From an uncultured Clostridia bacterium (GTDB lineage: Bacteria > Bacillota > Clostridia > Saccharofermentanales > Saccharofermentanaceae): a DNA stretch of 64,000 nt. Made by a program: the position numbers and the translations under genes. Under the pieces are notes generated by a model. The model was not told where the DNA came from and made no database searches. It saw nothing but the letters and a program-made list of their open reading frames with translations. Location of the stretch: the NCBI GenBank assembly GCA_905235455.1, contig CAJOLL010000001.1:1-64000 (forward strand), read 5' to 3'. How positions within the stretch are numbered: the first letter of the stretch is position 1; each line of letters begins with the position of its first letter. Below are positions 1 to 64,000 of the stretch, piece by piece.

Positions 1-1716
1 GTCAGTGCTTTTGCTGGCTGCTCTGACAAGAAAGACAATAACGGTGAGTCCAAAGCAACAGATGCTGCTACTGCTGGCAGTTCTGATGACGTTAACGGTG
101 GCTCAGAAAGTTCCGAAGGTTCTTCTGACACAGCTGCTGCTTCTGAGATCAAGGATTGGACATTTTATGCTTGTATGTCCGGTAAGGAGATCAATGATGG
201 TAACGAGATTCAGGAAGAAATCGCTAAGCTGACAGGTGTTCGCATTAAGGAAACCTGGATGGCTGGTCAGGAGCCGGCTGAGGCTATCGGTGCTATGATC
301 GTTACAAACGATCTGCCGGACTTCATCGACGGTGGTGACGCTTCCGACCAACTCGTAGAAGCCGGAGTACTCGTCCCGTGGGATGATTACATTGAGCAGT
401 ACCCGAACCTTAAGGAAATGTACACCGATAAGGAATGGGAACTCTTCCGTAAGGACGATGGACACATCTATTGGGCAAACGTATTCGGTAACACATACGG
501 TGAATCTCAGGCTCGTGGTCACAATGACGAAGCATTCTGGATCCAGAACCGTGTACTTGCTTGGGATAACTACCCGAAGATCGAGACTCTTGATGAGTAT
601 TTTGATCTCCTGCAGAGATATGCAGAAGCTAACCCGCAGAATGAAGATGGCGTTAAGGTAATTCCTTATACAGCTCTTTGTGAGGGCTGGAGATATTTCT
701 GCGTTGAGAATGCTCCTGAGTTCCTTGACGGTTATCCGAATGATGGTTCCGTTATCGTACAGCTTGAGGGTGTTGACAAGCCGACAATCGTTGACTATAA
801 CACGACTCCTACAGCTAAGATGTACTTCAAAAAACTGAACGAAGTTTACAACTCCGGTCTTATGGATCAGGAATTCGCTACAATGTCCTACGATGATTAT
901 ATTGCTAAGCTGGCTACAGGTGCCGTACTCGGTATGTGTGATCAGTGGTGGGATTTTGCTTACACAGTAAACGATAAGTTTAAGGCTTCCGGTTATGACG
1001 AGTTGGGTTATAACTATGTTCCGCTCGGTCTTGTAGCTGAAAAAGGTCTCAAGAATCACTGGCATACATATGGCGATACTCTGAACTCCGCATCCGGTAT
1101 CTGCGTTACAACTAAGTGCGATGATCCGGATAAGGCTTTCGAGTTCCTCAGCAGATGCCTTGATCAGGAAATCCTCGATCTCCGCTTCTGGGGTATCAAG
1201 GATGTAGACTACCTCGTAGACGAAAACGGAATGTACTACAGAACACAGGAAATGAGAGATAACTGGGCAGACGAGAACTACCAGGCTAATCACATCTGCG
1301 CTTATTCCTACTTCCCGCAGTACAACGGTACTTCCAAGACAAGCAAGAACGCTATGAAGCCTGAAGATCAGGAGAGCGAGTTCTTTGATGGTCTTGCTAA
1401 GCCGTTGCAGGATTGCTTCAGAGCTTATGGATATGATTCTTATGATGACTTCCTCCAGTCTGAGCATGACGAGATGGGCTTCTGGTATCCGATGTACTCT
1501 TACTCCAACCTGATGTCCACAATGACTGATGGTGGTGCTGCATGGACAGAAATGGGTGAGTGCAAGCATGAGTGGCTCCCGAAGGTTATCACAGCAAAGG
1601 ATTTCGATTCCGCATGGGCTGACTACATGAAAGCTTATGAAGCATGTAACCCGCAGGCATTCCTTGACGAGATGCAGGAAGAGCTTGATCGCCGTGTTGA
1701 ACTCGCTAACAGCTGA
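1..1716 (+). CDS. ABC transporter carbohydrate-binding lipoprotein (5' end outside window)
   Basis: The reading frame is open from the first base, so the start lies upstream of the window; 571 residues are visible. The first visible residues end in a lipobox (A-F-A-G-C, Cys at visible residue 7), followed by a Ser/Gly/Asp-rich linker and then a large extracellular solute-binding domain of the CUT1 (LplA/YtcQ) type, rich in Trp, Tyr and Asp. Expected role: membrane-anchored capture of an oligosaccharide and delivery to the two permeases encoded just downstream. An internal ATG at 175 is not the real start, because it would remove the lipobox. The long size is typical of the LplA-like subgroup. 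The substrate cannot be read from the sequence; the downstream acetylesterase suggests an acetylated glycan. Confidence 0.9.
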   Translation, partial: VSAFAGCSDKKDNNGESKATDAATAGSSDDVNGGSESSEGSSDTAAASEIKDWTFYACMSGKEINDGNEIQEEIAKLTGVRIKETWMAGQEPAEAIGAMIVTNDLPDFIDGGDASDQLVEAGVLVPWDDYIEQYPNLKEMYTDKEWELFRKDDGHIYWANVFGNTYGESQARGHNDEAFWIQNRVLAWDNYPKIETLDEYFDLLQRYAEANPQNEDGVKVIPYTALCEGWRYFCVENAPEFLDGYPNDGSVIVQLEGVDKPTIVDYNTTPTAKMYFKKLNEVYNSGLMDQEFATMSYDDYIAKLATGAVLGMCDQWWDFAYTVNDKFKASGYDELGYNYVPLGLVAEKGLKNHWHTYGDTLNSASGICVTTKCDDPDKAFEFLSRCLDQEILDLRFWGIKDVDYLVDENGMYYRTQEMRDNWADENYQANHICAYSYFPQYNGTSKTSKNAMKPEDQESEFFDGLAKPLQDCFRAYGYDSYDDFLQSEHDEMGFWYPMYSYSNLMSTMTDGGAAWTEMGECKHEWLPKVITAKDFDSAWADYMKAYEACNPQAFLDEMQEELDRRVELANS

Positions 1717-1747
1717 TTCAACTGACGAATTTAGTTAAGTGACGGTG

Positions 1748-1781
1748 GTGGCGACCACGGTTGTATGACTGTGGTCGCCAC
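1748..1781 (+). other. Intercistronic hairpin between binding protein and permease
   Basis: A perfect 11-bp inverted repeat (GTGGCGACCAC at 1748-1758, its complement at 1771-1781) that can extend by two more pairs. No T-run follows, so it is not a normal terminator. It sits 32 nt after the binding-protein stop and 28 nt before the permease start. Hairpins here commonly protect the upstream mRNA so that the binding protein is made in excess over the permeases; that role is inferred. Confidence 0.75.
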
Positions 1782-1809
1782 TTCTGAATTTAGGGGAGGC
1801 AAATTATAC

Positions 1810-2757
1810 ATGAGCTCTAATGAAAAAGATGCTTCGGAGATCAAGCTGAAAAGTAAGATCAGCAAAACCGAATTAAAGCGTCAGAAAGTTTTGCTCATCA
1901 TCGCTGCACTGTATGTAATCTATGGTATTGTTTTCTATTATCTGCCGCTCGCAGGTTGGATCATGGCTTTTGAGAACTTTAGCATAGGCAAAGGAATCTT
2001 CGGATCTGAAAAAGCAGGGCTTCGTTGGTTCAAATATCTTTTTAAGAAGAATTCTTCTTTCCCGCGAGTTATCAGAAACACTCTTGCAATGGGTTCTCTG
2101 AATCTCGTGTCTCAAACGATTACAGCTATTGGTTTTGCTATTTTGCTTAATGAGGTAAGAAATACCTTTGGTAAGAAGCTTGTTCAGACGATTTCTTATC
2201 TGCCTCATTTCTTGTCTTGGATCGTAGTAACAAGTATCGTTCGTGAAGCATTTTCTACTAGCGGTATGGTTAACGAACTGCTTGTTAATTTACATATCTT
2301 GAAATCACCAATCAGTTTTTTTATGCATACTCAGTATTTCTGGCCTATCGTTGCCATTTCCAATGTATGGAAGGAAACAGGTTGGAATGCTATCATCTAT
2401 CTTGCTACCATCACATCTATTGACCCGGCTCTTTATGAAGCAGCTGCTATCGATGGCGCCGGCAGATGGCAGAAGATCAAGAACATTACACTTCCCGGTC
2501 TGCGTTCTACGATTATCATTCTTCTCATCATGAATATCGGTAACGTAATCAACGCGGGATTTGAAATCCAGTATCTGCTTGGTACAGGTGTTCTTTCACC
2601 GGTTTCTACTACCATTGATATCTACGTCCTCAATCATGGTATGAAGAACTATTCACTTGGTACTGCGGCGGGTATTTTCAAGACCTTTGTGTCAATGATA
2701 TTCGTATTTACGTTTAACTTTATTGCCCGGAAGACGGGCGAAGATCACCTGTTCTAA
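1810..2757 (+). CDS. ABC sugar permease, LplB/YteP-like
   Basis: Inner-membrane subunit of a CUT1-type carbohydrate importer, 315 residues, about six membrane segments. The EAA loop that docks the ATPase is visible near residues 213-232 (YEAAAIDGAG followed by a basic stretch and LPG). The start at 1810 is chosen because GGGGAGG lies 10 nt upstream; an in-frame ATG at 1765 falls inside the intercistronic hairpin and lacks an SD. It follows the binding lipoprotein and is 14 nt before the second permease. No ATPase gene is nearby, so the pair probably uses a shared MsmX-type ATPase encoded elsewhere, as known for LplB/YtcP-type systems. Confidence 0.92.
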   Translation: MSSNEKDASEIKLKSKISKTELKRQKVLLIIAALYVIYGIVFYYLPLAGWIMAFENFSIGKGIFGSEKAGLRWFKYLFKKNSSFPRVIRNTLAMGSLNLVSQTITAIGFAILLNEVRNTFGKKLVQTISYLPHFLSWIVVTSIVREAFSTSGMVNELLVNLHILKSPISFFMHTQYFWPIVAISNVWKETGWNAIIYLATITSIDPALYEAAAIDGAGRWQKIKNITLPGLRSTIIILLIMNIGNVINAGFEIQYLLGTGVLSPVSTTIDIYVLNHGMKNYSLGTAAGIFKTFVSMIFVFTFNFIARKTGEDHLF

Positions 2758-2771
2758 AGGAGGAATTTCAT

Positions 2772-3881
2772 ATGAGTGATAAAGATAAAATCAATGAAAA
2801 TGAAGTTCTCCAGAATGAGGTGAAGGAGAACGCTGAAAACGATGAAGCGCTTACGAAAGCAAAAGAAGCCAGAAAGGCTATGGCTGCAAGAAGTGTGGCG
2901 GTTAAAGAAGCGGCTGAAAAGACCAGTGTTGATGGAAAAGTTGCAGCAGCCGATGGCGAAGCTGTTATAAAGGACATTAAGTTCAAAAAACCGCGTGCCA
3001 AGATGAATGGTTGGGATTGGGCATTTGTCATCTGTAATACCATCTTCCTTATCTGCTTCTGTATCGTAACGCTGTATCCTGTACTCAATACTGCAGCTTA
3101 TTCGTTTACAGACGGCCGTGAGGCGATCCTGAAGAATGTTCATCTTCTTCCGAAGAAGTTTACAACTGCAGCGTATAAACAGGTATTTCAAATGCAGGGT
3201 ATCCGTTGGGGTCTTCTTACAACGGTCAGCCGTACGTTAATAGGTTCTGTCCTTTCTCTGGCTGCAAATGCACTTCTTGCATTTATTATTTCGAGAAAGA
3301 AGTTCCTTTTTAGAAACGGGTTATCTTTGTTCTGGGTAATCACGATGTACGCCAGCGGTGGTCTTATTCCGACCATCTATCTGATGACAAAACTGCATTT
3401 TGTCGGTACTTTCTGGGTATATGTAATCCCGGGTATGGTCAGTGCATTTAACATCTTGGTATTGCGTACATTCATGGACGGTATCCCTGAGTCTTATGAG
3501 GAATCTGCACAACTTGACGGTGCAGGATATATGACGATCTTTGCTAAGATCATTTCTCCTCTTTGTAAGCCGGTTTATGCTACGATCTTCTTGTTTGTTG
3601 CCGTAGGTCACTGGAATTCTTGGTTTGATGCCATGATCTATAACAAATTTAATATCAAATTGACAACGCTTCAGTATGAGTTACAGAAACTTCTTGCCAG
3701 TTTGACGCAAAAAACAGGATCTGCCGATAGTGGCGGAAAGACAACTACTCAGGCTCCGACGACCTCCATTCAGGTTCGTTCCGCAGCAACGATCGCAACA
3801 ATGCTTCCGATCATCTGTCTGTATCCGTTCCTGCAGAGATACTTCGTTACAGGTATCCAGCTTGGCGGTGTAAAAGAGTAA
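2772..3881 (+). CDS. ABC sugar permease, YtcP-like, with charged N-terminal extension
   Basis: Second inner-membrane subunit, 369 residues. The first ~75 residues are highly charged (Lys/Glu/Ala-rich) with no membrane segment, which is longer than usual for this family (about 290-300). Six membrane segments follow, with the EAA loop near residue 240 (EESAQLDGAG). A Ser/Gly/Thr-rich insertion (about residues 315-335) precedes the last membrane segment. The SD AGGAGG at 2759-2764 is 7 nt before the ATG. A strong terminator follows, so the core transport operon ends here. The charged extension may contact the cytosolic ATPase or be a regulatory tail; this is inference. Confidence 0.9.
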   Translation: MSDKDKINENEVLQNEVKENAENDEALTKAKEARKAMAARSVAVKEAAEKTSVDGKVAAADGEAVIKDIKFKKPRAKMNGWDWAFVICNTIFLICFCIVTLYPVLNTAAYSFTDGREAILKNVHLLPKKFTTAAYKQVFQMQGIRWGLLTTVSRTLIGSVLSLAANALLAFIISRKKFLFRNGLSLFWVITMYASGGLIPTIYLMTKLHFVGTFWVYVIPGMVSAFNILVLRTFMDGIPESYEESAQLDGAGYMTIFAKIISPLCKPVYATIFLFVAVGHWNSWFDAMIYNKFNIKLTTLQYELQKLLASLTQKTGSADSGGKTTTQAPTTSIQVRSAATIATMLPIICLYPFLQRYFVTGIQLGGVKE

Positions 3882-3897
3882 TTCATTTTTCGGCTTT

Positions 3898-3940
3898 ATA
3901 CTACCTGCCCGGAAGTTTTTTCGGGCAGGTAGTATTTTTT
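3898..3940 (+). terminator. Rho-independent terminator after the permease genes
   Basis: A perfect 14-bp stem (3898-3911 with 3922-3935) around a 10-nt T-rich loop, followed directly by a run of T to 3940. Confidence 0.95.
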
Positions 3941-3951
3941 GTGCTTTGTTG

Positions 3952-3957
3952 TATAAT
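3952..3957 (+). promoter_or_regulatory. Possible -10 box for the YesL-like operon
   Basis: TATAAT lies 33 nt before the chosen start at 3991 and just after the terminator, where a new promoter is expected. No convincing -35 hexamer is seen 16-18 nt upstream, so this is weak. Confidence 0.35.
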
Positions 3958-3990
3958 GCTTTCATGGTTGTAAGGAGACAGAAAAAATAC

Positions 3991-4659
3991 ATGAATCTAT
4001 TAAACTATGACAGTCCTTTGATACAGTTTTTGAATAAGGTGACAGATCTTTTCATCCTGAACCTGTTGTGTTTGATCTGTTGTATCCCAATCATCACGAT
4101 CGGTCCTGCTCTTACGGCGAAGTATGATGTTGCCATGCGGATCGTCAGAAAAGAAGATCCGGCTGTCTTAAAACCATTCTTTAAGGCTTTTAAAGAGAAC
4201 TTCAAACAGGCCGCCATTATTTGGATAATTCTTTTGGGTGCTTGTCTTTTGCTTTGCATGGACTGGACCTGGATCATTGAAAACGGGTTCCTTGATGTGC
4301 CTGCAATATACTTTGCGGCAACGGTTTTTGTCACTACGATTGTTCTTTTTGTCATCATGACGATATTCCCGATCATCGCCAGATTCAAAGTAACCGTAAA
4401 AGAAGCGTTTAAGACATCCGCTCTTTTTGCGATGCTGTATTTTTATAGTCTCATTCCGATCATCGTTTTGATGTTCGGTGCCGTTTTCCTTTGCATCAAA
4501 TACATTCGGTTCCTGCCGCTGGTGCTGGTAGTGTCGCACGTTGTTATTGTTTTCTGCTTATGTCTGGTTTTGCAAAGGGGCTTTAATAAGCTTGAAAAGC
4601 AATTTGGAACTGAAGAAGAGAATGAAGAAGTTTCCGGATCTGAGGAGGAGCAGGAGTAA
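3991..4659 (+). CDS. YesL-like DUF624 membrane protein
   Basis: A 222-residue integral membrane protein with about five or six hydrophobic segments. The N-terminal pattern (NLLCLICCIPIITIGPA, then a basic RIVRKE and a FKAFKENFKQA stretch) is typical of DUF624/YesL proteins, which sit beside LplB/YtcP sugar transporters in Bacillus and Clostridia; their molecular role is not established. The start at 3991 is preferred over an in-frame ATG at 3946 because AAGGAG lies 13 nt upstream of it and the family alignment begins here. The C-terminal tail is acidic (EEENEEVSGSEEEQE). The stop overlaps the next start (TAATG), so translation is probably coupled. Confidence 0.85.
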   Translation: MNLLNYDSPLIQFLNKVTDLFILNLLCLICCIPIITIGPALTAKYDVAMRIVRKEDPAVLKPFFKAFKENFKQAAIIWIILLGACLLLCMDWTWIIENGFLDVPAIYFAATVFVTTIVLFVIMTIFPIIARFKVTVKEAFKTSALFAMLYFYSLIPIIVLMFGAVFLCIKYIRFLPLVLVVSHVVIVFCLCLVLQRGFNKLEKQFGTEEENEEVSGSEEEQE

Positions 4660-5312
4660 TGACTGACTCGGATCAGGTAAAAGAAACATTATCTGCTGAA
4701 AAGTGTAATAAACCGCCGATGACATTTCGGCAGAAATTGTTTTTTTTCAAGGATTATTATCTTGTAAAAGTACTCCTTGTGCTTTTGGCCCTTGTGTTTG
4801 TCAGCCTGTTTATCAGAGATGCATACAAGAACAGTAAAACGATCTATACCGGTGGTACCGTCGGTTTTGATCTTTTTGAAGATAAATATGACCTTCTCAT
4901 GGATGGTTTTATTAATTATCTGGGTGACGACTATACCGGCAAAAAGGTCCAATTCGGCGGCAATGCGCTGATGGTCCCCGAGGGACAGGAGTATGAGAGA
5001 AATAACATTGAGACGGCTTTTGTTGCCCAGGTCAACGCCGGAATGTATAACTATCTTTTTATGACGAAAAAGGAATTCGAATACTTTGCCGATGTGGATA
5101 TCTATCAGGATATTTCCTATATCCGAAATGATCCGGATTATTCAGATCTTGAATTTGTAACAGGATTTGAAGGGAAAACTTCCGGAATCAAATTGTCTGA
5201 TAAAGTTCTTTCTAAGTTTGGGCTTTCAGATATGGATGTATATCTGGTCTTTCCCGTTAAGCAAGATAAGAATGACTTAAATCTGAAGCTGATTAATTAT
5301 TTGTATTCATAA
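4659..5312 (+). CDS. Unknown membrane-anchored extracytoplasmic protein
   Basis: A 217-residue protein not assigned to a known family. It has a basic N-terminus, one membrane segment (about residues 35-53) and a ~160-residue extracytoplasmic domain, so it is likely N-in, C-out with an uncleaved anchor. The stretch around residues 120-150 (AQVNAGMYNYLFMTKKEFEYF) resembles the region of solute-binding proteins that follows the hinge, so a small binding-protein-like fold is possible; this is a guess from pattern only. It overlaps the YesL-like gene by one base and precedes the esterase by 13 nt, tying it to the glycan-use operon. Confidence 0.8.
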   Translation: MTDSDQVKETLSAEKCNKPPMTFRQKLFFFKDYYLVKVLLVLLALVFVSLFIRDAYKNSKTIYTGGTVGFDLFEDKYDLLMDGFINYLGDDYTGKKVQFGGNALMVPEGQEYERNNIETAFVAQVNAGMYNYLFMTKKEFEYFADVDIYQDISYIRNDPDYSDLEFVTGFEGKTSGIKLSDKVLSKFGLSDMDVYLVFPVKQDKNDLNLKLINYLYS

Positions 5313-5325
5313 CAGGAGGTTCGTT

Positions 5326-6912
5326 ATGATGATTTCAAGCATTTACAGTAATGGAATGATCCTTCAGAGAAGCCGCGAGAATGAGATCCGCGGTTCTTTT
5401 GAAGAAGACGAGAGTATCCGTGTGTTTTTTGACGGAAAAGCACTTGAAGTGGTTTCTGACAGAGAAAATAAGAAGTGGAAAGCAGCAATCCCTTCCATGG
5501 ATGCCGGTGGTCCCCATGAAATAAGGATTTTCGCTGACGAAAAAGAGACCAGGATCAAGGATGTTCTTTTCGGAGATGTTTTTGTACTCGGCGGGCAGTC
5601 GAACATGGAACTTCCCTTGATCTGGACAACAGATTTCCATTATGACGAGATCAGAAGCGCCGATTATTCAATGATCCGTCAGTTTGAAGTACCGAAACTG
5701 CCTTTGTTCGGACGAAAAGAAGATATGCTGTCCGGCGGTAAATGGGTCAATGCCGACCAAAAAAATATTGACGGATTCAGTGCAATCGGCTTCTATTTTG
5801 CCAAGTATAAGTATTTGAAAGACGGCATTCCGGTAGGACTGGTGCAGACGGCAGTGGGCGGAGCTCCGGTGGAAAGTCTGATGAGCGAAGAAAACCTCAG
5901 AGAGTCCTTTTCGCAAATTGAACCGGAATTTTCTCATTCTGGCAAGTGTAATAACGATAAGAGTAAATGCTGTCTTTGGTGCTATAAAGATAAGCTTTCC
6001 CAATATGCCGATATGAAATATGTTGAGTCTGTTGCCGCTGAGGATATGCACCGGCAGGAATCCTGGCATAAAGATGTGGATGATCACGATACAGGTCTTA
6101 AGGAGAACTGGATGGAGCCGTGGGAGGAAGGAGAGTATGAAACATTTACGCTTCCTTCGACTTTCTATCAGACAAAACATGAAAACTTTAAGGGTGTTTT
6201 CTGGATCCAGAAGACCGTCGAAGTGCCTTCGGATTGGTGTGATCAGGAAGTTGAACTTCGTTTGGGCACATTCATGGACGGAGATACGACATATGTGAAC
6301 GGATCTGCCGTGGGCGGCTACGGTTTTAAGTATCCGCCGCGAAGGTTTTTCCTTTCTCCGGGAACTCTTAAGCCGGGGAAAAACACGATTACTGTTCGTT
6401 TGGTCGTAGATACCAATATCGGCGGCGCCGTTAAAGAATGTCCTTATTATTTGAAGCTTCAGGACCAAACAATCGATCTTACCGGGGCATGGAAGATGCG
6501 TTTCGGTTATGAAGCGGGCCCGCTTGAAGGACAGACATTCTTTATCTGGTCGCCGACGGCACTTTTTAATTCCATGCTGTATCCGATCAGAGATCTTTCC
6601 TGTAAGGCGATCCTTTTCTATCAGGGTGAATCTAACTGTGAATATCCGCAGTATTACGGGCAGCTTCTAAAAGATATGGTCAAAGAGTGGAGAGTGCTTT
6701 TCGGGCAGAATACGCCGTTTTATATGGCTGAAGTCACATATTGGCTCGGAGATGGTCCGGTATATGAGTCGGATCCTTTTGATGCGGTTCGCAAGGTACA
6801 GAGAGAAGTGGTCGGAGAAATCCCGGATGCCTATCTGATCCCGACATTGCATCCGCAAAATAAGAAGGAAGTCGCTTTAAGGTTCCTGGAAAGTTATTTA
6901 AAAAATGAATGA
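5326..6912 (+). CDS. Sialate O-acetylesterase-like SGNH esterase with inserted beta-sandwich domain
   Basis: A 528-residue hydrolase that should remove O-acetyl groups from glycans. The nucleophile motif GQSNME places Ser92; FYQGESN (about residues 431-437) supplies the Gly/Asn oxyanion blocks; the C-terminal TLHP near residue 508 fits the catalytic His. Between them (about 285-395) is a galactose-binding-like beta-sandwich insertion (VFWIQKTVEVP, TFMDGDTTYVNG), as in SASA-family enzymes. No signal peptide is visible, so it probably acts in the cytosol on imported acetylated oligosaccharides. SD AGGAGG lies about 6 nt before the start. It could equally be an acetylxylan- or rhamnogalacturonan-type esterase; the family name does not fix the substrate. 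Confidence 0.88.
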   Translation: MMISSIYSNGMILQRSRENEIRGSFEEDESIRVFFDGKALEVVSDRENKKWKAAIPSMDAGGPHEIRIFADEKETRIKDVLFGDVFVLGGQSNMELPLIWTTDFHYDEIRSADYSMIRQFEVPKLPLFGRKEDMLSGGKWVNADQKNIDGFSAIGFYFAKYKYLKDGIPVGLVQTAVGGAPVESLMSEENLRESFSQIEPEFSHSGKCNNDKSKCCLWCYKDKLSQYADMKYVESVAAEDMHRQESWHKDVDDHDTGLKENWMEPWEEGEYETFTLPSTFYQTKHENFKGVFWIQKTVEVPSDWCDQEVELRLGTFMDGDTTYVNGSAVGGYGFKYPPRRFFLSPGTLKPGKNTITVRLVVDTNIGGAVKECPYYLKLQDQTIDLTGAWKMRFGYEAGPLEGQTFFIWSPTALFNSMLYPIRDLSCKAILFYQGESNCEYPQYYGQLLKDMVKEWRVLFGQNTPFYMAEVTYWLGDGPVYESDPFDAVRKVQREVVGEIPDAYLIPTLHPQNKKEVALRFLESYLKNE

Positions 6913-6914
6913 TC

Positions 6915-6950
6915 AAAAAGACAGTTGAACTCTCTCAGCTGTCTTTTTTT
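6915..6950. terminator. Bidirectional terminator between esterase and recombinase
   Basis: A-rich left arm (6915-6928) pairs with a T-rich right arm (6935-6948) in a 14-bp stem with one G-U pair, giving a T-run at the end on either strand. The right arm overlaps the last codons of the minus-strand recombinase, so the two convergent genes share it. Confidence 0.88.
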
Positions 6951-7939
6951 ATGTTCGCCAGCGGGTTTTTTGCCACGGCATCGTGCAGAGACTCTTCGTC
7001 CACATGTGTATAGATCTGAGTCGTTGCTACGCTTTGATGACCGAGGATCGCCTGAAGAGTTCGGATATCTACCTGTCCGTATTTATACATAAGAGTGGCA
7101 CAAGTGTGTCTTAACTTATGTACGGAATAGGCGGAAGCATCGATCCCGGAAGCAGAGAAGAGGCGTTTGATGATAGTCTGGATCATGGGTGCACTGATTC
7201 TTGTTCCGCGGCTACTCAAAAAGAGTGCGTCCTTATCTTTCTTCTTCATGGCATCTCTTTCCGGATAATATTCGGAAAGCGCACGGATGCAGGCATCGTT
7301 CAAATAGATCGTCCGTTCTTTATTGCCTTTGCCTACAACTCTCAGCGTATTTTCCGAAATATCGGAAAGGTCGATGCTTCGAAGTTCGGAAAGACGCATT
7401 CCGCAGTTGAGAAATAGAGTGACGATGCAGTAGTCTCTGGCAGCATATTTGCTTTCCGAGTTTTCGGCTGCCTGAAGAAGGTCCCGGCTTTGTTCAAGAT
7501 TAAGATATTTGGGGAGCCTTTTGGCACGTCTGGGTGTTTCGAGGTCATAAGACGGATCATCCTTTATGATCCTTTTCTTTTGGAAAAGGTACTTAAAGAA
7601 TGATTTGACCGTGGCTACTTTTCTGGCACGTGTAGCAGAAGATGCTTTTCTTTGACGGGAAAGAAAGATCATAAACGCGAAAAGATCATCAGATGTAATG
7701 CTGTTTAAGAATTTTTCGTCGATATCATTGATCGGAATATCGTTAAACGTAAAATCATCTGACAACTGAACAAGACCGCGATCCTGCTTGAGAAAACGAA
7801 AAAGAAGAATAAGATCGTATTTATATTCTTTAATCGTCAACGGCGATTTTTCCTGAACGGCCTGCATATAGCGAAGGTACTGTTCAAGAATCGGGAAAGT
7901 GGCATTTTCGCCTGATGATTTGCCTTTGGGACGACTCAT
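6935..7939 (-). CDS. Tyrosine recombinase (XerC/XerD-like)
   Basis: A 334-residue site-specific recombinase. The N-terminal half is a core-binding (SAM-like) DNA domain; the C-terminal half holds the full active site: Arg182 (CGMRLSELRS), Lys204 (GKGNK), His274-x-x-Arg277 (HKLRH), His301 (LGHQS) and nucleophile Tyr310 (TQIYTHV). Length and motif spacing match XerC/XerD, which resolve chromosome dimers at dif, but phage-type integrases share them. No att site, phage gene or partner recombinase is nearby, so a housekeeping Xer role is more likely than a mobile-element role. SD AGGAG precedes the ATG. It is flanked by opposite-strand genes and transcribed alone. Confidence 0.92.
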   Translation of the reverse strand: MSRPKGKSSGENATFPILEQYLRYMQAVQEKSPLTIKEYKYDLILLFRFLKQDRGLVQLSDDFTFNDIPINDIDEKFLNSITSDDLFAFMIFLSRQRKASSATRARKVATVKSFFKYLFQKKRIIKDDPSYDLETPRRAKRLPKYLNLEQSRDLLQAAENSESKYAARDYCIVTLFLNCGMRLSELRSIDLSDISENTLRVVGKGNKERTIYLNDACIRALSEYYPERDAMKKKDKDALFLSSRGTRISAPMIQTIIKRLFSASGIDASAYSVHKLRHTCATLMYKYGQVDIRTLQAILGHQSVATTQIYTHVDEESLHDAVAKNPLANIKKDS

Positions 7940-8005
7940 AAGATCTCCTGATTAAACAATACTGAACTGTTAGTATAATCTTATCACAAATATCGAAAAA
8001 ATAAC

Positions 8006-8034
8006 TTGCTTTCCATATTGCGTTGCGCTATAAT
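8006..8034 (+). promoter_or_regulatory. Sigma-A-type promoter for asd
   Basis: TTGCTT at 8006-8011 and TATAAT at 8029-8034 with 17-nt spacing. This puts transcription start near 8041 and gives a leader of about 50 nt. Confidence 0.85.
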
Positions 8035-8052
8035 ACACGCATCAAAGACAAA

Positions 8053-8071
8053 TGTCCGCCGCACGCGGACA
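8053..8071 (+). other. Small hairpin in the asd leader
   Basis: A perfect 7-bp GC-rich stem (TGTCCGC/GCGGACA) with a 5-nt loop, ending 4 nt before the SD of asd (AAGAGG at 8076-8081). It is near the 5' end of the predicted mRNA, so it may stabilise the message; no riboswitch motif is seen. Confidence 0.55.
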
Positions 8072-8089
8072 ACGAAAGAGGAAACAAAA

Positions 8090-9175
8090 ATGGCTAAGTT
8101 AAGAGTTGGCGTCATTGGCGCAACAGGTTATGTAGGACAGAGATTCATCTCGCTTCTGGATGATCATCCGTGGTTCGAGTGTGTCGCAGTAGTTGCTTCT
8201 CCGCGTTCTTCCGGTAAGCGTTATGCTGATGCTGTCGAAGGCCGCTGGAAGATCGATGTTGATATGCCTGCTTATGTAAAAGATATGATCGTTGAGAGCA
8301 CAGAGGATATTGAGAAGGTTTGTGAGAAAGTCGATTTTGTTTTCTGCGCAGTAGATATGAAGAAGGATGAGATCCGTGCGCTGGAAGAGAAGATCGCTAA
8401 GCTTGAGACTCCTGTTGTGTCTAACAACTCTGCTCACAGATGGACTGCTGATGTTCCGATGATGGTTCCTGAGATCAATTCCGATCATTCGGCTATTATT
8501 GAGAAGCAGAGAGAAAGACTCGGAACGAAGCGCGGTTTTATCGCTGTCAAACCGAATTGTTCCATTCAGAGTTATGTTCCGGCATTAACTCCGCTCCTCG
8601 GATTTGGTATTAAGTACATCAATGTTTGTACGTACCAGGCGATCTCCGGTGCCGGTAAGACCTTTAAGGATTGGCCGGAAATGGTAGGAAACATGATTCC
8701 TTATATCGGCGGCGAAGAAGAGAAGAGTGAGCAGGAACCGCTGAAGGTATGGGGACATATCGAGGGTAATGAGATCGTTAAAGCAGAAGCTCCGATCATC
8801 TCTGCTCAGTGCTATCGTGTTGCCGTACAGGAAGGCCATACTGCTGCGGTATCCGTCAAGTTTGACCAGAAGCCGACAAAGGAAGAAATGCTCGAGGCAT
8901 GGAAGAACTATAAGGGGGCACCTCAGGAACTCGGACTTCCGCATGCTCCTAAGCAGTTCCTGCAGTATATCGATGAGGATAATCGTCCTCAGCCGTCACT
9001 CGATGCATACTTCGAAGGCGGAATGGGCGTTTCGATCGGCCGCTTAAGAGAGGATCCGATCTTCGATTACAAGTTTACCTGCCTTTCCCACAACACTCTG
9101 CGTGGCGCTGCAGGTGGTGCTATGCTTACTGCCGAGCTTCTTTACAAGAAGGGTTATCTGTCTGCGAAGGATTGA
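8090..9175 (+). CDS. asd: Aspartate-semialdehyde dehydrogenase
   Basis: A 361-residue cytosolic enzyme that reduces aspartyl phosphate with NADPH to aspartate semialdehyde, the branch point to lysine/diaminopimelate, threonine and methionine. The NADP-binding GATGYVG is at residues 10-16 and the catalytic Cys157 lies in KPNCSIQ. Sequence style (GYVGQRF, YQAISGAGKTF, the SHNTLRGAAGG end) matches the archaeal/fungal-type Asd subgroup rather than the E. coli type. The start at 8090 is set by AAGAGG 8 nt upstream; in-frame codons further upstream lie before the transcript start. It has its own promoter and terminator, so it is monocistronic. Confidence 0.93.
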   Translation: MAKLRVGVIGATGYVGQRFISLLDDHPWFECVAVVASPRSSGKRYADAVEGRWKIDVDMPAYVKDMIVESTEDIEKVCEKVDFVFCAVDMKKDEIRALEEKIAKLETPVVSNNSAHRWTADVPMMVPEINSDHSAIIEKQRERLGTKRGFIAVKPNCSIQSYVPALTPLLGFGIKYINVCTYQAISGAGKTFKDWPEMVGNMIPYIGGEEEKSEQEPLKVWGHIEGNEIVKAEAPIISAQCYRVAVQEGHTAAVSVKFDQKPTKEEMLEAWKNYKGAPQELGLPHAPKQFLQYIDEDNRPQPSLDAYFEGGMGVSIGRLREDPIFDYKFTCLSHNTLRGAAGGAMLTAELLYKKGYLSAKD

Positions 9176-9200
9176 TTCTTCCTTTCGAAAAGAACTTTTC

Positions 9201-9254
9201 CGGGACACGTTAATGTCATATAATAACGGATATTTAACGTGTCCCGTTATTTTT
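9201..9254 (+). terminator. Terminator after asd
   Basis: A perfect 13-bp stem (9201-9213 with 9234-9246) around a 20-nt loop, followed by TTATTTTT. Outside it, TTTCGAAAA-type repeats at about 9183-9191 and 9252-9261 can extend the dyad imperfectly. Confidence 0.88.
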
Positions 9255-9264
9255 CGAAAAGGTG

Positions 9265-9293
9265 TTGACGAATTACATCTTTATCGTTATAAT
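9265..9293 (+). promoter_or_regulatory. Promoter for the tRNA-CAT / tRNA-Tyr pair
   Basis: TTGACG at 9265-9270 and TATAAT at 9288-9293, 17-nt spacing, about 43 nt before the first tRNA base: a near-consensus sigma-A promoter as expected for a stable-RNA operon. Confidence 0.88.
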
Positions 9294-9335
9294 CTTTCTT
9301 GCGCTTTGAGAAATGGGTACAAACTCAAAACAAGC

Positions 9336-9412
9336 GGGCCTTTAGCTCAGTTGGTTAGAGCAACCGGCTCATAACCGGTCGGTCCTGGGTTCGAGTCCCT
9401 GAAGGCCCACCA
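9336..9412 (+). tRNA. tRNA with CAT anticodon (elongator Met or Ile2)
   Basis: A 77-nt cloverleaf with a 7-bp acceptor stem (GGGCCTT/AAGGCCC), encoded ACCA end, anticodon loop CTCATAA with CAT at 9370-9372, and TTCGA in the T loop. Position 1 is a paired G, so it is not the initiator tRNA. Elongator Met and the lysidine-modified Ile2 tRNA share the CAT anticodon; the GGnCCTT acceptor and CCGG anticodon stem resemble the Ile2 type of Firmicutes, but this is from memory. Confidence 0.95.
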
Positions 9413-9445
9413 CTACGAAGCTAACACAATTAATATATATTTCGA

Positions 9446-9530
9446 GGGAGAATTCCCGAGCGGCCAAAGGGGGCAGACTGTAAATCTGTTGTCACCGACT
9501 TCGGTGGTTCGAATCCACCTTCTCCCACCA
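9446..9530 (+). tRNA. tRNA-Tyr (GTA)
   Basis: An 85-nt class II tRNA with a long variable arm, acceptor GGGAGAA/TTCTCCC, encoded ACCA and anticodon GTA at 9480-9482. It lies 33 nt after the CAT tRNA and probably shares its transcript. Confidence 0.97.
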
Positions 9531-9560
9531 AGGACAGACCTTGTGTCTGTCCTTTTTTTT
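9530..9560 (+). terminator. Terminator after tRNA-Tyr
   Basis: A 9-10-bp stem (AAGGACAGA with TCTGTCCTT) starting at the last base of the tRNA, then eight T residues. Confidence 0.93.
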
Positions 9561-9606
9561 ATTTTTTTGGTATAATTCTATTATCTGATTTTATGAGGTG
9601 TTCGAA

Positions 9607-9660
9607 ATGAATCAAGCGATTTTTATCGTCTCGGATAAACATGTGAGAAGAAGGAGATAG
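9607..9660 (+). CDS. Possible 17-codon leader ORF upstream of galE
   Basis: ATG at 9607 with GAGGTG 7 nt upstream opens a 17-residue ORF ([17 protein letters not shown]) that stops at 9660, five nt before the galE start. Its last codons are the galE SD (AAGGAGA). It could couple translation to galE or be chance; no homology is recognised. Confidence 0.3.
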
Positions 9661-9665
9661 GATAT

Positions 9666-10667
9666 ATGAAAATACTTGTTACTGGCGGTACCGGTTATAT
9701 CGGATCACATACCTGCGTTGAATTGATCCAGGCAGGTCATGATGTTGTCATTTTCGATAATCTTTGTAATTCCAAGGAAACCTGTCTTGACCGTATCTTC
9801 GAGATTGCAGGTAAGCGTCCGAAGTTTTATCAGGCAGATCTGCGGGATATTGAGTCTATGCGTCCGATTTTTAAAGAGAATGCAATCGATGCGGTTATTC
9901 ATTTTGCAGGATTAAAAGCGGTAGGCGAAAGTGTTGCGAAGCCTTGGGAGTATTATTACAACAATGTCGCAGGGTCGTTGAATCTTCTGTCTGTTATGAA
10001 AGAGTTTGATGTGAAAAAACTCGTATTTTCATCTTCGGCAACCGTATATGGAGATCCTGCGATTATTCCGATTACAGAGGAATGCCCACTGGGATCGACA
10101 ACGAATCCATATGGCGAGACCAAAAAAATGCTTGAAAGGATATTTACTGATTTCCAGAAATCAAATCCGGACTGGCACATTATGCTTCTTCGCTATTTCA
10201 ACCCGATCGGTGCACATGAGAGCGGCTTGATCGGTGATGAGCCGAATGGTATCCCGAATAATCTTATGCCTTATATCTTGCAGGTCGTTGTTGGAAAACT
10301 ACCTTGTTTACGTGTTTTTGGTAACGACTATAAAACACATGACGGTACCGGCGTTCGTGATTACATTCATGTCGTTGATCTTGCGAAAGGACATGTCGCA
10401 GTAATGAAGAAGTTCGAAGATGTTCCCGGTGTGTATATCTATAATTTGGGAACCGGTATCGGCTACAGCGTTCTGGATATTGTTAACGCTTTTGAAAAAG
10501 CAAATGATATCAAGATTCCGTATCAGATAGTTGAGCGCCGTCCCGGTGATATCGATGTCTGCTATTCGGATCCGTCAAAGGCGAAAAAAGAACTTGGATG
10601 GGAAGCTTTCTATGATCTGGAGAAGATGTGCAAAGACTCTTATAACTTTGCGAAAAAAGTGCTGTAA
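9666..10667 (+). CDS. galE: UDP-glucose 4-epimerase
   Basis: A 333-residue SDR enzyme that interconverts UDP-glucose and UDP-galactose (often also the N-acetyl forms). NAD-binding [10 protein letters not shown] is at residues 6-15; the Ser-Tyr-Lys active site is seen in FSSSATVYG and [17 protein letters not shown] near residue 297 and the ending LGW are typical of GalE. The SD AAGGAGA lies 8 nt before the ATG. It sits between tRNA genes and just upstream of the polysaccharide cluster, so UDP-galactose supply for that cluster is a sensible role. No terminator is seen after it. Confidence 0.95.
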
Positions 10668-10705
10668 TTCGAGCTTTCTGACTATCTATTAACGGGACAT
10701 CATGT

Positions 10706-10734
10706 TTGACACGATAATATCGTTATGCTAATAT
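10706..10734 (+). promoter_or_regulatory. Promoter for tRNA-Leu
   Basis: Consensus TTGACA at 10706-10711 and TAATAT at 10729-10734, spacing 17 nt, ending 15 nt before the tRNA. Confidence 0.85.
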
Positions 10735-10749
10735 ATTTCCGTCATTTGC

Positions 10750-10834
10750 GGGGTTGTGGCGGAATGGCAGACGCAGCAGACTCAAAATCTGCCGACCTTA
10801 AATCGTATGGGTTCAAGTCCCATCAGCCCCACCA
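10750..10834 (+). tRNA. tRNA-Leu (CAA)
   Basis: An 85-nt class II tRNA; acceptor GGGGTTG pairs with CAGCCCC, ACCA is encoded, and the anticodon loop CTCAAAA gives CAA, which reads UUG. Confidence 0.97.
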
Positions 10835-10849
10835 TATTTGTTAATGTGC

Positions 10850-10888
10850 AATAGAATCATCCTTTTGGGGGTGATTTTATTGTATTTA
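10850..10888 (+). terminator. Hairpin, probable terminator of tRNA-Leu
   Basis: A 13-bp stem with two G-U pairs (10850-10862 with 10869-10881), then a T-containing tail (TGTATTT) that is weaker than usual. It separates the tRNA from the polysaccharide cluster. Confidence 0.55.
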
Positions 10889-10918
10889 AAAGAAATACAC
10901 AGTTTTTTGCATGATGTG

Positions 10919-10924
10919 TATAAT
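10919..10924 (+). promoter_or_regulatory. Possible -10 box for the polysaccharide cluster
   Basis: TATAAT 38 nt before the first gene of the cluster, in an AT-rich stretch. No good -35 is seen, so an activator or a different upstream element may be involved. Confidence 0.4.
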
Positions 10925-10962
10925 ATAGAAAAATACTATGTTTTAAAACAGTTGGGATTTTT

Positions 10963-12282
10963 ATGGAAAAGAGATTTATTAAATTCAGTCCGCCGGATAT
11001 CAGCGAAACAGAGATCAATGAAGTATGTGACGCACTCCGATCCGGATGGATCACGACCGGGCCCCGAACCAAATTGTTGGAGAGAAGACTGGCTGCATAT
11101 ATCGAGACCGGACGTGTTGATGTGGATACTGAGTCTGATCCTGACCTTTGGTCTAACCGGGTGGCCTGCCTGAATTCGGCGACTGCCGCGGAAGAACTGA
11201 ATCTTCGTATTCTCGGTGTCGGGAAAGGTGATGAGGTTCTTGTTCCTGCTTATACATATTCCGCAACTGCATCTGCTGCGATCCACTGTGGCGCGACAGT
11301 GAAGTTTATCGATATTCAAAAAGATGGTGATCCTGTTACGCATATGCCGGAAATGGACTATGATAAACTGGCATCTGTGATCACGGAGAGAACAAAAGCC
11401 GTTGTTTGTGTTGATCTTGCCGGCATTGTCTGTGATTATGAAAAAGTGTTCAGCATTGTCGAATCCAAAAAATCGTTATTCCGTCCTATGGAGAGTGACG
11501 GATCTCCGCTTTCTGAGTTTTCGTCACGCATTCAGAAAGCGCTCGGCCGTATTGCCGTTGTTTCTGACTGTGCACATGGCCTGGGCGGAAGCAGGTCATT
11601 CCATGGGAAAGTGACAAATTGCGGTGCGCTTGCTGATTTTACGGGATTCAGTTTTCATGCAGTAAAGAACTTTACCACGGCGGAAGGCGGAGCATCAACC
11701 TGGAAGAGCATTCCGGGTATTGATGATGCTGAGATCTACAAGTTCTTCCAGCTGTTGAGCCTCCATGGGCAGAATAAGGATGCTCTTGCAAAAACAAAGG
11801 TTGGTGCTTGGGAATATGATATTATCGGACCATGGTACAAATGCAACATGACTGATATTATGGCGGCAATCGGATTAAAACAGCTTGACCGTTATCCGGG
11901 ACTCCTTGAGAGAAGAAAAGAGATTATCCGAAAGTATGATGACATTTGCGATGAACTTGGTATATCTCATCTGAATCATCATGTTCCTTCTATTGATAGC
12001 AGTAATCATCTTTATCTGATGCGTATTCCCGGAATTGATGAGGAGAAGAGAAATAAGATCATATCGAATCTTGCTGAACTTGGTGTTTCTACCAATGTCC
12101 ACTATAAGCCTCTTCCGATGATGACGGCATATCGTGAACTCGGCGCGGATATTTCCGATTTCCCGAATTCTTTCGATTATTATAGAAATCTGATCACACT
12201 TCCATTGCATACATTGCTTACAGATGAGGATGTTGAGTATATCTGTTCTTCTTTGAGAACTGTCATGAGGGAAAATATCTGA
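10963..12282 (+). CDS. PLP-dependent sugar aminotransferase (DegT/DnrJ/EryC1/StrS family)
   Basis: A 439-residue enzyme of the family that adds an amino group to nucleotide-linked keto sugars. The PLP-binding Lys235 lies in FSFHAVKNFTTAEGG; the N-terminal PPDISETEINEV block and the internal CLNSATAAEELNL are typical. It is longer than the usual ~370-390 residues because of an insertion near residues 160-190 (between CDYEKVFSIVES and RIAVVSDCAHG). It is the first gene of the surface-polysaccharide cluster and differs from the LegC-like aminotransferase at 21.4 kb, so the glycan probably contains a second amino sugar. SD is weak (TTGGGA). Its TGA overlaps the next ATG (TGATG). Confidence 0.88.
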   Translation: MEKRFIKFSPPDISETEINEVCDALRSGWITTGPRTKLLERRLAAYIETGRVDVDTESDPDLWSNRVACLNSATAAEELNLRILGVGKGDEVLVPAYTYSATASAAIHCGATVKFIDIQKDGDPVTHMPEMDYDKLASVITERTKAVVCVDLAGIVCDYEKVFSIVESKKSLFRPMESDGSPLSEFSSRIQKALGRIAVVSDCAHGLGGSRSFHGKVTNCGALADFTGFSFHAVKNFTTAEGGASTWKSIPGIDDAEIYKFFQLLSLHGQNKDALAKTKVGAWEYDIIGPWYKCNMTDIMAAIGLKQLDRYPGLLERRKEIIRKYDDICDELGISHLNHHVPSIDSSNHLYLMRIPGIDEEKRNKIISNLAELGVSTNVHYKPLPMMTAYRELGADISDFPNSFDYYRNLITLPLHTLLTDEDVEYICSSLRTVMRENI

Positions 12283-12977
12283 TGCTGAGAAATTGGAATG
12301 ATCTCCCTGAATACATGAGAGTGCCGGAAGTTAAACCATACTATGATGTCCTTAAGAAAAAAGGATTTCAGAGAGGCTGTAAGCGCGTGTTTGATATTTT
12401 TACGGCTGTTATTCTTTTGGTTTTGCTTGCTCTTCCGATGATCATCATCGCTATTCTTATCAAGTGTGACAGCAAAGGTTCGGTATTTTATCGACAGGAA
12501 CGAGTCACGAGATACGGGAAGCATTATCGCATCCATAAGTTCAGAACAATGGTGAATAATGCGGACAAAATCGGTTCTGCAGTTACTGTGGGTAATGACA
12601 GCCGTATCACAAAGATCGGTTCGAAACTCCGCGGATGCCGTCTGGACGAGCTTCCGCAGATTTTTGATATTCTGACCGGAAATATGAGTTTTGTCGGTAC
12701 CCGTCCTGAATCCGTGAAATATGTCGAGCAGTATCAGCCTGAATACTATGCCACTCTTCTGATGCCGGCCGGTATTACAAGTGAAGCATCGATCCGATAC
12801 AAGGATGAAGATAAGCTTTTAGATGAGGCTGACGATGTGGATCGCGTATATCTTGAGAGAGTTCTTCCGGACAAAATGAAGTGGAATCTGAAGAGTATCT
12901 CCGGATTTTCATTTGGCGGTGACATAATGACCATGTTCCGCACTGTTGCGGCTGTCGCAGGAAAGGATTATCAGTAA
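12282..12977 (+). CDS. Initiating undecaprenyl-phosphate sugar-1-phosphate transferase (PglC/WcaJ-like)
   Basis: A 231-residue membrane enzyme that should start repeat-unit synthesis by moving a sugar-1-phosphate from a UDP-sugar to undecaprenyl phosphate on the cytosolic face. It has a single hydrophobic segment (about residues 32-56) followed by the family signature (GSVFYRQERVT, HKFRTM) and the conserved DELPQ-FDILTGNMSFVGTRPE block. The short form without the four extra N-terminal helices of WbaP matches monotopic PglC-type enzymes. One-base overlaps on both sides (TGATG, TAATG) show tight coupling. Confidence 0.92.
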   Translation: MLRNWNDLPEYMRVPEVKPYYDVLKKKGFQRGCKRVFDIFTAVILLVLLALPMIIIAILIKCDSKGSVFYRQERVTRYGKHYRIHKFRTMVNNADKIGSAVTVGNDSRITKIGSKLRGCRLDELPQIFDILTGNMSFVGTRPESVKYVEQYQPEYYATLLMPAGITSEASIRYKDEDKLLDEADDVDRVYLERVLPDKMKWNLKSISGFSFGGDIMTMFRTVAAVAGKDYQ

Positions 12978-13795
12978 TGCCGAAGTTCAGTGTTTTGATG
13001 TCCTTATACATAAAAGAAAAACCGGAATATGCCCGGCAATGCTTTGAGAGCCTTCTCAATCAGACGGTGAGGGCGGATGAATGGCTGATCGTTGAAGACG
13101 GGCCATTGACAGAAGAATTGTATGCTCTCCTTGAGGAGTATGAGAAGAAATATCCCGGATTGATCAAAAGAGTTCCTCTCAAGCAGAATTCCGGACTGGG
13201 TCTTGCGCTTCGTGCAGGTGTTCCGGAGTGTACCTATGATCTGATCGCCAGAATGGATACGGATGATATTGCCGGAAAAGATCGTTTTGAAAAACAGCTT
13301 GCTGCTTTTCAAAACAATCCGAAAATCGATATTTGCGGATCTCAGATCGATGAGTTTGAGACTTCACCGGATGAGATCGTGGCTCATCGTACTGTTCCGG
13401 TTACGCATGATGAGATCGTGAAGTACCAGAAGAAAAGAGATGCTTTTAATCATATGACAGTCATGTATAAAAAAGAAGCTGTCTTGAAAGCAGGTAATTA
13501 CGAGTCCTGTCCGCTGATGGAAGATACGTATCTGTGGGTCCGGATGATCCAAAGCGGGGCTAACTGTATGAATATCGATGAACCACTTGTTTTTGCAAGG
13601 ATCGGACATGACATGTATGAGAGGCGCGGAGGCTGGAGTTATTTCAAAAAATACAAAACCGGCCGCAAGATGGTAAAAAAGACCGGGTTTATCAGCAGTT
13701 GGGATTATCACAAGACGATCATCATACAGTTTATCGTGGCTATGCTACCCGGAAAACTTAGAGGGTTTGTATTTAAGAAACTATTGCATAAATGA
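12977..13795 (+). CDS. Glycosyltransferase family 2
   Basis: A 272-residue GT-A fold transferase with FSVLMSLY and a ...ADEWLIVEDG loop at the N-terminus and DTDD (residue ~93) for metal and nucleotide-sugar binding. No signal peptide; probably works at the cytosolic membrane face. The likely donor is a UDP-sugar but cannot be told. SD AAAGGA lies 9 nt upstream; the start overlaps the previous stop. Confidence 0.9.
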   Translation: MPKFSVLMSLYIKEKPEYARQCFESLLNQTVRADEWLIVEDGPLTEELYALLEEYEKKYPGLIKRVPLKQNSGLGLALRAGVPECTYDLIARMDTDDIAGKDRFEKQLAAFQNNPKIDICGSQIDEFETSPDEIVAHRTVPVTHDEIVKYQKKRDAFNHMTVMYKKEAVLKAGNYESCPLMEDTYLWVRMIQSGANCMNIDEPLVFARIGHDMYERRGGWSYFKKYKTGRKMVKKTGFISSWDYHKTIIIQFIVAMLPGKLRGFVFKKLLHK

Positions 13796-13808
13796 TAAAG
13801 GTGGAAAA

Positions 13809-14690
13809 ATGAAGTCCAGCAAACAGATTTATTCTGAATATTTTAAAGAGTTCGAGATCGGCCCTGAAGGGATAAAAGCGCTTCATGAAGCACTTCTCGG
13901 GATGTTTATCGACATTAAGACCATATGTGATAAGCATAATATCAAGTGTATGCTCAGCGGCGGTACGCTCCTTGGTGCGATCAGGCACAAAGGCTTTATT
14001 CCGTGGGACGATGATATCGATATTATGATGGTCCGTGAGGAATACGAGAAGTTTGCACAGGTTTTCCCCGGTGAGTTCTCGGATAAATATGAACTTGTTC
14101 AGCCGCTGGAGCCCGGTTACTTTAATAAGCAGCCGAAGATCTTCAAAAAGGGAACGACTCTGGTCGAGATTCCGTTTGCCGGTGTACATCAGCATGATAA
14201 TCTTTTCATCGATGTTTTTATCATCGAGAATTGTCCGAAGCCGGGATTTCAAAGAAATTTCAGGGCTTTCAGGTATGATTTTGCATTTAAGGCGTCAAGT
14301 GCATGTATTGACTATAAGTATCCTTCCCCGGTAATACTTGAAAAAGGAAAAACCTGTGATGAAGTGCGGAAGTACTATAAAATGCGCAGAAGACTCGGCT
14401 TTCTGTTTTCGCATCTCGGCGGTATGAGGTTTTATTTGAAAAAATGTGATAAACTAGGAAGGTATCCGAAAAAGACCGGATGGCTTGCCGTTCCTTCCGC
14501 TATCAGCTATAAGCGGGAGATTCTGCCCGAAAAGGTTTTTGCCGAATTGACGCAGGGTGAGTTTGAAGGACTTTCCGTTACTATTCCGGCGGATTATGAT
14601 CAGTATCTGACAAATCTTTACAGGGATTATATGTCGATCCCTCCGGAGAATAAACGGGAGACGCACTACGCCAGTAAAATGGTATTGTGA
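13809..14690 (+). CDS. LicD-family phosphotransferase
   Basis: A 293-residue protein with the LicD signature: GGTLLGAIRH (51-60) and WDDDID (66-71), a nucleotidyltransferase-type metal site. LicD proteins transfer phosphocholine or another alditol/amine phosphate from a CDP-activated donor to glycans. The start at 13809 is chosen over an in-frame ATG at 13767 that lies in the previous gene; AGGTGG sits just upstream. The next gene is a CDP-donor-type cytidylyltransferase, so a CDP-alditol (for example CDP-ribitol) rather than CDP-choline is a plausible donor; no choline kinase is seen. Confidence 0.9.
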   Translation: MKSSKQIYSEYFKEFEIGPEGIKALHEALLGMFIDIKTICDKHNIKCMLSGGTLLGAIRHKGFIPWDDDIDIMMVREEYEKFAQVFPGEFSDKYELVQPLEPGYFNKQPKIFKKGTTLVEIPFAGVHQHDNLFIDVFIIENCPKPGFQRNFRAFRYDFAFKASSACIDYKYPSPVILEKGKTCDEVRKYYKMRRRLGFLFSHLGGMRFYLKKCDKLGRYPKKTGWLAVPSAISYKREILPEKVFAELTQGEFEGLSVTIPADYDQYLTNLYRDYMSIPPENKRETHYASKMVL

Positions 14691-14709
14691 TTTAGTGGGA
14701 GAAAACAGT

Positions 14710-15426
14710 ATGGCAAATATTGCACTGATTATAGCGGGCGGTTCCGGCAACAGAATGCATCAGGACATTCCCAAACAGTTTCTGACGGTCAATGAGCGGC
14801 CTGTCATTATCTATACGCTCGAAGCTTTTGAAAAACACCCGGAGATCGATGCGATCGGAGTTGTTTGTATTGAAGGCTGGGAACAGGTCCTGCAGGCATA
14901 TGCCAAGCAGTTTAATATTTCGAAGCTTAAGTATATCGCTCCCGGCGGAACGAATGGTCAGGGTTCGATCCGCAATGGTCTTTTCGAGCTCGAAAAGCAC
15001 TGTTCGCCAGATGATCTTGTTCTGATTCACGATGCGATCCGTCCGATGGTTTCAGCCGAGATCATTTCGGATAATATCCGTGTTGCCAAGAAGAACGGAA
15101 ATGCGATAACAGTTATTCCTTGTGCCGAAGCAATGCTTCAGACGGAAAACGGCGAAGTATCCACAGGAACATATCCGCGTGATGCCCTTAAGAGAACGCA
15201 GACACCTCAGGCTTTTCGTCTTGGTGACATATGTCAGCTCCATCGTGATGCGCTTGAAAAAGGCATAATTAATTCTGTTGCTTCCTGTACACTTATGATC
15301 GAGATGGGAAATCAGGTTTATTTTTCCGCCGGATCAGAAAAGAATATCAAACTTACAACAGTTGAAGATATCGACATTTTCAAGGCGCTTCTTGCAGCTT
15401 CCCGATCTGACTGGCTCAAAGAGTAA
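14710..15426 (+). CDS. IspD/TarI-family cytidylyltransferase
   Basis: A 238-residue enzyme that activates a sugar-alcohol phosphate with CTP. The N-terminus has ALIIAGGSGNRMH-IPKQF (residues 5-23), and HDAIRPMVS plus the GTYPRDALKRTQTPQ block are typical. IspD (isoprenoid pathway) and TarI (ribitol-5-phosphate) cannot be told apart by eye; location between LicD and an SDR in a glycan cluster favours making a CDP-alditol for transfer by LicD. The start at 14710 follows GGGAG by 8 nt; a GTG at 14695 has no SD. Confidence 0.85.
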   Translation: MANIALIIAGGSGNRMHQDIPKQFLTVNERPVIIYTLEAFEKHPEIDAIGVVCIEGWEQVLQAYAKQFNISKLKYIAPGGTNGQGSIRNGLFELEKHCSPDDLVLIHDAIRPMVSAEIISDNIRVAKKNGNAITVIPCAEAMLQTENGEVSTGTYPRDALKRTQTPQAFRLGDICQLHRDALEKGIINSVASCTLMIEMGNQVYFSAGSEKNIKLTTVEDIDIFKALLAASRSDWLKE

Positions 15427-15434
15427 GGTGGTCT

Positions 15435-16496
15435 ATGCTGTTTCAGAATGAGCAATGGCAAAATGATATAGATTTAGTACTGCCAGTTTTCGAGGAACTC
15501 TCCTCGGAAAGCGGCAGTTCGTTTTTCATTACCGGATCTTGCGGACTGATCGGTACTGCCGTCGTCCATGCGCTGCTCCGCTTTAATGATAAATATAAAA
15601 CGAATTTCCGGGTAATAGCAACGGGCAGAACAAAAAAATCACTTGATGAGAGGTTTTCTGATTGTAAAGACAGGAAAGACCTGATTCTTTCTTTATTTGA
15701 TGCGGAAAGGCCGGCGATCGATCCTTCTGTAAAAATCGATTACATCATTCATGCCGCGAGCAATGCCTCGCCCAAGGCGATTATTGAAAATCCGGTCGAG
15801 ACCTTGACGGGAAATATCGTCGGTCTTTCGTATCTGCTTGCTTATGCGAAAGAAAACGCTGTAAAGAGAGTACTTTTTGTATCCAGTTCGGAAGTGTATG
15901 GGAGAAAAGACCGGACCACCCCGTCGCAGGAAACGGAATACGGAACCATTGATCCTTTAAATCCGCGAAATGCATACTCCTACGGCAAATGTGCCGCTGA
16001 AACTCTGTGTGTCTCTTTCTTGCACGAATATGATGTGGATTCCGTGATCGTTCGTCCCGGACATATTTTCGGGCCCACTTGTTCTGAAAAAGATGTCAGA
16101 GTTTCCTCTGCGTGGGCGTATGATTGTGCTTCCCGTAAGGATATCGTTATGAAAAGCGCCGGTTCGCAGATAAGAAGTTACTGCTATTGCCTCGACTGTG
16201 CTTCTGCTATCCTTAAAGTCCTTGTAAAAGGGGAAAAGGGGCAGGCATATAATATCTCCAATAGAGATTCTATCATGAGCATCAGAAAACTCGCTGAGAT
16301 CATGACTACGCATGCCGGTGTCAAACTTGTTACGGATATCCCATCGGAAGAGGAGGCAAAAGCATTTAATCCGATGGAGAATTCATCGCTGGATAGCACA
16401 AAGCTCGAAAATCTCGGGTGGGAGGGAGTTTTTGACGCTGCATCAGGCGTGTCTCATACGATCGATATTCTTAGGGAGGTGAGTGTGCTTGAGTAA
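15435..16496 (+). CDS. NAD-dependent epimerase/dehydratase (extended SDR)
   Basis: A 353-residue enzyme with Rossmann motif FITGSCGLIGTA (residues ~30-41), Ser-Ser-Glu-Val-Tyr (about 154-158) and catalytic YSYGKCAAE. It resembles nucleotide-sugar epimerases/dehydratases. Because it follows LicD and the cytidylyltransferase, it may act on a CDP- or UDP-sugar used in the same decoration; the exact reaction is unknown. It overlaps the next gene by a few bases. Confidence 0.85.
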   Translation: MLFQNEQWQNDIDLVLPVFEELSSESGSSFFITGSCGLIGTAVVHALLRFNDKYKTNFRVIATGRTKKSLDERFSDCKDRKDLILSLFDAERPAIDPSVKIDYIIHAASNASPKAIIENPVETLTGNIVGLSYLLAYAKENAVKRVLFVSSSEVYGRKDRTTPSQETEYGTIDPLNPRNAYSYGKCAAETLCVSFLHEYDVDSVIVRPGHIFGPTCSEKDVRVSSAWAYDCASRKDIVMKSAGSQIRSYCYCLDCASAILKVLVKGEKGQAYNISNRDSIMSIRKLAEIMTTHAGVKLVTDIPSEEEAKAFNPMENSSLDSTKLENLGWEGVFDAASGVSHTIDILREVSVLE

Positions 16497-17628
16497 GAAA
16501 ACTCCGTCACTTCTTAAGGATTCATGTTATTTCTGCACATCTACTTACCAGCTTTTCTCGATTCTTTCTCTGGCGATCAGCCGCGATGAAAAGTCTGATC
16601 TGTTTATCGATCCGCAGTTTGCAGATGCCGAAGCAATCGCGCAGAGAGTCGAATCTCTGGGCATTTTTGAAGGCGTGTATATTATTGATTCCAAGAAGAT
16701 ATACAGCAAATACATTTCCCGTGAAAGCGGCATAATCAATCATCTTCAGATTGCCCGTACCTATTTTCATGTCGGCAGTATTTCGAATATCATTGTTTCC
16801 AATAATGCCACATACAAGAATATCTTTGTTTCATCGCGTGCTTTTATCCCGCGCCTTTATATTTTGAACTGCTATAAGAAAAAACAGGATGTTAAAGTGT
16901 ACTATTTTGATGATGGTGTCGGCAGCTATTACGGAAACAGTGCACTGAATCCGAGTAAAGCAGACGGAATGGTCCGGAAAGTGCTTTTCGGGAAGAAGGC
17001 GCTTGATTTTGACCAGGACCGGTATCTGATGTTTCCTGAAATGTATAAGAAAATCAACGGGGAAACACCGTATCAGGTTTGGGAAATCGACAGATTCTTT
17101 GACCATCCGCAGTATTCAGATGTTCTGGATAAGGTTTTTGTACCCGGCAACGATGTAGCACTTCCGGAATCGGCAGTCATTCTTGAGGAACTTTCCGGCT
17201 CGTTCGGGAAAAACAAAGAAAAACTGAATTCTCTTTATGAATATACACTTAAAGCATTCGGGTCATCTGATCTTATAATGAAGAGACATCCGAGAAGTAA
17301 AGAAGAAAAACGGAAAGGCTTTCGGTATTATCAAAAATCTGAACTCCCGTTTGAGATCCTTTGCATCCGTAACGATATGAATAAGAAAGTGCTTATCTCT
17401 GTCGGAAGTACTGCTCTTTCTACGCCGAAGATGATTACCGGTCAGGAGCCGTATGTTGTTTTGCTTTATAAGTTTATACAGAATGAAGGTATGAATCAGG
17501 CTCCTCTGGATCATTTTTTTACGGCATTGAAGGAATCATACAGTGATTCTGACAAAGTAATGATTCCGAATTCTTTTGAAGAATACAAAGAATGCATTGT
17601 GAAGATACTTGGAGAGATACGCCGATGA
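16489..17628 (+). CDS. Sialyltransferase-like glycosyltransferase (GT52-like)
   Basis: A 379-residue soluble protein. The N-terminus (CYFCTSTYQLFSILSLA) is the first strand-helix typical of GT52-type transferases. Two motifs shared by bacterial sialyl- and polysialyltransferases are present: Asp141-Asp142-Gly143 (YYFDDGVGSYYG) and His267-Pro268 (KRHPRS), followed by a Ser/Thr-rich SVGSTALST block near 305. In those families the motifs bind and activate the CMP-sugar donor. That fits the CMP-nonulosonate made by the LegF-like enzyme in the same cluster. Start: TTG 16489, 9 nt after GGGAGG; GTG at 16483 is too close to the SD. Family call is by motif only. Confidence 0.7.
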   Translation: MSKKTPSLLKDSCYFCTSTYQLFSILSLAISRDEKSDLFIDPQFADAEAIAQRVESLGIFEGVYIIDSKKIYSKYISRESGIINHLQIARTYFHVGSISNIIVSNNATYKNIFVSSRAFIPRLYILNCYKKKQDVKVYYFDDGVGSYYGNSALNPSKADGMVRKVLFGKKALDFDQDRYLMFPEMYKKINGETPYQVWEIDRFFDHPQYSDVLDKVFVPGNDVALPESAVILEELSGSFGKNKEKLNSLYEYTLKAFGSSDLIMKRHPRSKEEKRKGFRYYQKSELPFEILCIRNDMNKKVLISVGSTALSTPKMITGQEPYVVLLYKFIQNEGMNQAPLDHFFTALKESYSDSDKVMIPNSFEEYKECIVKILGEIRR

Positions 17629-18755
17629 GTGAATCATTTAATGTGAAAAATCAGATCATAACACTCGCCGGATGTCTGTATTTTGTGGCAATGACACTTC
17701 TGACTCAGAATGAGTCTCTGCCATTACAGCTGTTTTGGTATGCTTCGATTCTTTTCGGAGCTGCCGTAACTTGTGTTGTAAATCTCCATATGTTCAAAAG
17801 AAATCTTATTTTCTTTCTCCTGATGTTTGCTGCTACCGGCGTTGCGAATCACTTTATCATCGGCTCAATATCCATTAAACCGTTCGCACTTATGTTTATC
17901 CAGTTTTTTATAGCGTTGCTTTTCCTGAATAAAAGGTTTGATTATAAGGCGCTTTTGGCAATAGTGCTGCTCAACGGCGGCATTATAATTCTCAAGTTTA
18001 TGACTGTCGGCTTCTGGGGAGATCTGTATATCAATTCCTCAAACAACTTTGTCTCCGTTTACATGCTTTATCCGACCGTATTGTATTACTGTCTTGCCGA
18101 AGATCGTAATGAAAAACCGTATTTATGGCCGGCTGCATTTCTGTGGATCATGAGCCTTCTTTCTCGCGGTCGTGGTGGCATTATTGCATCTACGTTCCTT
18201 TTCGTCGGCATATTCTATGTGATGTATAGAAAGAGAAAACGTGATTTCCGTGCACTTTTTCTGATCGTGTTGGTTATCTTTATTTCTGCCGTTGCGGTAA
18301 ATATCGACAGGATCATTAACATGATCAACAGCTCTATGATATCTGAAACTTTCCGTGACCGCGGAATGAACAGTTCGCGTATATTCCTCTGGAAAGACTA
18401 TCTGAAACTGACATTTTCCGAGAAAAAATACCTTATCTTCGGCACAGATATCCATAAGACGCTTGCCTGGGAGAGATATGCCGGAAACTCACATAACAGT
18501 TATATCAACATCCACACTTATAATGGTCTGATCTGTTTTGTCTATGTGATGGTTATTCTTGTGAAGAACGTGCTTCAATCGATCAGATATAAGAGACCAT
18601 TCTACTTTTTCTGCCTTGGCACACTCCTTTTCCGGGCGTTTACCGATAATGTTTTCTGGATGACTTACGGCACGGTGACGCTGTTTGTTATGATGTTCCT
18701 GTTTTCTGTTCCGGAAAAAATCTCGAAGAATAAAGAGGTCAAAGAATTTAATTAA
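17625..18755 (+). CDS. Wzy-like O-antigen/polysaccharide polymerase or ligase
   Basis: A 376-residue integral membrane protein with about ten hydrophobic segments and a larger polar extracytoplasmic loop near residues 235-300 (RGMNSSRIFLW, AGNSHNSYINI), the layout of O-antigen polymerases/ligases. RGRGG after a membrane segment (about 186-190) and the SHNSY pattern are typical of that superfamily. Expected job: polymerise lipid-linked repeat units outside the membrane. The ATG at 17625 overlaps the previous TGA (ATGA) and has GGAGAG upstream; an earlier in-frame ATG lies in the preceding gene. Confidence 0.82.
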   Translation: MSESFNVKNQIITLAGCLYFVAMTLLTQNESLPLQLFWYASILFGAAVTCVVNLHMFKRNLIFFLLMFAATGVANHFIIGSISIKPFALMFIQFFIALLFLNKRFDYKALLAIVLLNGGIIILKFMTVGFWGDLYINSSNNFVSVYMLYPTVLYYCLAEDRNEKPYLWPAAFLWIMSLLSRGRGGIIASTFLFVGIFYVMYRKRKRDFRALFLIVLVIFISAVAVNIDRIINMINSSMISETFRDRGMNSSRIFLWKDYLKLTFSEKKYLIFGTDIHKTLAWERYAGNSHNSYINIHTYNGLICFVYVMVILVKNVLQSIRYKRPFYFFCLGTLLFRAFTDNVFWMTYGTVTLFVMMFLFSVPEKISKNKEVKEFN

Positions 18756-18757
18756 GT

Positions 18758-20179
18758 ATGGATAATAAAATTGAGGGAAAAGCACTAAAAGCAGGTACAT
18801 GGTATACTATCTCCAATTTTCTTATGAGAAGTATCGGTATTCTGACGACGCCGATTTTCGGAAGATTATTAACGGAAGGTGAATTTGGAGCATATAGTAA
18901 TTTCACTACCTGGCTAAGCATTTTGACAATCTGTATTACGCTGAATCTGGATAGTACTTTTATCAGCGCCAGATACGATTTTGAGGATTCATTTGATGAA
19001 TATATTCTTTCCGTATTGGGATTAAGCACGATTTCTTCGATTGTATCGATATTTCTTCTGAATCTTGTGTTCCCGCTGATCCAGCCGATCTTACTGATCG
19101 ACCGGTTTTATCTTAACTGCCTTTTGGTATATCTTGTTTTTCTGCCGGCGGTCAATATGTTTCAGGCAAGAGAAAGATATTACTATAAGTACAAAATGTC
19201 GGTGTTCCTTAGTTTCCTTGTTTCTATCGGAACAGCGCTTCTTTCGGTCGTGCTTGTACTGGGAATGGGTAACCGCCTTACCGGTCGAATCATCGGCAGC
19301 CTGATACCAACGATTTTGATCGGAATTGTGCTTTATGTAGTGATCATGAATCTCGGCAAACGGCATTTTGTTACCTCATATTGGAAATATGCAATTAAGA
19401 TCTGCCTTCCTTTTATCCCGCACCTTTTATCCATGTCGCTTCTGAATTCCATGGATAAGACTATGATTACGAATATCTGCGGAGAAGAAGCAAATGGTCT
19501 ATACAGTATGGCATATACCTGCGGATCGTTGGTTTCTATTCTTATTGTATCTATGAATTCCGCTTTCTCGCCTTGGCTTGGACAAAAGCTTAACGAGAAA
19601 AAATATAAGGATATCAATTCGTTTTCCAAAACGTATATCCTTCTATTCAGCGCAATGGCAGTAATGATGATGCTATTTGCGCCGGATATCCTTTATCTGA
19701 TAGGCGGGCATAAGTATCTGTCAGCGCTTTATGTTATGCCGCCGGTCGCCTGCGGCTGTATTTTCCAGTTCCTTTACACTCTGTACGTAAATGTTGAACA
19801 GTTTACTAAAAAGACAGTTGGAATGGCTATTGCGAGTGTATCTGCAGCACTTTTGAACTTTATTTTGAATTCTGTTTTTATTCCGAAATTCGGATATATC
19901 GCAGCAGCATATACAACACTTGCCGGATTTGCATGGCTTCTGGCAGCTCATATTATCATTGTCAGGATCTATAAAATGCAGAAGGTATACCCCAATAAAC
20001 TGGTCGGACTTGTAGCTACGATATCTGTTGTTCTGACTGTTTCAATAAATCAGATGTATGATACTCCGATATTCAGATACATTTTCGGCGGTATTTATAC
20101 GGTATGCCTGATGTGTGTTATTATAAAGAATAAGGATAAACTCTTAGTGGTATTAAAAAGGAAGAAGAAAAATGTTTAA
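18758..20179 (+). CDS. Wzx-like polysaccharide flippase
   Basis: A 473-residue MOP-superfamily membrane protein with about 12-14 hydrophobic segments. The N-terminus (AGTWYTISNFLMRSIGILTTPIFGRLLT followed by GEFG) is the classic oligosaccharide-flippase start. Role: move the undecaprenyl-linked repeat unit from the cytosolic to the outer face. The SD is weak (AGAGG about 20 nt upstream); translation is probably coupled to the polymerase gene, which ends 2 nt earlier. Its end overlaps the next gene by 8 nt. Confidence 0.92.
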   Translation: MDNKIEGKALKAGTWYTISNFLMRSIGILTTPIFGRLLTEGEFGAYSNFTTWLSILTICITLNLDSTFISARYDFEDSFDEYILSVLGLSTISSIVSIFLLNLVFPLIQPILLIDRFYLNCLLVYLVFLPAVNMFQARERYYYKYKMSVFLSFLVSIGTALLSVVLVLGMGNRLTGRIIGSLIPTILIGIVLYVVIMNLGKRHFVTSYWKYAIKICLPFIPHLLSMSLLNSMDKTMITNICGEEANGLYSMAYTCGSLVSILIVSMNSAFSPWLGQKLNEKKYKDINSFSKTYILLFSAMAVMMMLFAPDILYLIGGHKYLSALYVMPPVACGCIFQFLYTLYVNVEQFTKKTVGMAIASVSAALLNFILNSVFIPKFGYIAAAYTTLAGFAWLLAAHIIIVRIYKMQKVYPNKLVGLVATISVVLTVSINQMYDTPIFRYIFGGIYTVCLMCVIIKNKDKLLVVLKRKKKNV

Positions 20180-21380
20180 TCTTGAACAGTTTATAGGTAA
20201 ACATGTTACTTTTAGAGAAAAATCCATGTTCCTTAATGATATTGAACGGAACAGGGAAGAATTGTCAAATAAGATAAAAGGGAAGTCTGTTCTCGTTATC
20301 GGCGGCGCAGGAAGCATCGGATCATCGTTTATCAAGGCGATCCTTCCTTTTCAGCCATCTACACTCGTTGTTGTAGATATTAATGAAAATGCACTTGCCG
20401 AGCTTACCCGAGATCTCCGTTCGACTCCCGGAATGTATGTACCTGAGGATTATATTCCTTATCCGATGGATTTTGCAGCTCCGGTCTTTGAGAAGATGTT
20501 CAGAGAAAGAGGCGGCTTTCAGATCGTCGGTAATTTCTCTGCGCATAAGCATGTCCGTTCCGAAAAGGACATTCATTCTGTTGAGGCCTTGATCCAGAAT
20601 AATGTTATCCATGCAAAAGGACTTCTGGATCTGCTTTCCGAGTATCCGCCGGAAGAATACTTCTGTGTATCCACAGATAAAGCGGCAAACCCGGTAAACA
20701 TCATGGGCGCATCCAAGAGAATCATGGAGGACCTTATCTTCAGTTATTCAGATAAGTTCCCGGTAAAAACAGCACGTTTTGCAAATGTTGCTTTTTCAAA
20801 CGGCTCACTTCCTGCCGGCTGTCTTGCCCGTATATCCAAGCTTCAGCCTATCTCGGCGCCTTCTGATGTGCGACGCTATTTTGTATCTCCGGAAGAATCC
20901 GGTCAGATCTGCATGTTATCCTGTATGCTTGGTGAAAACAGAGCGATCTTTTTCCCGAAACTAAAAGAAGCACAGATGATGACATTTGATGCAATTGCTA
21001 CTGCACTGATCGAGGAACATGGCTATTCTGTTTTGAAATGTGCTTCCGATGCTGAGGCTATCGAGAAGTCCAAAGCACTTAAAAACGGATCCACGGAGTA
21101 TCCTGTCCATTATGCTGTTTCTGATACTTCCGGTGAGAAGGCATTCGAAGAATTTGTCACAGACACTGAAACAGCTGACATAGAGCGTTTTGACGCACTT
21201 GGAGTTATTACCGGAAAACCTGTTCCGAATAAGGATTCTGTGTTAAAACTCTGTTCAGATCTGAATTCTGCTTTTGAACAGGGATCAACAACTAAAGCGC
21301 AGATCGTAGATATCATGAAAGATTATCTTCCGAATTTTCAGCATATTGAGACCGGAAAGAGTCTCGACAGTAAGATGTAA
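20172..21380 (+). CDS. legB: Nucleotide-sugar 4,6-dehydratase, LegB-like
   Basis: A 402-residue CapD/FlaA1-type SDR. GGAGSIGSSF (44-53) binds NAD(P); the STDKAANPVNIMGASKR block near 170 carries the catalytic Asp-Lys and substrate region of HexNAc 4,6-dehydratases. In legionaminic acid synthesis LegB turns GDP- (or UDP-) GlcNAc into the 4-keto-6-deoxy sugar used by the aminotransferase encoded next. It starts within the end of the flippase gene with AAGGAAG as SD. The C-terminal ~80 residues are longer than in the minimal enzymes. A UDP-GlcNAc inverting dehydratase (pseudaminic route) is the alternative; the neighbours favour the Leg route. Confidence 0.8.
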   Translation: MFNLEQFIGKHVTFREKSMFLNDIERNREELSNKIKGKSVLVIGGAGSIGSSFIKAILPFQPSTLVVVDINENALAELTRDLRSTPGMYVPEDYIPYPMDFAAPVFEKMFRERGGFQIVGNFSAHKHVRSEKDIHSVEALIQNNVIHAKGLLDLLSEYPPEEYFCVSTDKAANPVNIMGASKRIMEDLIFSYSDKFPVKTARFANVAFSNGSLPAGCLARISKLQPISAPSDVRRYFVSPEESGQICMLSCMLGENRAIFFPKLKEAQMMTFDAIATALIEEHGYSVLKCASDAEAIEKSKALKNGSTEYPVHYAVSDTSGEKAFEEFVTDTETADIERFDALGVITGKPVPNKDSVLKLCSDLNSAFEQGSTTKAQIVDIMKDYLPNFQHIETGKSLDSKM

Positions 21381-21399
21381 TTGAAAGGACGTTATTACT

Positions 21400-22578
21400 A
21401 TGTGTGCTTATATCCCGCTTTCCATTCCAAACTTCGAGGGAAATGAGAAGAAGTACGTAAATGATGCTGTAGAACAGGGCTGGGTATCCACCGGTGGCGC
21501 ATACATCACCAAGCTTGAACAGGAACTTGCCAAATTCCTTCATACGGAAAATGTGGCTGCTTGTCAGAGTGGTACTTCAGCGCTTCATCTTTCTCTTGTT
21601 CAGGCCGGAGTTAAGCCCGGAGATGTAGTTCTCGTTCCTCCGCTGACATTTATAGCTGCCGTAAATCCGGTGAAATATCAGTTTGCTACACCTGTATTTA
21701 TCGATTGTGATGACAGTTTCTGTATCGATCCGGTCAAACTCCGTGCTTTCTGTGAAAACGAGTGCCGTTATGAAGACGGTGTTCTTACATATCAGAACAA
21801 GCCGGTAAAAGCTCTTGTTGTTGTCCATGTTTTCGGCAATCTCGCAGATATGGAATCAATTATGGATACAGCGAAGAAATATTCGCTGAAAGTGATCGAA
21901 GATGCTACAGAAGCTCTCGGCACTCATTATACAGAAGGGAAACTTGCCGGCAAATATGCCGGAACTATCGGTGATTTTGGCGCTTTCAGTTTTAACGGAA
22001 ACAAGATCATCACTACCGGCGGCGGTGGTGCGGTTACTTCGAATGATTCGAGTGTTGTCGATCATCTGAGATATTTATCCACACAGGCAAAGAATGATCC
22101 GCATTATTACATCCATGATGAGATCGGGTATAACTATCGTATGACAAATCTTCAAGCGGCTCTTGGTGTTGCTCAAATGGAAGAACTTCCTGAGTTCATC
22201 CGCAGGAAACAGGCAAACTATGAACTGTATATGAAAGAATTCGAAGGCTTTGATCTTGCTGAACTGATGCCTTTCCGTGAGGGTACATCTTCAAATAAGT
22301 GGTTCTATTCACTTTGTATCGATCGATCCAGAATAACGGCGACGATGCGTGAAATTATAACAGCACTTGACGGGAAGGGCATCCAGACCAGAGCAATCTG
22401 GGGCTTGATCAATGAACAGAAGCCCTATGATCATGAGATCACATATCAGCTTGAAAAAGCTCCGTACTATGCGGACCGCATCCTGAATATTCCTTCCAGC
22501 ACACAGATCACAAAAGAAGAAATCTCATATGTTGCACAGCAGGTAAAACAGCTTCTTGAGGAATTAGCCAATGGATAA
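21400..22578 (+). CDS. legC: PLP-dependent aminotransferase, LegC-like
   Basis: A 392-residue DegT/DnrJ-family enzyme with PLP Lys202 in FSFNGNKIITTGGGG and the RMTNLQAALG block near 247. In the legionaminic pathway it aminates C4 of the 4-keto-6-deoxy-HexNAc nucleotide. It lies between the LegB-like and PtmE-like genes and overlaps the latter by 8 nt. The IPLSIPNFEGNEKKYV start and GTSALHLSL block match the nonulosonate subgroup. Role assigned mainly from neighbours. Confidence 0.85.
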   Translation: MCAYIPLSIPNFEGNEKKYVNDAVEQGWVSTGGAYITKLEQELAKFLHTENVAACQSGTSALHLSLVQAGVKPGDVVLVPPLTFIAAVNPVKYQFATPVFIDCDDSFCIDPVKLRAFCENECRYEDGVLTYQNKPVKALVVVHVFGNLADMESIMDTAKKYSLKVIEDATEALGTHYTEGKLAGKYAGTIGDFGAFSFNGNKIITTGGGGAVTSNDSSVVDHLRYLSTQAKNDPHYYIHDEIGYNYRMTNLQAALGVAQMEELPEFIRRKQANYELYMKEFEGFDLAELMPFREGTSSNKWFYSLCIDRSRITATMREIITALDGKGIQTRAIWGLINEQKPYDHEITYQLEKAPYYADRILNIPSSTQITKEEISYVAQQVKQLLEELANG

Positions 22579-23626
22579 AATGGAAATCGAAAACTTTATC
22601 GGCAGAAATGATCCTCTCTTGTCAAAGGCTATGCAGGCGATCGACAATAATGCGAACGGGATCCTTTTCCTTGTGGATGAAAATGATCGTCTTTTCGGAT
22701 GTGTTACCGATGGTGATATCAGACGATTCCTTCTTGCCGGCGGGAAGATTACTGATCAGGTAAGCAGGGCGGCGAATCTCAAGCCGTTAATTGCTCGTTC
22801 TTCTGATGAGGCGAAGCGGCTGTATCACAAAAAGAATTACGTAGTGATCCCGATCGTGGACGGTGAGGGCCGTATCATTGATCTTTATAACGGCTCCGGA
22901 AATGAGAAGAAAAGAAGCGCGCTGAATCTCCCTGTTGTTATCAACGCAGGAGGGCGTGGCACACGACTGGATCCTTTTACCCGCGTTCTGCCAAAACCTC
23001 TGATTCCTGTCGGTGAGCTTCCGATCATTGAATTGATCATGCAGGAGTATCAGAGCTATCACTGTGATGAGTTTCATATTATCGTGAATTACAAAAAAGA
23101 ACTGATGAAGGCATACTTCAACGATAACGAGAATCACTATAATATCAGCTGGTATGATGAGACGGTACCTCTCGGTACAGGCGGTGGTCTTAGCCTTTTG
23201 AAGGGTAGGATGCATGATACTTTCTTCTTTGCGAATTGTGATGCTCTTCTTACCGCGAATTATGAACGCATGGTTGAGTTTCATAAGCAGAATAATAATG
23301 TGATCACTATTATCGGTGCGGTCAAGAATATCAGCATCCCGTATGGTGTGATCGAAATGGGCATCAACGGCGCAATTGAGGAAATGAAGGAGAAACCGGA
23401 GTTTTCTTTCATAACTAACACGGGGATCTATATTGTGGAACCGGAAGTCGTTGAGGAAATGGAAGATAATGTCAGTATCGGATTCCCTGATGTTGTTGAG
23501 CTTCAGAAACAGCGTGGAAAACGCGTTGCCGTTTTCCCGATAAGTGAAAATGAATGGATGGACATGGGTCAGCTTCCTGAACTTGAACGGATGCGCAACA
23601 GACTTTATGGAGAAGGACAGGTATGA
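22571..23626 (+). CDS. ptmE: CBS-domain sugar-1-phosphate nucleotidyltransferase, PtmE-like
   Basis: A 351-residue protein with two parts: a CBS pair (about residues 8-110, with FLVDENDRLFGCVTDGDIRR) and a nucleotidyltransferase (about 115-350, with VVINAGGRGTRLDPFT and LPKPLIPVGELP). This fusion is typical of PtmE, which in Campylobacter makes the GDP-activated glucosamine that starts legionaminic acid synthesis. The CBS pair may sense an adenine nucleotide. Start overlaps LegC; a second in-frame ATG lies 9 nt later. The end overlaps the next gene as ATGA. Confidence 0.88.
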   Translation: MDKMEIENFIGRNDPLLSKAMQAIDNNANGILFLVDENDRLFGCVTDGDIRRFLLAGGKITDQVSRAANLKPLIARSSDEAKRLYHKKNYVVIPIVDGEGRIIDLYNGSGNEKKRSALNLPVVINAGGRGTRLDPFTRVLPKPLIPVGELPIIELIMQEYQSYHCDEFHIIVNYKKELMKAYFNDNENHYNISWYDETVPLGTGGGLSLLKGRMHDTFFFANCDALLTANYERMVEFHKQNNNVITIIGAVKNISIPYGVIEMGINGAIEEMKEKPEFSFITNTGIYIVEPEVVEEMEDNVSIGFPDVVELQKQRGKRVAVFPISENEWMDMGQLPELERMRNRLYGEGQV

Positions 23627-24258
23627 CGAAAAGACTACTTCTAATTGGCGGAGGCGGACATTGTGCCTCGATTCTTGATTCTGTCCTAAGATCCGGACAG
23701 TTCGAGAAAGTCGGGATCGTTGATAGTAATGATCAGATCGAGCGATTGGGGATTTCTGTTGTCGGAAGTGATGATGATCTTCAAAAACTGTTTGACGCCG
23801 GCTGGACAGATGCTTTTGTATCTGTCGGAAGTGTAGGAAATGTCTCGATCCGTCGGGAACTCTATGCAAAGATCAAAGAGATCGGCTTTTCGATTCCATC
23901 GATCATTGATCCGACATCGGTTATTGCTTCGGATGTTGATATAGCAGAGGGCTGTTTTGTCGGTAAGTCCGCAGTAATTAATTCCGGCGCGAGGATCGGT
24001 TTGTGTGCGATTATTAATACAGGAGCTGTTGTTGAACATGACTGTGCAGTCGGAGATTTCTGCCATGTTTCTCCAGGCTCGATCCTTCTCGGAGGTGTTC
24101 ATGTCGGCGAGAATACCCATGTTGGTTCAGGATCTGTTGTAAAACAAGGCATTCAGATCGGATCTGACACCATGATCGGACAATTGAGTAATGTCTTATC
24201 AGATATTTCATCCGAAGTAACTGCTTATGGAAATCCTTGTAAGGTGGTGACCCAATGA
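23623..24258 (+). CDS. NeuD/PglD-family sugar acetyltransferase
   Basis: A 211-residue protein: an N-terminal Rossmann-like PglD domain (LLIGGGGHCASILDSV, residues 5-20) and a C-terminal left-handed beta-helix of hexapeptide repeats (from about residue 95: DVDIAEGCFVGKSAVINSGARIG). It should acetylate the 4-amino group using acetyl-CoA, the LegH step, or O-acetylate the finished nonulosonate as NeuD does. ATGA overlaps on both sides place it firmly inside the pathway block. Confidence 0.85.
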   Translation: MTKRLLLIGGGGHCASILDSVLRSGQFEKVGIVDSNDQIERLGISVVGSDDDLQKLFDAGWTDAFVSVGSVGNVSIRRELYAKIKEIGFSIPSIIDPTSVIASDVDIAEGCFVGKSAVINSGARIGLCAIINTGAVVEHDCAVGDFCHVSPGSILLGGVHVGENTHVGSGSVVKQGIQIGSDTMIGQLSNVLSDISSEVTAYGNPCKVVTQ

Positions 24259-25247
24259 GCGTATTTATCATTGCTGAAGCAGGCGTAAATCATAACGGGA
24301 GTCTTGAACTTGCAAAGAAACTGGTCGATTGTGCAAAAGAGGCCGGTGCGGATTGTATTAAGTTTCAGACTTTTAAAGCGAAAAACCTCGTGTCTCCCAT
24401 AGCGCAGAAAGCCGAATACCAGAAGAAGACGACCGGAGATGATTCTCAGTTTTCTATGCTGAAAAAACTCGAACTCTCCTATGATGAGTTTATCGAACTG
24501 AAAGAGTATTGCGATCATTCCGGAATATGTTTCCTTTCCACGCCTTTCGATTTTGACAGTATCGATTTTCTTTCCTCACTTGACATGCCATTCTGGAAGA
24601 TCCCTTCCGGCGAAGTGACAAACTATCCGTATCTGGTTGCTTTGGCCAAAACAGGAAAACCGATCGTGATGTCCACCGGCATGTGCGAGATGAATGAAAT
24701 TGAAGAAGCAATAAGAGTCCTTTGCGAAAACGGCGCAAAGGAAATATCCCTTTTGCATTGTAATACCGAGTATCCGACTCCCTTTACAGATGTCAATCTC
24801 AAAGCAATGGAGACATTAAGAGAAGTCTTCGGCCTAAAGGTGGGGTATTCCGATCATACAAAAGGTATCGAAGTGCCAATTGCTGCAGTTGCTCTCGGTG
24901 CTGCGATCATCGAGAAGCATTTTACGCTGGACAGAAATATGGAAGGCCCTGACCACAAGGCCAGTCTTGAACCATCCGAACTGAAGTCCATGATCAGCTC
25001 CATTCGAAATATCGAGCAGGCGATAGGTTCTTCTGAGAAGAAACCGTCTGATTCCGAAAAGAAAAACATAGCTATTGCAAGAAAGAGCATTGTTGCTAAG
25101 TGCAAAATCAATAAAGGCGAGATCCTTTCTGAGTCGAATCTTACCGTAAAACGACCGGGGAACGGTATTAGTCCGATGAGATGGCCGGATGTGCTCGGAA
25201 CTATTGCAATACATGATTTTGAAGAGGATGATCCGATAGAAGTATGA
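24255..25247 (+). CDS. legI: Nonulosonic acid synthase (NeuB/LegI-like)
   Basis: A 330-residue enzyme that condenses phosphoenolpyruvate with the six-carbon amino sugar to give the nine-carbon acid. The N-terminal TIM barrel begins EAGVNHNGSLELAKKL with IKFQTFK; TPFDFDSID and KIPSGE are typical of NeuB. A C-terminal SAF/antifreeze-like domain spans about residues 270-330. Legionaminic rather than sialic acid is inferred from the neighbouring LegB/LegC/PtmE genes. AAGGTGG is the SD; ATGA overlaps both neighbours. Confidence 0.92.
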   Translation: MSVFIIAEAGVNHNGSLELAKKLVDCAKEAGADCIKFQTFKAKNLVSPIAQKAEYQKKTTGDDSQFSMLKKLELSYDEFIELKEYCDHSGICFLSTPFDFDSIDFLSSLDMPFWKIPSGEVTNYPYLVALAKTGKPIVMSTGMCEMNEIEEAIRVLCENGAKEISLLHCNTEYPTPFTDVNLKAMETLREVFGLKVGYSDHTKGIEVPIAAVALGAAIIEKHFTLDRNMEGPDHKASLEPSELKSMISSIRNIEQAIGSSEKKPSDSEKKNIAIARKSIVAKCKINKGEILSESNLTVKRPGNGISPMRWPDVLGTIAIHDFEEDDPIEV

Positions 25248-26398
25248 AGAAAATAGCTGTAATTACTACAACCCGTGCTGAATATGGACTTCTTAAGCCT
25301 GTGGTCGAACAGCTTCGAAAGTATGAGAATGAGGATATCCGAATAGAACTTGTTGTCTCCGGTACTCATTTATCTTCTCGTTTTGGCATGACTGTGGATG
25401 AGATCGACCAGCGTATCGATCATAAGATCGAGATTCCCGTTAATACGGATTCTGATCTGGATATATCGAAGAACCAGGCGGAAGCACTCATTCGGTTTAC
25501 AGAATTATTTATTTTCCAAAAATATGATGCCGTCGTTGTGCTTGGCGACCGGTATGAGATGCTCTCGGTTTCCATAGCGGCAGGAAACACCAGAACTCCG
25601 GTATTTCATCTTTGTGGCGGTGATACGTCGGAAGGTGCACTTGACGAATGGATCCGTCATTCGATCTCAAAAATCAGTTATCTGCATTTTGTTACCAATG
25701 AAGTCAGCCGCAAACGCGTTATCCAGCTTGGTGAGGATCCGTCCCGAGTTTTTAATTTCGGTTCTACGAGTATAGATAATATTCTTACGATTGCAGATAT
25801 GGAAAAGTCTGAAGCTCTGGAGAGCATAGGTCTTTCAGATTGTGATTACGCGCTCTGCACTTACCATCCTGTCACGACAAAGGATGAGGATCCGAAAAGT
25901 CAGATCGATGCTTTTCTGGATGCCGTCAAATCATTCCCGGATCTTACCTTTATCGTGACGAAATCCAATGCGGATCGTGGCGGTGAATTTATTAACCGTA
26001 TGCTCGATGATGCTGAAAAAACAATTTCCAACTTGCACGTGTTTGCGTCACTTGGCGTCCGCAGGTATCTTTCCCTGATGAAATATTCGAAGTTTGTGCT
26101 TGGAAACTCTTCCAGCGGCATTATTGAGACCCCGGCTTTTCATATTCCGACAGTCAATATCGGCGATCGTCAGCGTGGACGTCTGCAGTCGGAAAGCATA
26201 ATTAACTGCGGTGAAGATAAAAATGCTATAATATCTGCTATTTCAGAAGCTCTTTCCGAGCGTCACATGAAGATATGCCGTTCCGTTGTAAGTCCTTATG
26301 GTGACGGTAATGCGGCATCCAGGATCGCCGACAAGGTGATCGAGTGTGTTTGCCGCGGGCAGATCGACTTAAAGAAACATTTTTATGACCTTCAATAA
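25244..26398 (+). CDS. legG: Hydrolysing nucleotide-sugar 2-epimerase (NeuC/LegG-like)
   Basis: A 384-residue GT-B-fold enzyme that removes the nucleotide and inverts C2 to yield the free ManNAc-type sugar used by the synthase. VLGDRYEMLS (about 95-104), HLCGGDTSEGALDEWIRHSI and the C-terminal GNSSSGIIETP (about 289-299, UDP-binding) are diagnostic of NeuC-type enzymes. Gene order acetyltransferase-synthase-epimerase matches nonulosonate loci. Confidence 0.92.
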   Translation: MKKIAVITTTRAEYGLLKPVVEQLRKYENEDIRIELVVSGTHLSSRFGMTVDEIDQRIDHKIEIPVNTDSDLDISKNQAEALIRFTELFIFQKYDAVVVLGDRYEMLSVSIAAGNTRTPVFHLCGGDTSEGALDEWIRHSISKISYLHFVTNEVSRKRVIQLGEDPSRVFNFGSTSIDNILTIADMEKSEALESIGLSDCDYALCTYHPVTTKDEDPKSQIDAFLDAVKSFPDLTFIVTKSNADRGGEFINRMLDDAEKTISNLHVFASLGVRRYLSLMKYSKFVLGNSSSGIIETPAFHIPTVNIGDRQRGRLQSESIINCGEDKNAIISAISEALSERHMKICRSVVSPYGDGNAASRIADKVIECVCRGQIDLKKHFYDLQ

Positions 26399-26412
26399 TA
26401 GGAGATGACATT

Positions 26413-27381
26413 ATGAATGTTGTAGTAATAGGTTTAGGTTCGATGGGAAAAAGAAGGATCCGTCTCATTTCCGAGATGTTCTCCGAGTATGTGATCTTCG
26501 GCGTAGATAGCAGGGAAGACCGGAGAACGGATGCTTCCTCCTTATTCGGTATCACTTGCTTTGATTCCCTGGACAGCATCGATCAGGAGGTGCAGTGCGC
26601 TTTTGTCTGCACATCTCCTTTGTCTCACGCTGCGATCATTAAGACCTGCCTGAATAAAAAATGGAATGTCTTTACTGAACTCAATCTTGTTGAAGACGGG
26701 TATGATGAGAATATCAAGCTTGCAAAGAAAAATGACTGTAAGCTTTTCCTGTCTTCCACGTTCTTTTATCGTGAAGAGATCCGTTATATCCGTTCGAAGA
26801 TCGATAATTCGAAAAAATGGAATTATATTTACCATGTGGGCCAGTATCTTCCGGACTGGCATCCGTGGGAGGATTATAAGGATTTCTTTATTGGAAACGA
26901 GCGAACAAACGGCTGCCGTGAGATCCTTGCTATTGAATTGCCCTGGCTTACGGGTACTTTTGGAAAGGTGAAGGATCTTCGTGTTCTGTCTGACAAAATG
27001 ACAGGCTTGAACATCGGATATAAAGACAATTTCCTTATTCAGGTCGAGCATGAAGATGGCAACAAGGGTATGCTGATCGCAGATGTTGTTTCTCCTGTAG
27101 CTGTTAGAAAGCTCGAGGTGTATTCGGAGGGAGCCTATTACAGATGGGATGGTACTCCGGACAGTATCAAGGAGTTTAATCCGGATACAAAAGCACTGGA
27201 TGACGTTCAGCTTACCGAACAGACTGAACATGAGTCCGGATACAGTACATTTATTGTAGAAAATGCTTACAAAAATGAGATCCGAGAGTTTTTCTCCGTG
27301 GTTCTGGAAAACAAAGAACCGCTTTACGGATTCGAGCAGGACAAGAATACACTGGCGCTCATCCAGAGAATAGGAGCGTAA
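26413..27381 (+). CDS. Gfo/Idh/MocA-family oxidoreductase (first of two)
   Basis: A 322-residue NAD(P)-dependent oxidoreductase. VIGLGSMGKRRIR (residues 5-17) is the dinucleotide fold and TELNLVEDGYDENIKLAK (about 84-101) occupies the position of the family's EKP loop, although the usual EKP is replaced by ELN. The C-terminal half is the beta-sheet catalytic domain. Such genes are common in legionaminic clusters, where their step is not fixed. SD TAGGAGAT is 8 nt upstream. It is 2 nt from a second, related gene. Confidence 0.82.
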   Translation: MNVVVIGLGSMGKRRIRLISEMFSEYVIFGVDSREDRRTDASSLFGITCFDSLDSIDQEVQCAFVCTSPLSHAAIIKTCLNKKWNVFTELNLVEDGYDENIKLAKKNDCKLFLSSTFFYREEIRYIRSKIDNSKKWNYIYHVGQYLPDWHPWEDYKDFFIGNERTNGCREILAIELPWLTGTFGKVKDLRVLSDKMTGLNIGYKDNFLIQVEHEDGNKGMLIADVVSPVAVRKLEVYSEGAYYRWDGTPDSIKEFNPDTKALDDVQLTEQTEHESGYSTFIVENAYKNEIREFFSVVLENKEPLYGFEQDKNTLALIQRIGA

Positions 27382-27382
27382 G

Positions 27383-28318
27383 ATGCAGGACTTTCGAGTT
27401 TGTTTTGTAGGCGTCGGATCAATTGCCAAACGCCACATCAAGAATCTCCGTGCGATTTGTCCGACACGTGGACTAAACATTTCTATAGATGCATACCGCC
27501 GTTCATCTGGTTCTTCGGAAGTAGAAGGCATCGATCGTGTATTTACCGATCGGAAAGACATGAAGGATCACTATGATGCCGTCTTTATCACGAATCCGAC
27601 GGAATATCATCTTGATGCGCTTCGTTCTTTTCACGAGGTTTCTGATCATTTTTTTATTGAAAAACCACTGGTATCATTCAAGCAGCTTGATTCGGTATCC
27701 GGATTTCCATTCCGTAAGGATGCCGTCTATTATGTTGCATGCCCTCTCAGATATAATGCTGTGATCCAGTATATTGCCGAGAATATCGATGTCTCTGATG
27801 TGATCTCAGTCCGCTCGATATCGTCGAGCTATCTTCCGGACTGGAGACCCGGACAGGATTACCGCGATACATATAGCGCCCATAAAGATCTGGGTGGCGG
27901 TGTCAGCATCGATCTCATCCATGAATGGGACTATCTTTCCTTCCTTTTCGGAAAACCGCTTTCAGTTAAAAGTTTTATCGGAAAAAAGTCGCCACTTGAG
28001 ATCGACAGTGATGATTATGCGATCTATATCGGAGAATATAAAGATCGTATCGTAGAACTGCATCTTGATTATTTCGGAAGAAAGACGATCCGAAGGATAG
28101 AGCTTTTCACGAAGACGGATACGATCGTAGGAGATCTGGTTTCCAATACTATTTCTTTTCTGGGTGAAAACAAAACAGTAGACTTCCATGAAGAACGTGA
28201 TGATTTCCAGAAACGTGAACTGAATCATTTCCTGGATATGATCTATTGTGGCAAAGAGAATGACAGCAGCCATGAACATGCTGTTGATGTACTTAAACTG
28301 ACGCAGGGAGAGGTCTAA
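27383..28318 (+). CDS. Gfo/Idh/MocA-family oxidoreductase (second of two)
   Basis: A 311-residue paralogue of the preceding protein (shared PDW block after the RSKI/RSIS strand and similar length). GVGSIAKRHIKNL (residues 9-21) binds NAD(P); unlike the first copy it keeps the canonical FIEKPL (about 92-97). The Gly-rich GGGVSIDLIHEWDYL contains the catalytic-region His. The divergence of EKP between the two copies suggests they do different steps or form a heterodimer. Confidence 0.82.
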   Translation: MQDFRVCFVGVGSIAKRHIKNLRAICPTRGLNISIDAYRRSSGSSEVEGIDRVFTDRKDMKDHYDAVFITNPTEYHLDALRSFHEVSDHFFIEKPLVSFKQLDSVSGFPFRKDAVYYVACPLRYNAVIQYIAENIDVSDVISVRSISSSYLPDWRPGQDYRDTYSAHKDLGGGVSIDLIHEWDYLSFLFGKPLSVKSFIGKKSPLEIDSDDYAIYIGEYKDRIVELHLDYFGRKTIRRIELFTKTDTIVGDLVSNTISFLGENKTVDFHEERDDFQKRELNHFLDMIYCGKENDSSHEHAVDVLKLTQGEV

Positions 28319-28353
28319 ATGAATAGTTCAAATTATATTCGGGGGTGGAAGAA

Positions 28354-29127
28354 ATGAATATCTTATTTACGATTTGCGGCAGAGCAGGCTCCAAAGGCTT
28401 TAAAAACAAGAATCTTAAGGAAATGAACGGCATTCCGCTAGTATATTACACATTAGCTGCTATTTATTTATATAAGAAAAATCATCCCCGGGATGAGATT
28501 ACTCTTGCGGTGAATACAGACAGCGAACCACTCCGGGAACTCTTAATGAAGCAGGATGCCTTGCCGATTCGTTATATTGACCGTAAGGATGAACTGGCAG
28601 GTGATACGGTTCCTAAGGTTGCCGTCATTCAGGACACATATTTCCAGTGTGCTGACCTTAAACCGGACCTTGTGATCGACTTGGATATCACTTCTCCGTA
28701 CAGAACCGAAAAAGATTTAGAAAATATTATTGCAACATGCAACAAGAATGAATTTGACATCGTCTTTAGTGTTGTAGAGGCGAGAAGAAGCCCCTACTTT
28801 AACATGGTTGAGAAGAAGGAGGATGGTTATTTCCGGAAAATATGTTCGTCGAACTATACTGCGAGACAGCAGGCTCCTGTATCTTATGAGCTGAATGCGA
28901 GTATTTATGCTTATACGCCGGCATTTCTTAATCAGAAGATAGAGAAAACGATCCTTGATTACAGATGCGGTATCTCAGTTATGACGGATTATCTGGTGCT
29001 TGATATTGACTCGGAGGAGGATTTTCAGATGATGCAGTACCTTCACAGTTTTTATTGCAAGCAGGTTTCCGGATTGAATGAAGTTTATTTGGCTTCAAGG
29101 CAACTTTACGGATTGGAAAATGAATGA
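28354..29127 (+). CDS. legF: CMP-nonulosonate synthetase (LegF/NeuA-like)
   Basis: A 257-residue cytidylyltransferase that joins CTP and the nonulosonic acid to give the CMP-sugar donor. ICGRAGSKGFKNKNL (residues 6-20) is the CTP-binding signature and DLDITSPYRTEKDL the metal/substrate block. The start at 28354 follows GGGGGTGG by 5 nt; a GTG at 28345 lies inside that SD. It is the last gene of the polysaccharide cluster; its product is the expected donor for the DDG/HP-motif glycosyltransferase at 16.5 kb. Confidence 0.9.
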   Translation: MNILFTICGRAGSKGFKNKNLKEMNGIPLVYYTLAAIYLYKKNHPRDEITLAVNTDSEPLRELLMKQDALPIRYIDRKDELAGDTVPKVAVIQDTYFQCADLKPDLVIDLDITSPYRTEKDLENIIATCNKNEFDIVFSVVEARRSPYFNMVEKKEDGYFRKICSSNYTARQQAPVSYELNASIYAYTPAFLNQKIEKTILDYRCGISVMTDYLVLDIDSEEDFQMMQYLHSFYCKQVSGLNEVYLASRQLYGLENE

Positions 29128-29135
29128 AATGTCAT

Positions 29136-29164
29136 TTGAATTGCAAAGTAAAGTGACATAATAT
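29136..29164 (+). promoter_or_regulatory. Promoter for the MoxR/VWA operon
   Basis: TTGAAT at 29136-29141 and TAATAT at 29159-29164 with 17-nt spacing, 43 nt before the moxR-like start. No terminator separates it from legF, so read-through is possible. Confidence 0.7.
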
Positions 29165-29207
29165 ATTAAATTAGCAGAATATTTTTACAAGTAAAAGGAG
29201 AACAGGG

Positions 29208-30197
29208 ATGGAGAATTACTCAGAGATTTCGAATGTTGAGCTTGAAAAGAGTAAAATGATCATTTCAAAGATCACAGATAGCTACTACAAGAAGATGGTA
29301 GGACAAACACGTCTCGGCTGGTCTTTACTGATCGCCATCATTTCCAACGGACATATCCTTTTGGAGTCTGTTCCGGGTCTTGCCAAAACGACCGCCGCAA
29401 AAACACTTACTGACGCCGTAAACGGTAAATTCTCACGTATCCAGTGCACACCTGACCTTTTGCCGAGTGATATTATCGGTACACAGATCTTCAATTACAC
29501 AACGAATACCTTCGAGACTAAGCTTGGTCCGGTATATGCAAACTTCGTTCTCCTCGATGAGATCAACAGAAGCAGTGCGAAGACACAGAGCGCCATGCTT
29601 GAAGTCATGCAGGAGCACCAGACGACCATCGGCGGTTACAACTATGCCATGCCGAAGATCTTCACGGTTATTGCGACTCAGAACCCGATCGAGCAAGAAG
29701 GTACCTATCTCCTCTCGGAAGCTCAGTTGGACCGTTTCCTTCTGAAAGAGAAGATCGATTATCCGACAAAGGACGAAGAGTTTGAGATCCTGAATCGTAT
29801 TGAAAAAGATGTATTTGCCCATTCCGAAGCGGTCGTTGAACTCGAAGATGTTTACTTCCTCCAGCAGATGGCAAGAAAAGTCTATCTCGATGATGCGATC
29901 AAGAGATATATCATCAATATTGTCAGCGCGACAAGAAATCCGGCCGGCGTGATCGGAAAAGAACTTGCCGATTACGTTACTCTCGGTTCCAGTACCCGAG
30001 GCTGCATCGCTTTGATGGAGGTTGCCAAGGCAGTCGCTCTTATCAATGGCAGAAGCTATGTCACTCCGGATGACGTTAAGACTCTGATCCACAGTGTACT
30101 CCGCCACCGTGTATCCCTGAACTTCGCAGCTGTTGCAGATGGTGTCACATCTGAACATATCATCGATAAGATCGTAGGAGCTATCCAGACACCATGA
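29208..30197 (+). CDS. MoxR-family AAA+ ATPase
   Basis: A 329-residue cytosolic ATPase thought to act as a chaperone for von Willebrand A (VWA) proteins encoded beside it. Walker A is SVPGLAKT at 54-61, where the usual first Gly and the Gly before Lys are Ser and Ala; Walker B is VLLDEINR (Asp119-Glu120); sensor 1 is IATQNP. The C-terminal lid domain carries the STRG block. SD AAAGGAG is 9 nt upstream. It heads a six-gene operon with DUF58, two VWA and a TPR protein. Confidence 0.93.
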   Translation: MENYSEISNVELEKSKMIISKITDSYYKKMVGQTRLGWSLLIAIISNGHILLESVPGLAKTTAAKTLTDAVNGKFSRIQCTPDLLPSDIIGTQIFNYTTNTFETKLGPVYANFVLLDEINRSSAKTQSAMLEVMQEHQTTIGGYNYAMPKIFTVIATQNPIEQEGTYLLSEAQLDRFLLKEKIDYPTKDEEFEILNRIEKDVFAHSEAVVELEDVYFLQQMARKVYLDDAIKRYIINIVSATRNPAGVIGKELADYVTLGSSTRGCIALMEVAKAVALINGRSYVTPDDVKTLIHSVLRHRVSLNFAAVADGVTSEHIIDKIVGAIQTP

Positions 30198-31069
30198 TCC
30201 TAGACTATATTACGAGAATAAAGTCGAATATCGCGATCCCGACGAAGATCAAGGCGACAAGTATCCTTGACGGTTCCTACAAATCCGTCTTTATGGGAAA
30301 AAGCCTTAACTTCGAAGACCTTCGCGAGTATATTCCAGGCGATAATATCCGTGATATTGACTGGAAGGCATCTTCCCGAAGCCGCATGTTGCTCGTAAAG
30401 CGCTATATTGCTGAGAAGAAGCACAACATCATGATCGTATTTGATTCCGGTGTGAAGATGCTTGCGGATACCGATACGGGTGAAACAAAAAAAGACGTCG
30501 CCATTTTTGCAGGCGGCACTCTTGCTTATCTTGCTTACACGAACGGTGATTTTGTCGGATCTATTTACAATATCGACGGAAAGATGCGTTTTTTTCCGCT
30601 GCGGACACGTCTTTATGATATTGAGAACTTCCTGTCCTCGTATGATAAGGATGTTCAAGGCTCCAAAACTTCCGATCTTAACAAGACGCTTGAGTATCTG
30701 CTTAAGAACTTCAGACGTAAGATGGTCGTCTTTGTCGTCACGGATATGAATGGCATATCGTCTGTATCCGAACAGGTATTGAAGAAACTGATCTGCCAGC
30801 ATGATATTCTGTTTATCAACATCAAAGATGCCGATCTGTCCGGAGATTGGGCATATAGTGTTGAAAAGAACAGATATCTGCCGAGATTTGTCACCATGGA
30901 CAAGAAGCTTGTTAAGATGGAGCACGATATCAAAGAAAAAATTTCTTTGGAAAATGAGAAAAAACTGAAGCATCACGCGATTATCAGCATGGATATCAAC
31001 AGCAAAGAGAATATCGCAATGAAGATCACAGAACTTTTGGAGAGACACAAATATGCCGGTATCCGTTGA
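30194..31069 (+). CDS. DUF58 domain protein
   Basis: A 291-residue protein with the DUF58 signature around residues 38-68 (FEDLREYIPGDNIRDIDW then RMLLVKRY), followed by a VWA-like fold (IMIVFDSG, about 81-88). DUF58 proteins are regular partners of MoxR ATPases; their precise role is unknown. No membrane segment is obvious. It overlaps moxR by 4 nt and the next gene by 17 nt. Confidence 0.9.
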   Translation: MILDYITRIKSNIAIPTKIKATSILDGSYKSVFMGKSLNFEDLREYIPGDNIRDIDWKASSRSRMLLVKRYIAEKKHNIMIVFDSGVKMLADTDTGETKKDVAIFAGGTLAYLAYTNGDFVGSIYNIDGKMRFFPLRTRLYDIENFLSSYDKDVQGSKTSDLNKTLEYLLKNFRRKMVVFVVTDMNGISSVSEQVLKKLICQHDILFINIKDADLSGDWAYSVEKNRYLPRFVTMDKKLVKMEHDIKEKISLENEKKLKHHAIISMDINSKENIAMKITELLERHKYAGIR

Positions 31070-31535
31070 ATTACAAGATCCATATTCGTATAGTGTCTGG
31101 CCGATCGTGATCGTGATCATTATTATTGTTGCGTCAACGATTGCATTGGTCATTCTGTCTGTTCTTTTACATTTCCGTAAAAGACCTTCCAAACCGAAGG
31201 CAGTCCCTGCGCAGGTCTTCCGCCCGAAGACTGTCGCAGATGCCCAAAAAGAGTATCTGGCTAAGATCTCTGCTGTCGAACAAAAGTACAGAAACAATCA
31301 GATCGACGTACGAACAGTCCACCAGGAGCTTTCTGCGATCGTTCGTATGTTTGTTTATGACATTACCGGAATCCAGGCCCAAAACTTTTCTTTAAACGAG
31401 CTGAAAGCCCATAATATCACTCAGATCAGCGGACTGATCGAGGAATTCTATGCACCGGAGTTTGCCGAAAGAACCGAAAAACAGGCCGATGATTCTATCC
31501 GCGATGCGAGGGAGGTGATCTACAAATGGAATTGA
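31053..31535 (+). CDS. Small single-pass membrane protein of the MoxR/VWA module
   Basis: A 160-residue protein with one strong membrane segment (about residues 13-37), a basic Pro/Lys-rich patch and a soluble helical C-terminal domain (about 65-160). Position between DUF58 and VWA genes matches the DUF4381-like component of Bat operons, but no certain family signature is seen. It overlaps both neighbours. Confidence 0.75.
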   Translation: MPVSVELQDPYSYSVWPIVIVIIIIVASTIALVILSVLLHFRKRPSKPKAVPAQVFRPKTVADAQKEYLAKISAVEQKYRNNQIDVRTVHQELSAIVRMFVYDITGIQAQNFSLNELKAHNITQISGLIEEFYAPEFAERTEKQADDSIRDAREVIYKWN

Positions 31536-32545
31536 TGTACCCGTTAGCCATTTTGATCGGTATCCCCGTGATCATCGTTTTAGGTCTCATTACATTCGGT
31601 TACAGTAAAAAATTCAAAAATGGCCGTAAAGTCGCTAATACAGAATGTGTCGAACAGTCCAGATACTTCAAGAACAAACTCATCGAGTACAAGTGCTTTT
31701 CGATCATTATCATCGTCAGCCTGATCCTTGCTCTTTGTATTCTGATGGGTCTTATTGCGCGTCCTTTCCGTACCAAACAGACGATCACCGAGATCCACAA
31801 TCGTGATATTTTTCTTTGCCTGGACACCTCCGGCTCCATGTTTGAGGTCGATCTTGAAGTATGCGAAAAGTTAAAGGATTTCGTTTCCGGGCTTCATGGC
31901 GAACGTTTCGGAATCACGATCTTTAATATGCAGACAGTCACCATGGTTCCTTTGACGACGGACTATGTATATATCATTGAAGTTCTTGATGATATTGAAG
32001 AGGCCTGTAAGATCGCAATCGGTGTTCAGGAGCGCGGAGAGTATTATGATGCCGAAAAGGCGAATAAATATCGTTTTATCATCGATGGAACTCTGAATGA
32101 TAATTACAATGCCGGATCTTCCTTGATCGGTGACGGACTGGCATCTACCGTATTCCAGTTCCCGGATATCAAAGATGAGGATGTCGACCGTACCAGAGTG
32201 ATCATCCTGGCCACCGATAACGAGCTTTACGGTGATCCTTTCGTACAGCTCAATGAAGCTACGGATCTATGTATTAAATACGGCATTACATGTTTTGCTG
32301 CGGCTCCTGAGTATGTCGTTGATTATGACGAGTATGAAAGCTGTATAAAAAGCACAGGTGGTGATCTGTTTACACTCGAAGATGATGATATGCCGAAGGA
32401 TTTGATCAATGCTGTCGAAAAGACAGATACTTCAGTTATTTACAAGAGCGAAAAGTCTACCACAGAATATCCGGAAGCACTCGTCGGATTCCTTACGATT
32501 GTCCTCTGTGTTCATTTTGTGGTGACTAGAAGGGTGAAGCTATGA
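31526..32545 (+). CDS. VWA-domain membrane protein, BatA-like
   Basis: A 339-residue protein with two N-terminal membrane segments (about 7-26 and 57-78), a VWA domain and a C-terminal membrane segment (about 315-334). The metal-ion site is intact (Asp100-x-Ser102-x-Ser104 in LDTSGSM). Like BatA it should expose the VWA domain to one side of the membrane for metal-dependent protein binding. SD GGGAGGTG precedes the ATG; 4-nt overlap with the next gene. Confidence 0.88.
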   Translation: MELMYPLAILIGIPVIIVLGLITFGYSKKFKNGRKVANTECVEQSRYFKNKLIEYKCFSIIIIVSLILALCILMGLIARPFRTKQTITEIHNRDIFLCLDTSGSMFEVDLEVCEKLKDFVSGLHGERFGITIFNMQTVTMVPLTTDYVYIIEVLDDIEEACKIAIGVQERGEYYDAEKANKYRFIIDGTLNDNYNAGSSLIGDGLASTVFQFPDIKDEDVDRTRVIILATDNELYGDPFVQLNEATDLCIKYGITCFAAAPEYVVDYDEYESCIKSTGGDLFTLEDDDMPKDLINAVEKTDTSVIYKSEKSTTEYPEALVGFLTIVLCVHFVVTRRVKL

Positions 32546-33507
32546 AGACCAATCCGATCATTCCAATCTGGCTCATGGCGATCGTATGCATCGGCATGTT
32601 GGTGATGAAGAGAAGAGGCGTATGGAATTTTATACGTCAGATCCTCATCGTCTGCCTTCTTTTTACGATGAACCTTCGTATCATGGTTTTTTCTCATGAA
32701 ATTGAGAAACTTGAACTCAACGTTGACGTTCTGTTTGTCATCGATGATTCCATGAGTATGCTTGCCGAGGATTTTGATGGAAACGACAGACGTATCGATG
32801 CCGTCAAAGAGAGCTGTGAATACATCATGGATAAAATGGAAGGCTGCCGTTTCTCTGTCATTTCCTTTGGAAACTATGCTTATCGTCTCATTCCTTACAC
32901 CAGTGACACGAATGTTGTTCTTTCTGCCGTCAATAATCTGGAAGGACAGACCAAGTATGTTGCTCAGGGAACATCTCTTAACCTTCCGTATCAGACGATA
33001 CTCGAAACTTTGGAAAACAATTATGATAAAGACGGCGACCGTATGCAGGTCCTGTTCTTTTTCAGCGACGGCGAGATCACGAACAAGAATGAAAAACTTG
33101 CTTCCTATGAAGATGCTGCCGAATACATCGGAACCGGAGCCGTTCTGGGATTCGGAACGGAGAAGGGCGGCAAAATGCTGGTGCATTCATATGCCGGAGA
33201 TCTTTCCTCACCGTTTTATATGCAGACCAGAGATAAGAGCGGCAAGATGGTTGACGCCATCTCTAAAATCGATGAAGAAAACCTTCAGGATATTGCCGAT
33301 GATTTGGATATCGGTTATTACCATATTGAAAAAGCGACGGACGTTCGTGACGTTGTTTCTGACATTGCAGATGCCATCGATTCATACGCTTCCGAAGGCG
33401 CTTCCGGAACCGAAGGATACGCGGATATCTATTACTGGTTCGCGATTCCGCTTGCAGCGCTTTTGCTGTACGATCTGATTTACTACAAAAGGAAGGTGAG
33501 AGAATGA
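32542..33507 (+). CDS. VWA-domain membrane protein, BatB-like
   Basis: A 321-residue paralogue of the preceding gene: membrane segments at about 8-23 and 33-50, a VWA domain with intact MIDAS (Asp68-x-Ser70-x-Ser72 in VIDDSMSM) and a C-terminal membrane segment near 296-313. Tandem VWA proteins behind MoxR and DUF58 are the Bat (Bacteroides aerotolerance) arrangement. It overlaps the previous and next genes by 4 nt. Confidence 0.88.
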   Translation: MKTNPIIPIWLMAIVCIGMLVMKRRGVWNFIRQILIVCLLFTMNLRIMVFSHEIEKLELNVDVLFVIDDSMSMLAEDFDGNDRRIDAVKESCEYIMDKMEGCRFSVISFGNYAYRLIPYTSDTNVVLSAVNNLEGQTKYVAQGTSLNLPYQTILETLENNYDKDGDRMQVLFFFSDGEITNKNEKLASYEDAAEYIGTGAVLGFGTEKGGKMLVHSYAGDLSSPFYMQTRDKSGKMVDAISKIDEENLQDIADDLDIGYYHIEKATDVRDVVSDIADAIDSYASEGASGTEGYADIYYWFAIPLAALLLYDLIYYKRKVRE

Positions 33508-34292
33508 GGAAAACCGTCATTATCACTGTATATGTTATTCTTGGCCTTCTGCTGTTCAAGTTTGCCTTTACTTACGGCTATAACGAATGGGTGATCTCCA
33601 AGTATGAAGAAGAGGATTATTCCGAAAATTTTGCCCTTCTCGAAGTAATGAATGTCAATGAGCCTTACATCGTCTATTACAACAATGGTAATGTGATGTA
33701 TAAGAGAATGGATTATGATGCTGCTCTTGATTATTATCAGCAAGCACTTGAACATAATCCTCCAAACGGAAAAGAGTGTGCCATCAGGATCAATCTTGCG
33801 CTAACGAAACTCGAGTTTCTCGGCGATGATTTTCGGATGCCTCAGAACATCGATCAGTCGATCGAGCTTCTTGAGGAATGCCTGGATATCCTTTCCGAAG
33901 ATGATTGTGCCAACGATGACGGTGATGGTCATAACAACAGGGCGCAAAGGCTTTATAACGAAATTAAAGATCTGCTCGAAGACCTGAAGAAGGAAAAAGA
34001 AGAACAGCAGAATCAATCTGATCCTTCCGATTCTTCTGATTCTTCCGATCCTTCAGATTCCAACAATCAGTCTGATTCGAATCAGAGTCAGTCCGGACAG
34101 CAGGAGTCTACACAGGATCCGTCCGAGTCTCAGAGCCAGTCTGAATCGCTCGAGCAAAGACAGAGCGAAATCGAAGATGAGATGGAAAGAAAAATGTCTT
34201 CGGCCAACGATCAGCGTCAGCAGGAAAGAAAAGAAAACCAGGAGAATGCCGAGGATTGGAACTGGTATTATGATGATCAGCCGGTATGGTGA
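33504..34292 (+). CDS. TPR protein with low-complexity tail, BatC-like
   Basis: A 262-residue protein: N-terminal membrane anchor (about 4-24), one or two TPR repeats (about 45-105, NGNVMYKRMDYDAALDYYQQALEHNPP region), then a Lys/Glu helix and a Ser/Asp/Gln/Asn-rich stretch (about 168-225) and a Trp/Tyr-rich C-terminus. It matches the TPR partner of BatA/BatB modules. The repetitive Ser/Asp codons (TCC/TCT GAT) are typical of an expandable linker. Confidence 0.85.
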   Translation: MRKTVIITVYVILGLLLFKFAFTYGYNEWVISKYEEEDYSENFALLEVMNVNEPYIVYYNNGNVMYKRMDYDAALDYYQQALEHNPPNGKECAIRINLALTKLEFLGDDFRMPQNIDQSIELLEECLDILSEDDCANDDGDGHNNRAQRLYNEIKDLLEDLKKEKEEQQNQSDPSDSSDSSDPSDSNNQSDSNQSQSGQQESTQDPSESQSQSESLEQRQSEIEDEMERKMSSANDQRQQERKENQENAEDWNWYYDDQPVW

Positions 34293-34333
34293 TCGGTCGG
34301 ATCAGATAATGTAACGATTCGGCATTTTGACGG

Positions 34334-34362
34334 TTGCGTAATGTCTTCAATTGGACTATTAT
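34334..34362 (+). promoter_or_regulatory. Promoter of the pyr operon
   Basis: TTGCGT at 34334-34339 and TATTAT at 34357-34362, spacing 17 nt. Transcription would begin near 34369, exactly at the base of the PyrR-type hairpin. Confidence 0.75.
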
Positions 34363-34369
34363 CTTAACA

Positions 34370-34416
34370 ACGTATCCTTTAAGTCTGTTCCATGAGAGAA
34401 CGGAAAGGTTGTATGT
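34370..34416 (+). promoter_or_regulatory. pyrR leader: PyrR-binding-type hairpin (anti-antiterminator)
   Basis: A long stem (34370-34380 with 34404-34416, TT bulge) carries an internal loop and an upper stem GTTC/GAAC closing a loop CATGAGA. A CC-xx-GAGAG pattern in the loop region and the purine-rich side match the PyrR recognition hairpin of pyr attenuators. It lies at the 5' end of the predicted transcript and before the terminator, as in Bacillus pyr leaders. PyrR-UMP binding would favour termination; this regulation is inferred. Confidence 0.65.
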
Positions 34417-34460
34417 CGAAAGTGTCATACCGCTTCCTGTATGGAGGCTTATATATGTAG

Positions 34461-34506
34461 ACCGGCTTTTGAAGGGTACCAGAGGTATTTTCAGGGTCGG
34501 TTTTTT
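34461..34506 (+). terminator. pyr operon attenuator terminator
   Basis: An imperfect 12-13-bp stem (ACCGGCTTTTGAA with TTTCAGGGTCGGT, several G-U pairs) is followed by six T residues at 34501-34506. It lies between the PyrR hairpin and pyrR, so it is a leader attenuator rather than an end-of-operon terminator. Confidence 0.65.
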
Positions 34507-34539
34507 GTACCCTGTGATTTATGGGAAGGAGTGGTATTT

Positions 34540-35091
34540 TTGAAAGAGTATCTTGAGAAAACAGTCCTTATGGATGAACAGGCTATGCACCGCGCTTTGA
34601 TTCGAATTGCACATGAGATCATCGAAAAGAACAAGGGTCTCGACAATGTCGCTCTTGTCGGCATTCAGAGAAGAGGTGTACCGATGGCAGACCGGATCGC
34701 CAAGGTTATGAAAGATGTAGAAGGTGTAAAGCCGGATGTCGGTGTTCTGGACATTACATTTTACCGCGATGACTTATCGACACTGGCAGCACATCCGGTA
34801 GTTAACGGTACCGCGATCCATTTTAATATCAATGACAAAAAGATCGTCCTGATCGACGATGTCCTTTTTACCGGAAGAACGGTAAGGGCTGCGATCGAGG
34901 CGATTTTTGATATGGGCAGGCCTGCATGTATTCAGCTGGCAACGCTGGTCGATCGTGGTCACAGACAGCTTCCGATCCGCTCGGATTATGTCGGCAAAAA
35001 CGTGCCTACATCCCTCTCCGAGATGGTCTCCGTACAATTAAGCGAGATTGACGGACAGGATAAAGTCATTCTTTGTGAAGAGGTGAAATAA
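34540..35091 (+). CDS. pyrR: PyrR bifunctional regulator / uracil phosphoribosyltransferase
   Basis: A 183-residue protein that binds the pyr leader RNA when UMP is high and also has uracil phosphoribosyltransferase activity. The PRPP-binding motif [12 protein letters not shown] is near residues 104-115, and [11 protein letters not shown] near 46-56 is diagnostic. The start is TTG 34540 (AAGGAG 8 nt upstream), giving the [12 protein letters not shown] beginning normal for the family; an upstream ATG at 34441 would run through the attenuator terminator. Stop overlaps pyrB (TAATG). Confidence 0.94.
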
Positions 35092-36029
35092 TGGGACTTA
35101 AGAATAAAGACCTGCTTGGACTTAAGCAGCTGACGGCAGAAGAGATCATGGAGATCCTTGACACTGCAAAAATGATGAAAATGGTGCTGACATCAGGAAA
35201 CAAGAAGACATCGCACCTGCAGGGAAAATCAGTAGTAACGCTTTTTTATGAAAACAGCACCAGAACCAGACTCTCCTTCGAACTTGCATCGAAGTATATG
35301 GGATCTGCCAGTGCGAATATCACAACATCGGGAAGCTCTGTAAACAAGGGCGAATCGCTTCTGGATACAGCCAGAACGATCGATATGATGGCGACCGATA
35401 TTATCATTATGCGCCACAGTCAGTCCGGTGCACCGCATTATCTGGCTCCTCGCGTAAAAGCTTCCATCGTTAATGCCGGTGACGGAATGAATGAACATCC
35501 GACACAGGCACTTCTGGATATGTTTACTCTCTATGAAAAATATGGCCATATCGACGGTTTAAAAGTTGCGATCTGCGGCGATCTCTATCATAGCCGTGTA
35601 GTTCGAAGCAACGTCATCGGTCTTACCAAACTTGGCGCATCGGTCAGCGTTGCCGGACCGAGAACCATGGTTCCTGTCGGACTTGATAAGATGGGATGCA
35701 CTGTCTGCAAGTCTGTGGCAGAGGCTGTGAAAGATGCTGATGCGGTCATGGGTCTGCGCGTTCAGCTTGAGCGCCAGCAGAAGTCTCTGTTCCCCTCGGT
35801 AGCGGAATACTCCAGATTCTACTCCATCTCCGAGGACATTCTGAAGCTTGCCAAACCGGGTGCCTATCTGCTTCACCCGGGGCCGTGTAACCACGGGGTC
35901 GAGCTTCCGACATGTGTATATGACTGCGATCAGTCAGTGATCAATGAGCAGGTCACCAACGGTGTCGCGGTTCGAATGGCAGTCTTATACTTACTGATGG
36001 CAAGGAGAAACCAGAATGAAAAGAATTGA
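35091..36029 (+). CDS. pyrB: Aspartate carbamoyltransferase, catalytic subunit
   Basis: A 312-residue enzyme that forms carbamoyl-aspartate. The carbamoyl-phosphate motif STRTRLSFE is near residues 56-64 and the aspartate-binding block MGLRVQLERQ near 221-230; HPTQALLDM near 136 and HPGPCNHGVE near 261-270 are typical. No pyrI regulatory subunit follows, as usual in Firmicutes. One-base overlap with pyrR and 14-nt overlap with pyrC. Confidence 0.96.
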   Translation: MGLKNKDLLGLKQLTAEEIMEILDTAKMMKMVLTSGNKKTSHLQGKSVVTLFYENSTRTRLSFELASKYMGSASANITTSGSSVNKGESLLDTARTIDMMATDIIIMRHSQSGAPHYLAPRVKASIVNAGDGMNEHPTQALLDMFTLYEKYGHIDGLKVAICGDLYHSRVVRSNVIGLTKLGASVSVAGPRTMVPVGLDKMGCTVCKSVAEAVKDADAVMGLRVQLERQQKSLFPSVAEYSRFYSISEDILKLAKPGAYLLHPGPCNHGVELPTCVYDCDQSVINEQVTNGVAVRMAVLYLLMARRNQNEKN

Positions 36030-37275
36030 GATTAAAAACGCGAAGCATTTCGCTTCCGGTGAGATTGTAACGATCTGCATCGAAAAAGGTGTATTTACCG
36101 ATTCTCTGTCGGGGGATCCCGACGAAGTGATTGATGCGGAAGGCCTTACCGTTTTCCCCGGACTTATCGATATGCACTGTCATCTTCGTGAACCGGGTTT
36201 TGAGTATAGAGAAGACATCAAGACCGGCACGAGAAGTGCTGCCAAAGGCGGGTTTACGAGCGTATGTTGTATGCCGAACACAAAACCGGTCTGTGATAAC
36301 GCTGCCGTTGTTGAAGGTATCCTGAGGAAGGCGGAGCAGGCAGGTTCCTGCCATGTTTTCCCGATCGGAGCTGCCAGTAAAGGGCTCGAAGGTAAAGAGA
36401 TCTCTGAGATGGGACTTATGAAGGAAGCAGGAATCGTCGCCGTATCCGATGACGGTAAACCGATCGCAACGGCAAACCTTCTGAAAAAAGTACTGGAATA
36501 TGCTTCGGATTTTGACATTCCCGTATTAAACCACTGCGAGGAAATGTCTATTTCCGAAGGTGCCATGAATGAAGGTGCTATATCCACCTCACTCGGACTT
36601 CGCGGAATTCCGGCAATCGCCGAAGAAATCATGATCTCTCGAGATATTCAGACAGCAGAATACCTCGACATGCCGATCCACATCTGCCACGTCAGCACAA
36701 GAAAAGGCATTGAGATCATCCGATCAGCGAAAAAACGCGGTGTAAAGGTCACCTGTGAAACCTGTCCGCACTATTTTTCTCTGACTGAAGATTGCTGCCA
36801 GACATATGACACAAATTTCAAGATGAATCCGCCACTTCGTACAGAAGATGACCGCATCGCCGTGATCGAAGGCCTGAAGGACGGAACGATCGATTGTATC
36901 GTAACCGATCACGCTCCTCATCACATCGATGAGAAAGATCTTGAATTCTCATTGGCCAATAACGGCATTATCGGCTTTGAAACTGCGTTCGCAGTCGGAT
37001 ATACTTATCTGGTGAAGACCGGTATGCTTCTTCTTACGGATATGATCAAGACCATGACGAAAAATCCTTCCGATATTTTAAAACTCGGAAGAGGCACTTT
37101 GGATAAGGGCATGCCTGCTGACGTCATGCTCGCTGATCTTGACGAGACTTTTGTCTATACGAAAGAGGAGATCTTAAGCAAAGCCGAGAATTCACCTTAT
37201 ATCGGTAAAGAGCTTACCGGACGAGTAAAACTTACGATCGCAGGAGGAAGTATCACTTATGACGAACTTCGCTGA
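36016..37275 (+). CDS. pyrC: Dihydroorotase (class I)
   Basis: A 419-residue amidohydrolase closing carbamoyl-aspartate to dihydroorotate. Metal ligands: DMHCHLREPG (about 54-63), NHCEEM near 174, HVCHVSTRKG region near 222-230, and the catalytic Asp in VTDHAPHH near 301. The length and the HxHxREPG form are those of class I (Bacillus-type) enzymes. SD AAGGAGA; overlaps pyrB by 14 nt and pyrF by 17 nt. Confidence 0.95.
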   Translation: MKRIEIKNAKHFASGEIVTICIEKGVFTDSLSGDPDEVIDAEGLTVFPGLIDMHCHLREPGFEYREDIKTGTRSAAKGGFTSVCCMPNTKPVCDNAAVVEGILRKAEQAGSCHVFPIGAASKGLEGKEISEMGLMKEAGIVAVSDDGKPIATANLLKKVLEYASDFDIPVLNHCEEMSISEGAMNEGAISTSLGLRGIPAIAEEIMISRDIQTAEYLDMPIHICHVSTRKGIEIIRSAKKRGVKVTCETCPHYFSLTEDCCQTYDTNFKMNPPLRTEDDRIAVIEGLKDGTIDCIVTDHAPHHIDEKDLEFSLANNGIIGFETAFAVGYTYLVKTGMLLLTDMIKTMTKNPSDILKLGRGTLDKGMPADVMLADLDETFVYTKEEILSKAENSPYIGKELTGRVKLTIAGGSITYDELR

Positions 37276-38275
37276 CAGACTGACAAAACGGATTGAAGAG
37301 TGCAATAACCCGACGGTTATGGGTCTTGATCCGAAACTGGATTATTTGCCCTCCGCAATGCTGGACAAGTGTATCGATGAAGCGAAAAAATATGAAGAAA
37401 AGAGCGGAGAACACGCGAATATGCAGATGGCCACGGGTATGGCGATCTTTGATTATAACCGTCTCCTGATTGATTCTGTTTATGACATCGTTCCGGCGAT
37501 CAAGCCTCAGTTCGCTTATTACGAAATGTACGGCATCCACGGTATCACGGCTCTTGGAAAAACGATACGGTATGCCCATGAAAAGGGGATGCTTGTCATT
37601 GCCGACGCCAAAAGAAATGATATCGGGACAACGGCTACCGCCTATGCTAATGCGATCATCGGTGAAACTAAGATCATCGATGATACAACGGCAGCAATGT
37701 TTGATTGTGACTGCATTACCGTAAACGGATATCTCGGGATCGACGGGATCAAACCTTTCTTGGATGTTGCAAAAGAAAAGGGCAAAGGCCTTTATGTCCT
37801 CGTTCGTACCTCTAATCCTTCTGCGGGTGATCTTCAGGATCTGAAACTGGATGATGGCCGCCAGGTATTTGAAGCGATGGCGGAAAATGTTGAAAAATGG
37901 GGATCGGAACTTATCGGTGAGTGCGGATTCTCTTCCGTCGGTGCCGTTGTCGGTGCTACCTGGCCGGAGCAGGCTGTGAAAGCACGTCAGATCATGCCTC
38001 ATGCTCTGATCCTTGTACCGGGCTACGGTGCCCAGGGCGGTTCCGGGAAAGATGCCGTCGCCTCTTTTGTCAATGGAAAGGGAGGTATCGTTAACGCGTC
38101 CAGAAGCCTTATGTGTGCCTGGAAGAAGAGAGATGATATCGATCCGATGGAGCTTACGGATATGCTGGGTCCTTCCGGTGATCCGCTTCTCGGTTTCCAG
38201 AAGGCAACGAGAGAAGAAGCACTGCGTATGCGTGACGATCTTAATAATGCAATCAAAGAATCTGCAAATGCTTAA
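37259..38275 (+). CDS. pyrF: Orotidine 5'-phosphate decarboxylase (type 2)
   Basis: A 338-residue enzyme making UMP from OMP. VMGLDPKLDYLP (about 20-31) and the catalytic ADAKRNDIGTTATAYA (about 117-132, Asp-Lys-Asp triad) identify it; the long form with an extended C-terminal half (VPGYGAQGG for phosphate binding, near 257) is the type 2 enzyme found in Actinobacteria and Clostridia. SD AGGAGG overlaps the end of pyrC. Confidence 0.95.
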   Translation: MTNFADRLTKRIEECNNPTVMGLDPKLDYLPSAMLDKCIDEAKKYEEKSGEHANMQMATGMAIFDYNRLLIDSVYDIVPAIKPQFAYYEMYGIHGITALGKTIRYAHEKGMLVIADAKRNDIGTTATAYANAIIGETKIIDDTTAAMFDCDCITVNGYLGIDGIKPFLDVAKEKGKGLYVLVRTSNPSAGDLQDLKLDDGRQVFEAMAENVEKWGSELIGECGFSSVGAVVGATWPEQAVKARQIMPHALILVPGYGAQGGSGKDAVASFVNGKGGIVNASRSLMCAWKKRDDIDPMELTDMLGPSGDPLLGFQKATREEALRMRDDLNNAIKESANA

Positions 38276-38294
38276 TTCAAAGAGGATTTGAACG

Positions 38295-39077
38295 ATGAAA
38301 GAAGAATATACCATTTCTCTGGTAAAGAAAGAACTTCTGGGAGAGACATGCGCTGTCCTGACGTTCTCCTGCCCTCAGATCGCTTTATCTGCAAGACCGG
38401 GACAGTTCGTAAATCTTTCCTGTGAATATTTTCTGAAACGTCCTTTCGGTATCATGGCTGTCGATAAAGACGCAAAGACTTTTAGTGTCGGCGTAAGGAA
38501 GGTCGGAAAAGGAACAGATAAGATCATTAAAGCCAATGAAGGGGATTCTTTTACTGTGCTCGGGCCTCTTGGGAACGGCTTTGATTTTACGGGCGTTAAG
38601 AAACTGCTTCTCGTCGGCGGCGGCACGGGCATCTTTCCGATCTACTTCGCAACGCAGTATGCCAATGAAAACAGTATCCCCTGTGAAGTCGTAAACGGAT
38701 ACCGCTCCAAAAACGACGCTTTCCTGTATGACAGATTCTCATGCGCGACAAGTGCTTTTCACGTAACGACAGATGCCGGAGACTTAGGTGTGAAGGGAAC
38801 CGTTATGAACTACCTTGAGACGATGAATGAAAGCGATCTTGATGATACGACTGTCATGGTCGTCGGTCCCGGCATCATGATGAAAAAAGTATCTGAATGG
38901 GCGATGTCAAAAGGACTTTCCTGCTTTGTTTCTCTGGAACAGCGTATGGCTTGCGGGATCGGTGCCTGCCTTGTTTGCGTATGCAAGATCAAGGCAGAAC
39001 AGGAAGGCAAAGTCTTTGTGCATAAGCGCTGCTGCAAAGACGGCCCCGTCTTTTGTGCCGAGGAGGTGATCTGGTGA
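38295..39077 (+). CDS. pyrK: Dihydroorotate dehydrogenase electron-transfer subunit
   Basis: A 260-residue iron-sulfur flavoprotein that passes electrons from PyrD to NAD. FAD-binding RPFGIMAVD (about 50-58) and NAD-binding LLVGGGTGIFP (about 107-117) are present; the [2Fe-2S] cluster ligands are Cys220, Cys225, Cys228 (CGIGACLVC) and one of the Cys pair near 243. Its TGA overlaps the GTG start of pyrD. Confidence 0.95.
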   Translation: MKEEYTISLVKKELLGETCAVLTFSCPQIALSARPGQFVNLSCEYFLKRPFGIMAVDKDAKTFSVGVRKVGKGTDKIIKANEGDSFTVLGPLGNGFDFTGVKKLLLVGGGTGIFPIYFATQYANENSIPCEVVNGYRSKNDAFLYDRFSCATSAFHVTTDAGDLGVKGTVMNYLETMNESDLDDTTVMVVGPGIMMKKVSEWAMSKGLSCFVSLEQRMACGIGACLVCVCKIKAEQEGKVFVHKRCCKDGPVFCAEEVIW

Positions 39078-39991
39078 GTATTTCTGTTAAAGTAGGTCAG
39101 ATCGGCCTGAAAAATCCGGTCATTCTTGCGTCCGGAACATGCGGATTCGGAAGAGAACTGGCCGAATACATGGATCTTTCAAAGCTCGGAGCTCTGTCTT
39201 CCAAAGGTTTGACACTTCTTCCGAGAGAAGGCAATCAGGGTGTGCGTGTAGCAGAAACGCCCTCCGGAATGTTGAATTGTGTCGGTCTTCAGAACCCGGG
39301 TGTGGATGTTTTTCTTGAAACAGAACTGGATTTTATGGTGCAAAGCGGTGCCGGTGTAATTGTTAATGTCGCCGGACATTCAAATGAAGATTATATCGCG
39401 ATGGTCGATAAACTCGATCCGTATAGAGAGAAGATCGATGTACTGGAACTGAATTTTTCCTGTCCGAACGTGAAAGAAGGCTGTATGGTGATCGGTTCCT
39501 CTCCGAAGGCGATAGAAGCTTTGGTTTCCGATCTGCGTAAAAGAACGGATCTTCCGCTTTGGATCAAATTGACACCGAATGTCACATCGATCGCAGAAAC
39601 CGCAAAAGCCGCGGAAGCCGGCGGTGCTGATGCAATCGTTGCCATAAACACGATGTTGGGTATGGCGATCGATATTAGAACGAGAAGGCCGCTGCTACAC
39701 AATAATACCGGCGGTCTTTCCGGACCTTGCGTCAAGCCGGTCGCTCTTCGTATGGTGCACGATATCTATGACGCGGTAAAGATTCCTGTCGTCGGATGTG
39801 GCGGTATATCCACATATGAAGATGTTCTTGAGTTTATGATTGCAGGTGCTTCTGCCGTTGAACTCGGAACGATCACGCTTGTACATCCGACACGTCCTGT
39901 CGAAATCGTGGATGATCTGGAAAATTACTGTAAAGAAAACAATATCGATGAACTTGCGTCCTTGACGGGAACGCTTGAACTTTGGAGGTAA
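39074..39991 (+). CDS. pyrD: Dihydroorotate dehydrogenase (class 1B, NAD-dependent)
   Basis: A 305-residue FMN enzyme oxidising dihydroorotate to orotate together with PyrK. NPVILASGTCGFG (about 15-27) starts the barrel; the catalytic Cys is in LNFSCPNVKEG (about 126-136), as in class 1 enzymes. The start is GTG 39074, with AGGAGGT 6 nt upstream and overlapping the pyrK stop; in-frame TTG 39053 lies inside pyrK without SD. Confidence 0.95.
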   Translation: MSISVKVGQIGLKNPVILASGTCGFGRELAEYMDLSKLGALSSKGLTLLPREGNQGVRVAETPSGMLNCVGLQNPGVDVFLETELDFMVQSGAGVIVNVAGHSNEDYIAMVDKLDPYREKIDVLELNFSCPNVKEGCMVIGSSPKAIEALVSDLRKRTDLPLWIKLTPNVTSIAETAKAAEAGGADAIVAINTMLGMAIDIRTRRPLLHNNTGGLSGPCVKPVALRMVHDIYDAVKIPVVGCGGISTYEDVLEFMIAGASAVELGTITLVHPTRPVEIVDDLENYCKENNIDELASLTGTLELWR

Positions 39992-39994
39992 ATC

Positions 39995-40852
39995 ATGAAA
40001 TCAATTGCCGATTATCTTTTTGAGACAAATGCCGTACGCGTTAGTGATCCGGAAAAGCCGTTCTGGTATGCTTCCGGCACACTTGGCCAGTTTTATGTAA
40101 ATACACACTTCCTTCTCGAATCCGAACAGAAGGCCAATGAGCTGCTTGCGATGATCGAAGAAGCTGCTTCCGCAGACCGCACTGATTTTCTGACGACGAT
40201 CCTGCCTTTTGTTAAGAAACAGTACGAAACTTCAGAATCCTATAAAGCCGTTATCGACTTGATCGTTTCCAAGGCAAAAGAACTCGATTTCGATGTCATT
40301 TCCGGCGGTGAGCGCCGTGACTATTTCTTCTCGTTGATGCCTGCTTATCTGCTCGGTAAACCGCATCTTTCCATTTTCAAAGACGGAAAGACCTATTATT
40401 CCGAAAATGTCGAAGAAAAGGCTGTTGAAGCAGCTGCGGGTGATCTTTCCGGCAAAGTTTCTCTGCATATTGCCGACCTGATCACCGAGGCTTCCTCTTA
40501 CACAAATGCCTGGATCCCGTCCATTCGCGGAACAGGAGCCGTTATCAATGATACGATTGCCGTTATCGACCGTTTACAGGGCGGACAAGCCAATCTTATG
40601 AAGGAAGGCGTAAACATGTATACGTTTGCTAAGATTGAGCTTTCACTGTTTGACGAAGGTGTGAAGAAGGGCATCCTTACTATGGCCCAGCGCGATATGG
40701 TTGCTCACTTTATGGAGAATCCGATCGATTACATGAAGGTTTTCCTTACCGCTCATCCTACTTTTATTGATGAACAGATCGCTCTGGGAGGCAAACCGAT
40801 GCAGCGTGCCGATATGGCGATCTCCCGCGGTTATGTACCCGGAAGGTCCTGA
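39995..40852 (+). CDS. pyrE: PyrE-like divergent orotate phosphoribosyltransferase
   Basis: A 285-residue protein in the place where pyrE is expected, 3 nt after pyrD (SD GGAGG). GGERRDYFFSLMPAYLLGKP (about 106-125) aligns with the orotate-binding region of OPRTs. The PRPP loop, normally hydrophobic-(E/D)D-hydrophobic-x-T-T-G-G-(S/T), reads IADLITEASS (about 159-168): one acidic residue and both Gly are replaced. It is also longer than common OPRTs (~210-225). It may be a clade-specific OPRT that binds PRPP differently, or a non-catalytic relative. No other pyrE is in the window. Confidence 0.65.
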   Translation: MKSIADYLFETNAVRVSDPEKPFWYASGTLGQFYVNTHFLLESEQKANELLAMIEEAASADRTDFLTTILPFVKKQYETSESYKAVIDLIVSKAKELDFDVISGGERRDYFFSLMPAYLLGKPHLSIFKDGKTYYSENVEEKAVEAAAGDLSGKVSLHIADLITEASSYTNAWIPSIRGTGAVINDTIAVIDRLQGGQANLMKEGVNMYTFAKIELSLFDEGVKKGILTMAQRDMVAHFMENPIDYMKVFLTAHPTFIDEQIALGGKPMQRADMAISRGYVPGRS

Positions 40853-40854
40853 TC

Positions 40855-41430
40855 TTGCGCGGCCGTAAAACATACGAAGTCAAAGAACATGTAACCGGGG
40901 CTCTTCGGATCCCGGTTACAATTCGTTATGCACGTCTGAAACGGCTTCGTATCAATATCGATGAAAACGGTAATGTGATCGCACATGCTCCGAACAAGAT
41001 GCCTCTTAAAGACATCGACCGTTTCATCGAGCAGAATGTCGATTGGATCGAAAAGCACCGAATCATGCAGCTTTCCAAAACATATCTTCCTTATATCGAC
41101 AGCACGGAGCAAAGAAGAATGGCAAGGATCATTCAGGCACGGGTCAGTGCTTTTCTGGCGGTATATGACGGTAAAAAACCGGTGAAGATATATGTGCGGA
41201 ACATGTCCAGCAGATGGGGATCCTGTAGCAGTAAAGGGAACATTTCCCTGAATGTATATCTTCTGTATGTCGAGCCGGAGCTTTTCGACTATGTACTGAT
41301 ACATGAATTATCTCATTTGTATTATATGAATCATTCGGTAAAATTCTGGGCGCAGGTCGCCAAATACTGCCCGGATTATAAGGAAAAGCGTGCGGCTCTA
41401 AGGAAATACGAAATCCCGAAAAAACAATAA
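40855..41430 (+). CDS. YgjP/DUF45-family zinc metallohydrolase
   Basis: A 191-residue protein of the M48-like DUF45 family. The zinc site is His150-Glu151-x-x-His154 (IHELSHLYYMNHS) with a further His near 160; the upstream SRWGSCSSKGNISLN block (about 119-133) is the second family signature. No signal peptide or membrane segment, so cytosolic; the substrate is unknown. Start TTG 40855 is 8 nt after GGAAGG and 2 nt after the pyrE stop, so it is the last gene of the pyr transcript. Confidence 0.9.
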   Translation: MRGRKTYEVKEHVTGALRIPVTIRYARLKRLRINIDENGNVIAHAPNKMPLKDIDRFIEQNVDWIEKHRIMQLSKTYLPYIDSTEQRRMARIIQARVSAFLAVYDGKKPVKIYVRNMSSRWGSCSSKGNISLNVYLLYVEPELFDYVLIHELSHLYYMNHSVKFWAQVAKYCPDYKEKRAALRKYEIPKKQ

Positions 41431-41446
41431 AAATAGGCATTATCGG

Positions 41447-41475
41447 TTGAACAATAAGGCACATTCCGATAAAAT
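41447..41475 (+). promoter_or_regulatory. Promoter for the acyl-CoA synthetase gene
   Basis: TTGAAC at 41447-41452 and TAAAAT at 41470-41475, spacing 17 nt, about 60 nt before the ATG. Confidence 0.75.
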
Positions 41476-41534
41476 AAAAACAGTCGGATTTTATCGATTT
41501 GACGGCATATTACGAAAATACGAGGACCGCTAGT

Positions 41535-43235
41535 ATGAAAAATATTCCTCTTTATGATGTAAGACATATCGAAGATCTTCGCGACATGCTCAAACAGAGT
41601 GTCGATCTTTATGGAGATCTTCCGCTGTTTTATTACAAGAAGGTGAAGGGTGGGGACTACGAGTATTACACCTTTAATGAATATAACAAAGCCGTTCAGG
41701 CCATGGGTACGGGGCTTTCGCATATTTGCGGCTTAGGATCGAGGATCGCGATCCTGTCGGAAACAAGATATGAGTGGTATATCTCTTACCTGGCAACAAC
41801 AAACGGAGCAGGTATCGTGGTTCCTCTTGATAAAGAACTCCCGCCGGATGAAGTGGCTTCCTGTCTGATCCGTGCGGAAGTGAACTGTGTGATCTATTCT
41901 TCTTCCAAACAGAAGGTGCTCGATGAGATTAAAGATCAGATTCCAAATATAAAGACCTTTATCTGCATGGATAAGACGGATCGTGAAGGCGTCGAGTATT
42001 TTTATGATGTTTTGAATAACGGACAGAAGCTCCTCGATGAAGGTGACCGGCTGTTTCTGGATGCGCCTATCGATCGTGAAGCCATGACGATCCTATTGTT
42101 TACGAGCGGCACCACGGCTCAGTCCAAAGCCGTTATGCTCAGCCAGAAGAACATCTGCAAAAATCTCGAAGGCATGTGTTCCATGACATATATCGATCAG
42201 AATGATATGTTCCTTTCGGTCCTGCCTTTGCATCACACATACGAATGCTCTTGCGGATTCCTCTGTCAGGTGTATCGCGGTGCCCATATCGCGATCTGCG
42301 AGGGCCTGCGTTATATTGTTCCGAATATGCAGCAGTCACATGTTACGATCATCCTGGTCGTTCCGCTTATGCTCGAAAAGTTCCACAAGAGCATCATGGC
42401 CAAGGCAAAAGCCACCAAAAAGATGGCCAGAAAGTTCGAATTCGGCCGTAAACTTTGCAAATTCCTGCTGTTCTTCGGTATCGACAAGAGAAAAAAGATT
42501 TTCAAGCAGGTCCATGAGACTTTCGGAGGAAGCCTTCGTCTGATCATCTGCGGCGGCGCCGGTATCGATCCGCATATCCTGCAGGATATGCAGGATATGG
42601 GTTTTCCCTGCATTCAGGGTTATGGTCTTACAGAGTGCGCTCCGATCCTTGCGTTGAACCGCGATTGTGACTTTAACAACCGTGCGGCAGGTCTTCCGCT
42701 TCCGGACGTTGATGTAAAGGTAATCGACCAGGATGAGAACGGCATAGGTGAATTCATTGCCAAGGGCGATAACGTCATGATGGGCTACTATAATAATGAA
42801 GAAGCCACAAAAGAAGCGATCGATGAGAATGGTTATTACCACACGGGTGACCTCGGCTTTATCGATAAGGACGGGTTCTGCATCATTACCGGAAGAAAGA
42901 AAAACGTCATTATCGCCAAGAACGGTAAGAACGTATTCCCGGAAGAGATCGAGACCATGCTCTGCATGTCCGATTATGTAGAAGAATGTCTTGTTTCCGG
43001 TGAAGAAGAAAACGATGATGTGATCATTACCGCTGCGATCTTCCCGTGTATGGAAGAAGTCAAGAAGCTTCTCGGCAATAATCCGGATGATGATGCGATC
43101 CAGCAGCTGATGGAAGATGAAGTTGCGAAGATCAATAAGAACCTCGTGAGCTACAAACATATCAAGCGCGTGGTTCTCCGTGATACTGAATTCGATAAGA
43201 CGACAAGCAAGAAGATCAGAAGACAGTACAAATAA
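41535..43235 (+). CDS. AMP-binding long-chain acyl-CoA synthetase
   Basis: A 566-residue adenylate-forming enzyme that activates a carboxylic acid with ATP and joins it to CoA. Core motifs: TILLFTSGTTAQSKAVMLS (P-loop-like, about 187-205), YGLTECAP (near 363), YHTGDLGF (near 434) and GRKKNVIIAKNGKNVFPEEIE (about 455-475; the FadD-type linker). Length fits FadD-like ligases. Start 41535 follows GAGGA by about 10 nt; an upstream in-frame TTG at 41499 has no SD. Likely substrates are fatty acids, possibly for lipid recycling; not shown by sequence. Confidence 0.88.
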   Translation: MKNIPLYDVRHIEDLRDMLKQSVDLYGDLPLFYYKKVKGGDYEYYTFNEYNKAVQAMGTGLSHICGLGSRIAILSETRYEWYISYLATTNGAGIVVPLDKELPPDEVASCLIRAEVNCVIYSSSKQKVLDEIKDQIPNIKTFICMDKTDREGVEYFYDVLNNGQKLLDEGDRLFLDAPIDREAMTILLFTSGTTAQSKAVMLSQKNICKNLEGMCSMTYIDQNDMFLSVLPLHHTYECSCGFLCQVYRGAHIAICEGLRYIVPNMQQSHVTIILVVPLMLEKFHKSIMAKAKATKKMARKFEFGRKLCKFLLFFGIDKRKKIFKQVHETFGGSLRLIICGGAGIDPHILQDMQDMGFPCIQGYGLTECAPILALNRDCDFNNRAAGLPLPDVDVKVIDQDENGIGEFIAKGDNVMMGYYNNEEATKEAIDENGYYHTGDLGFIDKDGFCIITGRKKNVIIAKNGKNVFPEEIETMLCMSDYVEECLVSGEEENDDVIITAAIFPCMEEVKKLLGNNPDDDAIQQLMEDEVAKINKNLVSYKHIKRVVLRDTEFDKTTSKKIRRQYK

Positions 43236-43266
43236 CAAGACTGAATTAGTCAGGAGACATTTCTTA

Positions 43267-44652
43267 ATGCTGAGTAAAACAAGTATCGAAAGGATCCTCG
43301 CCGCGGCACTTTCGCATGGTGGTGATTTTTCCGAGGTCTATATCGAGCGAAGCAAAGTTACTTCGGTTTCGCTTTTGAATGGTGTTGTTGAGAGCACCGG
43401 ATCCAGTTTGGATCTTGGTATCGGCATCCGTATCCTGGAAGGCGACAAATGCGTTTATGTGTATTCGAACGATCTGTTGCATGAAGATAAGCTGACCCGC
43501 ATGGCGAAAAATGCATCCGCATCGCTGGAAGAAGCACCTCCCGGAAAGACGATAGTGCTTTCACCGATGATAGAGTACTATTCTCAAAAATACGAAACTG
43601 CGCCGACAGATGTTTCCAAATCCCTTAAGGTCGAAAAACTCCGAACAGCCTCTGAAACCGCCAAGGCTTATTCAGAACTGATTACACAGACCGGCACGTC
43701 CACGTCCGACCTCGAAAGAGATGTATGGATCGCCAATTCCGATGGATTGTATATCAAGGATAACCGCTGCCGCACGCGTATTATGGTACAGGCGGTCGCA
43801 AGTTCAGAAGATGATAAACAGACAGGATATTATGCTCCGGGAAGCGGTGAAGGATTTGAATTCTTCGAAAGGACCGATATTGACGAGCTTGCGAGAAAAG
43901 CAGCGGAAGTGGCCGTTACAATGATCAGCGCCAAGCCTTGTCCTTCGGGGAAAATGCCTGTCGTCATAGGCAATGGCTTCGGCGGAGTTATTTTCCATGA
44001 GGCTTGCGGCCATTCACTTGAAGCAACGTCAGTAGGGATCAAGGCTTCGTGTTTTACGGATATGCAGGGGCAAAAGATCGCAAGCCCGCTCGTTACGGCT
44101 TATGATGATGCCAAGATCAATAAAGAGTGGGGCAGTTACGAAGTGGATGACGAAGGCACTCCTTCTACGACCAACCTTCTGATCAAAGACGGTATCCTGA
44201 ATAGTTACCTTGTCGACAAGATCGGTAGCAGAAGAATGAATATGCCATCCACGGGATGCGCCAGAAGACAGAATTACGCTTTTGCGCCGACCTCTCGTAT
44301 GTCAAATACTTTCATAGCTGCAGGACAGAGCACGCCTGAAAGCATCATCGCAGATACCGAATATGGTATCTATGCCGCGAATATGGGCGGCGGTTCCGTA
44401 GATACGACGACCGGAGAGTTTAATTTCGCCGTAAACGAAGCCTATATCATCCGAAACGGCAAAGTGTGTGAGCCTGTCAAAGGCGCTACACTGATCGGAA
44501 AGGGTGGTGAGGTTCTGATGAATATCGACCGTGTCGGAAACGATCTTAAGCTGGCACAAGGCATGTGCGGCTCCGTCAGCGGAAACATTCCGGTCGATGT
44601 AGGTCAGCCGACGATCCGCGTTTCCAAGATCACTGTCGGTGGTCAGGCATAA
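43267..44652 (+). CDS. tldD: Metalloprotease TldD
   Basis: A 461-residue subunit of the TldD/TldE protease, which degrades unfolded peptides and matures some ribosomal peptides in other bacteria. The zinc motif His-Glu-x3-His is in FHEACGHSLEA (about 246-256). The N-terminal SEVYIERS and the C-terminal GKGGEVLMNIDRVG block are standard. SD AGGAG 11 nt upstream. It forms a pair with the gene 24 nt downstream. No RiPP precursor is recognised nearby. Confidence 0.95.
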   Translation: MLSKTSIERILAAALSHGGDFSEVYIERSKVTSVSLLNGVVESTGSSLDLGIGIRILEGDKCVYVYSNDLLHEDKLTRMAKNASASLEEAPPGKTIVLSPMIEYYSQKYETAPTDVSKSLKVEKLRTASETAKAYSELITQTGTSTSDLERDVWIANSDGLYIKDNRCRTRIMVQAVASSEDDKQTGYYAPGSGEGFEFFERTDIDELARKAAEVAVTMISAKPCPSGKMPVVIGNGFGGVIFHEACGHSLEATSVGIKASCFTDMQGQKIASPLVTAYDDAKINKEWGSYEVDDEGTPSTTNLLIKDGILNSYLVDKIGSRRMNMPSTGCARRQNYAFAPTSRMSNTFIAAGQSTPESIIADTEYGIYAANMGGGSVDTTTGEFNFAVNEAYIIRNGKVCEPVKGATLIGKGGEVLMNIDRVGNDLKLAQGMCGSVSGNIPVDVGQPTIRVSKITVGGQA

Positions 44653-44676
44653 AACAGATAAGAATTTGGAGCAGAT

Positions 44677-46035
44677 ATGGATAACAAAATTCGTACATTG
44701 ATCGATGAGCTTTTAAAACAGGCTGAAATAGAAGGTTTTCTCGAAGCCGAAGTCTATTATGAATCAGACGCGACTATGACCATTGCGGCCAGAGAAGGCA
44801 AAATCATCCAGTTCGAAAGCTCTGACGAAACAGGTCTTTCTTTCAGAGGTCTCATGAACGGCCAGATGGGATATGCCTATACAGAAGATCTTCAGGAAGA
44901 TATGATCCCGTTTTTGCTGTCTCAGGCGAAGGATAATTGCGGTGTTCTCGAGGTAAAGGAAAAGATCACGGTTTATGAAGGGGAGAAGGAATATCCGGAA
45001 TTTAACGGATTTAACGAGGAACTGACTAAGATCGATTACGAATTTCTTTCAAATACCGCTCTTTCTTTGGAAAAAGCACTTCTTTCCTATGATAAGCGTA
45101 TCGAGGCGGTCGATGACTGCTACACCTCATATTCTGAAGGGGAATTGTATATCAAAAACAGCAAAGGCATGCTATGTCAATCCCGTGACAACTGTTTTGA
45201 CGTATATCTCGGATGCCGCGCAAAGGACGGAGAAGACGTGCAGACCGCAGGCAAAGGATGGGTGTTCTCTGATCTTTCTGATTTTGAAATAAAGAAATGT
45301 GCCGATCATGTCGGCAATAAAGTCATCTCCAAGCTCGGAGCCAAGCCGGTTGCGTCTGAAAAGACATCGGTCGTCCTGGACCGTTTCGCTGCAAGATCGC
45401 TTCTTTCGTCGTTAGCCGGTTCTTTTTCCGCTGAAGCGATTCAAAAAGGTTTGTCCCGTCTTGCCGGGAAACTCGGAGAAAAGATCGCAGATGAAAAGAT
45501 CACCTTGATCGATGAAGGTATGATCGAAGGAAGTCAATTGAGCATTCCTTTTGACAGTGAAGGCGTCAGCTCCAAAAGAACCGTTCTGATCGAAAACGGC
45601 GTTTTTACATCGGAACTTCACAATAGAAAAACAGCTCTTGCCGCAGGCGTTGAAACAACGGGTAACGGTTTCCGCGGCGGAGCAAAATCCTCGATCGGGG
45701 TTTCTTCTGCCAACCTTCATTTTGAAAACGGCCCTTACACCTGCGAAGAACTGATCGAAAAAGCCGGAAACGGTATCTTTATCACTGCACTTCATGGTCT
45801 TCATGCCGGCATCAACAGTATTTCGGGCGAATTCTCACTCATGACGGAAGGTTTTGTGATCCGCGACGGCAAACTTGCAGAACCTGTCAATCAGATCACT
45901 ATTGCAGATAATTTCTTCGATGTTCTTATGAAAGTGGAAGCCCTTGGAAATGATGTCGAGTATTCTTCTCCGGAAGCATCGCATACACAGTCCCCGAGCC
46001 TTTTGATCCCGGATGTTTCCATCGCCGGAGAATGA
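44677..46035 (+). CDS. tldE: TldE/PmbA subunit
   Basis: A 452-residue paralogue of TldD without the HExxxH motif, as normal for TldE, which shapes the substrate channel of the heterodimer. Typical blocks are EVYYESDATMTIAAREGK (about 24-41), LHNRKTALAAG and FSLMTEGFVIRDGK near the C-terminus. SD GGAG upstream. Its TGA touches the stop of the convergent DacF-like gene directly (TGATCA), leaving no room for a separate terminator. Confidence 0.95.
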   Translation: MDNKIRTLIDELLKQAEIEGFLEAEVYYESDATMTIAAREGKIIQFESSDETGLSFRGLMNGQMGYAYTEDLQEDMIPFLLSQAKDNCGVLEVKEKITVYEGEKEYPEFNGFNEELTKIDYEFLSNTALSLEKALLSYDKRIEAVDDCYTSYSEGELYIKNSKGMLCQSRDNCFDVYLGCRAKDGEDVQTAGKGWVFSDLSDFEIKKCADHVGNKVISKLGAKPVASEKTSVVLDRFAARSLLSSLAGSFSAEAIQKGLSRLAGKLGEKIADEKITLIDEGMIEGSQLSIPFDSEGVSSKRTVLIENGVFTSELHNRKTALAAGVETTGNGFRGGAKSSIGVSSANLHFENGPYTCEELIEKAGNGIFITALHGLHAGINSISGEFSLMTEGFVIRDGKLAEPVNQITIADNFFDVLMKVEALGNDVEYSSPEASHTQSPSLLIPDVSIAGE

Positions 46036-47463
46036 TCAGAGAATCCTGGGATTTCTGTGATTCTTATGGAATCGTCTCTTTTTGAGCATTTTCAGGAAAA
46101 GAAGGATCGCAAGTCCTGAAACAAGCAACAGTCCGGTAACAATGGCAACAGTCAGGAGAATGTCGGATCGGTCTTTCTTTTCCGAAGTGGAAGCAACATT
46201 TTCGGGTTCCTCGTCCATCCTTGTCTCATCTACTATCGTCACCGTCAGATATCCGATTATATAGGAGTCATTGTTACTAAATGTGCGATTGATCGGAAGT
46301 TTCAGTTCCTGTGTCTTTGCCAGCGGGTCGATAACAACCCCGGACAGATCTATATCGTTACTGTAGCCGCCATTCGCGATCGATGTAAGAACGCTGTAGT
46401 ACTCGATGATCTTAAGGGAAGTACCGGAGATCTTAAGATTCGTACCGAGGATCGAATTCTCGATCTGAGATGTTGTATTTTTTACGACTCCGCTCATTTC
46501 GTTTTCTTCGATCATTGTTGTCGTGTAATTCGTAAAGCAATATTCGAAAAGCTCGCTTAGCGCCAGATATCTGTTCTCGGCATCATTGGCACCGAGAAGG
46601 ATACCGATCAGTGTTCTGCCGTCTTTTTCCGCACCGGCAATGATCGTATACCCGGATTCCGACGAATATCCCGTCTTTCCTCCGATGTAGTACTCGTATG
46701 CCGTGGAAGGCGTGGAGATAAAACGGTTTGCGTTATTGAGGATTCGTCTGTCATTGAAAGTGTTCGTCGGCTCGATCGTATATGACGTACATGTGCTGAT
46801 CTTCGTAAAATCCGGATGGCGAAGCGTTTCTTTCAGAATCAAAGACATATCTCGGCAAGTGGTCTTATGTTCACCGTCAGATAGTCCGTAAGAGTTTGTG
46901 AAATGCGTATTCGTACAGCCCAGTTCAGCAGCTCGCTGATTCATTCTTTCGACAAAGGCACTTTCACTGCCGCTCATCGTTATCGCAAGTGCAAGGCAGG
47001 CGTCATTTGCAGACTTTAAAAGGCAAGCGTAGATGCACTGCTCGACGGTCACGACCTCACCCTCGGAAAAGCCGATCCGGACATAATCGTCCGGGATGGA
47101 ATCATACATATCTTCAGTGATCGTGATCATATCGGATAATTCCAGATTTTCCAGAGCCAAAAGGACGGTCATGATCTGCGTGATGGCAGAAGGTGCTTTT
47201 GGCGTTTCATACTGATAACCGATCAGCATCGTATCCGATAGAACATCATATACCAGATAGGAATCTGCTCCGGGAATCGGAAGGCCGGATGGACTTGGAT
47301 CCAGAAGACCTTCGACCGGATTTTGAAGAACCGGCGGCTGTTCATCAGACGAGACATTCGCATCACCGTCTGAACGAAGGGATGCGAGGGGGATCATGAA
47401 AAATAGAATGGTAAATGACAACAGGAAAGAACAAATTCTCCGTATCAAGTGCTTTTTGCGCAT
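46036..47463 (-). CDS. DacF-like D,D-carboxypeptidase homologue with degenerate SxxK
   Basis: A 475-residue exported protein: signal sequence (about 5-30), peptidase S11 domain, second domain, and a C-terminal membrane segment (about 433-456) with a basic tail. In active S11 enzymes the motif before IMT is S-x-T-K; here Ser92-Ala93-Ile-Thr-Gln96-IMT puts Ala and Gln at the catalytic Ser and Lys. The SxN (Ser151-Ala-Asn153) and KTG (Lys263-Thr-Gly265) motifs are kept. So the fold and peptidoglycan pocket may persist without normal acylation, suggesting a regulator or binding protein, unless Ser92 acts in a shifted way. SD GGGGATA precedes the ATG. Confidence 0.88.
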   Translation of the reverse strand: MRKKHLIRRICSFLLSFTILFFMIPLASLRSDGDANVSSDEQPPVLQNPVEGLLDPSPSGLPIPGADSYLVYDVLSDTMLIGYQYETPKAPSAITQIMTVLLALENLELSDMITITEDMYDSIPDDYVRIGFSEGEVVTVEQCIYACLLKSANDACLALAITMSGSESAFVERMNQRAAELGCTNTHFTNSYGLSDGEHKTTCRDMSLILKETLRHPDFTKISTCTSYTIEPTNTFNDRRILNNANRFISTPSTAYEYYIGGKTGYSSESGYTIIAGAEKDGRTLIGILLGANDAENRYLALSELFEYCFTNYTTTMIEENEMSGVVKNTTSQIENSILGTNLKISGTSLKIIEYYSVLTSIANGGYSNDIDLSGVVIDPLAKTQELKLPINRTFSNNDSYIIGYLTVTIVDETRMDEEPENVASTSEKKDRSDILLTVAIVTGLLLVSGLAILLFLKMLKKRRFHKNHRNPRIL

Positions 47464-47505
47464 AAAAACATATCCCCGAATTAATAAAATTGTTACCCGA
47501 TCTCG

Positions 47506-47534
47506 TTCACAAATCGACGTTGTTCATGTATCAT
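47506..47534 (+). promoter_or_regulatory. Probable promoter for miaB-mutS-mutL-miaA-hfq
   Basis: TTCACA at 47506-47511 and TATCAT at 47529-47534 with 17-nt spacing, 52 nt before the miaB start, in the 123-nt divergent gap with the DacF-like gene. Confidence 0.55.
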
Positions 47535-47586
47535 TAAAGAGTCAAAAACAACGAAATAAATCGAAATAGAAATCGAGGTCATTTAC

Positions 47587-49080
47587 GTGTCAACTGTTAT
47601 TTTATCGCAAGATGAGTTATCGCGCTATAACTCTCTTATTCCGTCGCTGAAAAAGCGCATTGCCGAAGCGGGCATAGAACGCGGGCAGCCGCTCACTTAT
47701 CGGGTAAAAACATACGGATGCCAGCTGAATGAATCCGACAGTGAAAAGATCGAGGGGATCCTTCAGAGTATCGGTCTTATCGAGGCTTCAGAAGATCAGT
47801 CTCCGGACTTTCTTATCTTTAACACATGTACGATCAGAGAAAATGCCGACATCCGACTTTTCGGTAATCTCGGTGCCTATAAGGCGCAAAAGAGACAGAA
47901 TCGAGACATGTTCATTGCCGTCTGCGGCTGCATGATGAAACAACAGGAAAATATCGAACGGATCAAGAAGAGTTTCCCTTATGTGGATGCCTGCTTCGGA
48001 CCCGCCGATATCCATATGCTTCCTTCGATCCTCGATAAGAAACTGAATCAGAGAAAGCGCGTATTTGCAGTATCCGACGAAGATTATCTCGTTGATGACG
48101 TGGATGTTCCGGTACTGCATAAAAGAAAATTCCGCGCCCTGGTCCCGATCATGTACGGATGTAATAATTTCTGTACCTATTGCGTCGTGCCGTATACACG
48201 TGGCCGGGAACGCTCCAGATCTTCGGCACAGATCCTTTCCCAGCTTAGGGAACTTGCCGCTTCCGGATATAAAGAAGTCATGTTATTGGGACAGAATGTA
48301 AATTCCTATGGCAATGACAAAGAGGACGAGATTTCTTTTGCCGAGCTGCTTGAAGAAGCGGCAAAGATTCCCGGATTTTCGCGCATTCGATTTATGACTT
48401 CGCACCCGAAGGATATCTCGGAAGAAGTCATCTACACGATGAAAAAATATAAGAATATCGAAAGACACCTGCATCTTCCGATGCAATCCGGATCCAGTGC
48501 GGTTCTTAAGCGTATGAACCGCCATTATGATCAGGAGCAGTATCTGAAGACAGCTCTTTTATTCCGAAAAGAACTTCCCGACGCGACTTTGACTACGGAT
48601 ATCATTGTCGGGTTCCCGGGTGAGACAGAAGAAGACTTTCTTGCCACTCTGGATGTGGTTGAAAAGTGCCGGTTCGACAGTGCTTTTACTTTCCAGTACA
48701 GCCGCCGTCCGGGAACCAAGGCCGCCGATTATCCGGATCAGATCCCGCAGGATATCGTAACCGAGCGTTTCGGAAGGCTCCTCGAGCTACAGAACGCGCT
48801 GACTTTCTCATCCAATGAATCCTGCGTCGGAAATACCGAAGAGATCCTCATTGAAGGAAAAAGTGCTACGGCTCCGGATGTGCTTACGGGAAGAACAAAT
48901 TCCAACCGTCTTGTGAATTTTCGGATCCCTTCCGGTATTCAGTTGAACGGTAAAGAGATCGACAGCACCGCCTCGGATTTTGACGCGGATCAGTTTGAAG
49001 GTATGCTTGCCATGGTTTCGATCACACGCGCAAAGCCATACTCAGTAGAAGGAGAATTGGTGAGATTTATCGATGAATAA
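47587..49080 (+). CDS. miaB: tRNA-2-methylthio-N6-dimethylallyladenosine synthase
   Basis: A 497-residue radical-SAM methylthiotransferase that adds a methylthio group to i6A37 of tRNAs, after MiaA. N-terminal UPF0004 domain with YGCQLNESD, then the radical-SAM cluster Cys triad in YGCNNFCTYCVVPYTRGRE (about 190-208), and a C-terminal TRAM domain. Start GTG 47587 follows GAGGTC. It shares an operon with miaA, which makes its substrate. The end overlaps mutS by 8 nt. Confidence 0.96.
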   Translation: MSTVILSQDELSRYNSLIPSLKKRIAEAGIERGQPLTYRVKTYGCQLNESDSEKIEGILQSIGLIEASEDQSPDFLIFNTCTIRENADIRLFGNLGAYKAQKRQNRDMFIAVCGCMMKQQENIERIKKSFPYVDACFGPADIHMLPSILDKKLNQRKRVFAVSDEDYLVDDVDVPVLHKRKFRALVPIMYGCNNFCTYCVVPYTRGRERSRSSAQILSQLRELAASGYKEVMLLGQNVNSYGNDKEDEISFAELLEEAAKIPGFSRIRFMTSHPKDISEEVIYTMKKYKNIERHLHLPMQSGSSAVLKRMNRHYDQEQYLKTALLFRKELPDATLTTDIIVGFPGETEEDFLATLDVVEKCRFDSAFTFQYSRRPGTKAADYPDQIPQDIVTERFGRLLELQNALTFSSNESCVGNTEEILIEGKSATAPDVLTGRTNSNRLVNFRIPSGIQLNGKEIDSTASDFDADQFEGMLAMVSITRAKPYSVEGELVRFIDE

Positions 49081-51772
49081 CGACGATCTTTTAACATATG
49101 CAGCTGTCGATGTATCGACGCTCTCGCCGATGATGCGCCAGTACTTCGAGATGAAAAAACTGGCCGGAGACGCGATACTGATGTTCCGTCTCGGAGATTT
49201 CTATGAGATGTTCTTTGATGACGCGATCCTTGTATCTCGTCTTTTGGAACTGACATTGACTTCGAGAGACTGTGGGCTGGAAAAACGCGCACCGATGTGC
49301 GGAGTCCCGCATCATTCCGCCTCTTCATATATGCAGCGTCTCATCACGCAAGGCTATAAAGTTGCCATTTGCGAGCAGATGGAAGATCCGGCCTTGGCAA
49401 AAGGGCTTGTCAAACGGTCGATCACTCGTGTATTGACCCCGGGTACCGTCATTGACACAAACGGTCTGGATGAGAAGAAGAATAACTTCCTCGTGTGTGT
49501 CTATAAGGTCGGCATGCAGTATGGCCTTGCCGCCGCAGATATTACGACCGGTACCATGGAAGCCACGCAGCTGATCACCGGCAATACCGCGCAGCATCTG
49601 GTTAATCTTCTTTCCAAATATAGAGCATCCGAGCTGATTTTCAATGAAGACTTCAGTAAGGACGAACTGTTCGGTTACGTCTGCGACAATCTCGTATCTT
49701 CTGTTACGCTTCGACCGAACTCCGATTTTTCTGCCGGACTTTCAGACCGAGTTCTTCCGGAGAATTACAAGAAAGAAAACTCGGGAAAGAAGAGGTCGAA
49801 AAGTTCTTTTGCCGAGGAAACCAAAAACATTCTTCTGACATCCGCCATCGATGCAATCCTTGCTTATCTTGACGAGACCCAGCAGGCTCAGGTCACACAT
49901 TTTTCAACGGCCCGAATTTATGAGGTTTCTGATACAATGGAGCTTGACGTGGCAACCAGAACGAATCTTGAGATCACTTCGACGATCCGATCGAAACAGA
50001 AGAAGGGAAGTCTTCTATGGGCAATCGATCTGACCCAGACTTCCATGGGCGGAAGAAGACTTCGTGAATATATCGAAGAGCCGCTGATCGATGTTTCTTC
50101 AATCCATGCAAGACTGGGCGCCGTCGAGCAGGCCAAAAATGACTTTATCCATCGCCAGGAACTTCGTGAAGCCCTGCTCGGAGTTCATGATATGGAACGA
50201 CTGGCCTCGCGTATTGCGCTTTCTTCTGTGAATGCCAGAGACCTTTTAAATCTTCGAAATACTCTTTCGAAACTTCCGTATATTCAGGAATGCGCCGCAC
50301 ATTTTTCTGCCGGCGTACTGAAAGATACTGTATCTGATCTTGAAGATCTTTCGGATATCTATCTGCTTCTTGAGGCGGCTCTTTGCGAGGATCCGCCGAT
50401 CTCGGTAAAAGAAGGCGGCATGTTCAAAGACGGTTATAACGAAGAAGCAGATCGACTTCGCCGTGCAAGTAAAGACGGAAAATCCATCATTTTAGAGATG
50501 GAAGCCAAAGAAAAAGAAGAGACCGGTATCAAAAACCTTCGGATCAGTTATAACAAGGTCTTCGGATATTATATCGAGGTCTCTAAGGGAAACGTGCCTT
50601 TGGTCCCGGAACGCTATATCCGGAAACAGACACTTACCACGGGTGAACGTTACATCACGGAAGAGCTTAAGAGTATTGAGGATACGATCGTCGGCTCCAC
50701 AGCCAAACTCGTTTCTCTGGAGTATGACCTTTTCTGTGAACTTCGCGAAAAGATCACATCAGAGGTTCACCGTCTGTATCGGGTCGCATCTGCACTTTCT
50801 GTGCTCGATGTCATCATGTCTCTCGGAGAACTTGCCGAAAGATACAACTACTGCCGCCCGAAGGTCGACGATACGACAGCACTTGTGATCGAAGACGGAC
50901 GTCATCCTGTTGTTGAGAAGATGCTCAAAGAAGGTGAATTTGTTCCCAACGGGATCTCTATGGATGAACAGGATCACCGTATCATGATCCTTACCGGTCC
51001 GAATATGGCAGGTAAGTCCACCTATATGCGTCAGACAGCTCTGATCGTACTTCTTGCGCAGATCGGATCATTCGTTCCGGCCTCCTTTGCTCATATCGGT
51101 ATCGTTGACCGTATCTTTACCAGGATTGGTGCATCGGATGATATCTCTCTGGGCCAGTCGACATTTATGGTAGAAATGAACGAAGTGTCCGGAATCCTTC
51201 GAAACGGCACCTATAAAAGTCTTTTGCTTTTGGATGAAGTAGGACGTGGAACTTCCACCTACGACGGCTTGGCGATCGCCTGGGCAATTATCGAATTCAT
51301 AGCAAATCGTTCAATCATGTTCGCGAGAACGATCTTCGCTACGCATTATCACGAACTTAACCAGCTTGAGAATACTTTGACAGGAGTATACAATGCCCAC
51401 GTCGAAGTGGAAGAAAAGAATAAGGAAGTATCCTTCCTTCATAAAATCTCAACCGGCGGTACCTCTGACAGCTATGGTATCGAAGTTGCACGCCTTGCCG
51501 GCGTTCCGACCGAGGTCGTGGAAAGAGCGAATGTGATCCTTTCCGAACTTGATAAGAAAAAGATGCAGATCAGCTATACTGATGGGGAAGGGGAGACATT
51601 TGAAGGTCCGATCTCCGGACAGATCCCGCTGTTTTCTCCCAACCGGACAGAACCGGGAGATTCTCATTCTTTGAGGACCGAACTAGTCAATTTGGACATT
51701 TCCAGAATTACGCCACTGGAGGCAATGAATATACTTTATTCACTCATTGAAAAAGCAAAAGGAGACGAATAG
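49073..51772 (+). CDS. mutS: DNA mismatch repair protein MutS
   Basis: An 899-residue mismatch sensor. The N-terminal mismatch-binding motif FRLGDFYEMFFDDA (about 40-53) includes the Phe-x-Glu wedge; Walker A is TGPNMAGKST (about 641-650) and Walker B LLLDEVGRGTSTYDG (about 720-734). The C-terminal region ends with a short helix for dimer contact. The AGGAG is ~20 nt upstream, so initiation may depend on coupling with miaB. Followed by mutL after 2 nt. Confidence 0.97.
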   Translation: MNNDDLLTYAAVDVSTLSPMMRQYFEMKKLAGDAILMFRLGDFYEMFFDDAILVSRLLELTLTSRDCGLEKRAPMCGVPHHSASSYMQRLITQGYKVAICEQMEDPALAKGLVKRSITRVLTPGTVIDTNGLDEKKNNFLVCVYKVGMQYGLAAADITTGTMEATQLITGNTAQHLVNLLSKYRASELIFNEDFSKDELFGYVCDNLVSSVTLRPNSDFSAGLSDRVLPENYKKENSGKKRSKSSFAEETKNILLTSAIDAILAYLDETQQAQVTHFSTARIYEVSDTMELDVATRTNLEITSTIRSKQKKGSLLWAIDLTQTSMGGRRLREYIEEPLIDVSSIHARLGAVEQAKNDFIHRQELREALLGVHDMERLASRIALSSVNARDLLNLRNTLSKLPYIQECAAHFSAGVLKDTVSDLEDLSDIYLLLEAALCEDPPISVKEGGMFKDGYNEEADRLRRASKDGKSIILEMEAKEKEETGIKNLRISYNKVFGYYIEVSKGNVPLVPERYIRKQTLTTGERYITEELKSIEDTIVGSTAKLVSLEYDLFCELREKITSEVHRLYRVASALSVLDVIMSLGELAERYNYCRPKVDDTTALVIEDGRHPVVEKMLKEGEFVPNGISMDEQDHRIMILTGPNMAGKSTYMRQTALIVLLAQIGSFVPASFAHIGIVDRIFTRIGASDDISLGQSTFMVEMNEVSGILRNGTYKSLLLLDEVGRGTSTYDGLAIAWAIIEFIANRSIMFARTIFATHYHELNQLENTLTGVYNAHVEVEEKNKEVSFLHKISTGGTSDSYGIEVARLAGVPTEVVERANVILSELDKKKMQISYTDGEGETFEGPISGQIPLFSPNRTEPGDSHSLRTELVNLDISRITPLEAMNILYSLIEKAKGDE

Positions 51773-51774
51773 TT

Positions 51775-53727
51775 ATGTCAAGAATCCACATCTTAGATGC
51801 CGCTACCTCCAATGCCATCGCTGCCGGTGAAGTCATTGAAAGGCCGATGTCTATCGTAAAAGAACTAATGGAAAATTCTCTCGACGCTGGTGCTACGCAG
51901 ATCACCGTGGAGATCCAGGACGGGGGCATCCGTCTTATACGTGTCCGGGATAACGGATGTGGCATGGACGAAGAAGATGCCAAGACTTCGTTTATCTGCC
52001 ACGCAACCAGTAAGATCCGGTCACTTGATGAGCTTTTTTCCCTCCATTCCATGGGCTTCCGCGGAGAAGCTCTGGCCAGTATTGCCGCTTGCTCCCGCGT
52101 GACGCTCTCCACCAAAGAACCTCTTGCCGAAAAGGGTACATGTGTAAAATACGAAGGCGGTCAGTTCGTTTCCGTCGATTCTGTCGGAATGCCTTCCGGA
52201 ACTACCGTAGAGGTCCGTGATCTTTTCTATAACCTTCCGGCACGTTTTAAATTCCTGAAGAAAGATCAGACGGAAGCGAATTACATTCAGGTGATGGTAG
52301 AACGCTTTATCCTTTGCCATAACGATGTTTCATTCAAATTCATCAAAAATGGTAAAACGGTCCTTCAAAGTCCCGGAAACTGCGACCCGTCGTCCGCGTT
52401 ATATAGTGTTTACGGCAAAGAAATCGTCAATTCGTGCCGTCCGATCGACAGCACGATCGACGGTATCACGGTAAAAGGCTTCGCCGGACTTCCGAAGATC
52501 TCCAGAGCTTCTCGTTCTGAACAGATCATCTTTGTCAATCAGCGCCTGATCCGAAGCAAATCGATTACTTCGGCGATCGATGCGGCATATACGAACATGC
52601 TGATGAAGGGAAAGTATGCTTTCGTTATTCTGGAGATCTATATTCCGTCCCAGGACCTCGATGTTAACGTACATCCGCAAAAAGCCGAGGTGCGTTTCAG
52701 CAATGAATCCTTGATCTACCGGGCCGTTTATCACGCTCTTGCCAACACACTTTCACAGGAAGCCATGAGCGTGGAGTATTCCTTCGGTACTTCTTCTTCG
52801 GAAAAAGCACCGTCCGATATGATTCCTTCAACACCTTCCGTGCCCGCACCTGTTATTTCCCATCCTTTCGTGCAGGATGTTAAAAATGCACCGCAGAAAA
52901 CTGATTATTCCAAGAATATCGGGTTCCAAAATCTTTATTTTAATGAACCGAAGAAAGAGTACAGTGTTTCTGATAACACTCCGAAAGCGCCTTCTTTCAG
53001 TACTCCTTCCGTATCCGAACCATCTATGCCGGAACTGCCCGACGCCAACGAAATTTCCGCACCTTCGGATATTCCTGAGTTAGAGCAGGTACCCATTTCA
53101 GAAGTTCAGGAGATCCTTCCTCAGACAAGGCAGGAAAGTTTGCATGAACTGGTTTCTTCCCGTGTGATCGGTACACTTTTTGATACGTATATTCTTATGG
53201 AAAGCATGGATCGAACGCTCATCATGATTGACCAGCATGCAGCTCATGAGAAAGTGCTTTACGAGAAGCTGGTGGCAATGGAGATGAAGAAAAATGTCGT
53301 ATCCCAACCGCTTCTGGCTCCGGCTGTCGTTTCCATGTCCAGATCTGACATCAATTTTATCGAAGAGCATGAACAAGAGCTTTGTGATATCGGCTTTGAG
53401 ATCTCCTCTCTCGGAGATAACGAACTGGCGATCCGGTCTGTTCCGGCTCAGATCGATCCGCAGAATGTTTCCAGTGCTTTTATCGATATGGTCGATGAAT
53501 GGATGAATGCCAGCAAGACCAGAAATGATGCACTTATTCTGTCCCTTGCAACAAGCGCCTGCAAAGCAGCTGTCAAAGGACATGACAAACTTCACGAGAT
53601 CGAAATCAAAGGGCTTTTGGAAGATCTTTCCAAGCTCAACGATCCGTACCATTGTCCGCACGGCCGTCCGATCGTGATTCGTCTTTCCGAAAAAGAGATT
53701 GAAAAAGAGTTTAAACGTATCGTGTAA
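51775..53727 (+). CDS. mutL: DNA mismatch repair protein MutL (endonuclease type)
   Basis: A 650-residue GHKL ATPase partner of MutS. N-terminal ELMENSLDAGAT (about 33-44), DNGCGM and GFRGEALASI motifs bind ATP; a Ser/Pro-rich linker spans about 340-450; the C-terminal domain holds the nicking motif DQHAAHEKVLYE (about 485-496) and CPHGRP (about 627-632). These mark the latent-endonuclease MutL used by bacteria without MutH, as expected here. SD AAAGGAG; overlaps miaA by one base. Confidence 0.97.
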   Translation: MSRIHILDAATSNAIAAGEVIERPMSIVKELMENSLDAGATQITVEIQDGGIRLIRVRDNGCGMDEEDAKTSFICHATSKIRSLDELFSLHSMGFRGEALASIAACSRVTLSTKEPLAEKGTCVKYEGGQFVSVDSVGMPSGTTVEVRDLFYNLPARFKFLKKDQTEANYIQVMVERFILCHNDVSFKFIKNGKTVLQSPGNCDPSSALYSVYGKEIVNSCRPIDSTIDGITVKGFAGLPKISRASRSEQIIFVNQRLIRSKSITSAIDAAYTNMLMKGKYAFVILEIYIPSQDLDVNVHPQKAEVRFSNESLIYRAVYHALANTLSQEAMSVEYSFGTSSSEKAPSDMIPSTPSVPAPVISHPFVQDVKNAPQKTDYSKNIGFQNLYFNEPKKEYSVSDNTPKAPSFSTPSVSEPSMPELPDANEISAPSDIPELEQVPISEVQEILPQTRQESLHELVSSRVIGTLFDTYILMESMDRTLIMIDQHAAHEKVLYEKLVAMEMKKNVVSQPLLAPAVVSMSRSDINFIEEHEQELCDIGFEISSLGDNELAIRSVPAQIDPQNVSSAFIDMVDEWMNASKTRNDALILSLATSACKAAVKGHDKLHEIEIKGLLEDLSKLNDPYHCPHGRPIVIRLSEKEIEKEFKRIV

Positions 53728-54683
53728 TGGTGATCAGAATGGATCCTTCCGGGATGGAAAAACTTAAAAAGACTGGGTATAATGCGATACCGGTAATCTG
53801 TGGTCCTACGGCAAGCGGTAAGACTTCACTCTCTATTCGCGCGGCAAAAGAACTGAAAGGGGAGATCTGTTGCTGCGACTCCATGCAGATCTACCGTCAT
53901 CTTAACGTCGGAACCGCAAAGCCGACGGAAGAAGAGAAGAGGGAAGTGCCGCATCACCTGATCGATCTCGTTGAACCTGATCAGCCTTTTAATGTCGCTG
54001 CTTATCTTGATTACGCTTATGAGAAGATCGAAGAACTGCTGTTCCATAATGTTCTGCCCGTGTTTTGCGGTGGAACAGGGCAGTATGTGCAGGCGCTTCA
54101 GAAAGGTTTCGATTTTTCCGGAGCTCCGATCGACCGTCAAAATGAAGAAGCGCTTCGCCGGGAATTCGAGCAAGAGGGAATAGAAGGCATCTACGCTCGT
54201 CTTATCGCTCTCGACCCGGATTGCAAGGAGAAGATCCATCCGAATAACACCAAGCGAGTGATCCATACCTTGGCTCTTTTAGAATCGATTTCCGGTACTA
54301 CGAAAGACATCCGCGAAGCTTCGACGCAAAACGGACCCAGGTATCCGTTCATTCTTTTTGCGATCGACTGGCCGAGAGAGATGCTTTACCAAAGGATCGA
54401 TCAGCGCGTTGATATCATGATGAAAGATGGTGTTCTTGAAGAGGCCGAATGGCTTTATAAACAGAGATTTCCGTCTGACTGCACGGCAATGCAGGCCATC
54501 GGATATAAGGAGTTTTTCCCGTATCTTAAAGGCGAATCGTCTTTGGAAAAATGCGTAGATCTTTTGAAACAGCATTCAAGAAACTATGCCAAGAGACAGC
54601 TGACCTGGTTTCGGCATATGGATGATGTGAACTGGATCTCGTCGGATGAGCTTAAGGATTATCATTTCGCTTCATATCTTTAG
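53727..54683 (+). CDS. miaA: tRNA dimethylallyltransferase
   Basis: A 318-residue enzyme that prenylates A37 of tRNAs reading UNN codons. The P-loop GPTASGKTSL (about 28-37) and DSMQIYRHLNVGTAKP (about 50-65) are diagnostic, and RQLTWFRH near the C-terminus contacts tRNA. The ATG at 53727 overlaps the mutL stop (TAATG); in-frame ATGs at 53739 and 53754 are alternatives, as the first ~17 residues are not part of the conserved fold. Confidence 0.95.
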   Translation: MVIRMDPSGMEKLKKTGYNAIPVICGPTASGKTSLSIRAAKELKGEICCCDSMQIYRHLNVGTAKPTEEEKREVPHHLIDLVEPDQPFNVAAYLDYAYEKIEELLFHNVLPVFCGGTGQYVQALQKGFDFSGAPIDRQNEEALRREFEQEGIEGIYARLIALDPDCKEKIHPNNTKRVIHTLALLESISGTTKDIREASTQNGPRYPFILFAIDWPREMLYQRIDQRVDIMMKDGVLEEAEWLYKQRFPSDCTAMQAIGYKEFFPYLKGESSLEKCVDLLKQHSRNYAKRQLTWFRHMDDVNWISSDELKDYHFASYL

Positions 54684-54788
54684 AGCTGAATATAAGAAAC
54701 GGGAATAAAATTATGCATATAACATACAGATATCTTTTTTTGAACATGTTATAGTTTGTACACGAATACTCTAAGGAGGTACAAACTT

Positions 54789-55106
54789 ATGGTACCGGAA
54801 GCAATATCAGAACAGAAAAGGAACCCGATCAAAGCACACGATTATTTCTTGAACAAATGCCGCAGAGACTACATCACAGTTGAGATCCTGACCCGGACAG
54901 GGGAAGTCATCGAAGGGATCATTGACTGCTATGACAAAGACACGATCATTATTCATAACGAAATGACACAGATCATGCTCTTTAAGCATTCAATCTGCTA
55001 CATTGCTCCGAGAAACGGAATGCGTGTCTTACTTCCGGAAATCCCGAAAACCAGAAGTGACACGCAAAGAAGAACTGCAGTATTTATCCCCGCCAATGCG
55101 GTTTAA
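54789..55106 (+). CDS. hfq: RNA chaperone Hfq
   Basis: A 105-residue Sm-like protein that forms a hexameric ring binding sRNAs and A-rich mRNA tails. Sm1 is FLNKCRRDYITVEILTRTGE (about 16-35) with GxIxxYDxxxIII after it; Sm2 is QIMLFKHSICYI (about 60-71), where the FKHS variant replaces the usual YKHA. A ~30-residue basic C-terminal tail follows. The start at 54789 has a perfect AAGGAGGT SD; in-frame codons upstream lack one. Its stop overlaps the convergent lexA stop by 3 nt. Confidence 0.92.
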   Translation: MVPEAISEQKRNPIKAHDYFLNKCRRDYITVEILTRTGEVIEGIIDCYDKDTIIIHNEMTQIMLFKHSICYIAPRNGMRVLLPEIPKTRSDTQRRTAVFIPANAV

Positions 55107-55744
55107 TTGACTTTTGTTCTGAAAACACCGTCTACGATACCGATAATCTTACAGTCATCGTCTTCGAACGGAATGTCGCTATATGCCGGATTTTCAGGAT
55201 GAAGCGCGGCATGACCTTTTTTATAGACGAGACGTTTAACCGTAGCTTCGTTTCCGATCAGTGCAACAACGATCTGATTAATATTGGCCATGTTCTTGCG
55301 GCGCACGATCACGTAATCGCCGTCACAGATATGCGCATTGATCATGCTGTCTCCACGGACTTTCAGAAGATAATACTCCGAAGTATTGAAATATTCAGAA
55401 GGGAAGGGCATATAGTGATCGATATTCTCCTCGGCAAGGATCGGAACCCCGGCCGTAACCGTACCGACAAGCGGAATCCTCTTTGCTGCGGAAGAGCCCT
55501 CATCAGTATTTGTTTCTTTGATCATGATCGCACGGCGCTTACCCGGAATATACTCAATCTTTCCTTCTTCCATGAGACGGTGAAGATGCGCATGAACCGT
55601 AGAAGTAGAGCGGATCCCGACACCCTGGCAGATCTCACGTACGGACGGCGGATAACCTTCGGTCTTTACGAAATTGACAATAAAAGCGTAGATGATCTCA
55701 AGAGTTTCTCTTAAATTGCTCTTAGTAAATTTGTAAGTGCTCAT
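55103..55744 (-). CDS. lexA: SOS repressor LexA
   Basis: A 213-residue repressor. N-terminal winged helix-turn-helix (about 30-70, PSVREICQGVGIRSTSTVHAHL), self-cleavage bond Ala98-Gly99 (TVTAGVP), and the Ser133-Lys170 dyad (GDSMINAHI, EATVKRL). RecA filaments trigger cleavage during DNA damage. A LexA box overlaps its own -35 region (55799-55812), so it should be autoregulated. SD GGAGGCAGGA precedes the ATG. Convergent with hfq and divergent from two small membrane-protein genes. Confidence 0.97.
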   Translation of the reverse strand: MSTYKFTKSNLRETLEIIYAFIVNFVKTEGYPPSVREICQGVGIRSTSTVHAHLHRLMEEGKIEYIPGKRRAIMIKETNTDEGSSAAKRIPLVGTVTAGVPILAEENIDHYMPFPSEYFNTSEYYLLKVRGDSMINAHICDGDYVIVRRKNMANINQIVVALIGNEATVKRLVYKKGHAALHPENPAYSDIPFEDDDCKIIGIVDGVFRTKVN

Positions 55745-55772
55745 ATTCCTGCCTCCGTGTATATTTATTGTT

Positions 55773-55801
55773 ATCTTAACATTACGTCAATCTCTTGTCA
55801 A
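55773..55801 (-). promoter_or_regulatory. lexA promoter
   Basis: On the minus strand, consensus TTGACA (55796-55801) and TAAGAT (55773-55778), spacing 17 nt, about 29 nt before the lexA ATG. Confidence 0.85.
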
Positions 55802-55812
55802 ACGATTGTTCG
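55799..55812. promoter_or_regulatory. LexA operator (SOS box) between lexA and divergent small gene
   Basis: Minus-strand CGAACAATCGTTTG matches the Firmicute LexA consensus CGAACRNRYGTTYC at 12 of 14 positions. It overlaps the lexA -35 by three bases and is almost equidistant from lexA (54 nt) and from the divergent start at 55871 (58 nt), so it could control both. Confidence 0.8.
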
Positions 55813-55870
55813 AATTCAATTATTATTGAAATCAGGATATTTGAGACAATCGATAAAGAAAGGTTCAACA

Positions 55871-56053
55871 ATGAAATACTTAAAAAAATTAATCATCGCC
55901 GGTAAATGGATCATAATCGTATCTATAGTGATCCTGATGATCCTCGGCGCAACCGTTTTGAAACATCACATTGATATCCAAAAAAGAAACGATCTCACAA
56001 ATAGCGAACTTGAGAAAATAAGTGTATGTGACGGAAAACTTCCGAAGGATTAA
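55871..56053 (+). CDS. Small membrane protein divergent from lexA
   Basis: A 60-residue protein: basic N-terminus (MKYLKKLIIAGK), one membrane segment (about 13-34), then a short polar tail with one Cys (SVCDGKLPKD). SD AAAGAAAGG is 7 nt upstream, which sets the start. Placement opposite lexA across a LexA box is the position of the SOS division inhibitor yneA in Bacillus, but there is no LysM domain and no sequence likeness can be claimed. An SOS-induced membrane effector is a reasonable hypothesis. Confidence 0.65.
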   Translation: MKYLKKLIIAGKWIIIVSIVILMILGATVLKHHIDIQKRNDLTNSELEKISVCDGKLPKD

Positions 56054-56061
56054 ACTAAATG

Positions 56062-56070
56062 TGCTATAAT
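56062..56070 (+). promoter_or_regulatory. Extended -10 promoter right before an ATG (leaderless start)
   Basis: TGCTATAAT is a full extended -10 element ending 7 nt before the ATG at 56078. Transcription would begin at or next to the ATG, and no SD is present in the preceding 30 nt. Confidence 0.6.
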
Positions 56071-56077
56071 CAAACAC

Positions 56078-56644
56078 ATGGAAGAAGAAAGACTCTATGA
56101 AAATACCGTTGCCAATGAAGAGGAAATCTTAGAAGAAGACCTTTTAGAAGACGAGGATATGTCGGTCGACAGTTTAGATACTGTCGGCGGTTTCTTTGCG
56201 TTCCTCGGCCGCACCACGGTACAGTTCTTTAAAAATCTTCCGGATGTGATCCGAAACAGCATAAAAACAAAGATTGCCGATTACAGACGTATGCCGAAAA
56301 GAAAGACTATTTCAAAGGTGTATGTTCTGGTAGGATATACCACAAAAGAATATGTAGATAAGAAATACAGAAGAGAGCGTGCATTACTGATCATCAGAAA
56401 GATCTTAATCGCATGTATCATTTGCCTGGTTCTGATCATGACATATCGCTGGATCAAGCCGAAAGTCGATTATTCTGAGTACAAACAGATGATCGGCGTA
56501 AACGAATTAGATGAATTAACAAAAAGTGATCCGTTTGCCACGGAAACGAGAAACAACGCGATCGCTCCGGACGTACAAAACGTCACACCGATCCCATCAA
56601 ATTCCGGTGCATCGGAATCAACTGCGTCACAATCTGCAACATAG
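56078..56644 (+). CDS. Unknown single-pass membrane protein
   Basis: A 188-residue protein: acidic N-terminus (about 1-33, EEEILEEDLLEDEDM), an amphipathic/helical basic part (about 35-100, Arg/Lys-rich), a membrane segment (about 107-125) and a Ser/Thr/Asn-rich outer tail (about 130-188). Orientation is probably N-in, C-out. It starts 24 nt after the lexA-divergent small gene but has its own extended -10 box and no SD. Ends at a terminator. Family not recognised; its pairing with the 60-residue protein and lexA suggests envelope or division control. Confidence 0.7.
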   Translation: MEEERLYENTVANEEEILEEDLLEDEDMSVDSLDTVGGFFAFLGRTTVQFFKNLPDVIRNSIKTKIADYRRMPKRKTISKVYVLVGYTTKEYVDKKYRRERALLIIRKILIACIICLVLIMTYRWIKPKVDYSEYKQMIGVNELDELTKSDPFATETRNNAIAPDVQNVTPIPSNSGASESTASQSAT

Positions 56645-56672
56645 AATGGATCAATTATTGGTCCATTTTTTT
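56645..56672 (+). terminator. Terminator after the lexA-divergent genes
   Basis: Stem TGGATC/GGTCCA (plus outer A-T pairs) with a 7-nt loop, then seven T residues, directly after the stop at 56644. Confidence 0.85.
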
Positions 56673-57115
56673 CACAAGGAGAAGGGGGTAAGAAAAACCT
56701 GAAACGAAAAAAGAAGGCTGGAAAATTAATTCTGCAATTAAACAAAATCGCAGTTTTGTTTAATTGAGAGGAGGAAATACACTAAAAAATACCTCTCAAA
56801 TCAAATCATATGATAAATCCTCATATATCAACCTCTCACAATCAAACATAAAGATTTATCCTAATCTTCGACGCCTTAGCGCAAAAGTATTACATATTAA
56901 AAGTATAATCTTCGGAGACTTTCCTTCAGGAAACAGCGAACGAAGATTATACTTTCTGTTTCTGTTTATTATTTTTGCCCAACAGCATAAAGCCTTTGCG
57001 CCCTGTTGTTATGACCATCACCATCATCGTTGGCACAATCATCGATCGATTTTTTTCATTTTTTTCAATGACCGCTCAGGAGCGTTTTATTTTCTTCTCA
57101 ACGATAAATCCGTAC
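56673..57115 (+). other. Structured, AT-rich non-coding region
   Basis: No convincing gene. It holds several strong dyads: a perfect 13-bp stem at 56735-56747/56754-56766; TTGAGAGG at 56764-56771 paired with 56792-56799; a 15-bp stem at 56900-56914/56941-56955 enclosing a small 5-bp hairpin (56920-56933); and a short GC hairpin with a T-rich tail near 57073-57096. An open frame at 56764-57237 exists but is low-complexity, His-rich and runs into leuA antisense. It may encode a structured RNA; the leuA 3' end hairpin (57108-57124) lies at its edge. Confidence 0.55.
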
Positions 57116-58768
57116 TTAACGGATCATTCTATTTAGTGCGCATACGACAGCTCTCAGGGATGATTTGGTTACGGAACTTGAAATGCCTGCTCCGAGATGC
57201 AGGTTTCCATCCTTATCCGCAATCTGTACATATGTAATAGCTGCCGAGTCAGATCCGCTCTTGATCGCATGCTCGTTATACATTCTGATTGAGATCTTAA
57301 TGTCGAGAGTTTTTTCGATACCATTACAGAATGCATCGAGTAAACCGATACCGTCTCCGTTGACCTGAATCATCTGATCACCGAATTTAAGATTTACTGT
57401 AACGTGAGCTTTTTTATCTCCAAGAGATTCTTCACGATAACCAACCATGTGATACGGCGTCATTACATTTACATAAACCTCATCGAACAGTTCGAAAAGT
57501 TCCTGTGGCATCAGATCACTATGACGGTTTTCGGATTCAGCCGTTACGATCTGCATAAAGTCTTTCTGGAAGGATTTCGGCAGATGCAATCCATAATTGC
57601 GCTCCATGATATATGCCAGTCCGTTTTTACCGGACTGACTGTTTATCCTGATGATTGGATCATAATTTCTTCCGACATCCTTCGGATCGATCGGCAGATA
57701 CGGTACATACCAATTATTTATTTTTTTGACATTTTCCATACCTTTCTGGATCGCATTCTGATGAGTGCCCGAAAATGCCGTAAATACAAGCCTTCCGGCC
57801 CATGGCTGGCGGTCTCCGATGCGCATTCCTGTGCAACCTTCATACATATCGATAACATCATCGATGTTTGATAAATCCAATTTAGGATCTACACCTTGCA
57901 TGAACATATTCATTGCAATCGTCACAATATCAGCGTTTCCGGTTCTTTCACCGTTTCCGAAGAGTGTTCCTTCTACACGGTCTGCGCCGGCCAGTAAAGC
58001 CATTTCAGAAGATGCCACGCCCGTGCCGCGATCATTATGAGTATGAACGGAAATAATGATGGAATCTCTGTATTTCGTATGTGTGGCAAAGTACTCCACC
58101 TGATCCGCAAACACGTTAGGATACGTCATTTCAACGGTTTCCGGAAGATTGATAATGACTTTATTATCAGGTGTCGGTTTCCACACATCCAGAACAGCAT
58201 CAATGATCTCAACTGCAAACTCAGGCTCTGTTTCTGAAAAGTTTTCCGGTGAATATTCCAGATGCCAGTCTGTATTGCTTTCATCCGAATCGATCTCTGC
58301 CTGGATCATCTGAGCGCCTTTTACAGCCAGCGCTTTGCACTGATCTTTATCAAAGCCGAAAACGACTTCACGCTGAAGTTTCGATGTCGAGTTGTAAAGA
58401 TGCACAATTGCTGATCTTGCACCCTTGGCGGCATCAAATGTTTTTTTGATGACGTCTTCGCGAGCCATGGTCAATACCTGGACCGTAACATCCTTGGGGA
58501 TCATGTCGTTATCGATCAAGTAGCGTGTAAACTCAAATTCGGTTTCAGATGCAGCCGGATAACCGATTTCGATTTCTTTGAAACCGAGTTTTACCAGATA
58601 ATCGAAAAACTGCACTTTCTGATTTAGATCCATCGGAACCTCTAAAGCCTGATTTCCGTCACGAAGATCCACACTGCACCAGATCGGAGCTTTTGTGATC
58701 TTGTTGTTAGGCCATGTTCTTTCAGGAAAATCAATCATTGCCGGCATTCGATACTTATCTGTATTCAT
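57116..58768 (-). CDS. leuA: 2-isopropylmalate synthase
   Basis: A 550-residue enzyme for the first committed step of leucine synthesis (acetyl-CoA plus 2-oxoisovalerate). The catalytic barrel begins near residue 30 with CSVDLRDGNQAL; HTHNDRGTGVASSEMA and LFGNGERTGN carry metal ligands. The C-terminal ~140 residues are the LeuA dimer (leucine-sensing) domain. The sequence style (WPNNKITKAPIW start) is the long, actinobacterial/clostridial LeuA type 2. The start at 58768 follows GGAGGG; an upstream extension would run through the T-box terminator. Confidence 0.95.
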   Translation of the reverse strand: MNTDKYRMPAMIDFPERTWPNNKITKAPIWCSVDLRDGNQALEVPMDLNQKVQFFDYLVKLGFKEIEIGYPAASETEFEFTRYLIDNDMIPKDVTVQVLTMAREDVIKKTFDAAKGARSAIVHLYNSTSKLQREVVFGFDKDQCKALAVKGAQMIQAEIDSDESNTDWHLEYSPENFSETEPEFAVEIIDAVLDVWKPTPDNKVIINLPETVEMTYPNVFADQVEYFATHTKYRDSIIISVHTHNDRGTGVASSEMALLAGADRVEGTLFGNGERTGNADIVTIAMNMFMQGVDPKLDLSNIDDVIDMYEGCTGMRIGDRQPWAGRLVFTAFSGTHQNAIQKGMENVKKINNWYVPYLPIDPKDVGRNYDPIIRINSQSGKNGLAYIMERNYGLHLPKSFQKDFMQIVTAESENRHSDLMPQELFELFDEVYVNVMTPYHMVGYREESLGDKKAHVTVNLKFGDQMIQVNGDGIGLLDAFCNGIEKTLDIKISIRMYNEHAIKSGSDSAAITYVQIADKDGNLHLGAGISSSVTKSSLRAVVCALNRMIR

Positions 58769-58810
58769 CTTCTTCCCTCCTCTACTTCTGCTAAACAAAG
58801 CAAAAATGTC

Positions 58811-58851
58811 AAAACAAAAAGGCTTCCGTCTCAAATAAGAGACGAAAGCCT
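58811..58851 (-). terminator. T-box-controlled attenuator terminator
   Basis: 13-bp near-perfect stem AGGCTTTCGTCTC / GAGACGGAAGCCT on the minus strand with loop TTATTT, then TTTTTGTTTT. It competes with the T-box antiterminator. Confidence 0.92.
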
Positions 58852-59085
58852 GACTTCCGCGGTACCACTCTTTTTCATCACAGCTATGTGATGCACTCAT
58901 CGGATACGGGAACAAATTCCGATATCCTGCTCTCTGATAACGGTGAGCCTCCGACTTCATCTACTAACTGTCTTTTCAATGAAGCGCACTCCAGGGCGAG
59001 TTCAAAACCTTTCTTCTACCCGGCTTCCACCGTCCCGGGCTCTCTATAAGAAGTGGAAGATCTCTACTGATCCCCTTCACAGTGA
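58811..59085 (-). promoter_or_regulatory. Leucine T-box riboswitch leader of leuA
   Basis: The minus-strand leader contains the T-box antiterminator GAGTGGTACCGCGG (58857-58870), followed by a 13-bp terminator stem (58820-58832 with 58839-58851) and a T-run. Upstream lies a stem I region with a specifier loop reading GAA-CTC-GCC; the CTC codon at 58998-59000 specifies leucine. Uncharged tRNA-Leu should stabilise the antiterminator and allow leuA transcription. The 5' limit is approximate. Confidence 0.93.
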
Positions 59086-59135
59086 TTACTTAATTAAAGT
59101 ATCATAAACAAATCACCTTGGCAAGTCTGAAAATA

Positions 59136-59783
59136 TCAGGTCAGATCGATATTCAATGCCGAACACAGATCCTCCACTCGTTTGATCTGTTCCTCCCCTC
59201 GACCATAGAAATAAAAGTATTCGTGATCATACTGAACCAAAACATACAAATCAGGTTGTTCAGGCGAGTTATCATCTAATTTGAAATAACCATGCATGAT
59301 CTGCTTCCTGGGTTCTCTATCAAAATTCTCACTTTTCTCATCAATATAGCCAAACACCTCACTATCATTTATAGCCGTATCAAATGCGGATTGCGCCTCC
59401 TTTTTGCTATCAAAATGAATATATTCAAACTCAAGAATATCATTAGATTCTTCAGAAAAATAATATCCATCTACATCGGATTCACCCTCAATGGAACGTT
59501 CCGTTGTTTCAATTCCCCATTCGGAGCACTTTGATCTGATGATACCGGAAATTGAATTATCTGCTTCAACCGAACTCTCAGATATTGATGATTCGGATGT
59601 TTCTTCAGTGGTCTTCACAGATCCGGATGATTCTGTTGTGATTGGTTTTTCTTCTGAACTGACTTCGGAAACAATGCTTTCTGAAGCTTTGCTCTCAGTA
59701 CCTGCAGAATCCTTTATTTCAGAGCAGCCAAACAGAAAAAGAACTGATAATACGAATAATATACAATATGGTAATCTTTTCAT
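59136..59783 (-). CDS. Unknown lipoprotein, second gene of the orphan lipoprotein operon
   Basis: A 215-residue secreted lipoprotein: signal peptide with lipobox LFGC (Cys20), a Ser/Glu/Thr-rich linker (about 22-85) and a compact ~120-residue C-terminal domain (about 86-215) rich in Tyr, Phe, Asp and Glu with no recognised family. It follows the solute-binding-type lipoprotein by 1 nt (its SD GAGGTG is formed by that gene's last codons), so the two are surely made together. Codon use is AT-richer than the flanking biosynthetic genes. Confidence 0.8.
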   Translation of the reverse strand: MKRLPYCILFVLSVLFLFGCSEIKDSAGTESKASESIVSEVSSEEKPITTESSGSVKTTEETSESSISESSVEADNSISGIIRSKCSEWGIETTERSIEGESDVDGYYFSEESNDILEFEYIHFDSKKEAQSAFDTAINDSEVFGYIDEKSENFDREPRKQIMHGYFKLDDNSPEQPDLYVLVQYDHEYFYFYGRGEEQIKRVEDLCSALNIDLT

Positions 59784-59784
59784 G

Positions 59785-61905
59785 TTATATCACCTCATTA
59801 ATATAGATTTCTACGCGCGTCTCAATTAGCTCGATGCATTCTTCGAGACTTCTGTCTCCATAAAAATACGGATTTGCTTCTTCACAAACAATGTCATAGA
59901 TCTCAGTGCTCATAAAATTATCGCATACTACCGTCTGATGTAGTATGTCATCATATTCTCTGAATAGTTCTTCTTTACTTTCGTCGGATACAGAAGTTTT
60001 CGCTTCTGCATATGAGTTGAACTCCTCTTCCATCCTCTGATATAAAGCGCTATTTCGAACAGGATTGTCAGTAACAAGAGACTGGCATTCGTCAGACAAA
60101 ACAAATTCAATGAATTCCCATGATTCATCTACATATGGAGATAAAGCTGATATAGCATATATGTTTCTTGCAGAGTAAGGAAGTTCTCCCGGTGCATTGG
60201 GATAACCGACCCAGACAATGTCTTGTGTTTCATATTTCTCATAAAGATAGTTTCGAAGTCCGTTAAATTGTTCAAAATCCAACATTATCGTTTTATCTCT
60301 CAATTCACGATAACTACTATGGATCCACGGCTCGCTGGCACCGAAATCATTGACCCACTTCAACAATTTTCTGAACGAGTCCTGATGGAAATCACAATCG
60401 CCTTTTTCATAGTTAACATATTTGTTTATATCCATTGATAGCATCGAATAAATCAGATCTTCCCTGGTGTAGACACCTTGTGCATAAGATCCGTCATCGA
60501 ATGTTGCAAATGTTTTATAAAACGAATTATAATCCCATACGTTAATTCCTTCCATAGTTTCGTTCAGAGCAGAAAAACAGTTAATTGAAAAATCCGTGCA
60601 AATAACATACGGCGTCTCTTGATGCAATGTCAAAACACCATAATTGAACTCGTCCTCTTGGCCGGATACAAAACTGTTTAAATCAATCAGATAATCATCT
60701 TTACAAAAATCACGAAGATCCAGATCTCTATATTTATCGAAATAAATATCCGGAGTTTTTCCGCTGGCTACTTCCAGTCGGATCTTTTCCCCGATTCGCT
60801 TTGAAACAGGTTGATCAGAACTACCTTGAACCTCATCATAATAATCTCGTAAAACATAATGGCAGGAAGGATTTCCTTCATTCATTGTTTCAAGTGCATA
60901 CATCAGACAGGGATCAGAACGCAAATCACATCCGGCAATAGTAATAATTTTCTTGTTTGGATATGGATCTTTGTTTGAAGGAACAAGTTTAAATAACGTA
61001 CATTGGGCAGAATACATAGAATAAGAAAGAAAGTACAGTATTCCGGAATCACATATTTGGATGCGTTTGGGAATACATGATAAATTCAGATCGTCCCATT
61101 GTAATACAGGATCAGGCACACCTAATTCAAATAATCCATTATTATTAACCCAAAGAATCTTATCACCACAAGCAAATATATCTAATGCATCTGAAGGACA
61201 ATCTTTTACTTTAACGATTTCTTGATTGATTACCTCATATAATGCTGTATTGCCAACATCAAATAAAAGTATCCTCTCATTTGAACATATAATCTCCGCA
61301 TTGGACAATTCTAAATCAAAGCTATACTTAGATGAACCATCACTATTGAAAGCAATGAATTCAGTTTGTCCATAACAATCAGCAGTCAATAAAATTGTGT
61401 CGTCATCAAGAACTGTCAAATCCAATAACTGCGATATTATGTGTGATGAAACAAGTTGAATAGTACTCTTCAATTCACCTTCTTGAGAGAAAAAGGCACA
61501 GAAAGGAGAATATTCTCCGTTACCCCCCTCGTATAAAAGACCAGAAATGCAAACATCACCACGATGAGTAACATAAACCAAATCAACACTGTCAATGTTC
61601 TCGATTGTTTCACATACATCTACATTCGATCTACAATTACCCAGATTATCGTAATATGAAAAGAAAAACCTAGGGGATGATTCTTGACACTCATAGCGCA
61701 GGAATACGCAGCCATCACTCACCAGTGCTTCATCTATGATATTCTCATCATCAAACACCCGCTTTTCTATCTGATAATACGGGGACCAATTGAGTTGGTT
61801 ATCACTCAAAATACTCGTACTGTTTTCTGATACATTCATACTGCAAGAAGATGCAATTAAAACAATACAAAGAATTAAAACTATGAATCGATATACTCTA
61901 AACAT
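59785..61905 (-). CDS. Large lipoprotein with N-terminal sensor-like region and C-terminal solute-binding domain
   Basis: A 706-residue lipoprotein: signal peptide with lipobox IASSC (Cys20). Residues ~35-310 are strand-rich with repeated short beta units (YVTHRGDVCISGLL, ILLTADCYGQTEFIAFN, KILWVNNNGLFELG), suggestive of a beta-propeller. Residues ~315-700 resemble a family 1 extracellular solute-binding protein (ASGKTPDIYFDKYRDLDLRDF, APGELPYSARNIYAISALSP, SWEFIEFVLSDE). No permease or ATPase genes are adjacent, so it may sense rather than import. AT-rich compared with neighbours. The fusion is inferred from pattern; neither half was checked by search. Confidence 0.75.
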   Translation of the reverse strand: MFRVYRFIVLILCIVLIASSCSMNVSENSTSILSDNQLNWSPYYQIEKRVFDDENIIDEALVSDGCVFLRYECQESSPRFFFSYYDNLGNCRSNVDVCETIENIDSVDLVYVTHRGDVCISGLLYEGGNGEYSPFCAFFSQEGELKSTIQLVSSHIISQLLDLTVLDDDTILLTADCYGQTEFIAFNSDGSSKYSFDLELSNAEIICSNERILLFDVGNTALYEVINQEIVKVKDCPSDALDIFACGDKILWVNNNGLFELGVPDPVLQWDDLNLSCIPKRIQICDSGILYFLSYSMYSAQCTLFKLVPSNKDPYPNKKIITIAGCDLRSDPCLMYALETMNEGNPSCHYVLRDYYDEVQGSSDQPVSKRIGEKIRLEVASGKTPDIYFDKYRDLDLRDFCKDDYLIDLNSFVSGQEDEFNYGVLTLHQETPYVICTDFSINCFSALNETMEGINVWDYNSFYKTFATFDDGSYAQGVYTREDLIYSMLSMDINKYVNYEKGDCDFHQDSFRKLLKWVNDFGASEPWIHSSYRELRDKTIMLDFEQFNGLRNYLYEKYETQDIVWVGYPNAPGELPYSARNIYAISALSPYVDESWEFIEFVLSDECQSLVTDNPVRNSALYQRMEEEFNSYAEAKTSVSDESKEELFREYDDILHQTVVCDNFMSTEIYDIVCEEANPYFYGDRSLEECIELIETRVEIYINEVI

Positions 61906-61921
61906 AATACTGCACCAGAAT

Positions 61922-62002
61922 CTAAGAATTAGAAAACAGTAGCAGCATCAGCATACCCGACTTCAGAGGAAGGAGCATGTTAAGAACTTTATAATTTTTC
62001 AT
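61922..62002 (-). CDS. 26-codon hydrophobic small ORF upstream of the lipoprotein operon
   Basis: ATG at 62002 with GGAGGG 4 nt upstream opens a 26-residue ORF (MKNYKVLNMLLPLKSGMLML...) ending 16 nt before the lipoprotein start. Basic ends and a Leu/Met-rich core suggest a membrane peptide, leader peptide or signal-peptide-like product. The lipoprotein itself has only a weak SD, so coupling through this ORF is likely. Confidence 0.5.
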   Translation of the reverse strand: MKNYKVLNMLLPLKSGMLMLLLFSNS

Positions 62003-62041
62003 AAATCCCTCCGAAAAGAATATTAGAAAGTTTGCTGTTTT

Positions 62042-62070
62042 ATGTTATCAAACGCAAATTATTCGGTCAA
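62042..62070 (-). promoter_or_regulatory. Promoter of the orphan lipoprotein operon
   Basis: On the minus strand TTGACC (62065-62070) and TAACAT (62042-62047), spacing 17 nt, about 40 nt before the small ORF. Confidence 0.7.
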
Positions 62071-62079
62071 CAACAAAAC

Positions 62080-62110
62080 AAAAAAATGGCTGCCCATACG
62101 GACAACCATT
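62080..62110 (-). terminator. Terminator of the DAHP synthase gene
   Basis: Minus-strand stem AATGGTTGTCC / GGGCAGCCATT (two G-U pairs), loop GTAT, followed by a run of seven or more T. It partly precedes the -35 of the next promoter. Confidence 0.9.
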
Positions 62111-62133
62111 CTTAATGCTATTTTTCAGATTGA

Positions 62134-63156
62134 TCAGTTCTTCGGATAAGAACGTTTAACGATCGCTGCCATTTCTTTGACTCTCAGTGCAAGTTCTGCA
62201 TACGCTTCCGGTGTAAGCTGCTGAGCTGCATCTGAAAGAGCATGTTTCGGATCCGGATGAACTTCGATAATGAGACCATCTGCACCTGCTGCAACAGCGG
62301 CGAGAGCCAAAGGCTGTACATACTGTGCTTTTCCTGCAGCATGACTCGGATCAACGATGACCGGAAGATGCGTCTTACCTTTAAGTACCGGAACTGCACT
62401 GATATCCAATGTGGATCTTGTTGCAGTTTCAAATGTTCTGATACCGCGCTCGCACATCATGATGTGGTAATTACCTTCACTCATGATATATTCGGCAGAA
62501 CCGAGCCACTCATCAATCGTTTCCGCAATACCACGCTTGAGCATGACCGGAATACCGGATTTACCGACAGCGGACAAAAGACGGAAGTTCTGTGCGTTTC
62601 TGGCACCGATCTGGATGATATCCAGGTAATTCGATGCATATTCGATATCATTTTCGGAAGTAACCTCACTGATGACCAAAAGACCATAGCGGTCAGCTAC
62701 ACGGCGGAGGATCTTAAGTCCTTCCTTTTCCAGGCCCTGGAAAGCATAAGGAGAGGTTCTCGGCTTATAAGCACCGCCACGCAGGACTTTTACGCCACAC
62801 TCAACCATCTTGGAAGCGACAGCTTCTACCTGCTCTTCACTTTCGACAGCACAAGGTCCTGCCATCATGACGAGTTCTTTTCCACCAAACGTGACATCTT
62901 TTACGTTAAACGACGTGCCTTCCGGACGGAACTGACGGCTGGCGAGCTTATACGACTCCATGATCGGAACGATCTTCTCAACGCCGCTGAGAACTTCAAG
63001 AGAACCGGGAGTCAGCCGCGATTTATCACCGATTACGCCGATGATCAAACGCTCGGAACCTTCGGAGACATGCGCCTTGAGTTCGTTTCTTTCCAAAACG
63101 TCAATAATCTCATGTACCTGAGACTCACTGGCACCCGGTTTTACAACAATAATCAT
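62134..63156 (-). CDS. aroF: 3-deoxy-7-phosphoheptulonate (DAHP) synthase
   Basis: A 340-residue enzyme condensing phosphoenolpyruvate and erythrose-4-phosphate, the entry to aromatic amino acid synthesis. The N-terminal ~70 residues are the ferredoxin-like regulatory domain of the type I-beta (Thermotoga-like) group; the barrel starts at FGGKELVMMAGPCAVES, with GGAYKPRTSPYAFQG, QIGARNAQNF and IVDPSHAAGK active-site blocks. The regulatory domain suggests feedback control by an aromatic amino acid. SD AAGAAGGT; a -10 box TATAAT (minus, 63215-63220) lies upstream. Confidence 0.95.
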   Translation of the reverse strand: MIIVVKPGASESQVHEIIDVLERNELKAHVSEGSERLIIGVIGDKSRLTPGSLEVLSGVEKIVPIMESYKLASRQFRPEGTSFNVKDVTFGGKELVMMAGPCAVESEEQVEAVASKMVECGVKVLRGGAYKPRTSPYAFQGLEKEGLKILRRVADRYGLLVISEVTSENDIEYASNYLDIIQIGARNAQNFRLLSAVGKSGIPVMLKRGIAETIDEWLGSAEYIMSEGNYHIMMCERGIRTFETATRSTLDISAVPVLKGKTHLPVIVDPSHAAGKAQYVQPLALAAVAAGADGLIIEVHPDPKHALSDAAQQLTPEAYAELALRVKEMAAIVKRSYPKN

Positions 63157-63214
63157 ACTTTACCTTCTTTCTCGTGATACTCCATGTACCACACCTACCA
63201 TACTACGAACAAGG

Positions 63215-63220
63215 ATTATA
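63215..63220 (-). promoter_or_regulatory. Possible -10 box for aroF
   Basis: Minus-strand TATAAT 58 nt before the aroF ATG; a weak TTTATT lies 17 nt further upstream. Confidence 0.45.
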
Positions 63221-63253
63221 ACGCATTTCTTCTTTGGAATAAAGAATGTATCC

Positions 63254-64000
63254 TTATTTTATGTTTTCAATAAAGCATTTATAGGCAAGATATGTGAAAT
63301 ACAGATCGATCTTGCTGATGACTTCATAAGGAGCATGCATCGAAAGTACCGGAACACCGCAGTCGATAACTTCCATACCAAGTTTAGCAAGATAAGCAGA
63401 GATTGTTCCGCCGCCGCCTGCGTCGACCTTACCAAGCTCGCCGGTCTGCCACGGGATATCGTTCTCTGCAAAGATCCGGAGAATGGATGCGAAGAATTCA
63501 CTGTTCGCGTCACTGGCACCGGACTTGCCTCTTGCGCCGGTATACTTCTCCATCTTTACGCCCTTGTTGAGATAAGCGGTGTTTCTCTTATCGGAAACAT
63601 TGGCATATTTCGGATCAAATGCATTAGAAACATCTGTGGAAAGCATCTTGGTATTGGCGATGCACTTTCTGTATCCGAGTTCGTCGTAGCCGCCGTTCGC
63701 CTTGGCAAATACTTCGACGAGGAAGTTCTCGTAAAGGCGGGACTGCGCACCGGAATTACCGTAAGATCCGATCTCTTCTTTATCGGAAAGCATGCATACG
63801 CATGTTCTTGCCGGAGCTTCCTGCGCCATCAAAGCCATCAGGGCCGGATAAGCACAGACTTTGTCGTCATGACCGTAAGCAGCGATAAGTGCGCGGTCAA
63901 ATCCGACGTCTCGAGCCTTCATGGCAGGAACGATCTCGATCTCGGCAGAGACAAAATCTTTTTCATCGATACCATACTCGCTGTTAAGAAGCTTCAGGAT
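63254..64000 (-). CDS. M18-family aminopeptidase (5' part outside window)
   Basis: The frame stays open to the window edge, so the N-terminal part is missing; 248 residues are visible. AAYGHDDKVCAYPAL supplies a metal-ligand Asp, LSDKEEIGSYGNSGAQS the catalytic Glu-Glu pair, and the C-terminal VPVLSMHAPYEVISKIDL the last His ligand of M18 (aspartyl-type) zinc aminopeptidases. An internal ATG at 63922 is not a likely start because conserved-looking sequence (SAEIEIVPAMKARD) continues upstream. Cytosolic peptide degradation is the usual role. Confidence 0.92.
   Translation of the reverse strand: MLKLLNSEYGIDEKDFVSAEIEIVPAMKARDVGFDRALIAAYGHDDKVCAYPALMALMAQEAPARTCVCMLSDKEEIGSYGNSGAQSRLYENFLVEVFAKANGGYDELGYRKCIANTKMLSTDVSNAFDPKYANVSDKRNTAYLNKGVKMEKYTGARGKSGASDANSEFFASILRIFAENDIPWQTGELGKVDAGGGGTISAYLAKLGMEVIDCGVPVLSMHAPYEVISKIDLYFTYLAYKCFIENIK

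Follow-up and report, generated by a model that had tools for sequence, protein, structure and literature searches.

CpsK, the capsule sialyltransferase of streptococci, works in a Gram-positive host and makes a single addition within a Wzy-dependent capsule. It is listed with two motifs, D/E-D/E-G and HP, in PMC2169525, where the motifs and their mutants are defined and CpsK is placed near Pfam 05855; the GT52 lipooligosaccharide sialyltransferases carry both motifs as well (PMC2169525; papers are cited throughout for the excerpts of them that we drew on). SpsB of B. subtilis, a TagB-domain protein with DEG and HP, adjoins legionaminate genes and is dispensable for legionaminate transfer (PMC7439481), which calls for caution when a transferase is inferred from motif and neighbourhood. 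Maf4 is described as a putative flagellin legionaminyltransferase (PMC11356810). An initial sequence-only reading of the DNA analysed here held that few legionaminyltransferases have been characterised, and the excerpts bear this out: no enzyme transferring legionaminic acid onto cell surfaces was reported as of 2020 (PMC7439481), and in 2024 information on legionaminyltransferases was very limited (PMC11356810). Among open-licence papers, covered mostly by listing, we found no legionaminyltransferase for a Gram-positive polysaccharide.

The window, a stretch of 64,000 nucleotides from an uncultured Clostridia bacterium, encodes a candidate CMP-legionaminate transferase. It resembles the GT38 polysialyltransferases (NeuS of E. 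coli K1, the M. haemolytica enzyme of PDB 5wcn and that of N. meningitidis B) in its PF07388 match, in its DDG/EEG and HP motifs, which are in register, and in counterparts of the CMP-site residues. Unlike them, it gives no significant BLASTP match, has no basic residue aligned with R259 and is accompanied by legionaminate, not Neu5Ac, genes; its locus has Wzx and a Wzy-type protein where theirs has an ABC capsule exporter. With the GT52 enzymes it shares both motifs, and a distant relative in genome G329 matches PF07922. Up to E 1, no hit to PF07922 appears for the candidate itself. CpsK, likened to the candidate by description only, differs in using a sialic acid donor. Like SpsB, the candidate combines HP and D/E-D/E-G with a place beside legionaminate genes in a Gram-positive, but SpsB has a TagB domain and the candidate belongs to PF07388. 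The flagellin transferases Maf and FlmG also use CMP-nonulosonates, but have protein acceptors and belong to other families; the candidate's own genome contains one match, below cut-off, to PF01973, which we take to be the Maf family.

The candidate is a PF07388 protein with both motifs in register with NeuS

The reading frame can open at TTG 16489 or at GTG 16483, the longer form having 381 aa. A GGAGG at 16475-16479 lies 9 nt before the TTG and 3 nt before the GTG, a spacing that favours the TTG. Translation from there reproduces the motifs that had been noticed from the sequence, DDG at 141-143 and HP at 267-268; a second HP occurs at 206-207. A broken gene is ruled out by the open frame of 381 aa and by homologs of 360-382 aa without internal stops. 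A background set of 236 ORFs of 250 aa or more, drawn from 20 loci, contains the pair of D/E-D/E-G and HP at a spacing of 100-160 in two cases, which are neighbouring-genome counterparts about equal in length; among 20,000 shuffles of the candidate, 108 contain it. It is present in all 11 homologous ORFs and in 3/3 more distant ones, with spacings of 124 to 141 (the G104 copy was overlooked by the ORF picker used for this count, and alignment A1 shows both motifs there). Set against its presence in 11/11 homologous ORFs, this rarity rules out a chance pair.

A profile search, which the sequence-only reading had proposed, gave the polysialyltransferases as the best family. The match to PF07388 (A-2_8-polyST, alpha-2,8-polysialyltransferase) reaches 46.7 bits against a curated cut-off of 23.3 (E 4e-12) and aligns residues 16-319 with profile positions 3-307 of 316. 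It is the sole Pfam match of the candidate at E 0.01 or better, and the candidate is the sole PF07388 match across its own genome. With the threshold at E 1, every one of the 11 proteins in the family alignment A1 hits PF07388, and a single one hits GT52 (PF07922) as well, at 4e-5; the G030 member scores under the PF07388 cut-off. For the distant relative in G329, the PF07922 match stands at 2e-14 and the PF07388 match is weak, so that on these profile scores the candidate's group can be placed between GT38 and GT52. No match to the candidate was found in NCBIfam, nor in the PDB with the single sequence; a profile search of the PDB brought up three unrelated chains, all of them weak matches that we take as chance; the best, an immunity protein, has E 0.011.

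As a characterised yardstick we used NeuS of E. coli UTI89, which phmmer links to the solved M. haemolytica enzyme 5wcn. BLASTP of the candidate against NeuS is not significant (E 1.3); a profile comparison with NeuS alone gives E 0.0012. Against a GT38-type set of three members, two E. coli proteins and one from S. meliloti, hhalign gives E 1.5e-5 with A1 and 8.8e-6 with A4. The scores are 47.2 and 48.6; when the columns were shuffled 100 times for each alignment, the highest scores were 24.6 and 21.3. The A1 alignment places D141-D142-G143 on E163-E164-G165 of NeuS, and H267-P268 on the HP of NeuS; the A4 alignment spans the HP part only. The AlphaFold2 model of the candidate, built from three sequences (the candidate and two 86% relatives), is poor, with a pLDDT of 39.5.

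A complete legionaminate route in the same operon

Besides a complete legionaminate route, the operon encodes Wzx and a Wzy-type protein, and other transferases in it are few (Table 1; we use the Leg and Ptm gene names in what we take to be their usual sense). The CMP-nonulosonate synthetase that had been reported downstream of the candidate is indeed there, about 11 kb away and after the whole nonulosonate pathway.

Table 1 Features of the operon and predicted functional residues of the candidate transferase.
Feature	Position	Strand	Basis
DegT-type sugar aminotransferase	10963..12282	+	PF01041
Initiating sugar-phosphate transferase	12282..12977	+	PF02397
GT2 glycosyltransferase	12977..13795	+	PF00535
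LicD-family transferase	13767..14690	+	PF04991
IspD-type cytidylyltransferase	14695..15426	+	PF01128
NAD-dependent epimerase/dehydratase (SDR)	15435..16496	+	PF01370
Candidate CMP-legionaminate transferase	16489..17628	+	379 aa from TTG 16489 (381 from GTG 16483); PF07388
Q21, probable counterpart of Q44 near catalytic base	16549..16551	+	Invariant in A1; matched by eye; PMC5517516 (excerpt)
D141-D142-G143; D142 = proposed catalytic base	16909..16917	+	A1; NeuS alignment
K265-R266-H267-P268-R269, predicted cytosine and phosphate contacts of CMP site (HP motif)	17281..17295	+	NeuS register
E289 (in P-F-E), proposed ribose contact	17353..17355	+	Invariant in A1; PxE match
S307-T308, proposed phosphate contacts	17407..17412	+	A1; NeuS alignment; PMC5517516 (excerpt)
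Wzy-type polymerase/ligase	17592..18755	+	PF04932, 32.0 bits vs cut-off 31.7
Wzx-type flippase	18758..20179	+	PF01943
LegB-type 4,6-dehydratase	20172..21380	+	PF02719; PDB 3pvz E 4.9e-95
LegC-type aminotransferase	21400..22578	+	PF01041
CBS + nucleotidyltransferase (PtmE-type)	22571..23626	+	PF00483, PF00571; PDB mannose-1-phosphate guanylyltransferases
NeuD/LegH-type acetyltransferase	23623..24258	+	TIGR03570 above cut-off
NeuB/LegI-type nonulosonate synthase	24255..25247	+	PF03102; TIGR03569 above cut-off, PseI model below
NeuC/LegG-type hydrolysing 2-epimerase	25244..26398	+	TIGR03568; PDB 5zlr E 1.4e-69
Two Gfo/Idh/MocA oxidoreductases, perhaps nonulosonate tailoring	26413..28318	+	PF01408 twice
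CMP-nonulosonate synthetase (NeuA/LegF type), divergent	28345..29127	+	PF02348; PDB 6ifd E 5e-13

A member of the same enzyme class using another CMP-ulosonate, be it Neu5Ac, a pseudaminic-type sugar or Kdo, is an unlikely reading, though several observations point towards it. Sialyltransferases and beta-Kdo transferases have the HP motif in common (PMC5517516), the operon has a divergent CMP synthetase, several homologs adjoin nonulosonate genes unlike the legionaminate set, and both NeuB and NeuC exceed cut-offs named for N-acetylneuraminate synthesis. Against this reading, NeuB falls below the PseI cut-off, and the operon holds a complete LegB, LegC and PtmE-type set. In the PDB, NeuC matches the GDP/UDP-diacetylbacillosamine 2-epimerase 5zlr (1.4e-69) far better than the UDP-GlcNAc 2-epimerase 4neq (2.9e-14), with the bifunctional epimerase/kinase 4zht at 1.4e-36; legionaminate is therefore favoured over Neu5Ac.

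The LicD, IspD-type and SDR genes stand in a row (13767-16496), and the trio is retained in several relatives. This suggests a further addition to the repeat unit, of an alditol activated by CDP or some similar phosphate group. The pair of oxidoreductases (26413-28318) travels with the legionaminate route in G110 and G030 and is absent from G104, G098 and G109; it may tailor the sugar, for instance at C8. ElaA of A. baumannii, for 8-epilegionaminate, is also termed a putative oxidoreductase (PMC9676051), and we set it beside the pair by description only. In the two clusters of nearest type, NeuA is separated from the second oxidoreductase by a hexapeptide-type transferase gene (G110, L050:1352-2026; G030, L061:17935-18600). 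At 28319-28357 the window has just 12 codons matching both ends of that gene, which looks like its near-complete in-frame loss; elsewhere in the same genome, partial matches to it reach 31-34% only.

Most homologs occur with nonulosonate synthase genes

Homologs of the candidate are present in 11 of 115 genomes of the family, and a full-length NeuB (>200 bits) in 16. In every homolog-bearing family genome (11/11), the contig with the homolog also carries a full-length NeuB, no more than about 24 kb away; the NeuB genomes without a homolog (5/16) are G085, G024, G108, G009 and G040. Together with searches of the order and the phylum (188 and 398 genomes, partly overlapping), 17 genomes gave a match; in 14 of these the matching contig also has a full-length NeuB, the greatest distance being about 33 kb, in G548. 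G147 and G158 have a homolog but no NeuB, and G216, a weak fragment match, has no full-length NeuB. The hypergeometric value for co-occurrence is 6e-12, or 3e-10 with near-duplicates collapsed; it ignores kinship and so overstates independence. A scan of genome contigs found two loci, both in Clostridiales MAGs from yak rumen and omasum, and on the basis of these nearest relatives the host would be Gram-positive. Among viral contigs, 34 stretches fitted the search pattern and none was confirmed as a relative; searches of phages and plasmids found none.

Legionaminate might instead be transferred by another protein, such as the GT2 at 12977 or a TagB-type enzyme encoded elsewhere, with the candidate adding something else. 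Other contigs of the genome give three matches to PF04464 (TagB-type), the case of SpsB shows how motif and neighbourhood can mislead, and in G024 no PF07388 gene accompanies a related cluster of backbone and legionaminate genes. We nevertheless judge this very unlikely, since NeuB is close by in every family genome with a homolog, and since the G030 cluster, where no GT2, LicD or SDR match is found, keeps both the pathway and a PF07388-type protein. This last arrangement counts in favour of the PF07388-type protein as the legionaminate transferase.

Predicted active site and proposed reaction

The M. haemolytica enzyme uses E153 as its base and H291 to stabilise the CMP as it leaves; K289 recognises the cytosine, E323 contacts the ribose, S339/T340 contact the phosphate, and Q44 is a neighbour of the base (PMC5517516). 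The respective counterparts in the candidate would be D142, H267, K265, E289, S307-T308 and Q21, as derived by alignment through NeuS and, for E289, S307-T308 and Q21, partly by eye and motif order. H267, P268 and R269 are invariant in A1, and E289 stands in P-F-E where the aligned enzyme has P-A-E. The acceptor contact K293 corresponds to R269; no basic residue of the candidate aligns with R259, another acceptor contact, in a stretch that aligns poorly and where the S. meliloti protein also lacks a basic residue.

We consider it probable that the candidate is an inverting, GT38/GT52-like CMP-nonulosonate transferase by which a single legionaminic acid, or a derivative of it, is attached to a lipid-linked repeat unit. 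The proposal of a legionaminyltransferase in the sequence-only reading thus gains support from the PF07388 match, the motif register with NeuS, the gene content and the co-occurrence with nonulosonate synthesis. From these features of the sequence we infer the activity, acceptor, linkage and single addition, and from the pathway genes the donor. Against the proposal stand the non-significant BLASTP with NeuS, the A4 alignment confined to the HP part, the G030 member below the PF07388 cut-off, the 5/16 NeuB genomes without a homolog, the absence of NeuB from G147 and G158 and of a full-length one from G216, and the precedent of SpsB.

The donor would be CMP-legionaminic acid (Leg5,7Ac2 or a derivative), supplied by the downstream genes, its CMP held through K265, H267-P268, E289 and S307-T308. 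The acceptor is presumably a lipid-linked repeat, which the sugar transferase at 12282 would begin and the GT2 at 12977 would lengthen. D142, as the base, would deprotonate an acceptor hydroxyl, which would attack C2 of CMP-legionaminate in an inverting direct displacement; H267 and S307-T308 would stabilise the CMP as it departs. A metal site is not expected, following a general statement on sialyltransferases in PMC7439481. After the addition of a single legionaminate, Wzx would flip the unit and the Wzy-type protein would polymerise it. Despite its Pfam name, the candidate is probably not a polymerase, since Wzx and a Wzy-type protein in the operon favour one addition per repeat over poly-legionaminate; that it builds a nonulosonate chain, as the family name and the K293-R269 correspondence would have it, is most improbable next to these two genes in place of an ABC capsule exporter and the non-basic R259 position, the poor alignment there and the similar S. 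meliloti protein notwithstanding.

With proposed catalytic residues, a complete donor pathway and few competing transferases, the candidate makes the question directly testable. In gut Clostridia, the proteins that PF07388 labels "polysialyltransferase" probably include other kinds of nonulosonate transferase.

Variation among related clusters

Across 14 clusters, the identity of the transferase tracks the backbone genes; the idea that it follows the type of nonulosonate found no support. G104, G098 and G109 retain the aminotransferase, sugar transferase, GT2, LicD and IspD with 71-86% identity and the transferase with 58-65%. Their clusters lack NeuD and have FemAB/GNAT-type acyltransferase genes instead, and their NeuC and NeuA share 35-39% and 26-30%. 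In G030 the legionaminate genes are kept at 46-82% overall (NeuB 78%, NeuC 69%, the oxidoreductases 63-70%, LegB 79%, NeuA 46%), and the PF07388-type transferase is at 25%.

That the transferase stays with the backbone in the first three genomes and drops in G030 leads us, from these identities, to a tentative proposal: the Clostridia branch of PF07388 may consist of nonulosonate transferases that make a single addition, owe their specificity to the acceptor and are tolerant towards the donor. If so, one acceptor-tuned enzyme would attach whichever nonulosonate variant the cassette supplies, and cassette swaps would alter the surface without a new transferase.

In G024, the Wzy-type and flippase-like genes flank a gene (L097:463-1800) for a protein of 445 aa that has an HP motif and matches nothing in Pfam; it is possibly an unrelated replacement transferase. 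G039 has a PF07388 protein of its own (35.8 bits; L065:8885-10009) about 1 kb after NeuB, in the second nonulosonate cluster of that genome. In G092 a CMP-sugar synthetase is fused to a HAD-type hydrolase domain (PF02348 + PF08282; L063:8879-10057). The legionaminate genes of G085 adjoin a protein bearing the Thoeris ThsA macro domain (PF20016, E 1.8e-41; L066:13632-14480).

Follow-up and report, generated by a model that had tools for sequence, protein, structure and literature searches.

A beta-propeller/solute-binding lipoprotein and a Mog1/PsbP-like lipoprotein inserted between aroF and leuA in a rumen bacterium: a possible orphan of a mobile surface cassette

In a rumen bacterium, two genes for surface-anchored lipoproteins were found inserted between two metabolic genes, aroF and leuA, within a 64,000-nucleotide stretch of DNA (the window). 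The larger protein (gene 2) joins a beta-propeller to a solute-binding protein (SBP) domain, and the smaller (gene 3) has a predicted Mog1/PsbP-like domain. In relatives with the intact unit, both genes follow a small C40 peptidase gene. The window pair is tentatively read, at somewhat less than an even chance, as an orphan from a mobile cassette of the order C40-propeller-SBP-lipoprotein: its surface half, with a receptor or immunity-like role, left behind after loss of the C40 and Agr genes. Since the pair would be the leftover half of a mobile set that includes a wall-cutting enzyme and sometimes a signaling system, its task is probably binding at the cell surface and not the supply of a transporter of its own. 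The features of the locus are listed in Table 1.

Table 1. Features of the aroF-leuA interval in the window and the basis on which each was called
Feature	Coordinates	Strand	Basis or remark
leuA T-box leader	58835..59089	-	Rfam RF00230, 130 bits; neighbor, outside cassette
Inserted segment, 2,926 bp	59127..62052	-	Alignment against empty site L159 of G002
Gene 3, 215-aa lipoprotein	59136..59783	-	ORF, lipobox, model, VIA
Gene 2, 706-aa lipoprotein, beta-propeller + CUT1-type solute-binding domain	59785..61905	-	ORF, AlphaFold2, Foldseek/VIA, profile
Gene 2 solute-binding domain, residues 319-706	59788..60951	-	VIA, conserved motif
Gene 2 propeller part, residues 43-310	60976..61779	-	DSSP of model + profile A8
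26-codon ORF	61922..62002	-	Strong SD; not conserved
Probable C40 peptidase gene 3' remnant, frame HAPSSEVGYADAATVF-stop	61929..61979	-	17-base block similarity
Promoter-like TTGACC-17-TAACAT, TG before second hexamer	62042..62070	-	Consensus match
aroF intrinsic terminator, 14-pair stem + T run	62082..62113	-	Stem and T run
aroF	62134-63156	-	Neighbor of insert

The edges of the insert were set by alignment with the aroF-leuA site of G002, a genome of the same genus in which this site is empty and near-identical to the window flanks; the left edge (59127) could move by some bases. Among the genomes compared (one per species), aroF and leuA were both located in 22 of the 23 members of the genus, across which they adjoin each other, and in 14 of the 21 other genomes coordinates give a short gap of about 0.33-0.49 kb that lacks the insert. 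The gap holds an opposite-strand ORF pair resembling, by eye, an ECF sigma factor and a membrane anti-sigma partner in six genomes, and a lone relative of gene 3 in G006. The first-pass annotation had noted that the pair is AT-richer than its surroundings, hinting at transfer. Its GC content is indeed 36.2%, versus 44.2% for the window, and the copy in another genome of the genus, G008, is equally AT-rich inside a locus of 50.7% GC. A clean insertion relative to the empty G002 site, together with the low GC content, supports transfer. As for the vehicle, no transposon-like ends, terminal repeats, or target duplication were found at the insertion beyond 6-base chance matches. An origin from a phage or plasmid was rejected, as there is no plasmid match and relatives are encoded by no viral contig.

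Gene 2 carries the lipobox LIASSC21, and its AlphaFold2 model, built with 24 relatives, has a mean pLDDT of 85.3. The N-terminal part contains about 24 strands (DSSP of the model), and a profile of this part (A8), compared with PDB sequences, matched the designed propellers 7awz (E 5.8e-9) and 8prj, as well as PQQ and NHL propellers. Because this profile, built from sequence, matches solved beta-propellers, the assignment does not depend on the model alone; it rests on model and profile together, since the Foldseek and VIA lists are filled by matches to the SBP domain. The region is thus a predicted beta-propeller, and from the strand count it probably has six blades, although repeat signal between the putative blades (hhalign) is too weak for these to count as proven repeats. 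The C-terminal part has a CUT1 sugar-type SBP fold with a conserved G-x-[AT]-P-D motif. Its best match is CbpC (7x0o; VIA Z 26.5 over 371 residues, rmsd 4.0; Foldseek E 2.4e-15), with VIA Z of 22-24 for other CUT1 SBPs; taken over CbpC, MalE, TMBP, and others, Z spans 20-26.5. Mean identity among the gene 2 proteins compared is 48% in this domain versus 33% in the propeller. The first-pass description of a 706-residue lipoprotein joining a strand-rich, propeller-like region to a solute-binding domain was therefore borne out by structure prediction. In fold, lipoprotein anchor, and G-x-x-P-D motif, gene 2 resembles CUT1-type SBPs such as CbpC/CbpB of Clostridium thermocellum (Pfam SBP_bac_1/SBP_bac_8); unlike them, it has a fused N-terminal propeller, no cognate permease nearby, and a linkage with C40 and a second lipoprotein, and the window protein falls below the Pfam cut-off.

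Gene 3, correctly taken for a second lipoprotein in the earlier annotation, has a strong ribosome site and encodes the lipobox LFLFGC20, followed by a disordered Ser/Thr/Glu-rich linker and a C-terminal domain at about residues 75-212, most of which is modeled with good confidence. The modeled domain is of the Mog1/PsbP-like fold, as indicated by the order alpha-beta-beta-alpha-beta-beta-beta-beta-alpha and by VIA top rows drawn mostly from this superfamily, with TM1622 (Z 10.0), TiME (9.5), the PknH ectodomain (8.6), and DcrB (8.1) among the matches. Gene 3 thus shares its fold (VIA Z 7.4-10) and extracytoplasmic location with LpqN, MTC28, the PknH sensor, TiME, and DcrB, but these proteins belong to another phylum and another neighborhood and have no detected sequence relation to it. 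In fact, no convincing sequence relatives of gene 3 were found in Pfam, NCBIfam, or PDB; its profile matches elsewhere fall mostly on the Ser/Thr-rich lipoprotein linker, and matches to PDB sequences are confined to the signal peptide and linker.

In a tree of 80 homologues, gene 2 belongs to a cassette clade of 15 genes from 13 genomes of the genus (SH-aLRT 99), within which it groups with the G008 copy (SH-aLRT 100). Gene 3 lies downstream of 10 of these 15 genes. A profile scan of the loci identified the order C40, gene 2, gene 3 in G008, G012, and G002 of the same genus and in G026 and G030 of the same family. The peptidase, a conserved partner that was invisible to the first-pass annotation, is an NlpC/P60 (C40) endopeptidase of about 160-190 aa (PF00877, E 1.7e-8 to 4.7e-14) with invariant Cys and His residues. 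The 57 PF00877 matches in the 23 genus genomes include only three small stand-alone frames (about 180 aa), and these belong precisely to the three cassettes of the genus in which C40 is intact. In the window, gene 2 is of the cassette clade and has gene 3 downstream of it on its own strand; of an upstream C40 gene, the window keeps only a probable 3' tail, and the sole other C40 frame in its genome is one of 471 aa. Cassette copies occupy differing genomic positions among the genomes, and the gene 1 slot has been replaced repeatedly: for instance, blastn of G015 against G005 revealed shared flanks whose match breaks off 26 bases ahead of gene 2, with different genes upstream. In close pairs without C40, dN/dS for genes 2 and 3 is 0.07-0.46, so both lipoproteins are kept under purifying selection even where the hydrolase is missing; gene 3 of the window compared with that of G008 gives about 0.33.

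The C40 remnant of the window was recognized by a 17-base block (61951-61967), which is identical at 16 of 17 positions to the tail of the G008 C40 gene and agrees with it in location and reading frame with respect to gene 2. The G008 gene ends in SEVGYAYCI, 19 bases before gene 2, and a C40 tail alone precedes gene 2 at three other loci (L067, L070, and L058). The C40-tail score was equalled by 8 of 5000 dinucleotide shuffles. This moderate evidence indicates that the window frame is probably the tail of a decayed NlpC/P60 gene. Overlapping it, out of frame, is the 26-codon ORF, which the first-pass annotation had counted as a component of the system, allowing that lack of conservation would speak against it. 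This ORF does exist with a strong Shine-Dalgarno (SD) duplex of its own (-12.3 kcal/mol), and shuffling the region yields an ORF of this length with an SD in 1% of cases, but as a component of the system it does not hold up: it has no counterpart upstream of gene 2 homologues, and across the 22 other genus genomes it has one weak chance match, in G002, antisense to another gene. The reading as a conserved peptide gene is thereby rejected, and so is that as AgrD: the ORF contains neither Cys nor the QPK motif, in contrast to the AgrD-like peptides behind AgrB. The gene 2 SD duplex in the window, at -5.7 kcal/mol versus -9.1 to -12.4 kcal/mol in five homologues, is the weakest of those compared, and the ORF stops 16 bases before the gene 2 start. 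Given its strong SD, the ORF may thus act as a leader, with ribosomes passed on to gene 2 by translational coupling.

A dedicated promoter had also been proposed. The intrinsic terminator of aroF makes an own promoter for the insert likely, and a fair match (TTGACC-17-TAACAT) lies just after it; however, 15 promoter-like matches were observed in the region versus 13.0 expected (sd 3.7), and with a count not above chance the match by itself is no evidence.

Agr genes are known from rumen Firmicutes (PMC10838665). In G002, the complete cassette lies directly behind agrB-agrA-agrC-agrD, encoding AgrB, a LytTR regulator, a GHKL kinase, and an AgrD-like peptide that contains ...NVSCPLVVFQPKM.... 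Cassette and Agr genes have an integrase on one side, while the other side holds MobC, a relaxase-like gene, and one more integrase-like gene, so that they are probably carried on a mobilizable element. Across the family, a propeller-SBP gene was present in 25 of 53 AgrB regions but in none of 20 control regions from the same genomes (Fisher p 4e-5, approximate because controls were few and several AgrB regions came from related genomes), a statistic drawn mainly from distant members of the gene 2 family. The nearest AgrB/propeller-SBP pairs are on the same strand in 23 of 25 cases and within 3 kb in 18. Typically, such loci have the order regulator, kinase, AgrB, AgrD-like peptide, small secreted protein (100-180 aa), lipoprotein, propeller-SBP, with the AgrD-like peptides between AgrB and the lipoproteins belonging to TIGR04223. 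Small secreted proteins, detected by a simple signal-peptide rule, occur in 14 of the 25 AgrB loci with a propeller-SBP gene versus 6 of the 28 without; five named families were tried for them, and none gave a convincing match. A limited search of open-licence literature found no description of an association of Agr with propeller-SBP proteins, of propeller-SBP fusions with C40, or of Agr with solute-binding proteins in Ruminococcus.

These relations to Agr operons (agrBDCA; PF04647, TIGR04223, GHKL kinase, LytTR regulator) do not extend to the window. Its pair has neither an adjacent agrB nor an AgrD-like gene, and AgrB has no match in its genome (G000, a 161-contig draft, 92% complete); the cassette clade occurs in 13 genomes of the genus, and Agr genes adjoin it in G002 alone. 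The guess in the first-pass annotation of a ligand-sensing or peptide-signaling unit therefore gains indirect backing from the strong Agr linkage of relatives but none from the window genome. Overall, its observations were confirmed in part, and its interpretation was supported in part.

No ABC permease was found near the window pair or its 14 closest homologues, in agreement with the annotated lack of a transporter, and no PF00528 gene lies near any cassette in ten genomes, the nearest in the window being about 57 kb off. The pair thus lacks the adjacent permease of a CUT1-type ABC importer. It had been allowed that homologues might always adjoin ABC permeases; in the cassette clade they do not, and only distant gene 2 paralogues, at G000:C24 and seven other loci, stand directly before MalF/MalG. 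The tree does not place these permease-linked paralogues within the cassette clade, and they also occur with HlyD-like and MacB-like genes, for instance at G000:C24.

In the orphan-cassette reading, an Agr system would switch on a secreted wall-active product, namely the C40 peptidase in the cassette clade and, at the other loci linked to Agr, small secreted proteins. The lipoproteins, anchored on the membrane of the producer, would use the SBP cleft and the propeller to bind either the glycan or peptide product that is released or the wall target of that product, which would protect or inform the producer. As C40 is decayed and the Agr genes are absent in the window, the two lipoproteins would remain there as an orphan pair. 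This effector-immunity view is argued purely from gene order and the pattern of loss. Counting against it, only one of 13 genomes has adjacent Agr genes, the C40 protein may be an ordinary wall enzyme, and the window remnant is short. In a wider version, itself rather unlikely, rumen and gut Ruminococcaceae would have an undescribed system for surface competition, mobile and under Agr control, with the propeller-SBP lipoproteins as its membrane-anchored arm. Besides the lipoproteins it would comprise Agr genes and either or both of a variable secreted protein and a small C40 peptidase; the lipoproteins would recognize the secreted product or glycan of the wall and shield the producer, and the window would hold an orphan protective pair.

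Nearly as good as the orphan-cassette reading, although rather unlikely in its own right, is an accessory importer role, in which gene 2 would capture an oligosaccharide (cello-, chito-, or peptidoglycan-derived) for a CUT1 permease encoded elsewhere. The sugar-import fold, closest to the CUT1 binders CbpC/CbpB, and the better conservation of the SBP domain than of the propeller fit import capture too, and so count against the orphan-cassette reading; the paralogues before MalF/MalG and several permeases in the window genome that could be shared point the same way. Permease sharing has a precedent in AdcAII, an orphan zinc-binding lipoprotein that uses the AdcBC permease (PMC8966984). Like gene 2, AdcAII is a solute-binding lipoprotein whose gene does not lie with a permease; unlike gene 2, it belongs to the zinc SBPs (cluster A-I) and has no propeller, and permease sharing by gene 2 is hypothetical. 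However, cassette neighborhoods lack a permease in all genomes checked, the permease-linked paralogues lie outside the clade, and an importer leaves the C40 and Agr linkage and the second lipoprotein unexplained. A signal co-receptor, with the lipoprotein binding an autoinducing or other secreted peptide and informing or buffering a histidine kinase, would suit the family link to AgrB/AgrD/AgrC/AgrA loci and the 26-codon ORF at which the first-pass annotation hinted. It is improbable nonetheless: known Agr signaling needs AgrC alone as receptor, the SBP fold is of the sugar-binder rather than the peptide-binder type, and the window genome has neither an AgrB match nor, in this ORF, anything AgrD-like. 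Least probable is that the insert is decaying junk, a horizontally acquired fragment that is being lost and has no present function in the window strain. The lost C40, absent Agr genes, accidental 26-codon ORF, low GC, and single copy in the window species are compatible with decay, but the 706 and 215 codons are fully open, both lipoboxes are intact, gene 3 keeps its strong ribosome site, and the dN/dS values, for gene 3 and for close pairs without C40, indicate constraint.

Proteins with a solute-binding fold are routinely annotated as parts of transporters. The gene 2 subfamily has this fold without a permease, joined to a propeller, and its partners are a wall hydrolase and a Mog1/PsbP-like lipoprotein; the wider family is strongly linked to Agr quorum sensing in rumen bacteria. 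The upstream region also offers a caution, in that a small ORF, however tempting, can arise from reading a lost gene out of frame. If the orphan-cassette reading is confirmed, the Agr circuits of rumen Ruminococcaceae would gain a concrete candidate output, and some orphan solute-binding lipoproteins would be receptors or protection factors rather than importers.

The gap between aroF and leuA is a recurrent insertion site, occupied in the window by gene 2 and gene 3, in G006 by a single, solitary relative of gene 3, and in six genomes of the genus by ORFs resembling an ECF sigma/anti-sigma factor pair, while the remaining genomes carry no insert. Because no clear terminator was found in the window between gene 3 and the T-box leader of leuA, cassette transcripts could extend into this leader.

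Locations of the features discussed
Feature	Locus	Coordinates	Strand	Remark
T-box leader upstream of leuA	window	58835-59089	-	RF00230, 130 bits
aroF-leuA gap	window; L151-L156, L170	59127-62052 (window)		
Probable integrative mobilizable element	G002:C8 (L223, L224, L051)	about 11759-27536		
Propeller-SBP behind NDCS-motif protein	L042 (G000:C25)	11458-14367		
Propeller-SBP behind NDCS-motif protein	L183	12254-13042		
Orphan gene-3 relative	L143 (G010:C80)	831-4667		
Propeller-SBP/permease/efflux set	L040 (G000:C24)	8012-19794		
AgrB locus with HQPKRPKK AgrD-like peptide	L197	9175-12721		
AgrB locus with HQPKRPKK AgrD-like peptide	L217			
AgrB locus with HQPKRPKK AgrD-like peptide	L210			

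A region of G002 containing two related integrase genes, a relaxase-like gene, MobC, an Agr operon, C40, propeller-SBP and lipoproteins is probably an integrative mobilizable element. The AgrB loci (L172-L224) include a family of AgrD-like peptides that end C-terminally in HQPKRPKK and are encoded immediately downstream of AgrB, after which many loci encode divergent small secreted proteins (100-180 aa) belonging to no known family. The orphan gene-3 relative in G010 lies next to sirtuin-like and lipoate-protein ligase-like genes, as judged by eye only.

Further propeller-SBP genes lie downstream of an NDCS-motif protein, which had zero matches in Pfam or NCBIfam and by eye appears similar to C40/CHAP enzymes. 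At L040, L066, L075, L076, L079, L093, L097 and L099, one to three propeller-SBP genes lie ahead of genes for permeases of the MalF/MalG type and for proteins resembling HlyD and MacB; a PF16962-type exporter gene lies upstream of the set in L040, L075 and L079. These loci combine an importer-type set with efflux-type genes, a combination that recurs in Ruminococcaceae and Lachnospiraceae.
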